Shown: one piece after another, positions 1 to 51,284 of the stretch
Layout of the letters: each line of letters opens with the position of its first letter
How positions within the stretch are numbered: the stretch's first letter is position 1
Assembly (NCBI GenBank): GCA_019115995.1
Contig: DXCL01000020.1
Location: forward strand, 1 to 51,284
Length of the DNA stretch: 51,284 bases
Direction: 5' to 3'
Source of the DNA: Candidatus Borkfalkia avistercoris
GTDB taxonomy: Bacteria > Bacillota > Clostridia > Christensenellales > Borkfalkiaceae
Translations under genes and position numbers: made by a program
The notes under the pieces: model-generated
Seen by the model: the letters and a program-made list of their open reading frames with translations, nothing else
The model's database searches: none
Told to the model about the DNA's origin: nothing

Positions 1-13
1 TTTGTATAACGAA

Positions 14-36
14 AACCCCGCGATAGTCGCGGGGTT
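14..36. terminator. GC-rich hairpin at the left edge
   Basis: A perfect 10-bp stem (arms 14-23 and 27-36) with a 3-nt loop. There is no strong T-run after it on the + strand; A-rich sequence before it would give a T-run on the - strand. It probably ends a gene outside the window. Confidence 0.55.
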
Positions 37-293
37 CAAAGGAGGCTAAGCCGATGAGGATGACAAAAGAACTCCGATTGTGTAAAATAAGAACTGACCT
101 GCCAGTCAGAAAAAGAATACACAATCGGAGGATATCATCTGTTCGTTTTTTGTTCCTCCATATGTAAGTGCCGCCGGCGCAAGGCGGTTTTTATCATGTA
201 TATGCAGTAAAACTTTTCCGGGCGGCGGCAAACGAAAGAAAGGAGATTCCGTTGGACGGGCTTCGGCAACGGGCTTCGGCAAAAAAATACATC
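37..293. other. Non-coding stretch with a 13-bp inverted repeat
   Basis: No convincing gene. A perfect 13-bp inverted repeat (72-84 with 118-130) encloses a smaller stem (CTGAC near 94 with GTCAG near 104), so the segment can form a two-tier hairpin. A second small hairpin (CCGCC 171-175 with GGCGG 183-187) is followed by TTTTT and may be a weak + strand terminator. The rest shows nothing recognisable. Confidence 0.5.
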
Positions 294-322
294 TTGACAT
301 TTAAGTTTCTTTATGGTATTCT
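294..322 (+). promoter_or_regulatory. Promoter of the AraC-family regulator
   Basis: TTGACA at 294-299 and TATTCT at 317-322, separated by 17 bp, a near-consensus sigma-A promoter. The start codon at 376 lies about 50 nt downstream. Confidence 0.75.
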
Positions 323-375
323 AACCCGGTAAACCGAACTGTTTTGGTTGAATGCTTATGAGGAGGGAAAGGAAT

Positions 376-1311
376 ATGAACGGCAACGAAAAGTCTTATT
401 GGCAGAATGAAAGTTACAGGGCATATTGTCCAAATATTATTTTAAGCAGAGATCTTACGATCGGCGAGGCGGGGTATGAAAAGTGCGACCCGAATCATAA
501 ATGGGGGCCGGGAACGCGCAATTTCTGGACCTTTCATCACATAGAATCGGGCAGGGGGACGCTGGACTTCAACGGAAAAAGATTTTCGCTCAGAAAGGGA
601 GATTTTTTTGTGATGGGCCCGGAAGATTACGTGACCTACCAGGCAGACGGATCGGATCCGTGGGCGTATCACTGGATCTCTTTTAACGGTGCGAAGGCAA
701 AGGATATTATGGAGCACGTTTCTCTCGGCAGCGAAAACCCCGTGGCGAATTTTCAGGAAACGGAGTGCGACGCGTTGATAGAAAAAATTTACAACGGAGC
801 CGAAAAGAGCAATTATCCGCAGTTTATGGCGCTCGGATATCTGTATCTGTTTATCGAGTGGCTCTTAAAAAATTTTCCGAAAGATTCGACAGACGTTTCC
901 GACAGGGCGCAGGAATATTTTTATTCCATCGTCAATTTCATAGAGGTGCATATTTGTTCGGAGCTGAGCATACAGAGGATAGCGCACGATCTCGGCTTTG
1001 ACCGCACTTATGTATTCAAACTTTTCAAAAAATTTGCGGGCTGCTCCCCCTCTTTTTATATGGAATGCCTGAAAACGTATAAAGCGTGCCAGCTGATCGA
1101 CCAAAACAAATATACGCTTCGCGAGGTGGCGAGCAGGAGCGGTTTTACGGATTACGGGTGGTTCTGCAAGGTATTCAAAAAGTGTGCGGGCGTAACGCCC
1201 GGAGATTATGCTCGCGCGGAAGATAAGGCATATATTATGAACAGCTATAACTTGTCTATCCCGCGAGACGTGCTTGCAGAGCTTGAACGCTATTCCAAGA
1301 GCGCATGGTAA
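376..1311 (+). CDS. AraC-family transcriptional regulator with N-terminal cupin sensor
   Basis: This 311-residue protein has a cupin-like ligand-sensing region (about residues 45-105, with a GxGxLDFNG and RKGDFFVM pattern) and a C-terminal AraC DNA-binding domain made of two helix-turn-helix units (about 195-220 and 245-272, each ending in a KxFKK(F/C)AGxxP-type turn). An in-frame ATG exists at 352, but AGGAGG at 361-366 sits 9 nt before the ATG at 376, so 376 is chosen. AraC proteins of this layout usually activate sugar-uptake and glycosidase operons in response to the sugar. It is followed by a terminator and then the GH4/ABC operon, whose promoter carries paired direct repeats, so it is probably that operon's activator (inference). 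Confidence 0.9.
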   Translation: MNGNEKSYWQNESYRAYCPNIILSRDLTIGEAGYEKCDPNHKWGPGTRNFWTFHHIESGRGTLDFNGKRFSLRKGDFFVMGPEDYVTYQADGSDPWAYHWISFNGAKAKDIMEHVSLGSENPVANFQETECDALIEKIYNGAEKSNYPQFMALGYLYLFIEWLLKNFPKDSTDVSDRAQEYFYSIVNFIEVHICSELSIQRIAHDLGFDRTYVFKLFKKFAGCSPSFYMECLKTYKACQLIDQNKYTLREVASRSGFTDYGWFCKVFKKCAGVTPGDYARAEDKAYIMNSYNLSIPRDVLAELERYSKSAW

Positions 1312-1356
1312 ACATCGCATAGCCAAACTGAATAAGGCAAAGAATCAAATCGCTTG

Positions 1357-1398
1357 CCTCTCCTCCGAATTTTTCGGGGGGGGGGGGTGACTTTTTTT
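1357..1398 (+). terminator. Terminator after the AraC gene, containing a 12-G run
   Basis: A stem of about 13 bp (from 1357, several G-T pairs, CCGAA/TTCGG at the tip) is followed shortly by a T7 tract at 1392-1398. Its 3' arm is part of an uninterrupted G12 tract at 1376-1387. Confidence 0.6.
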
Positions 1399-1420
1399 GC
1401 CTTTTTAAGAGCGGATATAG

Positions 1421-1449
1421 TCAACATTACGCCAATATGATTCAACATT
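1421..1449 (+). promoter_or_regulatory. Probable AraC-type operator: two direct repeats
   Basis: TCAACATT occurs at 1421-1428 and again at 1442-1449, a 21-bp period (two DNA turns), and the second copy ends 6 bp before the -35 box at 1456. This is the arrangement expected for a class II AraC-family activator site. Binding by the neighbouring regulator is inferred. Confidence 0.6.
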
Positions 1450-1455
1450 TCTATC

Positions 1456-1484
1456 TTGAAAACACACTCCGCAGCGTTTATACT
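1456..1484 (+). promoter_or_regulatory. Promoter of the GH4 / ABC transporter operon
   Basis: TTGAAA at 1456-1461 and TATACT at 1479-1484 with a 17-bp spacer. It is the last good promoter seen before the long same-strand run that ends near 12.2 kb. Confidence 0.75.
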
Positions 1485-1521
1485 TTAAAACAGAAAAAAC
1501 CTAAACGGAGAAATATTTTCG

Positions 1522-2829
1522 ATGAAGATCACTTTTTTAGGCGCGGGAAGCACCATTTTTGCGAAAAATGTTTTGGGGGATTGTATTCTTACGCCTTCTC
1601 TCGGAGAATTTGATATTGCTTTGTACGACATCGACCCCGATCGGCTGGATTGCTCATATAAAATGTTAAACAACATTAATCGTCGTTACGGGAAGGCGAA
1701 AATTGCGAAGTTTACCGATCTGGAAAAAGCGCTCGACGGCGCTGACTTTGTTGTCAATGCGGTGCAGGTCGGCGGTTATGAGCCCTGCACGGTCACGGAT
1801 TTTGAGGTGCCGAAAAAGTACGGACTGCGCCAGACGATAGGCGATACGCTCGGAATAGGCGGTATTTTCCGTTTTCTCCGTACGGAGCCCGTACTCAGGC
1901 AGTTTGCCGAGGCGATGCACAAGGTCTGTCCACAGGCTCTCTTTCTTAACTATGTAAACCCTATGGCGATGATCACCGGGTACAGCATACGCGAGCTCGG
2001 GCTGAATGCGGTGGGGCTGTGCCACAGCGTACAGTATTGCGTGGAGGGACTTTTTAAGACGCTCGGCTATCCCGAAGATCTCAAAGACAAAGTAAAGTGG
2101 GACATTGCGGGCATCAACCATCAGGCGTGGCTTTTGAAAATAGAGGACGAGGCGGGCAACGATATGTATCCGGAGATCAAGCGTCGTTCTCTTTCGGGAG
2201 AATACGCCAAGGGAATGGAATGGGATCTCGTCCGCCACGAAATGATGCACAGATTCGGCTATTATAACACCGAATCGAGCGAGCATACTGCGGAATATCT
2301 GCCCTATTTCATCAAATCGGCGTATCCCGAACTGATCGAAAAATTCAAGATCCCTCTGGATGAATATCCCCGCCGCTGTGTGAAGCAGATTAAAGAGTGG
2401 AACGAATTGCGGGAAAAGGTCTTATCCGAGGATATAGAGCACGTGCGTTCCAAGGAGTTTGCCTCCTATATCATCGAAGCGGCGGTGACAGACAGGCCTT
2501 GCCGTATTCACGGCAACGTTATCAACGGAACGCTCATTCCCAATCTGCCCGCCGATGCCTGCGTTGAGGTCGCCTGCCTTGTCGACCGCAACGGCGTACA
2601 GCCGGTGCGCCATGCGCCTCTGCCGGAGCAATGCGCCGCGCTCAACCGCACCAATATCAACGTGCAGCTTCTTGCGATAGAGGCGGCGCGTACAAAAAAG
2701 AGGGAGGACGTATATCGCGCAGCTTATCTGGATCCGCACACTTCCGCGGAGCTCACGCTCGATCAGATCAAAGCGCTCTGCGACGATCTTTTCGAAGCGC
2801 ACGGAAAATGGCTGCCCGAATACCGTTAA
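1522..2829 (+). CDS. GH4 family glycosidase, alpha-galactosidase/alpha-galacturonidase type
   Basis: A 435-residue cytoplasmic glycoside hydrolase of family 4, which cleaves by an oxidation-elimination mechanism using NAD+ and a divalent metal (family knowledge). Visible marks: an N-terminal Rossmann GAGS loop (residues 7-10), the NPM motif (146-148), the CHSV signature (167-170, the variant found in MelA-type alpha-galactosidases and galacturonidases rather than phospho-glycosidases), and a GINHQ motif (197-201). Length is normal for the family. A GGAG site at 1507-1510 precedes the ATG. It is the first gene of the transporter operon, so it probably hydrolyses the imported oligosaccharide. 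The exact sugar cannot be told from sequence; an alpha-galactoside fits best. Confidence 0.88.
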   Translation: MKITFLGAGSTIFAKNVLGDCILTPSLGEFDIALYDIDPDRLDCSYKMLNNINRRYGKAKIAKFTDLEKALDGADFVVNAVQVGGYEPCTVTDFEVPKKYGLRQTIGDTLGIGGIFRFLRTEPVLRQFAEAMHKVCPQALFLNYVNPMAMITGYSIRELGLNAVGLCHSVQYCVEGLFKTLGYPEDLKDKVKWDIAGINHQAWLLKIEDEAGNDMYPEIKRRSLSGEYAKGMEWDLVRHEMMHRFGYYNTESSEHTAEYLPYFIKSAYPELIEKFKIPLDEYPRRCVKQIKEWNELREKVLSEDIEHVRSKEFASYIIEAAVTDRPCRIHGNVINGTLIPNLPADACVEVACLVDRNGVQPVRHAPLPEQCAALNRTNINVQLLAIEAARTKKREDVYRAAYLDPHTSAELTLDQIKALCDDLFEAHGKWLPEYR

Positions 2830-2835
2830 AAGCAT

Positions 2836-3753
2836 ATGGAAAGGATACCTGTCATCATCGATACGGATATAGGCTCGGATATAGACGATACCTGGGCGCT
2901 CGCCGCCATGCTCGGCGACGACACGTTCGATATAAAGCTCGTTACCACCGTTTGGGAAGACGTGCAGTATAAATGCGCGCTCGTGCGCAAGCTTGCGGCC
3001 GCGGCGGGCAAAAGCGTAGCCGTTGCAGCCGGTGTCGGCACCGAAATAAAGTGCAGCGCGCAGGCGGCGTGGCTCGGCGATCCGTATCCCTCCGCACGGA
3101 CGGATTTTGAAGACGCTTTCTATAATGCGGCGGAAGGTGAGGAAAATATAACGGTCGTGGCTCTCGGGCCGATGACGAATCTTGCGCGCATTCTCGCAAA
3201 ATATCCCGCCCTCGCGAAGAAAATACGCATCGTAGCGATGATCGGTGCGGTGAGAAAGGGATATATCAACGAATCGGCGCCGGGGGCGGAATGCAACGTA
3301 GCGCTCGATCCCGCCGCCTTTCGCGCAGTGCTCAAAAGCGGCGTAGAGATAACCATCGCTCCGCTCGACGTGTGCAGAGATTACGTTATAAACGGCGCGG
3401 CGTACAGAGCCTTGGAAAATTCATCTTCCCCTTTGGCGCGCGCCGTGCTTGAAAATTATGCAATATGGAAACGGGATTATGCGGGCGGCGCGCTCAAATA
3501 TCCGGAAGGTTCAAGTTCGATACTTTTCGATCTTCTGCCCGTATATTATCTGCGTTTTCCGCATTTCTTCGATTGTGAGCGGCTGAAAATTGATGTAACG
3601 GACGACGGAAAAACGCCCGAGTCGGAAAACGGCTTCGAGGCGGGCTGTATGCTCGGGTTCCGGGGCAGGGAAATGCTGACGGAATATCTTGTAAAAACTC
3701 TTACGGGAGGCAATGATGGAAAAAACGCGTCTGAAAAGAAAACTCATCAATAA
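2836..3753 (+). CDS. Nucleoside hydrolase family (IUNH) protein
   Basis: A 305-residue protein of the inosine-uridine nucleoside hydrolase fold, which splits N-glycosidic bonds of ribonucleosides to ribose plus base. The N-terminal calcium-binding signature appears as DTDIGSDIDD (residues 9-18), a slight departure from DTDPGxDD, and an AECNVALDP segment near residue 155 matches the second conserved region. It starts 6 nt after the GH4 gene with no strong ribosome site and overlaps the next gene by 41 nt, so translation is probably coupled. Its place inside a sugar-import operon is odd: it may act on nucleosides, or on a different ribofuranoside-like substrate. A ribokinase gene at 12.4 kb could use released ribose. 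Confidence 0.85.
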   Translation: MERIPVIIDTDIGSDIDDTWALAAMLGDDTFDIKLVTTVWEDVQYKCALVRKLAAAAGKSVAVAAGVGTEIKCSAQAAWLGDPYPSARTDFEDAFYNAAEGEENITVVALGPMTNLARILAKYPALAKKIRIVAMIGAVRKGYINESAPGAECNVALDPAAFRAVLKSGVEITIAPLDVCRDYVINGAAYRALENSSSPLARAVLENYAIWKRDYAGGALKYPEGSSSILFDLLPVYYLRFPHFFDCERLKIDVTDDGKTPESENGFEAGCMLGFRGREMLTEYLVKTLTGGNDGKNASEKKTHQ

Positions 3754-4651
3754 GCTGGGGCTCAGATATTGGCAGTTATATATTCTGATCCTGCCTGCGC
3801 TCGTATTTCTCGTTATTTTCTGCTATCTGCCCATGTACGGCGTGATCGTGGCGTTTCAGAATTACAACCCGATTTTGGGCGTATTTGACAGCCCTTGGGT
3901 CGGGTGGACAAACTTTGAGTCGCTGTTCAATTCCTATTGGTTCACGATCATGCTCGTGAACACGCTCGAACTGAGTCTGTATTCACTCCCCGTGAACACG
4001 ATATTTCCGATCGTGCTGGCGCTTCTGATCAACGAGGTGCGGCACAGTTGGTTCAAGAAAACGGTGCAGACTATATCGTACGCGCCTTATTTCGTGTCCG
4101 TTATCGTAACGGTCGGCATGTGTTTTACCTTTACGAACGCAGATTACGGCATCGTAAATAAACTTCTCGGGCTGTTCGGTATAGAGGGGAAGGCATGGAT
4201 GTACGAACCGGGCGCGTTCAACTTTATTTATATCGTTTCGGGGCTCTGGCAGGGCTGCGGCTGGTGGGCGATCATCTACGTCGCCACGCTTTCGACCGTA
4301 GACCCGTCTTTGCATGAAGCCGCCACGATAGACGGCGCCGGCAGGTTCAAGAGGATCTGGCACATCAATATTCCTGCGATCCTTCCCACCGCCATCATTC
4401 TGTTTATCATGGCGATGGGCGGCATTATGAACGTCGGGTTTGAAAAGGCGTATCTCATGCAGAATGCCTCCAACCTCGTGGAAAGCGAAATCATCGCCAC
4501 GTATGCGTATAAGGTGTCGATCGCGGCGACAGGGTATAAAAACTACGGTTTCGGCTCGGCGGTAGGGCTGTTCAATTCGGTCATCAATATCGTATTGTTG
4601 CTTTTGGCAAATTTCGGGGCGAAGCTGCTCGGCAAAGAGTCGCTGTGGTGA
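3713..4651 (+). CDS. ABC sugar transporter permease, LplB/YteP type
   Basis: A 312-residue integral membrane protein with about six helices and the EAA loop (EAATIDGAGRFKRIWHINIP) that contacts the ATPase. The N-terminus (basic stretch, then WQLYILILPALVFLVIFCY and an MYGVIVAFQNY segment) is typical of LplB-type permeases for oligosaccharides. The ATG at 3713 follows a GGGAGG site and lies inside the 3' end of the nucleoside hydrolase gene. It pairs with the next permease and the solute-binding lipoprotein. No ATPase is encoded here, so a shared MsmX-like ATPase elsewhere is expected. Confidence 0.93.
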   Translation: MMEKTRLKRKLINKLGLRYWQLYILILPALVFLVIFCYLPMYGVIVAFQNYNPILGVFDSPWVGWTNFESLFNSYWFTIMLVNTLELSLYSLPVNTIFPIVLALLINEVRHSWFKKTVQTISYAPYFVSVIVTVGMCFTFTNADYGIVNKLLGLFGIEGKAWMYEPGAFNFIYIVSGLWQGCGWWAIIYVATLSTVDPSLHEAATIDGAGRFKRIWHINIPAILPTAIILFIMAMGGIMNVGFEKAYLMQNASNLVESEIIATYAYKVSIAATGYKNYGFGSAVGLFNSVINIVLLLLANFGAKLLGKESLW

Positions 4652-4659
4652 GGTGCGCT

Positions 4660-5652
4660 ATGTCTGAAATGATGAAGAATGCGGCTGAGGCGCCGCTCGG
4701 CATGGAAGAGACCTCTGTCGCGTCGGAAAGCGTCGTGGTGCAGACAGTCTCTGTTCCGCCCGTTCGCAAAAAGCATAAAATTTCAAAGGGAGACCGCATA
4801 TTCGAGGGCATCGTTTATACGATCCTTGCGATATGGACGCTCGTAACCATTTATCCCCTGATCTATGTTTTGTCGTGCTCGATATCTCCTCCGGAAGACG
4901 TTTACATGGGCAGAGTGTTTCTCTTTCCTACGTCGTTCGATTTCAGCTCTTACGCTAAGGTTTTGAGTGCAGACATGATCTGGCGCGGCTATCTGAACAC
5001 CATCATTTATGTCGTGGTCGGCACGCTGATCAGCTGTGCGCTCACTATACCTGCGGGCTATGTTCTTTCCCGTAAAGACTTCCGTCCGAGAGGGGTGCTG
5101 ATGACCATATTCATGATCACGATGTTTTTCAGCGGCGGCATGATCCCCACGTTCCTGGTCGTAAAGTCTCTCGGGCTCATGAATAAGATGCTCGGCTTTA
5201 TTCTGCCGGGCGCGCTGAGCGTTTGGAATGTGATCGTGGTGCGCACGTTCATGTCGTCTTCCATCGCATGGGAGATCCAGGAGGCCGCCAAGGTAGACGG
5301 CGCAAGCGATTTCAGAACTTTTTTCGCCATCGTTTTGCCTCTGTCTATGCCGATCGTCGCGGTCATGGTTCTGTTTTATGCAGTCGGGTACTGGAACTCT
5401 TACTTCAACGCGCTCCTGTATCTGTCTGATCAAAGCAAGTGGCCGTTACAGATGGTGCTGCGGGAAGTGCTCATCAAATCCGACTCGTCCATGGCGGGCG
5501 GTGGCGGCGGAAGCCTGATCGAGCAGGCGTATATGGCGGAGGCGATCAAATATACGACGATCGTCGTATCCACCCTTCCCATACTCTTTATTTATCCGTT
5601 TTTACAGCGGTATTTCATCAAGGGAGTCATGATCGGCAGCGTCAAGGGCTGA
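4660..5652 (+). CDS. ABC sugar transporter permease, LplC/YtcP type
   Basis: A 330-residue membrane permease, the second half of the channel. It has a hydrophilic N-terminal tail of about 45 residues, six predicted helices and the EAA loop (EAAKVDGASDFRTFFAIVLP). The C-terminal part has an added loop containing a GGGGG run. GTG codons at 4645 and 4648 would overlap the previous gene, but GAGGTG at 4650-4655 points to the ATG at 4660. Same family as carbohydrate permeases that work with LplB-like partners. Confidence 0.92.
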   Translation: MSEMMKNAAEAPLGMEETSVASESVVVQTVSVPPVRKKHKISKGDRIFEGIVYTILAIWTLVTIYPLIYVLSCSISPPEDVYMGRVFLFPTSFDFSSYAKVLSADMIWRGYLNTIIYVVVGTLISCALTIPAGYVLSRKDFRPRGVLMTIFMITMFFSGGMIPTFLVVKSLGLMNKMLGFILPGALSVWNVIVVRTFMSSSIAWEIQEAAKVDGASDFRTFFAIVLPLSMPIVAVMVLFYAVGYWNSYFNALLYLSDQSKWPLQMVLREVLIKSDSSMAGGGGGSLIEQAYMAEAIKYTTIVVSTLPILFIYPFLQRYFIKGVMIGSVKG

Positions 5653-5689
5653 TCTTGTATATCCAAAATCATATGATAGGAGGTTTATT

Positions 5690-7282
5690 TTGAAAAGGCT
5701 CACAAGGTTTTTAGGGTTGGCTCTCAGCTTGGTTCTTGCTGGATCGGTTTTCGCCGCGTGCGGCGAGAGCGGCGGCAGGGGAGCGTACGACCCGGATAAC
5801 TTTATCGAGGATACATCGAATCCTCAGATCGTGAAGGAAAAGATCACACTCAAAATGTTTGTTCCGAAGCACTCGCTGCATTCCGACTATGAGGATATGC
5901 GCCTGTTTAAGGAGATGGAGGAGATCACAAATATCCACGTGGATTTTGTGGAGGCAAATACGGAAAGCTATAACGAACTCCGCTCTACAAGCTGGGAAGA
6001 CGAGTCTATCGACGCGTTTTTGTTCTGGAACACGCTCGAAGAACAGACGACCTATGCCTCGCTCGGCATGATACAGCCGATCGGCGATCTCATCGACCAA
6101 TATGCGCCCAATTATAAAAAACTCATGGACGCAAATCCCGAAATCGAAAAGCGTACCACTCTCGGAGACGGCAAAATTTATTCCTTTGCCTCATTGAACA
6201 CGGTGCCGCGCGACCTCACGTTCAAGCAGTACATCAATCAGGCTTGGTTAGACGAACTGAACCTTGAAATGCCGAAGACGATCGACGAATTTTATAACGT
6301 TTTGGTCGCGTTCAAAAACGATGATCCGAACGGCAACGGCTTGCACGATGAAATTCCGCTCTCTTCCGTCGGGCTGAACCAGACGCGCAATTTCCTGATG
6401 AGCGCGTTCGGCTATGTGTCCACAGGCATCGAGGTCGGCGACGACGGCAAGGTCGTGTTTGTGCCGACAACGGAAAATTACTGGGAGTACCTGCAATTCG
6501 CGAATAGGCTTTATAACGAGGGGCTTTTGGATAAAGACGTGTTCAGCATGAGCGCAGACAAGGATCTGGCGCAGAAAGGCAGTCAAAATATTATAGGCTG
6601 TTTTGACGGCGGCGCCGCTTATCTGATCGTCGGCAACGATCTCGATCCTGATTATACCGGCGTTCCCGCGCTGACGAGCTCTATCAATGACAAGCAGATG
6701 TGGCTGGGCTTCGGCAACGAGATCTCGCCCGATACCATCGTCATCAAATCGTCCTCTCCTTATCAGAGAGAGATCGTGCGCTGGATGGATTTCTTCTATA
6801 CCGAACTGGGCGTACAACTCGAATCGTTCGGCAAAGAGGGTGTAGACTGGACGTGGGACAACGAAGAAAAGACGAGTTGGACGTTTAACGTGCCCGAGGG
6901 CATGGATATTGAAGAATACCGCGGCACGATCACGCCGAACGTCGGCTTGGGTACGATCCCTTATTGGAGCGGAGATTTCGTTTTGAAGGACAGCACCCAG
7001 CAGACGCAGAACATCAACAAGGCCGTGGAAGACGCGGGATACATGAATTATCTCAAAGTTCCGTATCCTTCCGTTACGTTTACCTCGGAAGAGTCGATAG
7101 AGCTTTCTACCCTGCAAATCGACCTCAATAACCTCGTCGAATCGAAAGAAGCCAGTCTGATCGCGAAAAAGGATCTCACCAGGGCGGATTTCGACGCGTT
7201 CGTTGCGGAATTGAAAAATGCACGCGTAGAAAGGTATGTGCAGATCTACCAGACGGCGTATGACCGCTACATGGCAGATTGA
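5690..7282 (+). CDS. Extracellular solute-binding lipoprotein of the sugar ABC transporter
   Basis: A 530-residue lipoprotein that should capture the oligosaccharide outside the membrane and deliver it to the two upstream permeases. The signal peptide ends in a lipobox with Cys24 (VFAAC). The mature part has the size and pattern of LplA-type binding proteins, including an acidic calcium-site-like DDPNGNGLHDEIP segment near residue 210. The start is TTG at 5690, 6 nt after an AGGAGG site; no in-frame ATG gives the signal peptide. Confidence 0.92.
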   Translation: MKRLTRFLGLALSLVLAGSVFAACGESGGRGAYDPDNFIEDTSNPQIVKEKITLKMFVPKHSLHSDYEDMRLFKEMEEITNIHVDFVEANTESYNELRSTSWEDESIDAFLFWNTLEEQTTYASLGMIQPIGDLIDQYAPNYKKLMDANPEIEKRTTLGDGKIYSFASLNTVPRDLTFKQYINQAWLDELNLEMPKTIDEFYNVLVAFKNDDPNGNGLHDEIPLSSVGLNQTRNFLMSAFGYVSTGIEVGDDGKVVFVPTTENYWEYLQFANRLYNEGLLDKDVFSMSADKDLAQKGSQNIIGCFDGGAAYLIVGNDLDPDYTGVPALTSSINDKQMWLGFGNEISPDTIVIKSSSPYQREIVRWMDFFYTELGVQLESFGKEGVDWTWDNEEKTSWTFNVPEGMDIEEYRGTITPNVGLGTIPYWSGDFVLKDSTQQTQNINKAVEDAGYMNYLKVPYPSVTFTSEESIELSTLQIDLNNLVESKEASLIAKKDLTRADFDAFVAELKNARVERYVQIYQTAYDRYMAD

Positions 7283-7295
7283 GTGAGGTGAAAAA

Positions 7296-9959
7296 ATGAA
7301 AAGCAAAAGTTTAACGAAGGCGCTTTTATGCGCACTGGTATTTTTGATCGTGGCGGCGATAGGAATACAGACGGTATTCCTTTTCCGCAAAGATCCGAAC
7401 GGAGGACAGAACGGCGTGAGTATTGATAAGCTTATTTCCACTGCATATGCGCTCGATATGGACAACACGACCACGTTGACGGATCCGGGGCTTTCCAATC
7501 CCTGGATCGTCGGCGTCGACGGAGAGGCGTACGAATCGAACGAGAGCAAGTACGCGCCCGACGAATCTGCCGCAAAAATCATCAAGGCGGCGGATCACGG
7601 CGTGAATGGTACAGACAAGCTCGACGATACGCTCGCGCTCGAAAAAGCGCTCGACGCGGTGCGCGACGCTGCGAAAGACGGGAGTTCCGTAATTTTGGAG
7701 CTTCCCGAAGGGGATCTCGATTTTATCGAGGGCATGAGTCCCGAGCACCCCGATTATGCAATCGTGATCGACGGGATCGATAACCTTACCGTTCGCGGCA
7801 GCAATACAAATCTTTACTTCCACGGTACGTTCAAGCCCTTCCATATAACCGATTGCAAAAATTTCAGGGCGACCGGTTTTAATATCGACTGGGGCAGGGT
7901 ACCCTTCTCGATGGGCAAGATCGTCGAAACGGACGGCCGCACCTTTAAGATCAAGGTAGACGAGGGCTATCCCGTAGACGACTCTACCGAGATCATGGGC
8001 ATGCTCGAATACAATGCCCGTACAAATGCGCCGCTTTCCAACGGCAATGACATTTACTATAATGTGGAGTATGTGCGCTACCTCGGCGAGCAGACGCTCG
8101 AAATCCGCTTTACCAACGCGTATAAGGCGTCTCCCGCGGGCACCATCGTTATTCTGCGCCATCAGATCTACTCGTACGACGCTTTCACCGTACAGCGCTG
8201 CGAAAACGCATATTTCGAACATGTAAACGTATACAGCGCGCCCGGTATGGCGTTTATGGGGCAGGAAAACGAGAACCTTTACTTCAACGACTTCAACGTG
8301 ATGCTCAAACCGGGAACGGACAGACTGATGTCCGTCACGGCAGACGGCATTCATCTGATGGAAACGGCGGGCGAGGTCGTGGTTACGAACAGCCTGTTCG
8401 AAAACTGCGGCGACGACGCGCTCAACGTACACGGCTTCTATTCCACGCTGAAAGAGATCACCAACGGCCGCAAGACGATCCACATCGTAAACGAGCGGGA
8501 TTATAACTTCTCGCCGGCGGCGGGAGACACGCTTGCCGTTGTGAACAGGGAAACGCTTACGGAAAAATGCACGCTTACGGTCGAATCGGTCGCAAAGAGC
8601 AAAACAGACAACGGTTTTGACGTAACGTTTGCGGAGGCGCTTCCCGAAGGCGTCGAAACGGGCGATATGGTCGTAAACAAATCGCACGCGGCGGAAGTCA
8701 CTTTCTCCAACAACATCGTCCGCAACAAGAGATGCAGAGGCATACTTATCCAGTCTGCGGCAGGCGGCGTCGTGGAGCATAACCTTTTCTATAATCTGAC
8801 CGACGCGGGCATTCTGCTCACCTCCGATACCTCCGAGTGGTACGAGGCGATGCCTACCTCCGATCTCATTATACGCAACAACAAGTTTATTTCTACCAAT
8901 CTGAGCGGCGGGGCGCGCGCGGCGATCACCGCGTACTGCTACGGGCCCGACGGCGCCGAAGGCGAGGCGGGCATCATGAAAAATATCTCCGCCGAAAACA
9001 ACCTGATCGCCAACAGCGGCTGCGCGGGCGTGATGTATTGCGGCGTTTCCGACAGTTCTTTTACGCACAACATCATTTCCAACGTAGGGCTGGTCCAGAA
9101 TAAAGTCGGCGTTATCATGCGCAAGGTCAAGGCGATCTCTATCACCAAAAACGAAGTGCTTGCCGCTTCTACGGATTTCAACCCCGGCATAGCGGAAGAC
9201 TGCGAAGACAACGTGATCACCGTTACCGACAACGAGGGGCTTTCGCAGGAAGACTTTGTCGTTTCGGCAGACGTTACCACGACGGACGTTGCGAAGATCG
9301 CTTCGGGCAGCATTTCCGCAGACGGAGATCTTTCCGATTGGGCGGATAAGGGCACAGAGATCGCGATGGTCGGCGCTTCCAACAACGAGCAGGAACAGGT
9401 CGTTTTGGACGACAGCGACATCAAGATCAATTCCGTGAAATTCGCGTGGGACGACAACGGCATTTATATTTCGTACGACGTATTCGACGACAGGCTTTCC
9501 TGGGTTACCGGAAGCTACTGGAACGGCGACGGCGTAGAGATCTTTATGACGCAGAATACCGATTCTTCGAAAAATCTTTCCGGGTTGAAGCTGGAAGACC
9601 CGACCTGTATGCAGCTGTTTATGGGCGACGACCTGTGCGGGGGCTGTCAGGTCGTGGCGGCGAGAACGAGCGACGCGATCATGAGCAGCAAAGATCAGAT
9701 CAAAATGAGTTTCCGCGTGAAAGACGATAACAAGGGTTACTGCGGCGAGGTATTCATTCCGTTCAGCGTAGTGCCCGACATCAAAACGAAAGTAGAAGCG
9801 GGAGAAGCGATCAGCCTGGCGATCCGTTTTGCCGACAGCGATGCAGACGGTGCTTCCCTGATTCAGATCTCCAATGTAGACGCGCCCGTGGAATTGAATA
9901 AATATATTCCCAAGCGCATGCCCAAAATTAAATTTGTGGCAGGAGGTGAACAGGCATGA
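7296..9959 (+). CDS. GH110-like right-handed beta-helix protein with CBM9-like C-terminal domain
   Basis: An 887-residue exported protein. Residues 8-30 form a signal peptide or membrane anchor. Residues about 90-630 are a parallel beta-helix with features reminiscent of family GH110 alpha-1,3-galactosidases: a YFHGTFKPF segment (174-182), GFNIDWGR (194-201), a CGDDALNVHG motif (371-380) holding candidate acidic catalytic residues, RGILIQ (481-486) and a SEWYE segment (513-517). From about residue 665 there is a domain resembling CBM9-type sugar-binding modules (DLSDWAD, WNGDGVEIFM). It follows the binding lipoprotein by 13 nt and overlaps the next gene by 4 nt. Likely a surface enzyme feeding the transporter. 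Assignment to GH110 rests on motif resemblance; another beta-helix hydrolase or lyase is possible. Confidence 0.72.
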   Translation: MKSKSLTKALLCALVFLIVAAIGIQTVFLFRKDPNGGQNGVSIDKLISTAYALDMDNTTTLTDPGLSNPWIVGVDGEAYESNESKYAPDESAAKIIKAADHGVNGTDKLDDTLALEKALDAVRDAAKDGSSVILELPEGDLDFIEGMSPEHPDYAIVIDGIDNLTVRGSNTNLYFHGTFKPFHITDCKNFRATGFNIDWGRVPFSMGKIVETDGRTFKIKVDEGYPVDDSTEIMGMLEYNARTNAPLSNGNDIYYNVEYVRYLGEQTLEIRFTNAYKASPAGTIVILRHQIYSYDAFTVQRCENAYFEHVNVYSAPGMAFMGQENENLYFNDFNVMLKPGTDRLMSVTADGIHLMETAGEVVVTNSLFENCGDDALNVHGFYSTLKEITNGRKTIHIVNERDYNFSPAAGDTLAVVNRETLTEKCTLTVESVAKSKTDNGFDVTFAEALPEGVETGDMVVNKSHAAEVTFSNNIVRNKRCRGILIQSAAGGVVEHNLFYNLTDAGILLTSDTSEWYEAMPTSDLIIRNNKFISTNLSGGARAAITAYCYGPDGAEGEAGIMKNISAENNLIANSGCAGVMYCGVSDSSFTHNIISNVGLVQNKVGVIMRKVKAISITKNEVLAASTDFNPGIAEDCEDNVITVTDNEGLSQEDFVVSADVTTTDVAKIASGSISADGDLSDWADKGTEIAMVGASNNEQEQVVLDDSDIKINSVKFAWDDNGIYISYDVFDDRLSWVTGSYWNGDGVEIFMTQNTDSSKNLSGLKLEDPTCMQLFMGDDLCGGCQVVAARTSDAIMSSKDQIKMSFRVKDDNKGYCGEVFIPFSVVPDIKTKVEAGEAISLAIRFADSDADGASLIQISNVDAPVELNKYIPKRMPKIKFVAGGEQA

Positions 9960-12223
9960 AAAAGCTTTTGAAAAAGCTCGGCGCATTGTTGCTTTGTCTT
10001 GTGTTCGTATTCTCGCTTGCCGCCTGCGGCGATAAGACCCCCACGAAGGACGATCCCGATGATCCGACGGTGGATCCGCCTCCTACGCAGACGGATCCCG
10101 TCCCGCCCGAGCTGAGCGAGCTGATAGACGACGAATATGCGACGGCGGAACGCGGAGATAAGCCCGAAGTGCCCCGCTTCCCCGAGGATGAAGAATGGAA
10201 GCAGCTGCTTGAAAAACAGCAGGCGATCGAGGCGGGCGAAAAGTTTACGGAAACCTTTGACGGCACGTACTTTACTTCCAGGCTTTCTGCCGTTTCCGAC
10301 GGCGCGAGCTTTGAGACGATCGAAGGCAGCGACGCGATCGAAGGAAAATCTCTGCGTATCACGACGGAAGGAAACTATGCGGGGATCCGTCTTACGGGCG
10401 CAAAGTTCATAGCGGGCGCAACGTATACCGTTAAAATGGATTACAATGTAATTACGCCCTCCGACGACTTTTTCTTCCAATTCCGCGACGCGACCGCGGG
10501 CAGCGTGAGCGATCTGTTCACCACGTTCGGCGCTACGGCGGGGAAGGGTTCGATCGAACATACTTTCACGCTCGGCATGTACAGCGGTTATTATATCATG
10601 ATCATGCCGCGCACAAAGGCGGGAGAACTCGTGATCGATAATATCGAGATCACGCGCGACGATTCCCGCCCGATGGCAAGCGAAGTTTCCCTGAAAGGCG
10701 AAGTTGCCGTGGGAAGCACCGTGGAAGCGTCGTACGTGTACAGCGATTACGAAAACGACCCCGAAGGCGAGAGCGAGATCAGGTGGTTCACGGCGCTGAC
10801 CGATACGGGCATGAATAAAATGATGCTCGACAATACGGGCAAAACGCTGGAAATCACGGAAGACATGAACGGAAAGTATATCGGCTTCCAGGTAATTCCA
10901 AAGTCTCAGGGCGAAAATTCGACGGGGGTTCCCGTGCTGTATATGGCTACGGAAACGGTCGGCGGTGGCCGTCCCGATTACGGCGAAAAGTTCTCTTTGG
11001 AACCGGGCGAAAGCTTTACGGAAACCTTTGAGGCCGATACGGGTGAAGACAAAAACCTCATCTATGTGCCGCACGGCAATACAGACAATTACATTTACAA
11101 AGATGCAGACAGAAATTCCAACGTGCTTCGCATCAAGAGCGACGGCGCATATTACGGCACAGACTTTACGGGCATAAGCTTTACAAAAAATTGGACTTAT
11201 ACGATCAGCTTTGATTATGCGTTTGTTACTGTACCGAATACTTTTTATGTACAGCTGCGTTCAACGATGGGGGATTCGTTCTATCAGATTCCTACAGAAG
11301 ATGCTGTTGCCGGAAAATGGGAGCATATCAGCGGAGAGCTTACCGTCGGAAACGCGGACGATGCGTTTTTGATGATGTTCCCCGATGCGACCGCAGTTGA
11401 GATATTGATCGATAATTTGACGATTACTCGCGCGGAACCGCCGGAAGATAATCCTCCCACAGCGATTGATTTATCCTTGGAAGGCGAGTTAACAATCGGC
11501 AGCACGCTGACGGCGCATTATACCTATCAGGATTCAGAAAATGATCCCGAAGGAGAAAGCGAAATTCAGTGGTTTGCCGGGCTTTCAGACACGGGCAAAA
11601 ATAAAACTTTGCTTGATAACGAAGGCAGTACCCTTGTAATCACCGAAGACTTGGCAGGTATGTATATCGGTTTCCAAGTTATACCCAAGGCGGCTTCCGG
11701 CAGTGATCCTGTCGGCAGTCCGGTGCTGCTGATTTCAAAGGATAAGGTCGGCAATACGCAAGTAAATGCGGGAGAGACATTCACTCTTGCTGTCGGAGAG
11801 AGCTTTACGGAAGATTTCGAGGCAACTGTCGGGCAGGAGAAAAATCTTCTTTTTGTGCCGCATGGTGACACCGACGACTACATTTATTACGACGCAGCAA
11901 GGTCTTCAAATGTGCTTCGGATCGCCAGCGGAGGCGGATATCTCGGTACCGACTTTGAGGGGATCACCTTTGAGGCAAACGCAACCTACCGCATCAGCTT
12001 TGAATTCACCTTTGAAGTGATACCGGACACCTTCTATGTTCAGATCCGTGCGAACGGGCAAGATTCGTTCTTCCAGCTCCCTACGGATCAGCCGGCGGGC
12101 GTTTGGCAGCAGGCCAGCGGGGAATTGACCGTGAAAGATTCAGGCGGCTATCTTATGATGTTTACGCAGGGGTTACCCGTACAGATACTCGTAGATAATT
12201 TAAAAATTGAACGGATCGCATAA
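9956..12223 (+). CDS. Modular lipoprotein with alternating carbohydrate-binding-like and Ig-like repeats
   Basis: A 755-residue lipoprotein (lipobox LAAC, Cys24) with a Pro/Asp/Thr-rich linker and five modules in an A-B-A-B-A order. A modules (about 93-240, 345-500, 600-755) begin with GE(K/S)FTE(T/D)F and end with (V/I)DN(L/I)xI, resembling beta-jelly-roll binding modules. B modules (about 243-335 and 503-590) share YENDPEGESEI(R/Q)WF and are Ig-like in length. No catalytic motif is evident, so a glycan-binding or scaffold role next to the beta-helix protein is the best guess. The start overlaps the upstream stop (ATGA), with an AGGAGG site before it. Codon and GC use drops from about 11.18 kb onward, so the later repeats look to have a different history. 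Confidence 0.8.
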   Translation: MKKLLKKLGALLLCLVFVFSLAACGDKTPTKDDPDDPTVDPPPTQTDPVPPELSELIDDEYATAERGDKPEVPRFPEDEEWKQLLEKQQAIEAGEKFTETFDGTYFTSRLSAVSDGASFETIEGSDAIEGKSLRITTEGNYAGIRLTGAKFIAGATYTVKMDYNVITPSDDFFFQFRDATAGSVSDLFTTFGATAGKGSIEHTFTLGMYSGYYIMIMPRTKAGELVIDNIEITRDDSRPMASEVSLKGEVAVGSTVEASYVYSDYENDPEGESEIRWFTALTDTGMNKMMLDNTGKTLEITEDMNGKYIGFQVIPKSQGENSTGVPVLYMATETVGGGRPDYGEKFSLEPGESFTETFEADTGEDKNLIYVPHGNTDNYIYKDADRNSNVLRIKSDGAYYGTDFTGISFTKNWTYTISFDYAFVTVPNTFYVQLRSTMGDSFYQIPTEDAVAGKWEHISGELTVGNADDAFLMMFPDATAVEILIDNLTITRAEPPEDNPPTAIDLSLEGELTIGSTLTAHYTYQDSENDPEGESEIQWFAGLSDTGKNKTLLDNEGSTLVITEDLAGMYIGFQVIPKAASGSDPVGSPVLLISKDKVGNTQVNAGETFTLAVGESFTEDFEATVGQEKNLLFVPHGDTDDYIYYDAARSSNVLRIASGGGYLGTDFEGITFEANATYRISFEFTFEVIPDTFYVQIRANGQDSFFQLPTDQPAGVWQQASGELTVKDSGGYLMMFTQGLPVQILVDNLKIERIA

Positions 12224-12383
12224 CGAACGCTTTACTAAAAAGCGCGAGCTGATATAGTCATTTGCAAACGCGGCATGGGATTGCGTGATGATTTTCGGGG
12301 GCGGGGGCGCCAACGGATTCATCTTCACGATCGATGATTTCTGCATGACTGTCGTTTCGTAAAGCGATATGTTCCAACGGGCA
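12224..12383. other. Intergenic spacer before ribokinase
   Basis: No gene. It contains GATATAGTCA at 12251-12260, a 10-mer also found at 1414-1423 upstream of the GH4 promoter, and a G-rich patch near 12287-12311. No clear promoter for ribokinase was recognised. Confidence 0.4.
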
Positions 12384-12415
12384 GGGGCGGCAGATTTCTG
12401 CCGCCCCGTATTTTA
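12384..12415 (+). terminator. Terminator of the glycan operon
   Basis: An 11-bp stem (12384-12394 with 12397-12407) followed by GTATTTTAT. It lies only about 30 nt before the ribokinase start, so it could also attenuate read-through into that gene. Confidence 0.7.
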
Positions 12416-12439
12416 TAAAAAACAGGACGGAGTATTTTT

Positions 12440-13357
12440 ATGAACAGGGTGTTCGTCATAGGCAGCGCAAATATGGATCTCGTGATCGGGGCTCCAAGGC
12501 TTCCGGAAATGGGTGAGACCATTCACGGAGATAATTTTTTCACAAATCCCGGCGGCAAGGGAGCAAACCAGGCTGTCGCAGCGGCACGGGCAGGAGCAAA
12601 AACATATTTTTGCGGGCTTGTAGGAGAAGATCTGTACGGCGATACACTTGCCGGCGAGCTCAAAAACAGCGGCGTGGATATAAGTTTGCTCGGCAGAGTA
12701 CGAGGTTGTTCCAGCGGCGTAGCGGTGATCACCGTCGTGCAGGGCGACAACTGTATCGTGCTTGACGGCGGGGCAAATATGCGGGTCGCAGAGAAAAATA
12801 TCGACGATTACCTGAAAGAGGCGCATGGCGGCGATGTTTTGCTTATACAGCAGGAAATTCCTTCAAAGACGGTCGTATATGCGCTTAAAAAGGGAAAGGA
12901 AAAGGGGATGCTTACCCTTTTGAACCCTGCGCCCGCGCAAAATTTCGATAAAGAGGCGCTGCGATTTGCAGATATCGTTCTTCCCAACGAAACGGAGGCG
13001 GCGGAGCTTTCGGGCGGAGCAGAATATAGCGAAGCGGCGGAAATACTTGCGGAAAACGGGTGCACGGTGATCGTTACGCTCGGCGCGCAGGGGTGTCATA
13101 TTTTTGCGGACGGACAGGGCGCAGGCATAGCGTGCCCTAAGGTGAAGGCGGCGGATACCACCGCCGCGGGAGATACTTTTTGCGGTTATCTTGCGGCGCG
13201 TCTGGCCGAAGGGCGGTCGCTCGAAAAAGCGGTGGGCGATGCGCTGGCGGCGGCGTCTCTTGCCGTTACGCGCCGCGGCGCTCAAAAATCGATTCCGTTC
13301 GCAGACGAAGTGGAACAATTCAAATCAAAACAGCCGGATAATTCGGAAACCTTATAA
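12440..13357 (+). CDS. rbsK: Ribokinase, PfkB sugar kinase family
   Basis: A 305-residue cytoplasmic kinase that phosphorylates ribose at O5 using ATP. The N-terminal PfkB signature GGKGANQA is at residues 38-45 and the C-terminal one, DTTAAGDTF, is near 239-247 with Asp246-region as catalytic base; the usual DTTGAGD has Ala instead of Gly. The substrate-defining start (VIGSANMDLV) is typical of ribokinases. The ATG follows an AGGACGGAG site. With the nucleoside hydrolase upstream it would complete a nucleoside-to-ribose-5-phosphate route, though it is separated from that operon by a terminator. Confidence 0.88.
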   Translation: MNRVFVIGSANMDLVIGAPRLPEMGETIHGDNFFTNPGGKGANQAVAAARAGAKTYFCGLVGEDLYGDTLAGELKNSGVDISLLGRVRGCSSGVAVITVVQGDNCIVLDGGANMRVAEKNIDDYLKEAHGGDVLLIQQEIPSKTVVYALKKGKEKGMLTLLNPAPAQNFDKEALRFADIVLPNETEAAELSGGAEYSEAAEILAENGCTVIVTLGAQGCHIFADGQGAGIACPKVKAADTTAAGDTFCGYLAARLAEGRSLEKAVGDALAAASLAVTRRGAQKSIPFADEVEQFKSKQPDNSETL

Positions 13358-13638
13358 TATTCCCCGCATTCAGCAGCCCTCCGGATTTTGCTTTTTCGGT
13401 CGGCTATGGCGGTATAGTTCCTCGCAGACGTCAACACCCGCAAAATCGCTGCAAAAACTCTTATATAAACGAATTGAGAGCCGGGTAAGGGTTTTCCCTT
13501 GCTCTGCTCTTTTACTGCCTATGAGGCATTTACAGACTTCTACGCAACGATTCCGGCTTTTTCCGTTGACTTTTACATACCGACAGAACACGTCTATTGT
13601 AACGCCACGCACTGGAAACGGGAAAATTTGAATTTTTA
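13358..13638. other. Intergenic region after ribokinase
   Basis: About 280 nt without a supported gene. A reverse-strand frame of 91 codons (13370-13645) is open but starts with TTG, lacks a ribosome site and runs into the promoter at 13639, so it is not called. No terminator with a T-run was found directly after ribokinase. Confidence 0.4.
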
Positions 13639-13667
13639 TTGACAAAACAGATATTTAACAATATAAT
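13639..13667 (+). promoter_or_regulatory. Consensus sigma-A promoter of a candidate non-coding RNA
   Basis: TTGACA at 13639-13644, 17-bp spacer, TATAAT at 13662-13667: a perfect housekeeping promoter. Expected start near 13674. No ribosome site or convincing gene follows for over 400 nt. Confidence 0.85.
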
Positions 13668-13673
13668 ATAAAA

Positions 13674-13900
13674 TATCTAAAACTTTTGATGAAGCGGTGC
13701 ATTTATGTAAATCCATTTGTCCGCTATATAGAGAGGGTTCGGTTTTGTTTGGGCGCTGTCTGCCAGGGGCCCGGCTTTATCCGTAAGACGGTTGAAGGCG
13801 GGCCTTTTTCTTTTCAAAAAGTTAGGCACGTTTCGGCGGGCTTTTGCCTGCCCAAAGCCGAACCGCTTTGCCTGCCGCTCCGAAACAAAACACTGCATTT
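13674..13900 (+). ncRNA. Candidate structured RNA with internal terminator and competing helices
   Basis: The transcript from the consensus promoter contains a long-range helix (GGTTCGG 13736-13742 with CCGAACC 13858-13864, and TTTGGGC 13748-13754 with GCCCAAA 13850-13856). Inside it lies a hairpin GGCCCG 13768-13773 / CGGGCC 13799-13804 followed by TTTTTCTTTTC, a plausible terminator, and a second hairpin near 13835-13852. An alternative helix (GTTTTGTTT 13742-13750 with AAACAAAAC 13883-13891) competes with the first. I do not recognise the class: tmRNA, RNase P, SRP and T-box signatures are absent. It could be a trans-acting small RNA or a switch-like leader of the XRE gene. Downstream, 13911-13934 forms another 8-bp hairpin. 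The 3' end is uncertain. Confidence 0.5.
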
Positions 13901-14125
13901 CAACATCTTTTGCCCTCGGAGCTTTTCGGGGGCAGATGTATTTATCCGACAGCGTGATTTTATGATGTAAAGATCAATTTTGCGAGAGGAACTGATAAGA
14001 AGCTTATTTTTATAGAAATTGACCCGTAAAAGAAACGAACATTGCCGTTTATGGGAAACTAAAAATCTGAAATATTTCTTAAATTCCTATAAAATAGTAA
14101 TGAAAGTTTGTATATGGGGTTGACT

Positions 14126-14434
14126 ATGGACGTCAGGTTGAAGATCGATGCGCTTCGTAAGGAAAAGGGCTGGTCACGTTCCGAATTTGCAAAGAAAATA
14201 GGCGTAAGTTACACTGCCGTAAAAAATTGGTATAACGATAAAGATTACATGCCGTCGCTGAAAGTGATAGACGATATTTGTACGGCATTCGGCATTACGC
14301 ACGCTTCCCTGTTTACGGACATCGATCAAGACGAGCTCAGAACCGACCAGATAGAGCTTTTAGAACTGTACGACAGGCTGTCTCCGAAGCTGCGACGAAA
14401 TATTTTAGACATCATCAAAAATCTTATTGAATAA
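14126..14434 (+). CDS. XRE-family helix-turn-helix regulator
   Basis: A 102-residue DNA-binding protein. The XRE helix-turn-helix covers about residues 1-60 (LRKEKGWSRSEFAKKIGVSY, then AVKNWYND and PSLKVIDDICTAFGI), and a short helical tail (ELLELYDRLSPKLRRNILDIIKNLIE) may mediate dimerisation. Starts at TTG 14108 or ATG 14114 are possible; ATG 14126 is preferred because GGGG at 14116-14119 is well placed and the family usually begins a few residues before this helix. The sigma-factor gene begins 19 nt downstream, or overlaps if a TTG start at 14427 is used, so the two are probably co-transcribed and functionally linked. Confidence 0.85.
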   Translation: MDVRLKIDALRKEKGWSRSEFAKKIGVSYTAVKNWYNDKDYMPSLKVIDDICTAFGITHASLFTDIDQDELRTDQIELLELYDRLSPKLRRNILDIIKNLIE

Positions 14435-14453
14435 TTACCGAAGAGATTTTAAA

Positions 14454-14975
14454 ATGAACGAGAGCGAAAACATAGAGTTAGGTGAGCTGATCATAGCGAT
14501 AACGAAGGGAAATACAGACGCGATCGGTGAAATATTCAAAAGATGCGGCAAGGCGATGAAGGCTGTGGCAAAAGCGTATCTGCGCAGCGACGCCGACGCG
14601 GAAGACGTAGTGCAAGATTGTCTGATCACAATCGTTACTAAGGCGAATAAGTTTCGCGAAAACAAAAATGCAAAATCGTGGATCAATACCATCGTAATGA
14701 ACGCCGCTAAAAATAAAATAGGGTATTACAGGCGCCGCGGCGAAAGCGATTTGGAAGTTGCGCGCGGGATCGGCGCAGAGTTAGACGAAAACGGTCTGAT
14801 CGTAAGCGAAATATTTTCTCAGCTTACCGCAAAAGAAAAATCGCTCGTCATTTACAAATATTGGTACAAGTGTACGGTAGCGGAAATGGCCGCCATCATG
14901 CGCCGTTCCAAGTCTACGATCCAGTATCAATTGAACAAATTGGAAGAAAAATTAAAAATTTTTTATAAAAAATAA
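14454..14975 (+). CDS. ECF-type RNA polymerase sigma factor
   Basis: A 173-residue group 4 (ECF) sigma factor. Region 2 spans about residues 18-92 (YLRSDADAEDVVQDCLITIV and NAKSWINTIVMNAAKNKI) and binds the -10 element. Region 4 is at about 120-170 (LTAKEKSLVIYKYWYKCTVAEMAA, then RRSKSTIQYQLNKLEEKL) and binds the -35 element. ATG 14454 follows a GAAGAG site; TTG 14427 is an alternative. The secreted protein and single-pass membrane protein downstream suggest a sigma/anti-sigma style unit. The gap before the next gene contains CGAAC at 14984-14988, as in many ECF -35 elements, so self-regulation is possible (inference). Confidence 0.88.
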   Translation: MNESENIELGELIIAITKGNTDAIGEIFKRCGKAMKAVAKAYLRSDADAEDVVQDCLITIVTKANKFRENKNAKSWINTIVMNAAKNKIGYYRRRGESDLEVARGIGAELDENGLIVSEIFSQLTAKEKSLVIYKYWYKCTVAEMAAIMRRSKSTIQYQLNKLEEKLKIFYKK

Positions 14976-15043
14976 ATTTTTTTCGAACAAACGCACTTTT
15001 CATTTGTTATATATATAAATATATTCAAAGGAGAAGTGCAATC

Positions 15044-15910
15044 ATGAAGTATTGCAAAATTCAAAAGAAGATCGTATCGGTGTTTCTCGCGTGCATATTT
15101 GCCCTGATCGGTATAGCGGCGGTATGCAGTATGAGCGTCTGCACGGGTGTCGCACAGACCGTTTATTATTCAGACGCAGACTACAACGGCGGCGGTTTGC
15201 AAATTGAAGATAGCGAATATATATATCATGATGGCTATACCGTTCACAGCGAATATCAGATTTTGCAGGCTCCTTCTTACGGAAACGGAGACCCCACAAA
15301 AACGAATTTTTGCGCTGCCACTGCGGGTACTAATATTGTAGGATTTTACGATAAAACGTATACGAACTTGATTCCCAATTTTGAGCCGGGTATGTGGGTA
15401 AATGGGGTTTATCGCTATTTTCCTAATGTTGGGTTTGCGGCAATTACACAAGTATTCAATACTTTGTATGATGAAATGCAAGTTAACGTTGACGGAATAG
15501 GGGCGTCCGAAGAAGATTTTAAGTCTGGATTAAATACTTATGTGGAAGACCACGGGTATAACTTATCGTTTTCTTCTTTTTATTCAAATTCCACAAATGT
15601 AAATTTGTCGACTTTCGGAAATGCAATCAATGAGGGAAAAATAGGGGTTCTGTTTTGCCGTACTTATAACTTTGTCTATACCATACAACATTCAGAAGGA
15701 CAAACATTTGTCAGTAAACTCAACTCAGAGAACCCTCATATTATGATGGCATATGGCTATATTACAATAGATTACTATCAAAATGGATCGATTTTCAGAA
15801 CGGATACATACTTACAAGTTTCCAGCGGATTTAGCTCTGCCGATCAAGGCTATATTAAAATGAATGATGATTTGCAGATAGAGGAGGCGCTAATAGTCAA
15901 TATTAGTTAA
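15044..15910 (+). CDS. Secreted C39-like / papain-fold protein
   Basis: A 288-residue exported protein. Residues 10-37 form a signal peptide or N-terminal anchor. The mature part has a Cys near the start of a helix (TNFCAATAGTNIV, Cys90) and a His in NPHIMMAYGY (His232), the order and spacing of a C39-like cysteine peptidase or transglutaminase-like fold, with candidate third residues after it. A strong AAGGAG site precedes the ATG. Base composition from about 15.2 kb is clearly AT-richer than the flanks, suggesting transfer. It sits between an ECF sigma gene and a membrane protein gene. Peptidase activity is inferred only from the Cys/His pattern. Confidence 0.6.
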   Translation: MKYCKIQKKIVSVFLACIFALIGIAAVCSMSVCTGVAQTVYYSDADYNGGGLQIEDSEYIYHDGYTVHSEYQILQAPSYGNGDPTKTNFCAATAGTNIVGFYDKTYTNLIPNFEPGMWVNGVYRYFPNVGFAAITQVFNTLYDEMQVNVDGIGASEEDFKSGLNTYVEDHGYNLSFSSFYSNSTNVNLSTFGNAINEGKIGVLFCRTYNFVYTIQHSEGQTFVSKLNSENPHIMMAYGYITIDYYQNGSIFRTDTYLQVSSGFSSADQGYIKMNDDLQIEEALIVNIS

Positions 15911-15916
15911 CGCATT

Positions 15917-16627
15917 ATGAAAGAGAATAAAGACGCATTAAAAGCAATTCAGGAATTTGCAGACGAAAGTCCGACCCGTTCGGACAAGTTGGAACAGGCA
16001 AAACAGCTCACGCGGGAGCTGTACGGCGAAGATGGCGCCGAAGCGGAACACCGCGGCAGGGGCGGCGCCGTCGCCCTTGCCGCATCTTCAAAGAGAACCC
16101 GTATTTTAACAATTGCGCTCTGCTGCGTTGCATTGCTTTTGGTGGTTGCTATTCTCCTCCCGTTTCTTTTAAGAGAAAAGGAAAGTCCAATTCATTATTA
16201 TGACGATGTATCTATTTACAGTGAAACCATATCAGATATCGATCAATTTATAAGTGAAAACAATTTGGAATTTGCTTATTATGATCACGATTATCTTGCG
16301 TCACAGCACGAAGCATACCGATTGATCGAAAACGATCGCCTCGTATATATTTTACAGAACGTGATATTTTTAAGGCAAAATGATTTTGATTCAATATTGT
16401 TGGGAATTTGTTTCAGTAACGATGAGTTTCAAAAATTTGACGAATTTAAAGGTTTTACAGAATCATTGTTGGTTGGGGGAATTGAAGTAGATTATAAGAT
16501 ATTGGAACAAGATTGGAATTATATCTACGCGAAATTTTCCGTCGATGGCGTCGTGTATTATCTGAACGTTACCACGTCCGGCGGGGCGGAGGTTTTGGAG
16601 CAATATGTAAATTTATTGCTCGCATAA
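15917..16627 (+). CDS. Single-pass membrane protein, possible anti-sigma factor
   Basis: A 236-residue protein with a cytoplasmic charged N-terminus of about 60 residues (two short helices), one membrane helix at about 63-85 and an extracellular domain of about 150 residues rich in Asp, Tyr and Phe. Such topology, next to an ECF sigma factor, fits an anti-sigma or sensor protein, but no zinc-binding HxxxCxxC motif is seen and the family is not recognised. It begins 6 nt after the C39-like gene without a clear ribosome site, so it is probably translated by coupling. The N-terminal third is GC-rich and the external part AT-rich. A terminator follows directly. Confidence 0.6.
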   Translation: MKENKDALKAIQEFADESPTRSDKLEQAKQLTRELYGEDGAEAEHRGRGGAVALAASSKRTRILTIALCCVALLLVVAILLPFLLREKESPIHYYDDVSIYSETISDIDQFISENNLEFAYYDHDYLASQHEAYRLIENDRLVYILQNVIFLRQNDFDSILLGICFSNDEFQKFDEFKGFTESLLVGGIEVDYKILEQDWNYIYAKFSVDGVVYYLNVTTSGGAEVLEQYVNLLLA

Positions 16628-16638
16628 AGCGTAAAAGA

Positions 16639-16669
16639 GCGGTGCGGCAAAAAGGCCGCGCCGCTTTTT
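16639..16669 (+). terminator. Terminator of the sigma/C39-like cluster
   Basis: A 10-bp GC-rich stem (16639-16648 with 16655-16664, one G-T pair) followed by TTTTT. Confidence 0.85.
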
Positions 16670-16696
16670 GTATATGAAGACAAATGAGGGAATATG

Positions 16697-16736
16697 CGAA
16701 GCGCCCGACCGATTGTATCGGTCGGGCGCTTCGTTT
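16697..16736. terminator. Perfect 17-bp hairpin
   Basis: Arms 16697-16713 and 16717-16733 pair without mismatch around a 3-nt loop, with TTT after it. It lies just 28 nt beyond the previous terminator, so it is either a back-up terminator or a short palindromic element. Confidence 0.6.
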
Positions 16737-16847
16737 AAAAATGGATAAAACAAGCAGGAAAAATATGGCAGCGCCGTAAAAGTTGGGATTTTTTACGGAT
16801 CTCATTCCGTTATAATAATGTCGAAAGCAAGGGAATAAGAAATTATT

Positions 16848-17216
16848 ATGACGAAAAAACAGGTGGAGGAAATCGTCAAAAGGTATCCCTATATAGCGTG
16901 CGCCGTTAAAAAGAATCAGGGTGTTGCTGAGTTTGTTTCGGGAGGCAGAAAACGAAAGATCCCCATTACGGAAGAAGTAAAGGCGGTGTGCGATATCATC
17001 GGCGATATTTACCTCAATACGGAAAACATATGGATACGGAAAATGATAGAGGGTTTCAAGGCGGGGCGATCGGATATATCGCTGATACACGACATGCCGT
17101 GGGAAAGGAACGCGTTTTATGAGCGCAAGCGCAAATTGATCGATAAAATCTACAATTGCTGCGTGAGCCTGCAATTGGTCGATTATTATGAAATACTCAA
17201 CGAGGAAATAGCATAG
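16848..17216 (+). CDS. Conserved clostridial protein with RinA/ArpU-like C-terminus
   Basis: A 122-residue basic protein. The C-terminal half (FKAGRSDISLIHDMPWERNAF, then YERKRKLIDKIYNCCVSLQLV) has the look of phage-type RinA/ArpU regulators, in which a helix-turn-helix is followed by an amphipathic helix. The N-terminal half is not recognised. AGGGAAT precedes the ATG, and a TATAAT at 16811-16816 is a likely -10 box without a good -35. The next gene starts on the last base of its stop codon, so the two form a unit. Confidence 0.65.
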   Translation: MTKKQVEEIVKRYPYIACAVKKNQGVAEFVSGGRKRKIPITEEVKAVCDIIGDIYLNTENIWIRKMIEGFKAGRSDISLIHDMPWERNAFYERKRKLIDKIYNCCVSLQLVDYYEILNEEIA

Positions 17217-17428
17217 TGAAAACTTTAAGCGCACAGGAAACGTTGCTTTATATGGTACAGCGGCTGACTGCATATTTGGAGGAACTGCGGGAAGCGAGGG
17301 CCGAAGGGGAGGATTTTGCATACGGGGAGAAGACGGCCTATACGGAATGCCTTGAACTCATACAGCTGTGGGAGGGGGCGAAGGAAAACGGTTTAGACTA
17401 CGAAATAGAAAAGAAGTATCCGTTGTAA
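17216..17428 (+). CDS. Small conserved protein paired with the RinA-like gene
   Basis: A 70-residue acidic, mostly helical protein (LLYMVQRLTAYLEELREARAE, then a YGEKTAYTECLELIQLW segment). The GTG start at 17216 shares one base with the upstream TAG, which implies translational coupling; there is no in-frame ATG nearby. Small proteins with this kind of sequence follow RinA-like genes in Clostridia, but the function is unknown. A strong hairpin terminator follows at 17550. Confidence 0.6.
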   Translation: MKTLSAQETLLYMVQRLTAYLEELREARAEGEDFAYGEKTAYTECLELIQLWEGAKENGLDYEIEKKYPL

Positions 17429-17549
17429 GCTTCTTTGCGTCAGAGCTGTGCGGCTGAATGCTGTTCCGCCGCGCAGAATACCGCAAAAACAAGTAAAAAG
17501 CAGAAAAAAGGAAAATCGGCGCTCGTTCTTAAAGAAACGCGAAAGGCGT

Positions 17550-17586
17550 AAAAAGCGCTCTTCGGCATCGCCGAAGAGCGCTTTTT
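17550..17586. terminator. Bidirectional terminator
   Basis: A perfect 17-bp stem (17550-17566 with 17570-17586) flanked by A5 and T5, serving the + strand pair on the left and the - strand mini-XRE gene on the right. Confidence 0.9.
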
Positions 17587-17596
17587 ACGCTTAGTC

Positions 17597-17785
17597 CTAT
17601 TCAAAAGTGATGTTATTGTCCGTACAGTATTTTTCCAGCTTCGCCTGCGCGTTCGCACTCGGCCTGCCCGTACCTTTGAGCCAGTTGTGCAGGGCGCCCT
17701 TCGAAACGCCGAGAGCCGCCGCCAGCTCGTCGGGCGCGATCCCTTTTTCCTCCACGATCTTTTTGATTTTTTCTGCTGCCGTCAT
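17597..17785 (-). CDS. Mini XRE-type helix-turn-helix protein
   Basis: A 62-residue protein that is almost entirely a Cro/XRE DNA-binding domain (IAPDELAAALGVSKGALHNW, then GRPSANAQAKLEKYC). The helix-turn-helix core GVSKGALHNWLKGTGRPS is clear. AGGAGGGG lies just before the ATG, and a consensus promoter is directly upstream. It is transcribed divergently from the TrkA/RyR pair, with about 170 nt between the starts, so it could repress that pair, itself, or both (inference from position). Confidence 0.82.
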   Translation of the reverse strand: MTAAEKIKKIVEEKGIAPDELAAALGVSKGALHNWLKGTGRPSANAQAKLEKYCTDNNITFE

Positions 17786-17817
17786 AGTTTCCCCTCCTAA
17801 AAGATTTCTGTATCCAT

Positions 17818-17846
17818 ATTATACGGCAAGGGAGGCGCGGTGTCAA
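17818..17846 (-). promoter_or_regulatory. Promoter of the mini-XRE gene
   Basis: On the - strand TTGACA (17841-17846) and TATAAT (17818-17823) are separated by 17 bp, a perfect sigma-A promoter. Confidence 0.85.
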
Positions 17847-17920
17847 TATTTTTTTAAAAATAAAAGGCGCGGGCGCTTTCGGGAAATTTCGGCAAAAAGC
17901 TTTCAAAATCAATGCGCCTG

Positions 17921-17929
17921 TGCTATAAT
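17921..17929 (+). promoter_or_regulatory. Extended -10 promoter of the TrkA/RyR-like pair
   Basis: TGCTATAAT at 17921-17929 is a full extended -10 element; the -35 position (TTTCAA near 17901) is weak. The ribosome site and ATG follow about 30 nt later. Confidence 0.65.
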
Positions 17930-17958
17930 AGTGAAAAACGGAATTTCGGGAGAACAAA

Positions 17959-20130
17959 ATGAGCTTTACGAATACGGTTTCCGCAATTTGCCTCGTATAT
18001 ATGGCGGCGGTCGTCGTTTTTACGGTCATGTCCGTCGCATGCGCGCCGGGGAGAAAGGGGAAGCTCCGCGCGCTCAAAAATTTCAAGCGCGGCAAGTTTA
18101 TCCTCATATATGCGGCGGCGATCCCGCTGTACTGGCTGGCGCACACGTTCAACGGCGAACCTGTCGGCGGCGCGCTGCTTCTCGCCATCAAATCTTGCGT
18201 AGACATCGTGGTGCTCAAATACGATTATTCGAGCGCCGCCGCGCTGATGCAGGCAAATACCTTCTATCGCATCGTGATAGACATATGCTTCGTGCTCGTT
18301 GCGGTCAACGCGGTCGTTTTCGTTCTTACGCTCGTGGGCGAGCGCCTGTTCAACTTTTTTGCCAACCGCCGTTCCCTGCGCGCGGAAAAAGTGTACCTCG
18401 TGGTCGGCTATAACGAGCAGAACCTCGCCGTTCTGCGTTCCGTCAAAAAGGAGACGGGGCGCGCGATCCTGCTCTGCGGCGGGGAGAAAGAAGCGGAAGA
18501 CGACGCATTCCTCGCCAAGCGCTCGTACATGCGCTGGAACGGCAGTTTAGACGCGTTCATCGAAAAGCGTTTCAAAAAACTGGCGGAAAGGAGCGTGCAC
18601 GTCGTCGTCAATACGGGCAAAGACGAGGAGAATCTTATCCTGTGCAAGCAGCTTTCCCGCCTCATACAGAAGCTGAACGATGCGGCGCTTTCCGAGGATC
18701 GCGGGGTGTTCGTTTATGCGTTCGGAGCGCCCGAAAATACGTCTGCGTTCGTGCATTTTGTGGAAAAGAGCAAGGGGAGGATCCGTTTCGTCAACAAGTA
18801 CAGGCTGGTGGCGGGAGATTTTGTCAGCAAATATCCCTATACCATGTATATGGGCGAGAGAGAGCTCGATTTTGAGCACGCCGTCGTCCGGCAGGAGGTC
18901 TCGCTCGGGGTCGTGTTCATCGGCTTCGGAAAAGCGAATCAGAGCCTGTTCCTCACCTCCGCCGCGAACGATCAGTTCGTGACCCGCCAAAACGGTCAGA
19001 TCGTGCAGAAAGCGGTGCGATATACCGTTTTTGACAGGAAGGATTCGCATAACGACAAAAACCTGAACCATTCTTATTTCCGCTACCGCGAAGCGCTGCG
19101 GGAGATCGGGGAGCACGAAGAGGACTATCTGCCCCTCCCGCCCGAGCCTGCGGATATCTCCTTTGTCAGGACGGACATCAACGACAATAAATTTTACCGT
19201 GCGCTGCGCGAATGCCTCTCCGCAAAAGGAGGGGAGCTCCCGTATAATTACGTGATCATCGCGTTCGGGTCGGATATGGAAAATCTTGACCTCGCCGACA
19301 AGATCTCCGCAAAGCTGAAAGAGTGGGAACTTTCGGATACGACCCATTTGTTTGTGAAGATACGCAGCGCCAGGCTTTCCGAGCAGGTCGTCGCCCGGGA
19401 ATACGCCGAAGAAGACGGGTTCAGGACCTTCGGCGAGGAAGACCGCGTCGTGTACGACATCGAGCGCATCGCGGGGGAAGCCGCCGAGCAGATGGCGTGG
19501 CGCCGCCATCTCGCCTATACCGCGGAATACGAGCGCGGCGCTTCGGCGGAAGCGGTGCGCGCGGCGGCTTTGGCGGGGTGGTACGGCAGGTTCCGCCAGT
19601 TGCAGAGGGAAGCGAATATCTTTGCCTGTTTGAGCCTGCGTTCCAAGCTCAACATGCTCGGCTTCGACTACGCGCCCATTTCCGACGCGCGCCCCGCCGC
19701 GGAGGAGGAGTTTATGGAAAAATATACGGCGGGCGATCCGATCCGCTATACGGGCGGCGAGTTGAACGGCAAAAAACTCATCGAGTACCGCAACGAAGAT
19801 TTCGAGCGTGATTCCGTTCGCAAGACGTTCGCCGTGCAGGAGCACCAGCGCTGGAACGCCTGCATGATCTCGCACGGGGTGATCCCGTCTTCCAAAGAGG
19901 CGATCGCCCGGCCCGACCGCGGCAAGCGGCTGGATATCCGTCGCCACGGTTGCCTCACGACGTTCGAGGGGTTAAAAGAATACGCCCGCATCGTGGCAGG
20001 ATCGAGCGGAAAAACGGAGGAACAGACGGACGTGATACGCTACGACTATCAGCTCATGGACGACGCCGCGTGGCTGCTTTCTTCCAATGGCTATAAGATC
20101 GTGCGCCGCGCGGAGGAGGATAAAAAATGA
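17959..20130 (+). CDS. Membrane protein with two Rossmann (TrkA-like) domains and a RyR-like C-terminus, subunit A
   Basis: A 723-residue protein. Residues 1-130 hold about four membrane helices (8-28, 47-65, 70-88, 105-130). A Rossmann-like start VYLVVGYNEQNLAVL (145-159) and a second one VVFIGFGKANQSLF (318-331) lie in the cytoplasmic part, as in TrkA/RCK domains that gate ion channels by binding nucleotides; both glycine loops are degenerate. The C-terminal region has QEHQRW (627-632) followed by GVIPS and DRGKR segments, resembling the RyR domain seen in bacterial proteins, which is thought to bind a nucleotide-like ligand. ATG 17959 follows GGGAG. The next gene overlaps by 4 nt and has the same architecture, so A and B likely form one hetero-complex. 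Function unproven; ligand-gated ion flux is one possibility. Confidence 0.7.
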   Translation: MSFTNTVSAICLVYMAAVVVFTVMSVACAPGRKGKLRALKNFKRGKFILIYAAAIPLYWLAHTFNGEPVGGALLLAIKSCVDIVVLKYDYSSAAALMQANTFYRIVIDICFVLVAVNAVVFVLTLVGERLFNFFANRRSLRAEKVYLVVGYNEQNLAVLRSVKKETGRAILLCGGEKEAEDDAFLAKRSYMRWNGSLDAFIEKRFKKLAERSVHVVVNTGKDEENLILCKQLSRLIQKLNDAALSEDRGVFVYAFGAPENTSAFVHFVEKSKGRIRFVNKYRLVAGDFVSKYPYTMYMGERELDFEHAVVRQEVSLGVVFIGFGKANQSLFLTSAANDQFVTRQNGQIVQKAVRYTVFDRKDSHNDKNLNHSYFRYREALREIGEHEEDYLPLPPEPADISFVRTDINDNKFYRALRECLSAKGGELPYNYVIIAFGSDMENLDLADKISAKLKEWELSDTTHLFVKIRSARLSEQVVAREYAEEDGFRTFGEEDRVVYDIERIAGEAAEQMAWRRHLAYTAEYERGASAEAVRAAALAGWYGRFRQLQREANIFACLSLRSKLNMLGFDYAPISDARPAAEEEFMEKYTAGDPIRYTGGELNGKKLIEYRNEDFERDSVRKTFAVQEHQRWNACMISHGVIPSSKEAIARPDRGKRLDIRRHGCLTTFEGLKEYARIVAGSSGKTEEQTDVIRYDYQLMDDAAWLLSSNGYKIVRRAEEDKK

Positions 20131-22508
20131 CTGCTCTCGGTGTGATCGCCGGTATACTCGTACTTGCGCTGCTGTATGCCGTTTCCATGTACGTTTACTT
20201 TGTTCTGCGCCGCAGGCATGCGGCGGCAAAGTTTCTCGTAGAAGTCGGAACGGTATTCTTTGCCATCGTTCTGAGCATCGCGGTGAAGCTCGTCATTCTT
20301 TTGCTCACCACGGCGCCCGATTTCAGCGGCGGATTCGCCTCGGCGCTGATCGCAATTTATTCCGCCATCGGCGGGCTCACCTTCGAGGGGATCTCCTCCG
20401 TTGCGGAGCTGGGCGGATTTTTGAACTGCCTGTACGCGGGCACGTCTCTGTACGCCGGGCTCATCGCGCTGAGCGTCATCACCGCCCGCGCGAGCTATGA
20501 AATTTACAGCTTTATCGCGCTGCGCTTTTTGAACCTGCGCAATCAGAACAAGACGGACATTTACATTTTTATGACGGTCACCGACGACGCTGTTCTGCTT
20601 GCGAACAGCGTCAAAGAGCAGGCGTGTTATGCGAGCGGGGAGCGCAGGTGCGTGATCGTCTTTACGGGCAGCGAGATCGGCGTTTTCGACCGCAAAAACC
20701 CGCTGCATCGGGAGATCATGTCGCGCGGCTATCTGTATTGGGAGTATTCGAATGCGAAAGACGGCACTGCCGAGCCTTCCGTGCTGCGCCGCCTGCGCCT
20801 GTACGCCGCGAACGACCGCGCCGCCTTCCCCGAAGAAGCGCAGACCGGCAAAAAGGGCGAAAAAAGCGCCTTGCAGGACGTGCGCATCTATATTTTCGCG
20901 CTCGGGCTGAGCGGTGATCTCGTCGGATCGGAATCCTCCAACAGCGAGATCATAGGGGAGGAGATGCGAGCCATAGCGCGCGAAATGGCGGAGGGCTCCG
21001 CTCCCTCCTGCGTGGCAGATTTTTATCTGCTCATCGAAAGCGAGATCAATTATTCCTTCTATACCGATATGACAAAGCGCCTCATTTCCGAGGCGTTCAG
21101 AGAGTGCGGCAGCGAAAAGAAAGCGGAAGATTTTTATCACTGCTTTCAGCTGCATGTTTTGAGCGAGCCGAAACTTGCCGCGCGCTGTCTTGCAAAAAAC
21201 AGGAACGCCGTCTTCGCCAAAGACGAAAAGCTGTATTTGAGCGACAACGCGCCCGGCGAGCGCAATGTGTACAGGGCGATCGTGCTCGGCTTCGGCAAGA
21301 CGGGGCAGATGGCGATGAACGCCGTGTTTACGGATACCGCGTACACGAACAAGCAGGGGGTGCCCTCGCAGTTCTTCGCGGACGTATACGATCTGAAAAT
21401 GGACGAGCTCGCGGGGTTGTTTTCCATCGAGCACCCGCTGTATCAGTGCGCGACCCGCATGGAGGAGATCGAGCCGTTTTCGGAAGAGGAATTTGCCGAG
21501 GCTTCGGCGCAGAGCCGCCGCAAGATCGAGCGCTTTTACGAGCCGCTCCTTGCCGCGCGGGGAAAGGGGGAAACGTTTGCAGACATCGTGCGCGGCATGA
21601 AGTTCCCGTGGATCACGTTTCACAAGGCGTCTTGTTTTCAGACGAGGTTCATGCGCTATCTCGACGGCGAGTCGGGCATCGCAGGGGAGCGCAGGGAGAA
21701 AAACAAGCTCCTTTGCAACGCCTTTATCATCGCGCTCGGAGACGACGAGGCGAACATCAAGATGGCAAACTCTCTCATCGACGATCTAAAACACGAATCG
21801 GCGTTCACGAACAAGAGATCTTCCGTCTATCCGCAGATGATCTACGTCAACCTGCGCGACGAAAAGAATTATAACCGCATCAACTGGACGCCGGAAGACG
21901 AAAAGGAGTTCACCGCCTTCAAGGTGATCTTGTTCGGGAACCGCGTGGAGATGTACAGCTACGGGCAGATCATAGACGATTCCGCCGACATGGAATACGA
22001 TTACGCGTACAGCGCCCTATACGGCGGCGGATCGTCGCAGGAGGCGTACGAGGCGTTTTCAAATATCAAAAAATGCATCGAGGAAGGCAGAGAAAACGAG
22101 AATTTCAGCGGCGACATCAAAAAAGCCGTCGACGCGCTCAAAAACATCAAAAAGACGCCGGAAGAACTGCGCCGGAACTGGCTGAACGTAACTTTGTTCA
22201 ACAAGGAATCCAACTACGCCGCCAACCGCTTCAAGCCGTTCATGGCGCATGCGCTGCGCAGCGAACCGCTCACCGGCGGAAGGCTCGTGGAGCTCGCACG
22301 GCTCGAACACGTCCGCTGGTGCCGTTTCCATATGGCGTACGGCTGGACATACCGCCTGTACGACGCCTCCGATAAGGCGACGAAAAACAGATACCGCCGC
22401 ATCAGGGAGCACAACATCCTTTGCCCCTTCGAGATGCTTTCCGCCGACATGCGGGTAAACAATCTCGTGAACGTGGCGCTCGCCGCGGAGGATCAGCCCA
22501 TTCGGTAA
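20127..22508 (+). CDS. Membrane protein with TrkA-like and RyR-like domains, subunit B
   Basis: A 793-residue paralogue of the upstream gene, starting inside its stop codon (ATGA). Residues 1-125 hold about four membrane helices. A first Rossmann-like region begins near 143 (DIYIFMTVTDDAVLLANSV) and a second has an intact GxGxxG loop, VLGFGKTGQ (386-394). The C-terminus carries the clearest RyR-like signature: LARLEHVRWCRFHMAYGW (723-740), with the Glu, Arg, Trp and Gly-Trp positions expected for that domain. A middle part (200-380) has no recognised motif. Subunits A and B are far diverged, arguing for distinct roles in one complex. A bidirectional terminator ends the operon. Confidence 0.72.
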   Translation: MTALGVIAGILVLALLYAVSMYVYFVLRRRHAAAKFLVEVGTVFFAIVLSIAVKLVILLLTTAPDFSGGFASALIAIYSAIGGLTFEGISSVAELGGFLNCLYAGTSLYAGLIALSVITARASYEIYSFIALRFLNLRNQNKTDIYIFMTVTDDAVLLANSVKEQACYASGERRCVIVFTGSEIGVFDRKNPLHREIMSRGYLYWEYSNAKDGTAEPSVLRRLRLYAANDRAAFPEEAQTGKKGEKSALQDVRIYIFALGLSGDLVGSESSNSEIIGEEMRAIAREMAEGSAPSCVADFYLLIESEINYSFYTDMTKRLISEAFRECGSEKKAEDFYHCFQLHVLSEPKLAARCLAKNRNAVFAKDEKLYLSDNAPGERNVYRAIVLGFGKTGQMAMNAVFTDTAYTNKQGVPSQFFADVYDLKMDELAGLFSIEHPLYQCATRMEEIEPFSEEEFAEASAQSRRKIERFYEPLLAARGKGETFADIVRGMKFPWITFHKASCFQTRFMRYLDGESGIAGERREKNKLLCNAFIIALGDDEANIKMANSLIDDLKHESAFTNKRSSVYPQMIYVNLRDEKNYNRINWTPEDEKEFTAFKVILFGNRVEMYSYGQIIDDSADMEYDYAYSALYGGGSSQEAYEAFSNIKKCIEEGRENENFSGDIKKAVDALKNIKKTPEELRRNWLNVTLFNKESNYAANRFKPFMAHALRSEPLTGGRLVELARLEHVRWCRFHMAYGWTYRLYDASDKATKNRYRRIREHNILCPFEMLSADMRVNNLVNVALAAEDQPIR

Positions 22509-22510
22509 AA

Positions 22511-22547
22511 AAAGGGGCGGGAAAGCTTTTGCTTTTCCCGCCCCTTT
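22511..22547. terminator. Bidirectional terminator
   Basis: A 16-bp stem with one bulged T (arms 22511-22526 and 22531-22547), A-run on the left and TTT on the right, between two convergent genes. Confidence 0.85.
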
Positions 22548-22574
22548 GACGGCTTAAAAACGGCGATCAGCCCG

Positions 22575-23216
22575 TTATTCTGTTTCGATGCCGAGCGCCC
22601 GCAAAAGCGCGGCGGCCTGTAAAAGCCCGATCTTCGCCCCTTTGAGTTCAAAGAGAGAGGAGGAAAAGGCGGCGCCCGCTATATCGCAGGAGCTGAGATC
22701 CATTCCTTTGAGAGAGGTCTTGAAAAAATTTGCGCGATCGAACGCGCATTTGGCGACCGACGTGTTTTTCTGCACGCATTCGGCAAAATCGGCAAAGGAG
22801 AACGTACAGCCTTCAAACCGCGCGCCGTTCAGCTTTACGGCGTTAAAATTCGCGTAGGAAAAGGCGCATTTTTCAAAGGAAACGTCTTTTAAAGAACTTT
22901 CCGAAAGATCCGCGCCGACGCCCTTGCAGTCGATAAATCCGGCGCGGCGGAAGGCGCTCTTGCGCAGATCCGCGCCCGAAAGGTCGCACCGCTCGAACAG
23001 AACGTCGGCAAAGTCGCAGCCCTTTAAAAAGGCGCCGTTCAGATCGCATGCGGTAAAAACGCATTCGGAAAATTCCCTGTCGGCAAGGCGCAGCCCCGCA
23101 AAGGACAGCTTATGAAATTTCAGCCCCTCCGCGCGCTCGTCCGTTTGCGCGAGAGCTGCGGCTTCCTGTAAAAAGGGGGCGGGTTCCTGAAAAAATTTCG
23201 GCGGCATGATCTTCAT
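22575..23216 (-). CDS. Pentapeptide-repeat protein
   Basis: A 213-residue protein with a long series of A(D/N)LxX pentapeptide repeats from about residue 35 to 185 (for example CDLSGADLRKSAF, GADLSESSL, YANFNAV), which fold into a right-handed quadrilateral beta-helix. Members can mimic DNA against gyrase or act as generic scaffolds; nothing here decides the role. A longer frame extends upstream to 23741 but covers the divergent gene. The ATG at 23216 has no ribosome site and lies only 7 nt after a consensus -10 box, so the mRNA would be leaderless. ATG 23207 is the other possible start. Confidence 0.85.
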   Translation of the reverse strand: MKIMPPKFFQEPAPFLQEAAALAQTDERAEGLKFHKLSFAGLRLADREFSECVFTACDLNGAFLKGCDFADVLFERCDLSGADLRKSAFRRAGFIDCKGVGADLSESSLKDVSFEKCAFSYANFNAVKLNGARFEGCTFSFADFAECVQKNTSVAKCAFDRANFFKTSLKGMDLSSCDIAGAAFSSSLFELKGAKIGLLQAAALLRALGIETE

Positions 23217-23223
23217 ATATGAT

Positions 23224-23252
23224 ATTATACGGCGCGGGATTTGAGATGTCAA
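23224..23252 (-). promoter_or_regulatory. Promoter of the pentapeptide-repeat gene
   Basis: On the - strand TTGACA (23247-23252), 17-bp spacer, TATAAT (23224-23229). Transcription should start at about 23216, the A of the start codon. Confidence 0.85.
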
Positions 23253-23263
23253 GCGGCTAAAAG

Positions 23264-23293
23264 TTGACTTTTTTGCGGGAAAAGAGTAAGATA
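23264..23293 (+). promoter_or_regulatory. Promoter of the M29 aminopeptidase pair
   Basis: TTGACT (23264-23269) and TAAGAT (23288-23293) with an 18-bp spacer, divergent from the pentapeptide gene promoter. Confidence 0.6.
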
Positions 23294-23330
23294 AAGGCAG
23301 AACGGCAAAATGATTGCCGCGGGAGTCGTT

Positions 23331-24557
23331 ATGAAGAGATCGCTTATCAAAAATTATGCAAAGCTCATCGCGCGCGTGGGCGCCAATATCCAAAAGGGGC
23401 AGGAGGTGTTCATCACCGCCGAGCTGGAAAGCAGAGATTTTATCCTGCTGCTTGCGGAAGAGTGCTACCGCGCGGGCGCTTCCAACGTGTTCGTGGAATG
23501 GAAGTGCCAGAGGTTCGATAAACTCGCCGCGCGTTTTGAAAGCGTGCGCGCGCTCTCCTGCGTGGAGAGCCGCGAGGAGGCAAAGCTTGCTTATCAGGCT
23601 GAGACCCTTCCCGTTACCATTAAAATTTTGTCTGCCGATCCCGACGGCATGAAGGGGGCGGACAGGGAAAAGATCACCCTCGCGCAGATGGCGCGCTCGG
23701 CGATCACCAAACCGTATGCCGACGCGATGACCAACCGTCACCAGTGGTGCGTCGCGGCGGTGCCCTCGGTCGGCTGGGCGAAAAAGGTGTTCCCCGAAGA
23801 GCGCGCCAACGCCGCCGTCGAAAAATTGTGGCAGCTCATCTTAAAGACGGCCCGCGCGGACGGAAAAGACCCGCTCACCGACTGGCTTTGGCACAACCGC
23901 GAACTCAAAGAAAAGTGCGACGCGCTCAACGCGTACAAATTCGTTTCCCTCGAATACAGGAGCGCAAACGGCACGAACCTGAAAGTCGGCCTTATCGATA
24001 AGGCGAAATTCATTTCGGGCAAAAAGAGCACGGCGGACGGGAAATATTTTAATCCGAACATTCCCACGGAGGAGTGCTTTACCACCCCGAAAAAAGGAGA
24101 GGCGGAGGGCATCGCGTATGCGGTCAAACCGCTCTCTTACGGCGGAGAGCTGATCGAAAATTTTTGGATCCGCTTTGAAAAGGGACGGGCGGTCGCATGC
24201 GGCGCGGAAAAGAACGAGGCGCTGCTCAAAAGCATCATCGCGATGGACGAGGGCGCGGCGTATCTCGGCGAGTGCGCGCTCGTGCCGTACGATTCCCCGA
24301 TCAACCGCTGCGGCGTGCTCTTTTACAATACCCTGTTCGACGAAAACGCCTGCTGCCATCTGGCGCTCGGCAGGGGGTACAGCAATACGATAGAAAATTT
24401 TGCCGATTACATGAAGTCGGACTTCATTGAAATGGGCGTGAACGATTCGGATATACACGTAGATTTTATGATCGGCGCGGAGGATCTCGAAGTTACGGGC
24501 GTTACGGCGGACGGCGAGCGGGTCGCCGTGTTCAGAAACGGAACGTGGGCGATCTGA
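23331..24557 (+). CDS. M29 family aminopeptidase, copy 1
   Basis: A 408-residue metallo-aminopeptidase of the thermophilic aminopeptidase T / AmpS family, which removes N-terminal residues from peptides in the cytoplasm with two metal ions. Candidate metal ligands are visible: Glu in YLGECALVPYDSP, His in CCHLALGRG, and His/Asp in DIHVDFMIG. The ATG at 23331 with GGGAG upstream matches the start of the neighbouring copy; ATG 23310 would add seven residues. The two copies are adjacent with a 16-nt gap and clearly arose by tandem duplication. Confidence 0.9.
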   Translation: MKRSLIKNYAKLIARVGANIQKGQEVFITAELESRDFILLLAEECYRAGASNVFVEWKCQRFDKLAARFESVRALSCVESREEAKLAYQAETLPVTIKILSADPDGMKGADREKITLAQMARSAITKPYADAMTNRHQWCVAAVPSVGWAKKVFPEERANAAVEKLWQLILKTARADGKDPLTDWLWHNRELKEKCDALNAYKFVSLEYRSANGTNLKVGLIDKAKFISGKKSTADGKYFNPNIPTEECFTTPKKGEAEGIAYAVKPLSYGGELIENFWIRFEKGRAVACGAEKNEALLKSIIAMDEGAAYLGECALVPYDSPINRCGVLFYNTLFDENACCHLALGRGYSNTIENFADYMKSDFIEMGVNDSDIHVDFMIGAEDLEVTGVTADGERVAVFRNGTWAI

Positions 24558-24573
24558 TAGGGCGGAGGAAATC

Positions 24574-25809
24574 ATGCAGAAAACGATCTTGAAAAATTAC
24601 GCGAAGCTCCTCGCGAAAACGGGGCTCAACGTGCAGAAGGGGCAGGACGTTATCATCACCGCCGATATTTCGCAGGCGGAGTTCGTGCTCATATGCGCGG
24701 AGGAATGCTACCGCGCGGGCGCGCGGAAGGTCTTTCCCGACTGGACGGAGCAGTCTCTCTCCCGCATGCACGCGGAGGAGCGCTCTCTGCAACAGCTCTC
24801 GCGCGTGCTTCCATGGGAGGAGGAGAGCCTGAAATGGCAGGCCAAGACCCTGCCCGCGCACCTTTACATCATGAGCGAGGATCCCGACGGCATGCGCGGC
24901 GTCGATGCGGAAAAGTATGCCGACGCGATGCGCGCGCGCGCCGCGGTCATAAAACCGTACCGCGACGAGCGGGAAAACAAAGACCAGTGGTGCATCGCCG
25001 CCGCCGCGGGCGAGGCGTGGGCGAAAAAGGTCTTCCCCAAGGAAAAGAGCGGCGCCGGCGCCGTGGAAAGGCTGTGGCGGGCGATCATCTCCGCCTCCCG
25101 CGCGGAGGGCAATCCCATGGCGAACTGGGCGGCGCACAACAAGGAACTTTCGGCAAGGTGCGCCTACCTCAACGGGCTGGGGCTTGCTTCCCTCGAATAC
25201 GAGAGCGCGAACGGCACAAAGCTGCGCGTGGGGCTCATCAAGGAGGGCGTTTTTGCAGGCGGGGAAGAGGCGACCCTCTCGGGCGTCGTTTTTAACCCGA
25301 ACATTCCGTCGGAGGAGGTATACACCACTCCCAAACGCGGAGAGGCGGAAGGCATCGTATATTCCACGAAGCCGCTCTCCTATCAGGGGCAGCTCATTCG
25401 CAATTTTTCCGTCCGCTTCGAAAACGGAAGGGCGGCGGAGGTGCACGCCTCGCAGGGAGAGGCGGCGCTTAAAAAAATGATCGAAGCGGACGAGGGCGCG
25501 GCGTATCTCGGCGAATGCGCGTTCGTGCCGTACGATTCTCCCATCAGCCGCGCGAAGGTGCTGTTTTACAATACCCTTTTCGATGAGAATGCGGCTTGTC
25601 ATCTCGCGCTCGGCAGGGGATTCGACAACTGCGTTCGCGATTTTGAAAAGTATTCCGACGAGGAGCGCAAAGCGCTCGGCGTGAACGATTCCGCGATACA
25701 CGTAGATTTTATGATCGGCACGGACGATCTGAACATAACCGGCGTGACGGATACGGGCGCGCGCATACCCGTTTTTCAAGACGGCAACTGGGCTTTCGAA
25801 GTAAAGTAG
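24574..25809 (+). CDS. M29 family aminopeptidase, copy 2
   Basis: A 411-residue paralogue of the preceding enzyme, sharing the same landmarks: YLGECAFVPYDSPISRAKV, CHLALGRGFDN and IHVDFMIGTDDL. GGCGGAGG lies before the ATG. Divergence is spread along the length, mostly in the first 150 residues, so the copies may differ in peptide preference. A strong terminator follows. Confidence 0.9.
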   Translation: MQKTILKNYAKLLAKTGLNVQKGQDVIITADISQAEFVLICAEECYRAGARKVFPDWTEQSLSRMHAEERSLQQLSRVLPWEEESLKWQAKTLPAHLYIMSEDPDGMRGVDAEKYADAMRARAAVIKPYRDERENKDQWCIAAAAGEAWAKKVFPKEKSGAGAVERLWRAIISASRAEGNPMANWAAHNKELSARCAYLNGLGLASLEYESANGTKLRVGLIKEGVFAGGEEATLSGVVFNPNIPSEEVYTTPKRGEAEGIVYSTKPLSYQGQLIRNFSVRFENGRAAEVHASQGEAALKKMIEADEGAAYLGECAFVPYDSPISRAKVLFYNTLFDENAACHLALGRGFDNCVRDFEKYSDEERKALGVNDSAIHVDFMIGTDDLNITGVTDTGARIPVFQDGNWAFEVK

Positions 25810-25832
25810 CGCGCCGCGCGCGTTAAAAAACG

Positions 25833-25874
25833 AGCGCCCCTTCTCCCGAATATTTCGGGAGAAGGGGCGCTTTG
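25833..25874. terminator. Bidirectional terminator
   Basis: A perfect 18-bp stem (25833-25850 with 25854-25871) with a 3-nt loop and TTT on the + side, between convergent transcription units. Confidence 0.85.
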
Positions 25875-25891
25875 CGCATTCCGTCCGTCTA

Positions 25892-27523
25892 TTAATAGAG
25901 GCGTTTGGGCGCCTTTGTTTCGGGCGCGGAAGGGGCGCCGTCGTACAGACTCACTTTTTTGAAAAAGAAAGCATGGAGCGCCGCGCACCCCGCTACGCTC
26001 AGCGCGGCGAAGACAAACAGCGGTATGAAGCCGTATGCGCCCGCAAACAAGGTGATCGCGAGCATGCCCATCGTCAGTACCATGCCGCCGAAGGAAAGGA
26101 TCAGCACGGGCACGCTGTTTTTTACGGCAGACATTTCGTTCTGCCAGTCATATTTGGGGAATTTATAATTCAGGAATGTTCCGAACATCGAAATAAAGGC
26201 GCAGTAGGCAACGGGCGCCGCGATCAGCGCCGCCCACATCAGCGGGCCGGCATGCGCCTGCACGCATACGATGACGGAAAAGATAAGCGCTACGGGCGCG
26301 GAAAATACAAAGCCGACTGCCGTTTTTGCGAGAAGGATCGTCTTTGCGGGCAGCGGCAGAGAGCACATGATCCAGCGGGATTTGCCTTCCATGGAAAGAG
26401 AAGATGCCGAGGGGAAGGTCATTCCTGCAAAAATCAGGCCCGCCGCGCCGAAAATGTAGCCGAAGGCCTGGGGCGGGATGCCCTCCTCCGTCAGCCCGGA
26501 AAGCAGTTTAATGGGGTCGAAGATGAGCATGGCGATCGCGGCGATCAGCAGGAGCAGCGCGCCCCCGATCGAGTTCATGAGGTATACTGAGGATGAAAAC
26601 AGCCGCTTGATCTCCTTTTTGAAGAGCGCGCCGAAGGCGCCGCTCTTGCGGATCTGCTTTTCTTTGAAGGCGACGCCGGCGCTTTTCGCCGCAAGCCGGG
26701 TGCATATTTTTGCATAGAAAGGGGCGGTGACCGCAATGAATACGGCTGCCGCGGCGATGTTCGCGCCGATGAAGGCAAACAGCGCCCAGATTTTGCCCGC
26801 AAACGCCCATGAAACGAGCATGGCGGGCGGATAAGCCTTCCCCGCGATCGCTTCCGCGAGGGCGTTCATGTCCGGCTCCTGAGAATTGGCGCCGAAGGAA
26901 ACGGCAAAGCTGACGGCGAATATTGCGATAAAAAAGAGGATCCCGAGCAGGCTTTGCAGCAGGTTTTTGTAGCGGAAACGCGCCGTCAGCGCGGTGATCG
27001 CCGTTCCGATCGCCGTCGCCGCCGCGAGGGGCAGCAGGGGAGAAAAAACCACCGCCGCGAGCATTGCGATCAGTTTATAAAACGTAAAACCCGTCGCGAC
27101 GAAATACACGATAAAAGCGGGCGCGCAGACGAGCAGAACGAAGGCAAAGTCGACGATATACGATACCGCCAGCCTCGACGCGATGACCGCCGCTTTCGTT
27201 ACGGGCAGGCTCATCACGGCGTCGTGGTCTTTTGCGGCAAACAGCATGGAACAGCCGCGTATCAGAGAAAAAATAAACGAAACGAGCGAAGCGATCGCGA
27301 CCGCAAACGCGGGGATCGAGCCCGCCGCGCCCTGCGCCGCAAAAGCCAGCGCGATCATCACGTCGTAAAATGCGAGCAAGATCACGGCGAAGGCGATGAG
27401 CGCGATCGCGCCGCCCGCCCGCTTTTTTGCGCGCAGATCGTCGGAATACTTCAATTTGTTCAGCCCGAAGGCGCCCATAAGCTGTACCCTCGCGAGCACG
27501 AGCCATTTTGCCTTAGCCTTCAT
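25892..27523 (-). CDS. ABC exporter membrane subunit
   Basis: A 543-residue polytopic protein with roughly twelve hydrophobic segments, for example AIALIAFAVILLAFYDVMIA, and a hydrophilic centre carrying KEKQIRKSGAFGALFKKEIKRLF, a pattern of large ABC-2-like exporter permeases in Bacillota. It overlaps the 3' end of the ATPase gene by 11 nt on the same strand, so the two proteins form one transporter. Substrate unknown. Confidence 0.8.
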   Translation of the reverse strand: MKAKAKWLVLARVQLMGAFGLNKLKYSDDLRAKKRAGGAIALIAFAVILLAFYDVMIALAFAAQGAAGSIPAFAVAIASLVSFIFSLIRGCSMLFAAKDHDAVMSLPVTKAAVIASRLAVSYIVDFAFVLLVCAPAFIVYFVATGFTFYKLIAMLAAVVFSPLLPLAAATAIGTAITALTARFRYKNLLQSLLGILFFIAIFAVSFAVSFGANSQEPDMNALAEAIAGKAYPPAMLVSWAFAGKIWALFAFIGANIAAAAVFIAVTAPFYAKICTRLAAKSAGVAFKEKQIRKSGAFGALFKKEIKRLFSSSVYLMNSIGGALLLLIAAIAMLIFDPIKLLSGLTEEGIPPQAFGYIFGAAGLIFAGMTFPSASSLSMEGKSRWIMCSLPLPAKTILLAKTAVGFVFSAPVALIFSVIVCVQAHAGPLMWAALIAAPVAYCAFISMFGTFLNYKFPKYDWQNEMSAVKNSVPVLILSFGGMVLTMGMLAITLFAGAYGFIPLFVFAALSVAGCAALHAFFFKKVSLYDGAPSAPETKAPKRLY

Positions 27524-28244
27524 TTTTTTCGAGGACCTCCAAAAATACCGATTCCAGGCTCTCGTCGCCGCGTACCCGGTCGATGTCGCCGCCGGCGACC
27601 AGCTTGCCGCCCTTGATTATGGCGATCTTGTTGCAAAGTTTTTCCGCCACGTCTAATACGTGCGTGGAAAAAAAGATCGCCGCGCCCCGCGCGCACAGCT
27701 CTTTGAACACCTCTTTCAGGCGGAACGCCGCCTCGGGGTCGAGCCCCACGAACGGCTCGTCCAGCACGAACAGTTTGGGCTCGTGCAGGAGGGCGCCGAT
27801 CACGGCGAGCTTTTGCTTCATGCCGTGCGAGTAAGAGCCGATCAGCGAGCCCAGATCTCCGCGGATGCGGAACATGTCGGCATATTTTTCTATGCGCGCC
27901 CGCCTGTCCTGATCGGAAACGGCAAAGACGTCCGCAATGTAATTCAGATACTGTATGCCCGTCAGAAATTCGTACAGGTCGGGGTTGTCGGGGATGTACG
28001 CCGTTACGGATTTGCACGCCACGGGGTCTGCCCTGACGGAGTTCCCGCACACGTATATTTCGCCTTCCGTAAAATCCATCACGCCCGTTACGGCGCGCAG
28101 GGTGGTCGTTTTGCCGGCGCCGTTCTGCCCGATAAATCCGTAAATGTCGCCCGCGCATACTTCGAGGGAAAGTCCGTCTACCGCGCGCTTGTTTTTGGAA
28201 TAGCTCTTGGAAAAATTTTCGATCCTGAGTATTGCGTCCTGCAT
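27513..28244 (-). CDS. ABC transporter ATP-binding protein
   Basis: A 243-residue ATPase that powers the adjacent membrane subunit. Walker A is GQNGAGKTT (about residues 39-47), the signature is SYSHGMKQK and Walker B is LFVLDEPFVGLDP. The sequence is of the CcmA/drug-exporter subfamily rather than a sugar importer. AGGAGG lies a few nucleotides before the ATG, and a 17-bp-spaced promoter is upstream, divergent from the aldo/keto reductase gene. Confidence 0.93.
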   Translation of the reverse strand: MQDAILRIENFSKSYSKNKRAVDGLSLEVCAGDIYGFIGQNGAGKTTTLRAVTGVMDFTEGEIYVCGNSVRADPVACKSVTAYIPDNPDLYEFLTGIQYLNYIADVFAVSDQDRRARIEKYADMFRIRGDLGSLIGSYSHGMKQKLAVIGALLHEPKLFVLDEPFVGLDPEAAFRLKEVFKELCARGAAIFFSTHVLDVAEKLCNKIAIIKGGKLVAGGDIDRVRGDESLESVFLEVLEKNEG

Positions 28245-28282
28245 GGAGCCTCCTTTTGCGGAGAATGCCTCCGCCGCGTTCT

Positions 28283-28311
28283 ATACTATCATACGGGCGG
28301 CGCGATGTCAA
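28283..28311 (-). promoter_or_regulatory. Promoter of the ABC exporter operon
   Basis: On the - strand TTGACA (28306-28311) and TAGTAT (28283-28288), 17-bp spacer. Confidence 0.65.
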
Positions 28312-28342
28312 TAAATTTAACAAAATTATTGCGCCGATACGG

Positions 28343-28371
28343 TTGCGGCGCGCGGGCAAAGCTGTTATAAT
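28343..28371 (+). promoter_or_regulatory. Promoter of the aldo/keto reductase gene
   Basis: TTGCGG (28343-28348) and TATAAT (28366-28371) with a 17-bp spacer; TGT just before the -10 gives an extended element. Confidence 0.7.
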
Positions 28372-28399
28372 GGTAAAAAAGCGGAAAAAGGAGAAGGGT

Positions 28400-29320
28400 A
28401 TGAAGAGGATACAACTCGGCGGCAGCAGCGTGAGCGTTCCCGCGATCGCGGTCGGCTGCATGCGGCTCAACGGCATCGGCAAAGAGGAGCGGAAAAGCTT
28501 TATTTCGTCCGCGATCGAGCAGGGCATGAACTTTTTTGATCATGCGGATATTTACGGCGGCGGGGAGTGCGAAAGGGTTTTCGGCGAAGCGGTCAAAGAG
28601 CTGAAACTGCCGCGCGAGTCGCTCTTTTTGCAGTCGAAGTGCGGTATCGTGCCGGGAGTGATGTTCGATTTTTCCGAAAAGCACATCGTGGAAGCGGCGG
28701 AAGGTTCCCTCAGGCGGCTGGGAACGGATCATCTCGACAGTCTGCTCCTGCATCGGCCCGACGCGCTCGCGGAGCCCGAAGAGGTTGCCTCCGCCTTCGA
28801 TAAACTGCAAAGGGAGGGCAAGGTGCGGTATTTCGGCGTTTCCAACATGCACCCCGCCCAGATAGAACTCATCAGGAGCGCCGTAAAGCAGCCGCTCGTT
28901 GCAGACCAGCTGCAATTTTCGCCCACGAACGCCACGATGATCTCCAACGGCATAGAGGCGAACATGCTCACGGACGGAGCCGTTTCGCGAGACGGCTATA
29001 TCCTCGAATACTGCCGTCTGCACGGCATTACGATACAGGCGTGGTCTCCGTATCAGTACGGGTTTTTCGAGGGCGTATACCTCGGCAGCGACAGGTTCCC
29101 CGAGCTGAATAAGGTCATCGGAGAGATCGGCGAAAAATACGGCATAGAAGATGTGGCAGTGGTCGCCGCGTGGATCCTGCGCCACCCCGCGGGCATGCAG
29201 ATGATCGCGGGAACGATGAACCGCAAGAGGCTTGCCGCCATAGCGAAGGGCGCAGACGTGACCCTTTCGCGCGAGGAATGGTATAAAATTTACATTGCGG
29301 CGGGGCATATCCTGCCGTAA
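28400..29320 (+). CDS. Aldo/keto reductase, YdhF/YcsN-like
   Basis: A 306-residue NADPH-type oxidoreductase with a TIM barrel. The catalytic tetrad is visible as Asp47 and Tyr52 (FDHADIYGGGE), Lys near 80 (LQSKCGI) and His near 113 (LLLHRPD). The cofactor-binding end contains MIAGTMNRKRL. The frame is open back to 28232, but AAGGAGAAGG directly precedes ATG 28400 and the promoter lies between, so 28400 is the start. Substrate not predictable. Confidence 0.9.
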   Translation: MKRIQLGGSSVSVPAIAVGCMRLNGIGKEERKSFISSAIEQGMNFFDHADIYGGGECERVFGEAVKELKLPRESLFLQSKCGIVPGVMFDFSEKHIVEAAEGSLRRLGTDHLDSLLLHRPDALAEPEEVASAFDKLQREGKVRYFGVSNMHPAQIELIRSAVKQPLVADQLQFSPTNATMISNGIEANMLTDGAVSRDGYILEYCRLHGITIQAWSPYQYGFFEGVYLGSDRFPELNKVIGEIGEKYGIEDVAVVAAWILRHPAGMQMIAGTMNRKRLAAIAKGADVTLSREEWYKIYIAAGHILP

Positions 29321-29371
29321 CTTCGCTGCCGCCGTTCGGCGGCAGATTTTTTGCATGCTCGGAGGGGCTTT

Positions 29372-30190
29372 ATGGAAAAAGAAAGCGCGCAGGCGCGCTT
29401 CAAAAATCTGCTTCTGCTCTTTGCTCTGTTTATGAAGATCGGGCTCTTTACGTTCGGCGGCGGTTATGCGATGATCAGCCTGATCCGCAGGGAGTTCATC
29501 GAAAAGCGCAAATGGGTCACGGCGCCCGAATTTACAGACATGATAGCGATCTCCGAATCCACGCCGGGGCCGCTCGCCATCAACAGCGCCACCTATGTCG
29601 GCTACAAGATAGGGGGCTTTTGGGGCGCGCTGTGCGCGACCGTCGGCGTGGTCATCCCGTCGTTCGTCATCATCTATATCATCTCCCTTTTTCTGGAACG
29701 CTTTTTGGCACTGAAAGCCGTTGCCGCGGCGTTTCGGGGGATACAGGTCGCCGTAGCGTTTCTGATTCTCTCCGCGGGGATTAAAATGTTTAAGGAAATG
29801 GAAAAGAAGCCCGTTACCGTCGTCATGGCGGCGCTCGTGTTCGCCGTCATGATCGTGCTCGATGTTTTTGCGCTCTCCTTTTCCTCGGTCTATCTCATTC
29901 TCATCGGTGCGGGCGTGGGGCTCGCCGCCTATTTCATAGGCAGAGCGGCAAAACATAAAAAGCAATTCTCCGCCGCGGACGGATCGCCCGCGAACGACGG
30001 AAGCGGTGGCGAAGCAGGGGAAGCCCCTGAGGAGAGCGAGAGCTTATGCGAATCAGATTTACCCGCCGGTGAGAGGAAAACGCTTCCCGGGGCGCCGCCG
30101 TCGGGCGGGGGCGACGGAGCAGGCGAAGGAGAAAAGGTCGGGACGGAAGGCGAAGAAAAGAACGGGGCAGACGGGGAGGCGTTGAGATGA
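29372..30190 (+). CDS. Chromate transporter family protein, half 1, with long acidic tail
   Basis: A 272-residue membrane protein of the CHR family; short CHR proteins work as pairs and are annotated as chromate exporters, though their real substrate is often unknown. Family landmarks: FTFGGGYAMISLIRREFIEKR (about 26-46), SESTPGPLAINSATYVGY and the GALCATVGVVIPSFVI segment. Residues about 205-272 form a hydrophilic Gly/Glu/Ser-rich tail not present in the partner and not usual in the family. GGAGGGG precedes the ATG; the partner gene overlaps the stop by 4 nt. Confidence 0.88.
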   Translation: MEKESAQARFKNLLLLFALFMKIGLFTFGGGYAMISLIRREFIEKRKWVTAPEFTDMIAISESTPGPLAINSATYVGYKIGGFWGALCATVGVVIPSFVIIYIISLFLERFLALKAVAAAFRGIQVAVAFLILSAGIKMFKEMEKKPVTVVMAALVFAVMIVLDVFALSFSSVYLILIGAGVGLAAYFIGRAAKHKKQFSAADGSPANDGSGGEAGEAPEESESLCESDLPAGERKTLPGAPPSGGGDGAGEGEKVGTEGEEKNGADGEALR

Positions 30191-30756
30191 TCTATCTGAA
30201 ACTTTTTCTCATATTCTGCAAAATAGGCGTCGTTTCCTTCGGCGGCGGGTACAGCATGCTCCCGATGGTGCAGGACGAGGTTGTGTCCCGCGGGTGGCTC
30301 ACGGAGAGCGAGCTGATGAATTTTATCGGCGTGGCGGAGTCTACGCCCGGGCCGATCGCCGTCAATCTGGCCACCTTTATCGGCTCGTCGCAGGCGGGGA
30401 TCCTCGGTGCGCTGTGCGCGACCGTCGGCGTGGTGCTGCCTTCCTTTGTCATCATTCTCATCATAGCGGCTGTTTTCCGCACTTTTCTCAAAAACCGCGT
30501 CGTGCAGGGCGCGCTCGTCGGGATCCGAGGCGTCATCGTCGGGCTCATCTGCGCCACGGGACTGTGGCTTGCGGTGCAGCTGCTGTTTCTTACGGGCGAG
30601 GGCGGCGGCTTCGGCTTCGACTGGCGCGCGCTCGTCATCGCGGCGGGGCTCACTGCGGAAGCGATCGTCTTAAAAAAATGTTTTAAGCGTTCCGCGTCGC
30701 CGATCATGCTCATTCTCACGGCGGCGGCGCTCGGCGCGCTGCTGTACATGATATGA
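30187..30756 (+). CDS. Chromate transporter family protein, half 2
   Basis: A 189-residue partner of the preceding protein, starting in its stop codon (ATGA). It has the same landmarks: VSFGGGYSMLPMVQDEV, VAESTPGPIAVNLATFIG and GALCATVGVVLPSFVIIL, with about five to six membrane helices and no tail. The pair should form a hetero-oligomeric transporter. Confidence 0.9.
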   Translation: MIYLKLFLIFCKIGVVSFGGGYSMLPMVQDEVVSRGWLTESELMNFIGVAESTPGPIAVNLATFIGSSQAGILGALCATVGVVLPSFVIILIIAAVFRTFLKNRVVQGALVGIRGVIVGLICATGLWLAVQLLFLTGEGGGFGFDWRALVIAAGLTAEAIVLKKCFKRSASPIMLILTAAALGALLYMI

Positions 30757-30824
30757 GCTTTTTGCCCGCTTTTGCGGAAATATATCAAATGAGTTTTGCG
30801 CGCCGTGTTTTGAATTTGGCACAT

Positions 30825-30867
30825 AAAAAAACGGGAGCCCCGCATCGATGCGGGTACTCCCGTTTTT
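30825..30867. terminator. Bidirectional terminator
   Basis: A long stem (ACGGGAG... with ...CTCCCGT, inner CCGCAT/ATGCGG) flanked by A6 and T5, between convergent genes. Confidence 0.85.
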
Positions 30868-30885
30868 ACTTTACATTCCGCCTTG

Positions 30886-31398
30886 TCAGACGATCTCGAT
30901 CTGACAGGCGCGCATGGCGGCGAGCGCGTTGCCGTGGCTTGCTGGCGTTACACCTGCGCAGCAGTCGGCGCGCACGCAGATCCGCGTTTCGGGGCTGAAC
31001 GCCTTTGCGAGCAGCGCGTTGGAGATCACGCAGATGTCCGTGCACAGCCCGATCAGTTCAACGCTTTCGTAACCGCCGCTCTTTATCTTTTCCGCAAGCC
31101 TCACGCTGCCGAAGGTCGGCTTATCGATCACTTCCCCGAAAACGGGGATCTCGTCCGCGATCTGCCAGCCGCTGCTCCCTTTTATGCAGTGGGGCACGGG
31201 CAGGTTTTTCCCTTCCGAGGTGGAGAGGTAATCGTCCGCATGCGTGTCGCGCGTGTATACGATCTCTTCGCCCGCTTCTTTTGCGGCGAGTATGCGCTCG
31301 CGTACGTTCTGTACGATGCCCTGCGCCTCCGCCGTGCCGAGCGCGCCGCGGATAAAGTCGTTTTGCATATCTATGACGGCAAGCAGACGTTTTTCCAT
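30886..31398 (-). CDS. pncA: Nicotinamidase / isochorismatase-family cysteine hydrolase
   Basis: A 170-residue hydrolase that probably converts nicotinamide to nicotinate in NAD salvage. The catalytic triad is Asp10 (AVIDMQNDF), Lys93 (VIDKPTFGS) and Cys123 (GLCTDICV). Metal-site residues Asp51 and His53 (DTHADD) and His70 fit nicotinamidase better than other family members. It is the third gene of a - strand operon, starting 2 nt after the SGNH hydrolase stop. Confidence 0.82.
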   Translation of the reverse strand: MEKRLLAVIDMQNDFIRGALGTAEAQGIVQNVRERILAAKEAGEEIVYTRDTHADDYLSTSEGKNLPVPHCIKGSSGWQIADEIPVFGEVIDKPTFGSVRLAEKIKSGGYESVELIGLCTDICVISNALLAKAFSPETRICVRADCCAGVTPASHGNALAAMRACQIEIV

Positions 31399-31399
31399 A

Positions 31400-32005
31400 T
31401 TAGTCGATAAAGGGGCGGATTTTTTTGATGAGATTATCCGCGATCAGCCGCGCGGCGCGGTGGGTGGGGTGAATGCCGTCCGGCGAATATGCCGAAACGC
31501 TCACCGCCTGCGATACGCCCGCAAAGATCTCGTCGAGCGCGATATACGCGTCGGCATACTTCTGCGCCGCCGCTTTTACCGCCGCAACTACTTCGTTGAA
31601 TTCGCGGCGCATGCGCTTTTTGTCGGGCACGTCCAAAAGAAATGGCTCCGCGATCACGAGTTTCGCACCCGAAGCTTTGATCTTTTCCGCCACGGCCGCA
31701 TAGCATTCGGCAAATTTCTGCGCGTCAAAATCCGCGCCGTCCGTATATTTATGCCACACGTCGTTGACGCCCGCAAGGAGAACGACGACGTCCGCCTTTT
31801 CCGCAAGGCATTCGTCCAGCCGGGCGGCAATGTCCGCAATGCGGTTGCCCGTCACGCCCCTGTTCGCGAACGTGAATTCCTTGTCTTCGTACAGCGGGCG
31901 CAGCTTTTCCGCCAAAAGCGATACGTATCCGTCGCCGAGGTCGGAGGGCACGCTTCTGTCGCGGCCCGCGTCTGTTATGGAATCTCCGATAAATAAGATC
32001 TTCAT
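31400..32005 (-). CDS. SGNH/GDSL-family hydrolase
   Basis: A 201-residue esterase-type enzyme. Block I is FIGDSIT with nucleophile Ser9, the Gly block is NRGVTGNR, block III is LAGVNDVW and block V is DGIHPT with the Asp/His pair. No signal peptide is visible, so it acts in the cytoplasm; likely substrates are acyl or acetyl esters of sugars. The start overlaps the pyrophosphatase stop (ATGA). Confidence 0.9.
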   Translation of the reverse strand: MKILFIGDSITDAGRDRSVPSDLGDGYVSLLAEKLRPLYEDKEFTFANRGVTGNRIADIAARLDECLAEKADVVVLLAGVNDVWHKYTDGADFDAQKFAECYAAVAEKIKASGAKLVIAEPFLLDVPDKKRMRREFNEVVAAVKAAAQKYADAYIALDEIFAGVSQAVSVSAYSPDGIHPTHRAARLIADNLIKKIRPFID

Positions 32006-32538
32006 TTTACACCCTCGATCATTTTTTTGTAGTTATCGATGCTTTTTTGGATAATGGCGAGCGCGCTGTCTCTGCCCATGATCTCCCTGACGGCGGTCGC
32101 CTTGTGTTCGAGCGCCTTGTACACCTCAAAAAAGTGGTGCATCTCTTCAAAGATATGGCGGGGCAGCTGAGAAATATCGCTGTAAATGTTATAAGTCGGT
32201 TCTCTGAAAGGAATCGCAATGATCTTCTCGTCCATCTTGCCGTCGTCCATCATGTTGATCACGCCGATGGGGAAGCACTCCACGAGCGTGGCGGGAAGGA
32301 TCGGCTCGCTGCACAGCACCAGAACGTCCAGCGGGTCGCCGTCGTCGGCGAGCGTCCGCGGGATAAAACCATAGCTTGCGGGATATACGGTGGAAGTATA
32401 CAAGACCCTGTCCAGCCTGAGTACGCCCGTCTCTTTATCCAGTTCGTATTTGCTCTTGGAGCCTTTCTGGATCTCGATGTAACACATAAAATCTTCTTTT
32501 TTTATGCGTTCTTCCGCAATATCGTGCCAAATGTTCAT
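32002..32538 (-). CDS. ppa: Inorganic pyrophosphatase, family I
   Basis: A 178-residue soluble enzyme that hydrolyses pyrophosphate. The family I signature DDGDPLDVLVL (about residues 65-75) with its three metal-binding Asp is present, as are YPASYGFIPRT and the substrate-binding ELDKETG start. AGGTAG precedes the ATG at 32538. First gene of the ppa-SGNH-pncA operon. Confidence 0.93.
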   Translation of the reverse strand: MNIWHDIAEERIKKEDFMCYIEIQKGSKSKYELDKETGVLRLDRVLYTSTVYPASYGFIPRTLADDGDPLDVLVLCSEPILPATLVECFPIGVINMMDDGKMDEKIIAIPFREPTYNIYSDISQLPRHIFEEMHHFFEVYKALEHKATAVREIMGRDSALAIIQKSIDNYKKMIEGVK

Positions 32539-32653
32539 GATAACTACCTGCTTTTTTTATTATTTTAACACAGAATGCGGTGTTTCGCAATACTTGCGGA
32601 AAAATTTAAATAAAAAAATAGCAAAAGTTTTTTGTAAAAAGTCGAAATTAACT

Positions 32654-32682
32654 TTGACAATCTTTTTCGGATATGCTATTAT
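32654..32682 (+). promoter_or_regulatory. Promoter of the tRNA-Ser genes
   Basis: TTGACA (32654-32659) and TATTAT (32677-32682) with a 17-bp spacer and TGC before the -10. Confidence 0.8.
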
Positions 32683-32718
32683 ATTATAGCGCTTTTGTAA
32701 AAGCGCGTGCCGGAGCGT

Positions 32719-32809
32719 GCAGAAGTACCCAAGTGGCTCAAGGGGCTCCCCTGCTAAGGGAGTAGTACGGGAAACCGTAGCGCGGGTTCAAATCCCGCCT
32801 TCTGCGCCA
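32719..32809 (+). tRNA. tRNA-Ser(GCU)
   Basis: Class II tRNA of 91 nt with encoded CCA. The acceptor stem GCAGAAG pairs with CTTCTGC, the anticodon loop CTGCTAA gives anticodon GCU (AGC/AGU codons), a long variable arm follows, and the T-loop is GTTCAAATC. Confidence 0.93.
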
Positions 32810-32856
32810 GCGCACGGCAATATTGCCCGAAGCAGGGCGCGCAGTTTACAGGTTAT

Positions 32857-32947
32857 GCAGAGATGTCTGAGCGGCCTAAGGAGCACGACTGGAAATCGTG
32901 TGTACCTCGCAAGGGTACCGAGGGTTCAAATCCCTCTCTCTGCGCCA
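32857..32947 (+). tRNA. tRNA-Ser(GGA)
   Basis: Class II tRNA of 91 nt with encoded CCA. Acceptor GCAGAGA pairs with TCTCTGC, the anticodon loop CTGGAAA gives GGA (UCC/UCU codons), and the variable arm is long. It lies 47 nt after tRNA-Ser(GCU) and is probably on the same transcript. Confidence 0.93.
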
Positions 32948-32968
32948 AGCGGCGGCAAAGCGCCGATC

Positions 32969-32998
32969 AAAAGACACGGTTCTTTGACCGTGTCTTTT
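32969..32998 (+). terminator. Terminator after the tRNA-Ser pair
   Basis: A perfect 12-bp stem (32969-32980 with 32987-32998) ending in TTTT. Confidence 0.85.
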
Positions 32999-33063
32999 GC
33001 ATACCGCGCGTATATTTGCGCCTGTACGGGCGGCCCCGTTTTTACGGGGCAACGGAGGAATTT

Positions 33064-33534
33064 ATGGAAAAAATAGCGAGTTTTACCGTCGACCATACCC
33101 GCCTGCAGCCGGGGCTGTACCTTTCCCGCACGGATAAAAACGGCGGCACGGCGGTTTCTACGTTCGATCTTCGCTTTGTCGCGCCCAACCGCGAACCCGT
33201 GATCGATATGCCCGCGCTCCATACCATCGAACACCTCGGCGCAACGTTTCTCAGGAACAGCGCCCGCAAGGAAGAGGTGGTCTATTTCGGGCCGATGGGG
33301 TGCCGCACGGGATTTTATCTGCTCATGTTCGGAGAACTTTCCGCACAAAACGTGCTTCCGCTCGTTGCGGATATGTGCGATTTTATTCTGTCTTTTGAAG
33401 GAGAAATACCGGGCGCAAGGCCGGAAGAATGCGGCAACTGGCGGGAACAGAACCTCGAAACGGCAAAATTTTACGTAAAGAAATACCTCGGCGAGCTTCT
33501 GAACGCCCGCAGAACGCAGTACCCGGGCGCCTGA
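33064..33534 (+). CDS. luxS: S-ribosylhomocysteine lyase (LuxS)
   Basis: A 156-residue metalloenzyme of the activated methyl cycle that cleaves S-ribosylhomocysteine to homocysteine and the AI-2 precursor. Metal ligands His53 and His57 (HTIEH) and Cys123 (EECGN) are present, as is the catalytic Cys80 (GPMGCRTGFYL). Length is normal. The frame stays open upstream into the tRNA region, but GGAGG directly precedes the ATG at 33064. No pfs or metabolic partner gene lies beside it. Confidence 0.95.
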   Translation: MEKIASFTVDHTRLQPGLYLSRTDKNGGTAVSTFDLRFVAPNREPVIDMPALHTIEHLGATFLRNSARKEEVVYFGPMGCRTGFYLLMFGELSAQNVLPLVADMCDFILSFEGEIPGARPEECGNWREQNLETAKFYVKKYLGELLNARRTQYPGA

Positions 33535-33571
33535 GTTTTCAAAAATACCGAAGCGGGAGAGCAAAAAAAGA

Positions 33572-33589
33572 GCGCGCCGTGCGGCGCGC
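33572..33589 (-). terminator. Terminator of the phosphopantetheinyl transferase gene
   Basis: An 8-bp GC-rich stem (GCGCGCCG with CGGCGCGC); on the - strand it is followed by CTTTTTTT. It may also slow transcripts from luxS. Confidence 0.7.
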
Positions 33590-33595
33590 CCGTTA

Positions 33596-34117
33596 TCAGC
33601 ATTCCGGCAATTTTTCGATTTTTTTGAGACTGTACCTGGAATAGTTGCCGCATACGCTGAACGCGTATCCGTCCAGAGTGAACTGTATCACGTTTACGTC
33701 TGCGGGTTTATTGAGAAAGTAAACGTGCTTCCCGTAAAATTCCACTCTCCGCCACATGGAGGCGAGCGAGCCTGCAACATACTTTATATAGCTTTCCCGC
33801 GCCGTCCAATGGATATAAAAATCGGCAAGGGTCATGATCTCATATTTTTCCCGCGGGGTAAATTTATTGAGCACGGCGGGGCGGGGCTTGCCGGAAAGAG
33901 ACTCTATATCCAGCCCCACTTCCTTTTTGCCCACGGCGAGCGCCAAAAGCCCCTTGCTGTGCGAGGCGTTGAAAAACACCTTGTCGTTTTTCAGATACGG
34001 TTTTCCGTTGATGGTTTTTGCAAATTCCGCGTCGGGTATGTTATAATACTTCGCGAGAATAAACTTTGTAAAGCGCTCGGAATCGACGGAGGCGTAGGTA
34101 TAATAAATATCGATCAT
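33596..34117 (-). CDS. 4'-phosphopantetheinyl transferase, Sfp/short type
   Basis: A 173-residue enzyme that moves phosphopantetheine from CoA to a carrier protein serine. Hallmarks: VGLDIE (Asp70, Glu72, magnesium ligands) and WTARESYIK (Trp104, Glu108, Lys112), plus FNASHSKGLLALAV. The Ala-Arg in place of the usual Thr-Lys within WTxKE is a mild deviation. AAGGCAGG precedes the ATG. No carrier protein or synthase gene is close, so it may serve fatty-acid ACP or a distant pathway. Confidence 0.87.
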   Translation of the reverse strand: MIDIYYTYASVDSERFTKFILAKYYNIPDAEFAKTINGKPYLKNDKVFFNASHSKGLLALAVGKKEVGLDIESLSGKPRPAVLNKFTPREKYEIMTLADFYIHWTARESYIKYVAGSLASMWRRVEFYGKHVYFLNKPADVNVIQFTLDGYAFSVCGNYSRYSLKKIEKLPEC

Positions 34118-34211
34118 GATTTGCCTGCCTTGCGGTTTTTCTGTCTTCTATTTTATTATATCATAAAATGTGGGCAACGCAAGGATTTTCTGAAAAAAAG
34201 GAGTATAAATT

Positions 34212-34667
34212 ATGCGAAGATCCGAAATCGCGAAAAACAACTTCATGCGCGGGCTGAATTGCTGCCAGTCGGTATTTTGCGCCTTCTGCGACCTGACGGG
34301 GCTCGACGAGAAGACGGCGATGAAGCTTTCCGCGCCGCTGGGCGGAGGCGTGGGCAGAATGCGCGAGATCTGCGGCGCTGTCAGCGCCATGATGCTCGTG
34401 CTCGGTTCGGTGTTTTACGACGCCGATCACCCGACCACGGAGGAAAAATCCGCGCTCTATGCCATCGAACAGGAGCTGGCGGGCAGATTTCGCGAAAAAT
34501 ACGGTTCGATCGTCTGCCGTGATCTGCTGCGGGGCATTATTTCCGACGACGCGCCTGCGGCGGAGGAACGCACCGCGGAGTATTACGCAAAGCGGCCCTG
34601 CCCAAAGATCTGTGCGGAAGCGGCCGCCATGCTGGAAGAATTTTTGAAGGAGAAGGGAAAACTCTGA
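34212..34667 (+). CDS. C_GCAxxG_C_C family protein
   Basis: A 151-residue redox-associated protein family with conserved cysteines: CC in GLNCCQSVF, Cys in EICGAVSAM (the GCAxxG-type core), Cys in IVCRDLL and two in RPCPKICAEAA. Members are often annotated as putative redox-active proteins in anaerobes; biochemical role unknown. AAGGAG precedes the ATG. Two further redox-type genes follow on the same strand. Confidence 0.88.
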   Translation: MRRSEIAKNNFMRGLNCCQSVFCAFCDLTGLDEKTAMKLSAPLGGGVGRMREICGAVSAMMLVLGSVFYDADHPTTEEKSALYAIEQELAGRFREKYGSIVCRDLLRGIISDDAPAAEERTAEYYAKRPCPKICAEAAAMLEEFLKEKGKL

Positions 34668-34749
34668 GCTTACGGCATAGTGCGGCGCATTATGGCGGAA
34701 AATTTTGCCCGCGAGCCGAACGCGGAAAATCGATCGTAAGGAGATAAAA

Positions 34750-35517
34750 ATGAATAGAACAGAACGAGCAGAGCAGATGAGAAGCAAATTATTCCCGGGC
34801 GGCGTTTCCGAATTTGCGGAGACCGACCCCGAATTTGCGTCGTTTTTTGAAAATTTTGCCCTCGGCGAGGTGCCTGCGGAAGGCGGTATAGACGATAAGA
34901 CCCGCTCGATGGCGATCCTTGCGGCGCTCATGGGCTGCCAGGGAACGGAGGCGTTTGAAAAGATGCTCCCCGCGGCCTTTGCTTTCGGCGTTACGCCCGC
35001 AGAGGCAAAGGAGATCGTATACCAGGGCACGGCGTATCTCGGCATCGGCAGAACATATCCGTTTTTGGGCGCGGTCAACGCCGTGCTCGCCGCGCGCGGG
35101 GAATCGCTGCCGCTGGCGGGACAGGCGACCGCGAGCGAAGCCGATCGCCTCGAAAAGGGCGCGGCGGCGCAGGTGGATATATTCGGCGACGGCATGCGCG
35201 GCTTTGCGGAGTCCGGCCCCGAGGAGACCCGCCATATAAACCGTTGGCTTTCCGCAAACTGCTTCGGAGATTATTACACCCGCAACGGGCTCGACTATAA
35301 GCAGAGGGAGATGATCACGTTCTGCTTTTTGGCGGCGCAGGGCGGCTGCGAGCCGCAGCTCACCAGCCACGCGATGGGCAACATGCGCATCGGCAACGGC
35401 AAGGCGTTCCTGATCGGCGTCGTTTCGCAGATTTTGCCGTATATCGGCTACCCGCGCAGCCTCAACGCGCTCAGCTGCGTCAATGCGGCGGCGCAGAAGA
35501 TGAGCGAAGGGAAGTGA
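34750..35517 (+). CDS. Carboxymuconolactone decarboxylase-family protein
   Basis: A 255-residue protein with two CMD/AhpD-like domains. The first (about 45-115) has the helical pattern DDKTRSMAILAALMGCQG, the second (about 150-250) has YKQREMITFCFLAAQGGCEP and GNGKAFLIGVVSQILPYIGY. The usual CxxC redox pair is reduced to single cysteines, so catalysis is uncertain. AAGGAG precedes ATG 34750. The next gene begins 2 nt after its stop. Confidence 0.85.
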   Translation: MNRTERAEQMRSKLFPGGVSEFAETDPEFASFFENFALGEVPAEGGIDDKTRSMAILAALMGCQGTEAFEKMLPAAFAFGVTPAEAKEIVYQGTAYLGIGRTYPFLGAVNAVLAARGESLPLAGQATASEADRLEKGAAAQVDIFGDGMRGFAESGPEETRHINRWLSANCFGDYYTRNGLDYKQREMITFCFLAAQGGCEPQLTSHAMGNMRIGNGKAFLIGVVSQILPYIGYPRSLNALSCVNAAAQKMSEGK

Positions 35518-35519
35518 GC

Positions 35520-36653
35520 ATGAGGAATATGCCGTTCCCCGAAGTCAAGGGCAATCTCGGTTTCGGCTGCATGCGCCTGCCCATGCGGGGCGATGCCGTC
35601 GATCACGCCGCTTTCTGCGAGATGGCTGACGCGTTTCTCGCGCAGGGATTCAATTATTTCGATACGGCGCACGGTTATCACGACGGCCTGAGCGAGCCTG
35701 CCGTGCGCGAGTGCGTCGCAAAGCGCTATCCGCGCGAAAGTTTTGTGCTCACCGATAAACTTACCGACGAATATTTTTCCTCGCAGGAGGAGATCCGCCC
35801 CTTTTTCGAAAAGCAGCTCGCGCTGTGCGGGGTGGAATACTTCGATTTTTATCTGATGCACGCGCAGAATGCGGCGTATTTCGAAAAATTCAAAAAGTGC
35901 CGCGCGTATGAAACCGCTCTGGAACTGAAAAGGGAGGGAAAAATACGGCATTTCGGCATTTCCTTCCACGACGGCGCCGAGGTGCTCGAACGCATATTAA
36001 GCGAATATCCGCAGATAGAAGTCGTGCAGTTGCAGATCAATTATGCAGATTTCGACGATCCCGCCGTGCAGGGCAGGGCATGCCTGGAAGTGTGCGTGCG
36101 GCACCAAAAGCCCGTCATCGTCATGGAGCCGGTAAAGGGCGGCATTCTCGCCCGCCTTCCCGCCGAGGCGAAACAGGTGTTCGATTCGCGCACGGAGGCG
36201 ACCCCCGCGAGCTTCGCCATTCGCTATGCGGCGAGCGCGCAGAACGTGTTTATGGTGCTTTCGGGCATGAGCGACCTCGCGCAGGTGCGCGAAAACGTCG
36301 GCTTTATGCGCGATTTTATTCCCTTTACGGAGGAAGAGTACCGCACGGCGGAAGAGGTCGCGGCGGTGTTCCGCCGGGCAGATCTCATTCCGTGCACCCG
36401 CTGCCGTTACTGTACGGCGGGCTGCCCGAAACACATCTCCATTCCCGACCTGTTTTCGGATATGAACGCGAAAACGATGTATAAAGACTGGAACAGCGAC
36501 TGGTATTACGGCGTACATACCGCCAAGGGCGGCAGGGCGCGCGACTGCATCGGCTGCGCCAGGTGCGAGAGGGCGTGCCCCCAGCATCTTCCGATCCGCG
36601 AACTTTTAAAAAAGGTCTCCGCCGTGTTCGATGTTCCCGAAAACGGCATATAA
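35520..36653 (+). CDS. Aldo/keto reductase with C-terminal 2[4Fe-4S] ferredoxin domain
   Basis: A 377-residue fusion. The aldo/keto reductase barrel (about 1-290) has NYFDTAHGYHDG with the catalytic Asp/Tyr, LTDKLTDEYF with Lys and FYLMHAQN with His. The C-terminal part holds two iron-sulphur motifs, CTRCRYCTAGCP and CIGCARCERACP. Such fusions are common in anaerobic Clostridia; electrons probably pass between ferredoxin and a carbonyl substrate, which is unknown. ATG 35520 follows GGGAAG; a GTG start at 35514 overlapping the previous gene is possible. Confidence 0.9.
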   Translation: MRNMPFPEVKGNLGFGCMRLPMRGDAVDHAAFCEMADAFLAQGFNYFDTAHGYHDGLSEPAVRECVAKRYPRESFVLTDKLTDEYFSSQEEIRPFFEKQLALCGVEYFDFYLMHAQNAAYFEKFKKCRAYETALELKREGKIRHFGISFHDGAEVLERILSEYPQIEVVQLQINYADFDDPAVQGRACLEVCVRHQKPVIVMEPVKGGILARLPAEAKQVFDSRTEATPASFAIRYAASAQNVFMVLSGMSDLAQVRENVGFMRDFIPFTEEEYRTAEEVAAVFRRADLIPCTRCRYCTAGCPKHISIPDLFSDMNAKTMYKDWNSDWYYGVHTAKGGRARDCIGCARCERACPQHLPIRELLKKVSAVFDVPENGI

Positions 36654-36662
36654 AATATCGCC

Positions 36663-36686
36663 CGCCTCCGCGCATGCGGAGGCGGT
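36663..36686 (+). terminator. Hairpin after the AKR-ferredoxin gene
   Basis: A perfect 10-bp stem (36663-36672 with 36677-36686). The T-run that follows is poor, so this is a moderate terminator call. The remaining 36687-36804 holds nothing recognisable. Confidence 0.55.
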
Positions 36687-36804
36687 TGTCGTTTAAGCTT
36701 CAAAAGAGTTTTTGATCGGCACGGTCGGGCGCCGTGCGGCGTTCCGCAGAGATAAAATAAATAATTTGCAGGGCGCCCGATTTTAAAAAGCATTTGCAAA
36801 GTAA

Positions 36805-36837
36805 AAAACAAAGCCATGGAAACCATGGCTTTGTTTT
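36805..36837. terminator. Terminator of tRNA-Val
   Basis: A perfect 15-bp stem (36805-36819 with 36823-36837); on the - strand it directly follows the tRNA 3' end and ends in a T-run. Confidence 0.85.
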
Positions 36838-36838
36838 C

Positions 36839-36915
36839 TGGTGGGGGCGGTAGGGCTCGAACCTATGACCTCATGCATGTCAAGCATGCGCTCTAACCAA
36901 CTGAGCTACGTCCCC
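36839..36915 (-). tRNA. tRNA-Val(GAC)
   Basis: A 77-nt class I tRNA with encoded CCA. The anticodon loop TTGACAT gives GAC (GUC/GUU codons) on a CATGC/GCATG stem. D-arm and T-arm are standard. The acceptor strands GGGGACG and CGCCCCC leave one A-C mismatch at pair 5-68. Confidence 0.92.
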
Positions 36916-36948
36916 GAAATCGGCGCCCGAGCGCCGTTAGCGTTATTT

Positions 36949-36978
36949 ATAATACCATTTCGGCGGGCGATTTGTCAA
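36949..36978 (-). promoter_or_regulatory. Promoter of tRNA-Val
   Basis: On the - strand TTGACA (36973-36978) and TATTAT (36949-36954) with an 18-bp spacer. Confidence 0.75.
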
Positions 36979-37082
36979 TTAAAATTGCCGCAAAACGGCA
37001 ATAATTTTTCAAAGTTCGTATATTTCATATTTGCGCTCTCGCGGGAATACAATAATTAACAGTTTATCGGTGAGAGGTCGTT

Positions 37083-39707
37083 ATGCGTGAATTTTATACG
37101 ATGACAGCCGAAGAAGCGCTTTCGGCGCTCAACACGGGCGAGCTCGGGCTTTCCGAGCAGGAAGCCGAGGCGCGCCGCAAAGTTTACGGGGCGAACGAGC
37201 TGCGGCGCAAAAAAAAGCGCGGGCCCCTACGCCTTTTTTTGGCGCAGTTTACCGACTTTATGACGGTCCTGCTCATCTGTGCGGCGGCGATCACGGCGGT
37301 CACCGCGTTCGTTACGGGCGATAAGCACGAGCTTGTGGATACGGGCATTCTGCTCTTTATCATATTGCTGAACACGTTTGTCGGCTTTATTCAGCAATAC
37401 CGCGCCGACAACGCGATCGAAAAGCTCAAACAGCTTTCCGTAGGCAGAACCAAATGCGTGCGGGGCGGCAGAGATATCCTGATCGAGAGCGACCGCCTCG
37501 TGCCGGGAGACATCATCTACCTCGAAGAGGGAGACAGGATCCCCGCCGACTGCCGCATACTCGACAGTTCGCAGCTCCGCTGCGACGAGTCTGCCCTGAC
37601 GGGCGAATCGAAGAGCGTTTCAAAGAGTGCGGACGTATGCAAAGAGGGGGCGGGCGTGGGCGATCGGAAAAACATGCTCCATTCCTCCGCGTTCGTGGTC
37701 AGCGGGCAGGCAAAAGCGGTCGTCGCGCATATCGGGCAGGATACGGAGATCGGCAAGATCGCTTCCCTTTTGGAAGAAACGGACGCCGCTTCGACCCCGC
37801 TCGAAAAGATACTCGCCAAACTCGGCAAGATCATTTCCGCCGCCGTCATCGCGGTCGCGGCGGTCATCTTCGTGTTCGGCATATTTTTCAAGGACAGCAC
37901 GCTGATCGGCAACTTTATGTCTTCGGTGGCGATCGCGGTCGCGGCGATCCCGGAGGGCATGCCCGCCGTCGTTACCATCATCATGGCGATGGGCGTGCAG
38001 AAAATGAGCCGCGAACGCGCCGTGATACGCAAGCTCCACGCGGTGGAAACGCTGGGCGGTTGCGACAGGATATGCAGCGACAAGACCGGCACGCTGACGC
38101 AAAACCGCATGACGGTGGAAGAGGTGTGTTTCGGCGTCGGCGGAGAAGACGCCTCCGCGCGCGAAAAAATGCTGCTCTGCATGCTCGCCTGCAATTCCGT
38201 AAAGGGGAAGGACGGCGCGCTCATCGGCGATCCCACCGAGGTCGCGCTCGTGCGGTATGCGGAATCGGAGGGCTTTTCCGAACCTTATACGGTCAGGGCG
38301 GTCAATCCTTTTACGTCCGAGCGGAAGATGATGTCCGTCGCGGCGGATTCGCGTTCGGGCACGCTGTGGCTCGTTAAGGGCGGCGCGGATATTCTGCTCG
38401 CGCGTTCCACGCATATCCTTGCGGGGGGAAAGGTGCGCCCGCTTACTGAGGAAGACAGGGCGCAGCTCCTGTCGGAAAACAAAAAGATGGCGGAACGCGC
38501 CCTGCGCGTGCTCGGCTTCGCCTATAACGAATACGGAAAGGAGGCGGAGAGCGGGCTCGTGTTTTTAGGGCTCTGCGGCATGATCGATCCGCCCAAAAAG
38601 GGCGTACGGGAAGCCGTCGCCGAATGCGGCAGGGCGGGCATCGTGCCCGTCATGATCACGGGCGACCAGAAGGCGACGGCGTTTGCGATCGCCGCGCGGC
38701 TGGGGATCGCGGAAAACGAAAGCCAGGTCGTTACGGGCGGGCAGCTGGATCAGATGACGGAAGAGGAGCTTGACCGTGCGATCCCGGAAAGCCGCGTGTT
38801 CGCGCGCGTCAGCCCCAAGCACAAATCTCTTATCGTAAAGCGGCTGCAAAAGGCGGGCGGCGTCGTCGCCATGACGGGAGACGGCATCAACGACGCGCCG
38901 AGTATCCGCGCGGCTGACATCGGCATCGCGATGGGTTCGGGTACAGACGTTACCAAAAGCGCTTCCGACATGGTCATCGCCGACGACGATTTTTCCACCA
39001 TCGTCAAGGCGGTCAGAGAGGGGCGCAGGGTATTTTCCAACATCAAAAAGACGATACAGTTTTTTCTCGCCACGAACCTTGCGGAGGTGCTGTCTATCCT
39101 CGCCGTCACGCTCGTGCTGTACAGCTTCGATTTTTTGACGGCGACCCAGCTTTTGTGGATCAACCTCATTACCGACAGCCTGCCCGTCCTCTCTCTGGGG
39201 GCGGAGAAAGAGGAGAGAGACATCATGCTCCGCCCGCCCAGCAGGGCGAACGAATTGTTCGGCGCGCGTTCCATGGTCTCCGTGCTGTTTTACGGGCTGT
39301 TCCAGACGGCCGCGGTGCTGTTCGCTTTTGTATACTGCAACGCGCGTTACGGCAACGAAACGGCGGTAACGGTCACCTTTTTCGTGCTTTCGTTTTTGGA
39401 GCTGTTTCACTCCTTCAATATCCGTTCGGAAACGGATTCTGCCTTCGGCAGGGGATTTTTTGCCAATAAAATGTTATTCGTAACGGTGCTGGTCGGCATA
39501 GCCGTAAACGTACTGCTGTGCGCCGTTCCCGTTTTGCGCGCGGCGTTCGCGCTGGTGCCTCTCACCGCCGGGCAGTGGGGCTTCGTGTTTGCCTGCTCCC
39601 TTTCCGTGATCCCGGCGGGAGAGCTGTATAAGCTGATCCTGCGCGTTCTTGCAAAGCGCGGCGGCAGGCGCCGCGCGGGTGCGCGCGCCCGCCTGCATGC
39701 GATGTAA
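37083..39707 (+). CDS. Calcium-type P-type ATPase (P2A, PMR1/YloB-like)
   Basis: An 874-residue cation pump. The order of domains is normal: actuator TGES near residue 180, membrane motif AIPEGMPAVV, phosphorylation site CSDKTGTLTQN (Asp near 333), nucleotide-binding domain, hinge GDGINDAPS and a six-helix C-terminal membrane part with LLWINLITDSLP. The AIPEGMP pattern rather than CPC argues for calcium/manganese over heavy metals. Residues after about 860 are basic (KRGGRRRAGARAR). GAGAGG precedes the ATG. Confidence 0.93.
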   Translation: MREFYTMTAEEALSALNTGELGLSEQEAEARRKVYGANELRRKKKRGPLRLFLAQFTDFMTVLLICAAAITAVTAFVTGDKHELVDTGILLFIILLNTFVGFIQQYRADNAIEKLKQLSVGRTKCVRGGRDILIESDRLVPGDIIYLEEGDRIPADCRILDSSQLRCDESALTGESKSVSKSADVCKEGAGVGDRKNMLHSSAFVVSGQAKAVVAHIGQDTEIGKIASLLEETDAASTPLEKILAKLGKIISAAVIAVAAVIFVFGIFFKDSTLIGNFMSSVAIAVAAIPEGMPAVVTIIMAMGVQKMSRERAVIRKLHAVETLGGCDRICSDKTGTLTQNRMTVEEVCFGVGGEDASAREKMLLCMLACNSVKGKDGALIGDPTEVALVRYAESEGFSEPYTVRAVNPFTSERKMMSVAADSRSGTLWLVKGGADILLARSTHILAGGKVRPLTEEDRAQLLSENKKMAERALRVLGFAYNEYGKEAESGLVFLGLCGMIDPPKKGVREAVAECGRAGIVPVMITGDQKATAFAIAARLGIAENESQVVTGGQLDQMTEEELDRAIPESRVFARVSPKHKSLIVKRLQKAGGVVAMTGDGINDAPSIRAADIGIAMGSGTDVTKSASDMVIADDDFSTIVKAVREGRRVFSNIKKTIQFFLATNLAEVLSILAVTLVLYSFDFLTATQLLWINLITDSLPVLSLGAEKEERDIMLRPPSRANELFGARSMVSVLFYGLFQTAAVLFAFVYCNARYGNETAVTVTFFVLSFLELFHSFNIRSETDSAFGRGFFANKMLFVTVLVGIAVNVLLCAVPVLRAAFALVPLTAGQWGFVFACSLSVIPAGELYKLILRVLAKRGGRRRAGARARLHAM

Positions 39708-39738
39708 GGCGCTTGTACGGAGTGATAGAGGGGAAAAG

Positions 39739-39775
39739 AAAGAGGAGGCGGATCTTTTTCCGTCTCCTCTTTTAT
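39739..39775. terminator. Terminator between the P-ATPase and L9 genes
   Basis: A 14-bp stem with one G-T pair (AAAGAGGAG... with ...CTCCTCTTT) flanked by A/T runs on both sides. Confidence 0.8.
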
Positions 39776-39780
39776 CGCGA

Positions 39781-40224
39781 TCATTCGGGTTTTACGCTCA
39801 CGTTGATCTTTGCGGATACGCCTTCCATAAAGCGGATCTCCACGGGATAGTCTCCCGCGATTTTGAGCGGCTCTTTGAGAACGATCTTCTTTTTATCGAT
39901 GTCGTAACCCATATCGGCGAGCTTGTTTGCGATCTCTTTTGAGGTAACGCTGCCGAAGACCTTTCCGTTTTCGCCGCATTTGATCGCCACGTCGACCGTC
40001 GTTTTATCGATCTTCGCGGCGAGTTCCCTGATCGCCTTGATCTCCTCCGCGCGGCGGCGTTCTTCCGCCTCTTTTTGCAGCTTCAAGCTGTTCACCGCTA
40101 CGGAAGACGCGATCTCCGCCAGCCCCTTTTTCAGGAGAAAATTTTTGGCGAAGCCGTCGCTCACGTCTATGATGTCGCCCTTTTTGCCCGTGCCTTTTAC
40201 GTCTTGTTTGAGTATGACTTTCAT
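39781..40224 (-). CDS. rplI: 50S ribosomal protein L9
   Basis: A 147-residue ribosomal protein. The N-terminal domain begins MKVILKQDVKGTGKKGDI and contains NFLLKKGLA, followed by the long connecting helix and the C-terminal domain (GKVFGSVTSKEIANKL). A GGGGT site lies before the ATG. Usual neighbours in Bacillota (dnaB, the YybT phosphodiesterase) are absent here. Confidence 0.96.
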   Translation of the reverse strand: MKVILKQDVKGTGKKGDIIDVSDGFAKNFLLKKGLAEIASSVAVNSLKLQKEAEERRRAEEIKAIRELAAKIDKTTVDVAIKCGENGKVFGSVTSKEIANKLADMGYDIDKKKIVLKEPLKIAGDYPVEIRFMEGVSAKINVSVKPE

Positions 40225-40346
40225 ATTTTTTGACCCCTTTGCAGTAGTATCGTATCTATTTTACATGCAAACGAGAAAAATGTCAACCCGTATCCGTAAT
40301 AAATTGCCCTCTTTGTGCGCATATTAACGGCAGGAGGTTGTTATTT

Positions 40347-40502
40347 ATGGACAAGATCAACAACGCGATCGGCTGCGAAGTGACCGACTGCATGTTCAAC
40401 TGCGACGGAAAAAACTGCACGCTCGATAAGATCACGGTCGGCAACGACTGCAACTGCGACGCGGAAAGCTGCACTTGCTGTGAAAATTATAAGAGCAGAT
40501 AA
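40347..40502 (+). CDS. DUF1540 small cysteine-rich protein
   Basis: A 51-residue protein with nine cysteines in DUF1540-type spacing: IGCEVTDCMFNC, then KNCTLDKITVG and a CNCDAESCTCC cluster. DUF1540 proteins are common in Clostridia and are thought to bind metal. A perfect AGGAGG at 40332-40337 supports the ATG. The gene faces the Nudix gene, with three stacked hairpins in between. Confidence 0.9.
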   Translation: MDKINNAIGCEVTDCMFNCDGKNCTLDKITVGNDCNCDAESCTCCENYKSR

Positions 40503-40518
40503 AATCGATAAGAAAAAG

Positions 40519-40558
40519 AAAAAAGCGCGCGCCGCAGAATTGCGGCGCGCGCTTTTTT
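40519..40558. terminator. Terminator hairpin 1 of a triple cluster
   Basis: A perfect 18-bp stem (40519-40536 with 40541-40558) with A6 and T6 ends; ends the DUF1540 gene. Confidence 0.9.
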
Positions 40559-40604
40559 GTATAAGAAAACCCGCGGACTATCCGCGGGTTTTCTTATACA
40601 AAAA
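40554..40604. repeat. Perfect 24-bp inverted repeat, hairpin 2 of the cluster
   Basis: Arms 40554-40577 and 40581-40604 pair exactly around a 3-nt loop. It shares its T-run with hairpin 1 and its A-run with hairpin 3. The arm starts TTTGTATAA.GAAAACC, very like the hairpin at the left edge of the window. Confidence 0.85.
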
Positions 40605-40636
40605 GAGCGGGGCTTGCCCCGCTCTTCGGTTTTTTT
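40603..40636. terminator. Terminator hairpin 3 of the cluster
   Basis: An 11-bp stem (40603-40613 with 40616-40626) followed by CGGTTTTTTT on the + side; on the - side the A-run gives T5 for the Nudix gene. Confidence 0.8.
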
Positions 40637-40659
40637 GCATATCAGATGCCCGCCGCGCG

Positions 40660-41154
40660 TCAGAGTTTGTTGCGTTTGAGCTCGGCTACCGCGCTCTTCA
40701 AAAAATATTCGGCGGTCGAATCGTGGCTGATGCGTTCGAGCGCTTCGTCGTAAGTGTACCAGCCCGCCTCTTCGATCTCGTCGGTATTGAGCTGGATCTC
40801 ACCGTCGGAGACCATGACGATAAAGCCGAGCATCAAAACGTTTTTCGGCTCATGATAGCGCGAGCCCATGTAACGGTATTTGACCGCGTTGAGCCCCGTT
40901 TCTTCCTTGATCTCCCGAACGATCGTCTTTTCTGCCGATTCGCCCTTCTTTACGTACCCCGCAAAGAGGAGGTATTCTCCGTTCGTGTGTTTGGCGATGA
41001 GGAATTTTTCCTGCTTCCTGTCGACGACGGCCATGCTCACAGCCGTTTTAAAGGGAGGAAACATGAACTTGCCGCACGTTTCGCAATAGGGCACGAGCCC
41101 TTCGTTTTCACAGAATTTCAAAATGAGTTTGCTTCCGCATTCTTCGCAATGCAT
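40660..41154 (-). CDS. Nudix hydrolase with N-terminal zinc ribbon, NudC-like
   Basis: A 164-residue enzyme. Two CxxC knuckles (MHCEECGSK and PYCETCGK) form a zinc ribbon, followed by a Nudix fold with the full Nudix box GYVKKGESAEKTIVREIKEETGL. The layout fits NAD(H) pyrophosphatase/decapping NudC, but the NudC-specific SQPWPFPxS element is not visible, so the substrate is open. The frame extends to 41178; CGGAGAA before ATG 41154 and the zinc ribbon beginning there fix the start. Confidence 0.85.
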   Translation of the reverse strand: MHCEECGSKLILKFCENEGLVPYCETCGKFMFPPFKTAVSMAVVDRKQEKFLIAKHTNGEYLLFAGYVKKGESAEKTIVREIKEETGLNAVKYRYMGSRYHEPKNVLMLGFIVMVSDGEIQLNTDEIEEAGWYTYDEALERISHDSTAEYFLKSAVAELKRNKL

Positions 41155-41324
41155 AACCGTTCTCCGTTCGGGCGGCACGCGCCGCTCTTTTTTCTCTTTT
41201 TTTATTTACTCTACATAGAATAAACCATTTTGAGCAAAAAGTCAATAGCTGTTGCGAAAAATCCATAAAGATTTGCAAAAATTTTACAAAATTCGTCCGT
41301 AAATAACGTTGCTTGCATAAAAAA

Positions 41325-41346
41325 GCGGCGGGAAGAAGCCCGCCGC
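41325..41346 (-). terminator. Terminator of the 288-residue hypothetical gene
   Basis: An 8-bp stem (GCGGCGGG with CCCGCCGC) followed on the - strand by TTTTTT. Confidence 0.8.
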
Positions 41347-41351
41347 AGACA

Positions 41352-42218
41352 TTATTTTTTCAATACGCCGTGCACGCGGAGCGCCGCTTTGAGATAAAAC
41401 GGAAGATCGTAACCGCGCTTGCGCAAAGTTTTTACGAAGCCGAGCGGTGAATTTTCCGCCGCCGCGACCCACAGCGCCATATTCTCCTTTTTCAAACTTT
41501 CATCGAGCGCGCGGAGCCGTTCGCTTTGGCCGTTTATCGCTTCCCGCGCATAATACTTCAAAAGTTCTTCCGTTATATGGCGGAAGGCGAAGCGGTAGCG
41601 TTCCGCCGCGAGCGCGGGCTTCACGCCGTTGAAATAGGAAACGAGGGATAAAAGCTCTTCCTCCCCGGCGGGTTCGGCAGGTTCGCCGTCTGCAAGGTAC
41701 GCAGAGATGCTCGCGGCGCTTTCGGCAAACAGCAGGGGGGCAAACGTTTCCGCATATTTCCCTTTGCAGCCTGTTGAGGCGAGCTCGCGTCGTGCCGCGC
41801 AGTGGGCGGGCAGCGGGCGTTCTCCGTTGAAAACGCGCGCCAGCGGGTCTTCGCGGCTTCCCGCCTTTTCGTTTTCTCCGTAAAAAACGAGGTCTTCCTC
41901 GGCATGTTGCAAAAACCCGAAGAGCGTTTCCGCGCCCGATGCGCTGAATGCGGAGCGCGCGTCCGCCCGCGCGACGTATCTGCCGCCGTATCTGCCCGTA
42001 TCGGGGCAGACGGAAAAATGTTTGTCTTCGGGCGTGGCGACGGAGCCTGCGTCGCCGTTTACGGCGATCTCTGCATATTCGGGCAGGGCGGAGAACAGCG
42101 GGGCGAGTGCGTCCGCGTCGATGGCTTCGCCGAAGGCGAGCACCAACGTTACGGGCGGTTCGTGCGCCTCTTCGGGCGCTTCCTGCACGGTCTGTTTTTT
42201 TCTTCGGAAAAATGCCAT
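41352..42218 (-). CDS. Hypothetical protein, family not recognised
   Basis: A 288-residue protein, probably cytoplasmic. The first 20 residues are charged (FFRRKKQTVQEAPEEAHEPP); a TLVLAFGEAIDADAL stretch and GDAGSVATPED suggest an alpha/beta start, and the C-terminal third is helical and basic (SERLRALDESLKKENMALWV, LGFVKTLRKRGYDLP). A glycosyltransferase-like fold is conceivable but not supported by a motif. AAGGAG precedes the ATG and codon use matches the neighbours, so the gene is real. Confidence 0.7.
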   Translation of the reverse strand: MAFFRRKKQTVQEAPEEAHEPPVTLVLAFGEAIDADALAPLFSALPEYAEIAVNGDAGSVATPEDKHFSVCPDTGRYGGRYVARADARSAFSASGAETLFGFLQHAEEDLVFYGENEKAGSREDPLARVFNGERPLPAHCAARRELASTGCKGKYAETFAPLLFAESAASISAYLADGEPAEPAGEEELLSLVSYFNGVKPALAAERYRFAFRHITEELLKYYAREAINGQSERLRALDESLKKENMALWVAAAENSPLGFVKTLRKRGYDLPFYLKAALRVHGVLKK

Positions 42219-42305
42219 TTTGCACTCCTTACCGTTTCTTCCGTTCTATCATACCACAAAACGCGCGTAAATTCAAGCGGAAGAAAAAAGCCTTGCCGCG
42301 CACGG

Positions 42306-42334
42306 TTGCGTTTTTTGCGGAAACATGATAGAAT
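42306..42334 (+). promoter_or_regulatory. Promoter of the HAD phosphatase gene
   Basis: TTGCGT (42306-42311) and TAGAAT (42329-42334), 17-bp spacer. Only six bases separate the -10 from the ATG at 42341, so transcription should start at the start codon. Confidence 0.65.
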
Positions 42335-42340
42335 TTAGCT

Positions 42341-43006
42341 ATGTTCGAATGGAAATCGATCCGCGCGGAGGGCGCGGTGTTCGATCTCGACGGCACTCTG
42401 ATCGACAGCATGGAGATCTGGCGCGAGATCGACGAGGAATTTTTTGCAAAGCGCGGCATGCGCGTGCCCGAAGGGTATCAGGAGAGCATTGCGCATCTCG
42501 GCTTTCGCGACGTTGCCGCGTTCACCATCAAAAATTATCTTCCCGCAGAGCGGGAAGGCGACGTGATCGCCGAATGGAACGGCATGTGCCTCGCAAAATA
42601 CGGCGCGAAAGGCAGCGAAAAGTATTTCAAACCGCGCGCGCTCGATTTTCTGCATTCCCTCAAAAAAAAGGGGGTAAAGATGTGCGTGGCGACGGCGTCT
42701 TCTCCCGAGCTTTTCGAGCCGGTGCTCAAAGAGGGCGGCGTTTACGGCCTGTTCGAGGGATTTTTTACGGTGGAAGACGCAAAGCGCAACAAAAGCTTCC
42801 CCGACATTTTTCTATTGGCGGCGGCGCGCCTCGGCTTGCCGCCCGAAAAGTGTGCGGCTTTCGAGGACAGCCTCACGGCGCTGCGCGCGGCAAAGACTGC
42901 CGGCATGCAGACGGTCGGCGTGTACGATCCGTCCTCCGAAAAGACGGCGGCGGATATGGAAGCGGAGGCGGACGCCTACGTCCGCTCCTTTGCGGAATTT
43001 TTTTGA
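42341..43006 (+). CDS. HAD-superfamily phosphatase, beta-phosphoglucomutase-like
   Basis: A 221-residue hydrolase. Motif I is VFDLDGTLIDS (nucleophile Asp near 15), motif II is CVATASS, motif III has the Lys in AKRNKSFPD and motif IV is CAAFEDSLTAL. The helical cap between motifs I and II puts it with subclass I phosphatases and mutases that act on sugar phosphates. There is no ribosome site and the promoter is adjacent, suggesting a leaderless message. Confidence 0.9.
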   Translation: MFEWKSIRAEGAVFDLDGTLIDSMEIWREIDEEFFAKRGMRVPEGYQESIAHLGFRDVAAFTIKNYLPAEREGDVIAEWNGMCLAKYGAKGSEKYFKPRALDFLHSLKKKGVKMCVATASSPELFEPVLKEGGVYGLFEGFFTVEDAKRNKSFPDIFLLAAARLGLPPEKCAAFEDSLTALRAAKTAGMQTVGVYDPSSEKTAADMEAEADAYVRSFAEFF

Positions 43007-43014
43007 AGAAACGG

Positions 43015-43045
43015 CGCGGCGCCCGCGATAACAGCGGGCGCCGCG
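43015..43045. terminator. Bidirectional terminator
   Basis: A perfect 12-bp GC stem (43015-43026 with 43034-43045) between convergent genes; TATTTTT follows on the + side. Confidence 0.8.
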
Positions 43046-43063
43046 TTCTGTATTTTTAAATGT

Positions 43064-44038
43064 TCAGCCGATCTTGCGCGCGAAAGGTTTGTAGCAAAGA
43101 ATGCCGTCTATTTCTTTGAGTATATCGTCGGAAAGTTTGAGTCCGCTCGCGGCAATGTTTGCGGCGATCTGCTCGGGTTTCGACGCTCCCGTAATGACGG
43201 AGCTGATCTCGGGCAGGCGAAGGATCCATGCGAGCGCCAGTACAGACAGTGTAACGCCCAGCCCGTCGGCGATCTTCGCGAGTTTTTCCACTTTGTCGAG
43301 GTTTTCCTCCGTAAGCAGGTTGTTGATCTGCCTGTCCGCCTGATGCGTCGCGCGCGAGCCCTCGGGCAGGGGCTGCCCCTTGCGGTATTTACCCGTAAGA
43401 AGGCCCTGGGCGAGCGGGGAGAACGGCACGATGCCGATGCCGTTTTTGCGGCAGATGCCCACGATCTCGTCTTCGATGTATCTGTCCGCCATGTTATATT
43501 GCGGCTGGATCACGCTCATGGGGCGCAGGTGCAGCTCCTTCGCGATCGAAACGGCCTCCGTGATCTGCACGGGCGACCACTCGCTCACGCCGTAGTAGAG
43601 GATCTTGCCGGCGGCTACCATGTCGGAGAGCGCCTGCATCGTTTCCTCGACGGGCGTCGTCGGGTCGAAGCGGTGGCAGAAGTACATATCGAGGTAGTCG
43701 AGCCCCATGTTTTTGAGCGACCTGTCCAGCTGTTCGACGATGTGCTTTCTCGAAAGCCCCCAATCGTTCGCGCCCGGCCCCACGGGGAAGAACACCTTAG
43801 AGGATACCACGTAGGAATGCCTCGGATATTCGCGCAATACCTTGCCGAGGAATTTTTCCGCGTCTCCGCCGCTGTATGCGTCAGCGCAGTCAAAAAAATT
43901 CACGCCCGCGTCGTAAGCGGCGCGTATGCTCGCCTTGGCGGTTTCCGCCGCGGCGGAACCCGAAAGATCCGTCATCCAGCTGCCGAGCGCGACCTCGCTC
44001 ACTTTCAGCCCCCATTTTCCGAGATTTCTGTACTTCAT
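43064..44038 (-). CDS. Aldo/keto reductase, Kv-beta/YghZ-like
   Basis: A 324-residue NADPH oxidoreductase. The catalytic residues are visible in NFFDCADAYSGGDAE (Asp, Tyr), VVSSKVFFPV (Lys) and MYFCHRFDP (His). PQYNMADR and PFSPLAQGLLTGKY place it with the AKR6/AKR14 group of potassium-channel beta subunit relatives. GGGGG lies upstream of the ATG. Substrate unknown; methylglyoxal-type aldehydes are common for relatives. Confidence 0.92.
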   Translation of the reverse strand: MKYRNLGKWGLKVSEVALGSWMTDLSGSAAAETAKASIRAAYDAGVNFFDCADAYSGGDAEKFLGKVLREYPRHSYVVSSKVFFPVGPGANDWGLSRKHIVEQLDRSLKNMGLDYLDMYFCHRFDPTTPVEETMQALSDMVAAGKILYYGVSEWSPVQITEAVSIAKELHLRPMSVIQPQYNMADRYIEDEIVGICRKNGIGIVPFSPLAQGLLTGKYRKGQPLPEGSRATHQADRQINNLLTEENLDKVEKLAKIADGLGVTLSVLALAWILRLPEISSVITGASKPEQIAANIAASGLKLSDDILKEIDGILCYKPFARKIG

Positions 44039-44131
44039 AAAAACCCCCTGCTTTATCAGTTTGTTTTATTATACCCCGTGCCGGGCGTTTTGTCAACGGA
44101 GAGGGAAGGAAAAGGCGGGGGAAAGATTTTC

Positions 44132-44160
44132 TTGCAATTTCTTTCGCGTTGTAGTATAAT
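44132..44160 (+). promoter_or_regulatory. Promoter of the DUF5677 gene
   Basis: TTGCAA (44132-44137) and TATAAT (44155-44160), 17-bp spacer. Confidence 0.75.
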
Positions 44161-44180
44161 ACCGAAGGATAGGAGCGGTT

Positions 44181-45308
44181 ATGGCAAATCTGATCGACGA
44201 AATGGAAGCGCGCATCTTTGCGGCGCAGCTCGCGCGCCTTTCCCGCATTACGGGAAGAACGGTAGACGGCGCGTTTATCTCGGAAATGTACAAACAGGTC
44301 AAGGCGAGGTATCTGGAAGAGCTCAAAAAGAGGAAAATACGCCTCAGAGAGCTCGACGGCGCCCGCCTCGACGAGATCGTGAGCTACATATTTTATTATC
44401 ATATTTTTCACACGTCTCATTTTCCGCCGGAAATCGTAAAAAAGGCGGAGTCGGATCCCGCATACAGGGAGGTGCTGGTGCGCGACGTGGCGGTATACAT
44501 CGTCATCAACGAGCATCTGAACGTGGAAAAGAGGTCGAACACCTCCGAGTATTCTCCCGAGATCGCGGCATACAATATGGCGTGCAGTTTTTCCCTGTAC
44601 GCGTTGGGCAGCATCAAGGGGACGGACCGCCGCATGAACGGCATGAACAACCTCTTCAAAAAATCTCTGGTCACGATCAAGAGCGTCGTGGGGCTGCTCG
44701 CGGCGGGCAACAGCTGCGACGCCGTCATTTTATGGCGGCACCTGCACGAACTCGAATGCGTGCTTGCCGTGCTCGGAAAGGGCGACGACGAGCTCTTTTT
44801 CCGCTATGTGAAGCACATGGAATACCTCAACATGGAGGGCAACCCGCATGCCGACGAGCTCAACGCCCGCCTTTCGGAGGAATGCAAGGCGTTCGGGGTA
44901 AAGGAGCGCAATGCTTTCGTCAATTACGGCTGGCTGTTGCATGTGCCGGGTTTCCGCGAGGGCATGGGCAAGGAATACAGGCTGAATTTCAAGGAAGGGC
45001 TGCAAAAGGCTGCCGGGCTCACCGAACGGCACGCCGCGTATGCGAGCGCGAGCAAGATCCTGCACCCGTCCGCCTGGGTCGTTGCGATACGCGACGACAA
45101 GTTTTACAAATTCACCGTTTTCGAACTGTATAAGTCTTTGGTCGGCATCGTGGGCGGCATCAAAGACTATCTCCTGCGCTATCGCGAATTTTCGCAAAGG
45201 CCCGCCGAATGCGACAATTACGGCAAGAGCATAGACGGGTATTTGAAGATGATCGAGGCGAACAACCGCGTCGTGGCGATCAAATACGCCGAACGCAGGC
45301 ACGAATAA
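44181..45308 (+). CDS. DUF5677-like helical protein
   Basis: A 375-residue, mostly helical protein. The central part (KSLVTIKSVVGLLAAGNSCD, then AVILWRHLHELECVLAVL, about 150-200) and a late H-x-S-x-W patch (KILHPSAWV) fit the DUF5677 pattern, a family of unknown function with invariant His and Glu residues that may form a catalytic or RNA-related site. The first 60 residues resemble a separate helical domain. ATAGGAG precedes the ATG. It is a single-gene unit with its own promoter and terminator. Confidence 0.7.
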   Translation: MANLIDEMEARIFAAQLARLSRITGRTVDGAFISEMYKQVKARYLEELKKRKIRLRELDGARLDEIVSYIFYYHIFHTSHFPPEIVKKAESDPAYREVLVRDVAVYIVINEHLNVEKRSNTSEYSPEIAAYNMACSFSLYALGSIKGTDRRMNGMNNLFKKSLVTIKSVVGLLAAGNSCDAVILWRHLHELECVLAVLGKGDDELFFRYVKHMEYLNMEGNPHADELNARLSEECKAFGVKERNAFVNYGWLLHVPGFREGMGKEYRLNFKEGLQKAAGLTERHAAYASASKILHPSAWVVAIRDDKFYKFTVFELYKSLVGIVGGIKDYLLRYREFSQRPAECDNYGKSIDGYLKMIEANNRVVAIKYAERRHE

Positions 45309-45346
45309 AAAGCGAAGGGCGCGCATTCCGGCGCGCCCTTCGCTTT
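45309..45346 (+). terminator. Terminator of the DUF5677 gene
   Basis: A perfect 16-bp stem (45309-45324 with 45331-45346) ending in TTT. Confidence 0.85.
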
Positions 45347-45381
45347 GCCCGTTTCGATCGGGAAGGGGTAAAAATAAAAGA

Positions 45382-45400
45382 GCGGCGGATCTTCCGCCGC
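45382..45400 (-). terminator. Terminator of the TSCPD gene
   Basis: An 8-bp stem (GCGGCGGA with TCCGCCGC); CTTTTATTTTT follows on the - strand. Confidence 0.75.
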
Positions 45401-45414
45401 GGTTCGTCCGCTGC

Positions 45415-45681
45415 TTACAGCTTCGTCTGCTTCGGCTCGCGTTCGCGGTACGCTTTCACGGCGTTTGCGAGCTGATCGGGGCAGGAGGTGTTGTTGCGGC
45501 ACTTGATGCCTTTGAGCGTGCCTTCCACCTCGTCGAGCGTTTTGCCTTCCACCAGGCGGGAAATCCCTTGCAGGTTGCCGCCGCAGCCCCCGATAAATTT
45601 TACGTTATGGATCCTGTTCTCCGCGTCCACGTCGAAGATGATCTGCCGCGAACACGTCCCTTTTGTGTTGTAAGTAAACAT
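45415..45681 (-). CDS. TSCPD-domain protein, TIGR03905 family
   Basis: An 88-residue protein with the family signature NTSCPDQLA near residue 65 and conserved FIGGCGGNLQGI. The domain resembles the C-terminal part of vitamin B12-dependent ribonucleotide reductases and may bind zinc through its cysteines. GAGAGG precedes the ATG. It follows the DUF4364 gene by 21 nt on the same strand. Confidence 0.92.
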   Translation of the reverse strand: MFTYNTKGTCSRQIIFDVDAENRIHNVKFIGGCGGNLQGISRLVEGKTLDEVEGTLKGIKCRNNTSCPDQLANAVKAYREREPKQTKL

Positions 45682-45702
45682 TTGCTGAATAATACCTCTC
45701 TG

Positions 45703-46227
45703 TCAGTCGACCAAATTTTCATAGATCACGGCGTAAACGTCCGCCGCTTTAAGTTCCCATTTTTTATAGATATTCTGCGCCGTTTTTCTGTCGGGAACAA
45801 CGAATTTCAGCTCCAACATGGGCTGGGCGGGCGCAAGAATGCGCAAAAATACCGTATAAGTGCCGTCTTTGTTCTGATAGTAATCCGACTTGCATTCCTG
45901 GCGGTTGCGGTACCTGGCGCTGTTGTTTTTTACGAAAACCGAAATTTCTTCCCGCGTGCTTTTCGGAATATTGATATAAAAGTTCGCGAGGCAGCTTCTG
46001 CCGTCCGGCGTGATGGTGTAGAGGGTGTCGTCATTGGTTTCCACCGTGCAGATAAAGCCGTCTTCCAGAAGCTGGCTTATGATCATCACGCAGTCCATAT
46101 AAGTGACCCAGTCGTTGCTGGTAGAGCACATGTCGACCAAAGTGCGCTCGGAAAGCGCGCTTTCCATTTTATCGAAGACGAAAAGCAATATTAATTTGTT
46201 TATGAACGTTTCGCCTTGGATCTGCAT
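45703..46227 (-). CDS. DUF4364 family protein, predicted winged-helix regulator
   Basis: A 174-residue protein of a family restricted mostly to Clostridia. An N-terminal winged-helix-like region (LILLFVFDKMESALSERTLV, then YTITPDGRSCLANF) and a C-terminal beta-rich domain are visible. The function is unknown; a DNA-binding role is inferred. It is in the same orientation as the TSCPD and HPr-like genes. Confidence 0.88.
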   Translation of the reverse strand: MQIQGETFINKLILLFVFDKMESALSERTLVDMCSTSNDWVTYMDCVMIISQLLEDGFICTVETNDDTLYTITPDGRSCLANFYINIPKSTREEISVFVKNNSARYRNRQECKSDYYQNKDGTYTVFLRILAPAQPMLELKFVVPDRKTAQNIYKKWELKAADVYAVIYENLVD

Positions 46228-46265
46228 GCGTCATTTCCTCTGAGCCGTGTGTAAAATATTCCGTA

Positions 46266-46309
46266 CGGACAAAAAATCCGCTTTATGATTAAAGCGGATC
46301 GTTTGTCCG
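46266..46309. terminator. Two-tier hairpin between HPr-like and DUF4364 genes
   Basis: An inner 10-bp stem (46276-46285 with 46290-46299) inside an outer 8-bp stem (CGGACAAA with TTTGTCCG). On the - strand the inner stem is followed by TTTTT, so it ends the HPr-like transcript. Confidence 0.7.
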
Positions 46310-46342
46310 ATGTTGAGCTTGGTAAAAAATACGCTTTGGCAG

Positions 46343-46567
46343 TTATGCGAACTTTTTGAGCGCTTCGATGAGGTCGTCGCAGTTATCCGAATGAATCTCT
46401 ACGATGAGCGGTTTAGACAGATCGAGGCTGAAAATACCCAAAATGGACTTCGCGTCGACGACGTATTTATCGCTTTTGAGGTCGATCTCGTAAGGATAAT
46501 CCTGCACGACTTTGACGAACTCTTTTACGTTCTGCGCCATTTGAAGAGAAATTTTGACGGATTTCAT
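46343..46567 (-). CDS. HPr-like protein without the phosphorylatable histidine
   Basis: A 74-residue protein of the HPr fold. The second half keeps the family pattern VVDAKSILGIFSLDL, with Ser41 at the position of regulatory Ser46, and ends DDLIEALKKF. The first half should contain GLHARP with His15, but reads KISLQMAQNVKEFVKV, so it cannot take part in phosphotransfer by the usual route. GGAGG sits 8 nt before the ATG at 46567; the frame extends further upstream without a site. It could be a Crh-like regulator or a repurposed carrier. Confidence 0.8.
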   Translation of the reverse strand: MKSVKISLQMAQNVKEFVKVVQDYPYEIDLKSDKYVVDAKSILGIFSLDLSKPLIVEIHSDNCDDLIEALKKFA

Positions 46568-46644
46568 AAAGTAAACCTCCAAGTTTGATTTCCTATATTA
46601 TACATAAAAAAATTCGGAAAATCAAGATATTTCCGAAAAATAAG

Positions 46645-46673
46645 TTAATAAAAAATCAAATTTGTGCTATAAT
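46645..46673 (+). promoter_or_regulatory. Promoter of the 234-residue gene and Nudix operon
   Basis: TTAATA (46645-46650), 17-bp spacer, and TATAAT (46668-46673) preceded by TGC, an extended -10 element. Confidence 0.65.
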
Positions 46674-46723
46674 GATACGCGAAAGGAAAAAGTTATAAAA
46701 TTTGCACAGAAAGGAGGGGCGGC

Positions 46724-47428
46724 ATGCAGACGGATGCGAGCGGCGTGGAACTCTTTTTGCAGAAATGCGACGAGGTCATGCAGTCTAAATTCATCATAGC
46801 CGATACAAAGATAGGGGAACTGCTCAAAGCGATCGCCACGAGCGATCTCCTGTACGCTCTTTTCCGCGACATCACCAAGGATTTCGACTATACCGCCGCG
46901 CAGAAAAAATATATGAATTATCTGCCCGAAGGCACTTTCGGCAGGCGCAAGCTGCTCTTTCCGGAAGACCCCGTGGAGCGGCTCGCGTTCGTTTTCTGCC
47001 TGCTGGTCGATTTCGATACGGGCAGGATCGATCTCGGCGGCTTTTTGCAGGAATATTTTTATGAAGACGGCAGCGTGTACGGCAGCTTTTACGCCTTTTC
47101 CAATCAGGTGATAAAGCCCTTCAAAAACGCGGTGCGCACCATGGTGCGCGGGCGCCGCGCCGCGCCTTCCGAGCGAGGCAGGGCGGAGCTCGTGCGGTTG
47201 GTTTCTTCCGAACGCGACGCGGTGTACGCTTCCCGCATGCCGGACGATAAAAAGGTAGACGCGCTCGTGATCCTCAACGCGCTCTCCGACGAGGCGGAAC
47301 GAGGTTCCCCCAAAACGGTGGCGGGGCTTATCTGCGGTTACCGCTATTTTGCGGAGCGTGCCGGCTGGAAGAGCGCGGCTCTCGGCGAGATGCTGCAAAA
47401 ATTTGTGAACGCGGAGGACATCGTATGA
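46724..47428 (+). CDS. Conserved hypothetical protein coupled to a Nudix gene
   Basis: A 234-residue, mainly helical cytoplasmic protein not recognised by motif. It has an N-terminal amphipathic part (VELFLQKCDEVMQSKFIIAD), a segment PEDPVERLAFVFCLLVDFD in the middle, and a helical C-terminus (KKVDALVILNALSDEAERG). AGGAGGGG precedes the ATG. The stop overlaps the start of the ADP-ribose pyrophosphatase gene by 4 nt, so both are made together. Confidence 0.7.
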   Translation: MQTDASGVELFLQKCDEVMQSKFIIADTKIGELLKAIATSDLLYALFRDITKDFDYTAAQKKYMNYLPEGTFGRRKLLFPEDPVERLAFVFCLLVDFDTGRIDLGGFLQEYFYEDGSVYGSFYAFSNQVIKPFKNAVRTMVRGRRAAPSERGRAELVRLVSSERDAVYASRMPDDKKVDALVILNALSDEAERGSPKTVAGLICGYRYFAERAGWKSAALGEMLQKFVNAEDIV

Positions 47429-47967
47429 GCCTGCGGGAAGAAACGGTCAGCAAAAATTATGTTTTCAGGGGCAAGATCATCAACGTCCGCTGCGACGACG
47501 CCGTTCTGCCCGACGGAAAGCCGTGCAAAAGGGAGATCGTGGAACACGGGGGCGGCGCGGCCGTCCTGTACGTGCGCGGCGACGACGTTCTTCTGGTAAA
47601 GCAGTACCGCTACGCCTACGGGGAAGAACTTTACGAGATCCCCGCGGGAAAGCTGGAAAAAGGGGAAGACCCCGCGGTAACGGCCGCGCGCGAGCTGGAA
47701 GAGGAGGCGGGGTTTATTCCCGAAAAGATGATCCCGCTCTATGTTCTCTATCCCACGCCCGGCTATACCAACGAAAAGATCTACATATACCGCGCCGAAG
47801 GGGTCAGAGAAGGGCGCGTTCATTTAGACGAGGGGGAATTTCTTTCCTCCGCCTTTTACCCGCTCCAAGAGGTGTGCGGCATGATCGGGCGCGGCGAGAT
47901 CAAAGACGCGAAAACGATCGTTGCGATCCAACGGGAATTGCTCGACCGCGCATCGGGGAAAGAATGA
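47425..47967 (+). CDS. nudF: ADP-ribose pyrophosphatase, Nudix family
   Basis: A 180-residue enzyme that likely hydrolyses ADP-ribose to AMP and ribose-5-phosphate. The Nudix box is AGKLEKGEDPAVTAARELEEEAG, in the context VKQYRYAYGEELYEIPAGKLE that is specific for ADP-ribose pyrophosphatases, followed by TPGYTNEKIYIY. It starts within the upstream stop codon (ATGA). Confidence 0.92.
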   Translation: MSLREETVSKNYVFRGKIINVRCDDAVLPDGKPCKREIVEHGGGAAVLYVRGDDVLLVKQYRYAYGEELYEIPAGKLEKGEDPAVTAARELEEEAGFIPEKMIPLYVLYPTPGYTNEKIYIYRAEGVREGRVHLDEGEFLSSAFYPLQEVCGMIGRGEIKDAKTIVAIQRELLDRASGKE

Positions 47968-47996
47968 GTCGGAAAAATAAAAAACGGAATAAACAG

Positions 47997-48030
47997 CGTG
48001 CCCCGCGGCGGAAGCCGCGGGGCACGGTTT
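47997..48030. terminator. Terminator of the Nudix operon
   Basis: A perfect 13-bp GC stem (47997-48009 with 48014-48026) followed by GTTTT. Confidence 0.8.
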
Positions 48031-48053
48031 TCAGAGGGCGCGCTTACGATAAA

Positions 48054-48248
48054 TTATTTGCAGCAGCCCGAAAGAATGTTGCACAGACCGCCCTTTTTGA
48101 TGACGCAATACGCGGCGGCGATGATGAGCGGCGTATAGCAGCTGTTGAGTATGCCGTCGAGTTTTCCGTTCCCGCAGAAGCAGAGAATGAGCAGTATGAT
48201 GAGAAGCCACAGGCAGGTATTATTGCCGAAAGTTCCGAAACAGTTCAT
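48054..48248 (-). CDS. Small cysteine-rich membrane protein
   Basis: A 64-residue protein with a hydrophobic core (CLWLLIILLILCFCG, about 12-26) that could cross the membrane, a second weaker hydrophobic segment, and seven cysteines, four of them near the C-terminus (LCNILSGCC). AGGAGG directly before the ATG supports translation. It recalls small clostridial membrane peptides linked to sporulation or the envelope, but no family is assigned. Confidence 0.65.
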   Translation of the reverse strand: MNCFGTFGNNTCLWLLIILLILCFCGNGKLDGILNSCYTPLIIAAAYCVIKKGGLCNILSGCCK

Positions 48249-48508
48249 TAAAAATTCCTCCTAAATTCTGCCGCGGGGCGGGTATGTACGATTCTTTTGC
48301 AGCCCCGCAGTGTTCAGGCATGCGGGCGGCTTTGCCGCTTTCTGCCTATACTCATATGTACGCGCTTTTGCGGAAAAATGTTCCGCCCCGTTCATAAATC
48401 GCGTTTGCGGGGCGTAAACTAAGGGTAAAACGGGCGCAGATCCCGCGCTGAGGGGGCGTGGGCAAGGTAAAAGTCAAGCGTAAATGCGAAAAAAGTTAAA
48501 AAATTTTT
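48249..48508. other. Intergenic region left of the IS30 element
   Basis: About 260 nt without a gene. It should contain the left end of the insertion sequence, but no inverted-repeat partner could be fixed by eye. Confidence 0.4.
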
Positions 48509-49576
48509 TCAAAGACATGACAAATAGTAGTTAAAGAGGTTTTCAGGGGTATCATAGCCCAGCACTTCGCGGGGGTAATTGTTTAACCACGTTTCAACCT
48601 CTTTCACTTTTTTTGGAGATACTTTGCTAAAATCTGTACCTTTCGGGAACTTTCGGCGTATCTCCCTGTTCATGCGCTCATTCGTGCCGCGCTCATATGC
48701 ACTATAAGGGTGGCAATAATAGAATTGAGTGCGGTTGCCTTTTTTACGGCATGATTTTTCCATGCCTTTGCAGTCGGCAAATTCCGAACCATTATCCACC
48801 GTTATTGTCTTAAAGACTTTATCGAAACGACTACCGAACTTTCTTTCAAGTATATCCAATTTGCGCACGATCGTTTCCGTTGTCTTATCGGGAATGGGAA
48901 TTATAATCTCCCTGCGCGTTACCCGCTCCGTTAAAACAAGCAATGCGTTTTTCGTATCTTTGATACTACAAACGCAGTCCATTTCCCAATGCCCAAAAGA
49001 TTTACGCTCCGCTATATCGGCGGGGCGTTTTTCTATGCTTAACCCGCGAGGTGCTTTTGCCGGACGCTCATTGCGTTCGGCTTTTTTTCGTTTACCTTGA
49101 AAAGGCAGGTTTTTGAGCGAGAGCCGCAAAAACACGCCTTTTTCTATGTAACTATACAGAGTATTGACCGATATGGACGTGGAAAAAGGCATTTGTTTTC
49201 GCTTAATCTCGCCCAAAACCGCCCGCACGGTCAAACCGTCATCTGCTATTCGTTTTTCGATATAATTCGCAAGCGCGTAATCATTGCCGATTTTGAGGGG
49301 CGCGCCCTTTGCTTTGAGGTGGTCGCGGTACTTTTGATGTGCTATATCGGGGCTATATACCTTTTTGTAGCGGTATCGCGTTTCATAGTTGTATCGGTCG
49401 TGCCAGCTTTCTTTTTTCGTACACACGCCGCGCTTTACTTCGCGGTATATCGTACTGATATGTACGCCGAGCGTTTCGGCTATTTTCTTTATCGGCATTT
49501 TGACGCGCAAACCTGCCTCTATGGTCATACGGTCGGTAAAAGACAAATGATTAAAGTGCCGTTGTTTTGTTTCCAT
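48509..49576 (-). CDS. IS30-family transposase
   Basis: A 355-residue transposase. Residues 8-55 are the N-terminal helix-turn-helix that binds the element ends (LSFTDRMTIEAGL, then KKIAETLGVHISTIYREVKR). The DDE catalytic core is visible: first Asp in HWEMDCV, second in TVDNGSEF and Glu in ERGTNERMNREIRR. Full length and intact. Codon use is AT-richer than the chromosome to the left. The start is the ATG at 49576 after CGCAGGA. It marks the border of the accessory segment. Confidence 0.95.
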   Translation of the reverse strand: METKQRHFNHLSFTDRMTIEAGLRVKMPIKKIAETLGVHISTIYREVKRGVCTKKESWHDRYNYETRYRYKKVYSPDIAHQKYRDHLKAKGAPLKIGNDYALANYIEKRIADDGLTVRAVLGEIKRKQMPFSTSISVNTLYSYIEKGVFLRLSLKNLPFQGKRKKAERNERPAKAPRGLSIEKRPADIAERKSFGHWEMDCVCSIKDTKNALLVLTERVTRREIIIPIPDKTTETIVRKLDILERKFGSRFDKVFKTITVDNGSEFADCKGMEKSCRKKGNRTQFYYCHPYSAYERGTNERMNREIRRKFPKGTDFSKVSPKKVKEVETWLNNYPREVLGYDTPENLFNYYLSCL

Positions 49577-49660
49577 TATCCTGCGTTCTCCCTTTGTAGA
49601 GTAACGCCCTGTTGATATGGTAGAGATAATCAGAGTTTGCTGTGGTAGAGATTATCTCAT
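48509..49660 (-). mobile_element. IS30-family insertion sequence, ends uncertain
   Basis: The transposase gene plus its 5' flank. The flank holds two near-identical 15-mers, GGTAGAGATAATC-containing (49617-49631) and GGTAGAGATTATC-containing (49642-49656), 25 nt apart, which may be transposase-binding or end sequences. A matching inverted repeat at the 3' side and target duplications could not be confirmed, so these limits are approximate. Confidence 0.5.
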
Positions 49661-49983
49661 TTTTGTAAAACCATATGCTTGAACTCGTCAGCCGCTTACG
49701 GTCGGGTTTTTCATCTTTCCCTTCTTCGTCGCCTCGCATTGATTGTATTCAAGCCGTTCCGCCTGTCAAGGGTCGGTAAAAATCTTGAAAAATTTTTCCG
49801 TCTGTCCGTCATGAGGGTAGGCGGAAAATTTTTTCTGCGATTTTTCCCTAAAATTCCGCGGGCGAAATTTTCCCCTTGACAGTCTGCCCGTCTTGAAGTT
49901 GTAGAGGTTGCGAGGCGAACGGAAGTGGAAAGAAAGAAAAACCAACCAACCATAAATTTACGAGTTCAAGCGGTTTTACAAAA
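49661..49983. repeat. Imperfect foldback (inverted repeat) element of about 320 bp
   Basis: The two halves are reverse complements over most of their length. Terminal arms are TTTTGTAAAACC plus GCTTGAACTCGT (49661-49688, with ATAT inserted) and ACGAGTTCAAGC plus GGTTTTACAAAA (49960-49983). Further in, CGCCTCGCA (near 49730) matches TGCGAGGCG (near 49909), CTGTCAAGGG (near 49763) matches CCCTTGACAG (near 49873), and GAAAAATTTTTCCG (near 49787) matches the GGCGGAAAATTTTTTC region near 49820. No gene is inside. It resembles a MITE or other long-hairpin element. Confidence 0.7.
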
Positions 49984-50114
49984 TAAGGGGTCTTACCCCT
50001 TAAACCCCGCGAGGCTCGCAAAAATGGAAAAAGCCGTTTGGCGGGTTGGTTAATCAGGGCGAAAGTCGATACCCCGCAAGGGGGAATAAATAAAAATAAG
50101 GCAGGTAAAGGAGA
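49984..50114. other. Spacer after the foldback element
   Basis: No gene. A small hairpin (AAGGGG with CCCCTT near 49986-50001) and GGGTTGGTT at 50044-50052, complementary to AACCAACC near 49940-49948 inside the foldback, are the only structures seen. Confidence 0.4.
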
Positions 50115-50225
50115 ATGAACGAATTGACGGCAAAAGAGGCTTTGCGGATAATCGAATATTTGACCGCAAAGGGCTGGGCGCTTGATGAAATTAAAAAGTT
50201 CATCAACGCCATAATTAACGGCTAA
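50115..50225 (+). CDS. Tiny protein of the accessory element
   Basis: A 36-residue helical peptide (MNELTAKEALRIIEYLTAKG, then WALDEIKKFINAIING). AAAGGAG lies 4 nt before the ATG, and the composition is protein-like, so it is probably translated. Not recognised; small peptides of this kind occur in integrative elements. Confidence 0.5.
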   Translation: MNELTAKEALRIIEYLTAKGWALDEIKKFINAIING

Positions 50226-50245
50226 AAGCTCAAAAGAACATAAAA

Positions 50246-50323
50246 AGCCGAACGGGGTTCACGGCTACCAACCTACCCCGAACGGCTCCCGCATAGGGGG
50301 CTAACAACCTGCCCCGCCCCCTG
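50246..50323 (+). repeat. Tandem hairpins with near-identical 18-nt loops
   Basis: GGCTAcCAACCTaCCCCG (50263-50280) and GGCTAaCAACCTgCCCCG (50299-50316), lower case marking differences, recur with a 36-nt period. Each is embedded in a hairpin: AGCCGAACGGGG with CCCCGAACGGCT around the first, AGGGGG with CCCCCT around the second. Likely a structured leader or protein-binding site ahead of the small-gene operon; function unknown. Confidence 0.6.
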
Positions 50324-50418
50324 TGCAAATCTTATGTGAAGATTGTACCACAACAAAAGCGAAAAATCAAGACCCCAACGGCAAAAAGCCGAAAAATATT
50401 TTTTGAGAGGTAAAAACA

Positions 50419-50610
50419 ATGAAAACAACGGTAATTTTCAAAAACCCGCGCGGCTATCTCGAAAGCACCCGATATTTGAACGTCGCAAGCATTTTTCTTG
50501 ACGATGAAAAAAATATCGTGCTTGTCATGCGCTCAACTATTTACGCGAGCGAAGTAGAAACGGCGACCTTTTCGCAAAAGGAACTCGTGCAAATTGACTT
50601 TGAGGAGTAA
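50419..50610 (+). CDS. Small hypothetical protein of the accessory element
   Basis: A 63-residue protein with an alternating beta-strand pattern (TTVIFKNPRGYLE, NIVLVMRSTIYASEVETATF) that could form a small barrel. GAGAGG lies before the ATG. First of a row of tiny genes in one direction with short or overlapping junctions. Not recognised. Confidence 0.6.
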   Translation: MKTTVIFKNPRGYLESTRYLNVASIFLDDEKNIVLVMRSTIYASEVETATFSQKELVQIDFEE

Positions 50611-50615
50611 AAGAA

Positions 50616-50831
50616 ATGAACGCACTAAAAGCAAAAAGGAATATCGCGGCACGCTCTACCGCCGATTTATGCGGCTTATTTGAGAGAACGAACAAAAAAG
50701 AATATTCCCAAGCCGTCGCAGTAGTTCGCGGGCTAATTATGGACGAAATCGAAGAACGCAACCCGCAAGGCTTTGCGAAATGGCTTGAAGAATACGCACC
50801 CGACAACAAATTAAAAAATTACGTTTTATAA
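50616..50831 (+). CDS. Small hypothetical protein of the accessory element
   Basis: A 71-residue helical protein (AARSTADLCGLFERTNKKEY, then VVRGLIMDEIEERNPQGFAKW). It starts 5 nt after the previous stop, which overlaps its GAGGAG ribosome site. The N-DEIEERNP element recurs in spirit in the next protein (DELEENHP), so the two may share a helix. Not recognised. Confidence 0.6.
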   Translation: MNALKAKRNIAARSTADLCGLFERTNKKEYSQAVAVVRGLIMDEIEERNPQGFAKWLEEYAPDNKLKNYVL

Positions 50832-50879
50832 ATCATCGCCGACCGCAGGCGGCGCAAGACCTGCGGAAAGGGGTATAAA

Positions 50880-51065
50880 ATGGAAAGTATCAAAAAAATT
50901 ATTGTGGACGAATTAGAGGAGAACCACCCCGCGCGGGCGCATGGCTACAAGTACAACGTGCGAATTTTTACAAGCGTTGACGGCGGCAAAAAATTCTATT
51001 ATTGCGGCGTGGGGCGGTATTGCAAAAGTTTACAAGAGATTTACAGAGCGGAGGCAAAAAGATGA
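50880..51065 (+). CDS. Small hypothetical protein of the accessory element
   Basis: A 61-residue protein beginning with a helix ending DELEENHP, followed by a beta-like part (YKYNVRIFTSVDGGKKFYYCG) and a short basic helix. AAAGGGG precedes the ATG, and the next gene overlaps its stop by 4 nt. Not recognised. Confidence 0.55.
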   Translation: MESIKKIIVDELEENHPARAHGYKYNVRIFTSVDGGKKFYYCGVGRYCKSLQEIYRAEAKR

Positions 51066-51253
51066 AAGCGAATACGGAAGTAAAAAAGGCGCTTACCGAT
51101 TTATACAAAACCACCATACAACCCGCAGAGCGGGCAAAAGCGGCAAATAATCAAAATTTAGTTTGCTACTTTCGCGGGGTGCGAAACGCGCTTGCGGCGG
51201 TGGGTATCGAATTAGGCTTTAACATAACCAACGGGGAGGACTTCGACAAATGA
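51062..51253 (+). CDS. Small hypothetical protein of the accessory element
   Basis: A 63-residue helical protein (NTEVKKALTDLYKTTIQPAE, then LVCYFRGVRNALAAVGIELG). The ATG lies in the previous stop codon (ATGA), with GGAGG shortly upstream, and its own stop overlaps the next start in the same way. Not recognised. Confidence 0.6.
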   Translation: MKANTEVKKALTDLYKTTIQPAERAKAANNQNLVCYFRGVRNALAAVGIELGFNITNGEDFDK

Positions 51254-51284
51254 AATACATTTATTTTCAAAACGTGGACAGCGT
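51250..51284 (+). CDS. Partial gene at the right edge
   Basis: The ATG overlaps the previous stop (ATGA), preceded by GGGGAGG. Only about eleven residues (MKYIYFQNVDS) are visible before the window ends, so no product can be named. It shows that the small-gene operon continues. Confidence 0.45.
   Translation, partial: MKYIYFQNVDS

Follow-up and report, generated by a model that had tools for sequence, protein, structure and literature searches.

A candidate nucleotide-gated membrane protein pair with RCK-like regions and RyR-like C-termini in Clostridia, and its association with TIR genes

Two large overlapping genes of a gut bacterium, beside a small divergent XRE gene, raise the question of what signal is sensed by membrane proteins that end in ryanodine-receptor-like (RyR-like) tails, and in which cellular response they might act. 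ORF calling of the window, that is, the whole 51,284-nucleotide stretch of DNA analysed, recovered an XRE gene for 62 residues and genes A and B for 723 and 793 residues, with the ATG of B at 20127 and the TGA of A at 20128-20130 forming a 4-nt ATGA overlap. These lengths, the strands, the overlap and the divergent XRE gene are all as given in the original prediction, and a promoter scan likewise gave promoter-like matches on both sides, where it had placed promoters. The features are as follows.

17597..17785, minus strand: XRE/HTH_3 protein, 62 residues, divergent from A-B (HTH_3 30.3 bits, above the cut-off)
17846-17818, minus strand: sigma-70-type promoter match for the XRE gene, TTGACA-17-TATAAT, 12/12 (promoter scan)
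17902-17929, plus strand: sigma-70-type promoter match for A-B, TTCAAA-16-TATAAT with TG, 10/12 (promoter scan)
17959..20130, plus strand: gene A, 723 residues, with a membrane segment, a tandem RCK-like region and a RyR-like C-terminus (ORF, AlphaFold, Foldseek)
17962..18378, plus strand: membrane region of A, residues 2-140 (hydrophobic segments; low AlphaFold confidence)
18388..19782, plus strand: Rossmann/RCK region of A, residues about 144-608 (AlphaFold, Foldseek)
19792..20106, plus strand: RyR-like C-terminus of A, residues about 612-716 (profile comparison; pocket residues H629, W632, H663, D696)
20127..22508, plus strand: gene B, 793 residues, with a membrane region containing a P-loop-like segment, an RCK-like region and a RyR-like C-terminus (ORF, AlphaFold, Foldseek)
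20130..20537, plus strand: membrane region of B, residues 2-137, with two long helices, a shorter helix, a loop and another long helix (AlphaFold, hydrophobic segments)
20370..20390, plus strand: conserved GGLTFEG motif of B, residues 82-88, at the pore-loop position (alignment, model)
20553..22106, plus strand: Rossmann/RCK region of B, residues about 143-660, with a GFGKTG loop (AlphaFold, Foldseek)
22275..22490, plus strand: RyR-like C-terminus of B, residues about 717-788 (profile comparison; H728, W731, H762, N779)

The original prediction had placed A and B under the control of the XRE protein, and one could also read the locus as a module of toxin-antitoxin-like or phage type, with this protein repressing a toxic membrane pair. 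The divergent arrangement with promoter-like sites on both sides (two matches between XRE and A as against a mean of 0.6 in shuffled sequence) is consistent with such a module, but we consider it very improbable: a tblastn search (E<=0.01) found no homologue of the XRE protein in the other loci fetched up to that point, and the closest homologues of the window XRE, at 60-65%, come from three genomes of the same genus in which neither A nor B was found. Judged from these searches, the XRE gene does not appear to be conserved alongside the pair, and the proposed control of A and B by it was not upheld. The interval between XRE and A also yielded a potential inverted-repeat operator, a single 9-nt pair (89%, 47 nt apart) that we found unconvincing. 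At another locus, L050, there is an XRE-type ORF some 2.7 kb away from A, but it looks unrelated.

Hydrophobic membrane-type segments are present in both A and B, in keeping with the membrane helices first described, and the AlphaFold models (pLDDT 83.0 and pTM 0.79 for A; 82.4 and 0.82 for B) returned RCK proteins in Foldseek searches of the PDB. Of the 19 matches of A at E<=0.001, 18 are to GsuK, TrkA, CASTOR or KtrAB, and nine of the 12 top matches of B are titled Slo1, BK, Slo2.2 or potassium channel, these being weak (best E 9e-4). Based on these models we propose that both proteins adopt the tandem RCK fold of TrkA-type gating proteins, with B the weaker case; the Rossmann/RCK folds expected of both are thereby borne out. 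At the sequence level, phmmer of B against PDB sequences gave nothing at E<=1, a Pfam scan of A and B gave no TrkA_N and no TrkH/KtrB-type match, and TrkA_N was found below the cut-off in a few relatives. The second Rossmann loop is an intact GFGKTG in B and a degenerate GFGKAN in A, as had been noted.

In the succession of membrane helices and a tandem Rossmann/RCK region the pair resembles the RCK-gated GsuK, BK/Slo1 and CASTOR, but it differs from them in comprising two distinct adjacent subunits, in its RyR-like C-termini and in the absence of TVGYG. The TrkH-TrkA and KtrAB potassium uptake systems combine an RCK ring protein with a membrane partner. The A proteins of L059 and L062, two of the five close A-B pairs, are devoid of membrane segments and in this resemble TrkA and KtrA; in contrast to those systems, however, B is itself RCK-like and lacks any TrkH/KtrB-type domain detectable with Pfam. 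A membrane-free A would fit a gating or regulatory role for this subunit, although B need not thereby be the sole sensor.

The TVGYG selectivity filter is absent from B, with GGLTFEG in its place, and the GGxxFEG loop is present in 17 of the 21 B proteins inspected. A profile comparison of the B pore region with K+ pores, represented by the TVGYGD pores of distant relatives, was not significant (E 0.069), so the case for a channel is drawn from the fold. CASTOR sets a precedent for RCK channels that lack a TVGYG filter (PMC6697748). Alternatively, A and B might be non-conducting membrane-anchored sensors whose pore loop is no working filter and which relay a nucleotide signal by oligomerising or by membrane damage, as the type II Thoeris macrodomain effector is described to do (PMC12948488). 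While the missing TVGYG filter and K+-pore profile match would suit such sensors, as would a membrane region of A that is modelled poorly and is missing in L059 and L062, the retention of GGxxFEG is unlike a decaying loop and the overall fold match of B, albeit weak, is to Slo channels; we regard non-conducting sensors as quite unlikely.

The RyR-type part of animal ryanodine receptors binds adenine nucleotides. Neither A nor B of the window has a Pfam match to the RyR family PF02026 at E<=1 (cut-off 27.4 bits), and the best score among the close B relatives that were scanned is 26.0 bits, for L077, with L061 at 25.6. Profile-profile comparison matched the C-terminus of B to stand-alone RyR domains at 97.0% (E 1e-10) and that of A directly at only 24.7% (E 7.9e-4), and the two C-termini to each other at 96.3% (E 1.6e-9). 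At the level of sequence profiles, then, the C-terminus of B is a diverged RyR domain and that of A is connected to RyR via B. The RyR-like C-termini of the original prediction are thus sustained for B by profile comparison, whereas the window proteins stay below Pfam significance and the direct match of A is poor.

The phage protein RyDEP contacts ADPR through residues H, W, H and D (PMC13232231). Matching these positions by eye from alignments, we assigned all four (HxxW, second H and D) in A as H629, W632, H663 and D696, identical in 11/11 rows of alignment A2. In the window B three of the four are kept, with N779 where aspartate is expected; this position is D in the other 13 of the 14 rows of alignment A7, and the first pocket H is replaced by K in three B relatives. 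A division of labour between a regulatory A and a ligand-binding B, as originally suggested, is therefore not supported by the pocket residues. Unlike known RyR/R12 domains, that of RyDEP included, the predicted RyR-like domains of A and B are fused to membrane RCK proteins and lie under the Pfam cut-off. Proteins with a C-terminal RyR domain over that cut-off occur at L103, L114 and L119 (K+-channel-RyR or TM-RyR proteins of Butyrivibrio and Lachnospiraceae), with a TIR gene near L103 and L119; these are only distant kin of A and B, and unlike B those of L103 and L114 retain TVGYGD pores.

Relatives were collected by a profile scan of genome contigs with alignment A1, which gave 64 loci; B as a lone query gave none on the genome contigs, and found no relatives in viral contigs, PLSDB plasmids or INPHARED phages. 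Genes in GC-rich loci (e.g. A-B of L073 and the TIR gene of L067) were taken from all ORFs with frame checks. A and B are adjacent in five loci (window, L059, L062, L073, L077), with the same ATGA overlap in four, and among 101 related genomes A was found in 12, B in 12 and both in seven (p 2.9e-5, uncorrected for genome kinship). The original prediction thus holds in that homologues recur as an A-B pair and in that Rossmann folds and a distant homology to RyR are supported. PADLOC gave no match for A, B or the six TIR-linked RyR membrane proteins scanned. In L063, L064 and L070, B adjoins ClpP-like and ruv-like genes, which looks like a stable chromosomal neighbourhood rather than a defence island.

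Contextual information links the relatives of these proteins to TIR genes. In four of 19 B loci a TIR gene shortly precedes B in the same orientation, accompanied by TPR repeats in L065, HD in L076 and a sub-threshold AAA/NACHT in L068; in the fourth, L067, a stand-alone RyR gene sits between TIR and B, and such genes share gene runs in L067, L068 and L072. Within 8 kb, at least 28 of 62 loci have a TIR gene as against 1.18 expected, a count that is a lower bound since several loci end at contig edges, and that covers the 64 loci less L066 and L079 and keeps the apparent near relatives L105, L111 and L118 unthinned. The broader locus survey suggests that TIR-linked RyR membrane proteins occur in many gut Clostridia. 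Among the 101 genomes, TIR is carried by 16/17 with A or B and by 23/84 without (p 3e-7), and within the genus by 7/8 and 6/32, respectively (p 6e-4), both uncorrected for kinship. The nucleotide-signalling link that had been surmised is strengthened by these neighbours and by this co-occurrence. General defence richness of the genomes as the source of the association was unsupported by the single control family, N6_Mtase (E<=1e-10; 7/17 versus 25/84, p 0.26).

At the A-B pairs themselves, the window contig has no TIR gene, and none was found in the flanks fetched for the other four pairs, of which that of L059 ends at a contig edge; on the L073 contig the closest TIR match is about 42 kb from A. 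Two A-B genomes hold unlinked TIR proteins homologous over most of their length to B-linked ones (50% in G022, 30% in G019). A comparison of 15 TIR genes, taken from eight genomes of the 101 of which six have A or B, brought out no common trans TIR orthologue, and no relative of the B-linked TIR-TPR protein of L065 was detected in G000. A tree built from 20 B rows keeps those linked to TIR cleanly apart from those paired with A.

It is a real possibility, though well short of an even chance, that A-B is a housekeeping RCK-type ion channel or transporter regulator in these Clostridia, which reads the metabolic state from NAD(H), ATP/ADP or ADP-ribose and has no immune role, the TIR-linked relatives having been recruited separately. 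The TIR-free flanks of the pairs, the separate branches and the ClpP-like/ruv-like setting are consistent with this, as are GsuK and TrkA structures that, by their PDB titles, have NAD, ADP or ATP-gamma-S bound. It is opposed by the patchy distribution of each gene, by the strong TIR co-occurrence at the genome level, and by the RyR C-terminus that the TIR-linked relatives carry as well.

In light of the RyR-resembling tails and the TIR immune genes beside relatives, which together suggest that a nucleotide signal of immunity switches an ion channel, we tentatively favour, at close to but below even chance, a two-subunit RCK gating complex as the probable output of TIR immunity. A and B would be subunits that resemble paralogues, joined in a membrane gating complex on the plan of GsuK, BK/Slo1 and TrkH-TrkA, in which B may provide the membrane or pore part and a tandem RCK region, and A may add further RCK units, being soluble in some genomes. 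The diverged RyR (R12-type) domain ending each subunit would bind an adenine nucleotide related to NAD or ADP-ribose. The likeliest producer of this ligand would be an NAD enzyme with a TIR domain, its gene lying in trans in this genome. Once bound, the ligand would move the gating ring, open a pore without a K+ filter and so change the membrane potential, and A-B would probably carry out the final step of TIR immunity, conceivably against phage.

In Thoeris, a TIR enzyme is coupled to an effector that senses an ADPR-type signal. The resemblance lies in the TIR genes that precede some B relatives and in the binding of Thoeris signals by phage RyR domains (PMC13232231); the differences are that the effector here would be an RCK-RyR membrane pair and that TIR is unlinked at the focal locus. 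A more specific proposal, which we deem unlikely, is that A-B is an ion channel gated by cyclic ADP-ribose-type (cADPR) signals through its RyR domains, with a non-potassium pore bearing the conserved acidic GGLTFEG loop; this TIR-immunity output would be a prokaryotic counterpart of the proposed animal cADPR-ryanodine-receptor link, with the stand-alone RyR genes in TIR-linked runs as a signal-removing off switch.

A literature search, with most subscription papers outside its coverage, found no paper linking host RyR-domain RCK channels to TIR. Burroughs and colleagues, who surveyed nucleotide-centred conflict systems in 2015, may have named TrkA-RyR proteins before. If the favoured reading is true, RCK-gated ion channels with RyR sensors would join the effectors of TIR immunity as another class, and the old question of a direct action of cADPR on a RyR R12-type domain would become testable in a small bacterial protein with an attached channel. 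It would also account for the RyR-domain proteins of phages, which bind cADPR signals or cleave them (PMC13232231), since their hosts would be sensing these signals by the same domain.

The window, contig C5 of a draft genome of 1.77 Mb, carries two adjoining genes, A and B, for whose products Pfam, NCBIfam and PADLOC gave no credible match. The features of this region are:

17597-17785, minus strand: XRE gene (62 aa), divergent from the two-gene unit A-B
17959-20130, plus strand: gene A, in ATGA overlap with B
20127-22508, plus strand: gene B, in ATGA overlap with A
20370-20390, plus strand: GGLTFEG loop of B, with an acidic residue at the pore-filter position, kept as GGxxFEG in most B proteins examined

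XRE and A-B each have a promoter-like site in the region between them; the simplest reading of the XRE gene is as a neighbour, which may or may not regulate the A-B unit in this strain. B is adjoined by a pentapeptide-repeat protein (22575-23741, minus strand), the real gene for which is probably shorter because its long GTG ORF overlaps antisense with an ORF at 23310-24557 (peptidase-like by eye). Further along, 48509-49576 (minus strand) encodes a probable IS30-type transposase, judging from the appearance of its N-terminus.

AlphaFold models were obtained for A (alignment of 11 sequences; mean pLDDT 83.0, pTM 0.79) and B (18 sequences; 82.4, 0.82), with membrane N-termini consistent with the hydrophobic segments of both. 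In Foldseek searches against the PDB, the A model recovered 19 matches at E<=0.001, namely GsuK (10), TrkA (5), CASTOR (2), KtrAB (1) and dipicolinate synthase (1), and the single match of the B model at 0.001 was hSlo1, with nine of its top 12 titles naming Slo1, BK, Slo2.2 or a potassium channel. TM-scores by query length were <=0.30 for both proteins among the 50 matches listed for each, and these matches are therefore evidence of fold class rather than of close homology. In the B model, two long helices, a shorter one, a loop and another long helix precede the first Rossmann strand; this order may be that of a pore module extended by one helix. The loop at the pore-filter position reads GGxxFEG in 17 of the 21 B proteins examined; given the variants AGLALDG, GHLTLNG, GHLTFNG and GGANVED (loci L073, L074, L034 and L078, respectively), its acidic residue is not universal. 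Profile comparison of the B pore region with TVGYGD pores from distant relatives gave no significant match.

The C-termini connect both proteins to the RyR domain. As reference we used a clean alignment of nine stand-alone RyR proteins from related loci (six, plus those of L067, L072 and L100), all of which match PF02026. The B C-terminus matches this profile with a probability of 97.0% (E 1e-10) and the A C-terminus matches that of B with 96.3%; compared directly with the RyR profile, A reaches only 24.7% (E 7.9e-4). Scanned singly, close relatives of B fall below the Pfam cut-off of 27.4 bits (L077 26.0, L061 25.6, L063 21.5, L060 19.9, L073 19.3), and the L072 B lacks a Pfam RyR match at E<=0.1. 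At E<=1, RyR is matched by four of eight members of the B alignment (best 2.7e-4) and one of 11 of the A alignment. Distant relatives lie at or above the cut-off (L114 34.3, L119 33.3, L056 30.7, L103 28.0, L036 27.4) or under it (L105 26.7, L116 22.3, the A-like protein of L058 15.6). PMC13232231 describes H75, W78, H100 and D117 as the contacts of the phage protein RyDEP to ADPR, and 2'cADPR/3'cADPR as bound by six of eight phage homologues. With positions matched by eye, the equivalents in A are H629, W632, H663 and D696, identical in all 11 aligned A proteins, and those in the window B are H728, W731, H762 and N779; at the N779 position the remaining 13 of the 14 aligned B C-termini have D, and the first histidine is replaced by K in L067, L068 and L076.

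Among 101 related genomes, A and B each occur in 12 and together in seven (p 2.9e-5). The two are adjacent in the host genome (G000), G019 and G022, lie at contig ends in G011 and are split between contigs in G051, G065 and G075. Adjacent pairs are found in the window, L059 (G022), L062 (G019), L073 and L077. All save L077, which has a 16-nt gap instead, show the ATGA overlap (the B start in L059 and L062 being a chosen ATG); L069 and L075 hold diverged pairs. Since A of L059 and L062 starts past the membrane part, lacks a hydrophobic segment and lies behind its own promoter-like sequence (by eye), its sequence suggests that A can act as a soluble subunit.

A search with the B alignment yielded 64 loci, of which 62 were searched for TIR_2 across their genomes. 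A TIR gene with verified reading frame lies within 8 kb in 28 of these, against 1.18 expected given the density of TIR and the length of the loci (Poisson p 1e-28, ignoring kinship); 24 of the 28 are distant relatives, many from Lachnospiraceae. Within the B family proper (L059-L078), of which 19 loci were searched, a same-strand TIR gene lies just upstream in four, L065, L067, L068 and L076 (0.80 expected, p 0.009). Pfam assigns these proteins as TIR-TPR (L065), TIR with sub-cut-off AAA/NACHT (L068) and TIR-HD (L076). A stand-alone RyR gene lies between TIR and B in L067, in the same run in L068, and immediately before B in L072.

Across genomes, TIR is present in 39 of 101: 16 of the 17 genomes that have A or B versus 23 of the 84 that have neither (p 3e-7), and within the genus 7/8 versus 6/32 (p 6e-4). 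Leaving out G021, G030, G070 and G072, where TIR is beside or probably beside an A/B gene, gives 12/13 versus 23/84 (p 1e-5); for the control N6_Mtase (E<=1e-10) the figures are 7/17 versus 25/84 (p 0.26). G091 has a TIR match at a distance of about 11 kb from its A- and B-like genes. A TIR protein of G022 is 50% identical to the B-linked TIR-HD protein of L076 over about 980 residues, and one of G019 is 30% identical to the L065 TIR-TPR protein over about 1000.

Other results weigh against the TIR connection. No TIR gene was found on the window contig, the five TIR_2 matches of the host genome being on four other contigs (C17, C29, C34, C39; L146-L150); these five matches differ in architecture, and four of them are above cut-off. 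Nor was TIR found in the fetched flanks of the other four pair loci (L059, with only about 150 bases 3' of B, L062, L073 and L077); on the contig of L073 a TIR match occurs about 42 kb away from A, and the sole match of the L077 genome is on a different contig from A-B. In a 20-row B tree, for which long-branch warnings apply, a branch with support 99/99 splits the seven A-paired rows from the four TIR-linked ones; nine rows lie outside both groups, L060 among them falling inside the TIR-linked branch. B occupies a conserved neighbourhood between ClpP-like and ruv-like genes (named by eye) in L063, L064 and L070, G016 has B and no TIR match, and no single orthologue tracking A/B was seen among the TIR genes compared.

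A recurrent four-gene run (L087, L097, L102, L104, L110, L119) encodes a protein of ~665-770 aa (EHxRW motif in L087, L097, L110 and L119), a TIR protein, a protein of ~405-420 aa (PDDEXK_4 and PADLOC PDC-S26 in L119, the one scanned) and a membrane protein of ~450-470 aa with RyR at its C-terminus; it appears to be a TIR system, one not known under any name. The run in L067 and L076 (about 6400-21200) comprises TIR (TIR-HD in L076), RyR (L067), B, a ~830-aa protein, Tubulin_2 (by Pfam in L076; a 59% homologue in L067) and a ~780-aa protein. On the single contig represented by L029 (4384-11928) and L068 (5642-13186), a stand-alone RyR gene, a TIR gene whose AAA/NACHT matches are below threshold, and B are consecutive; this RyR protein could be a signal-removing switch. 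In L103, L114, L117, L094, L112 and L036, a TVGYGD K+-channel protein with a RyR C-terminus (checked against Pfam in L103, L114 and L036) lies near a second RCK-like protein of ~610-655 aa; in L103 and L036 these adjoin a TIR gene.

We propose that A-B is probably, in its architecture, a two-subunit RCK gating complex with RyR-type sensors; more tentatively, it may sense an ADPR-type signal within TIR signalling. The computation yields a parts list and associations, from which we infer every functional step: a TIR enzyme acting in trans would make the signal, the RyR domains of A, and possibly also of B, would bind it, the RCK assembly would move upon binding, and the pore of B would then open.
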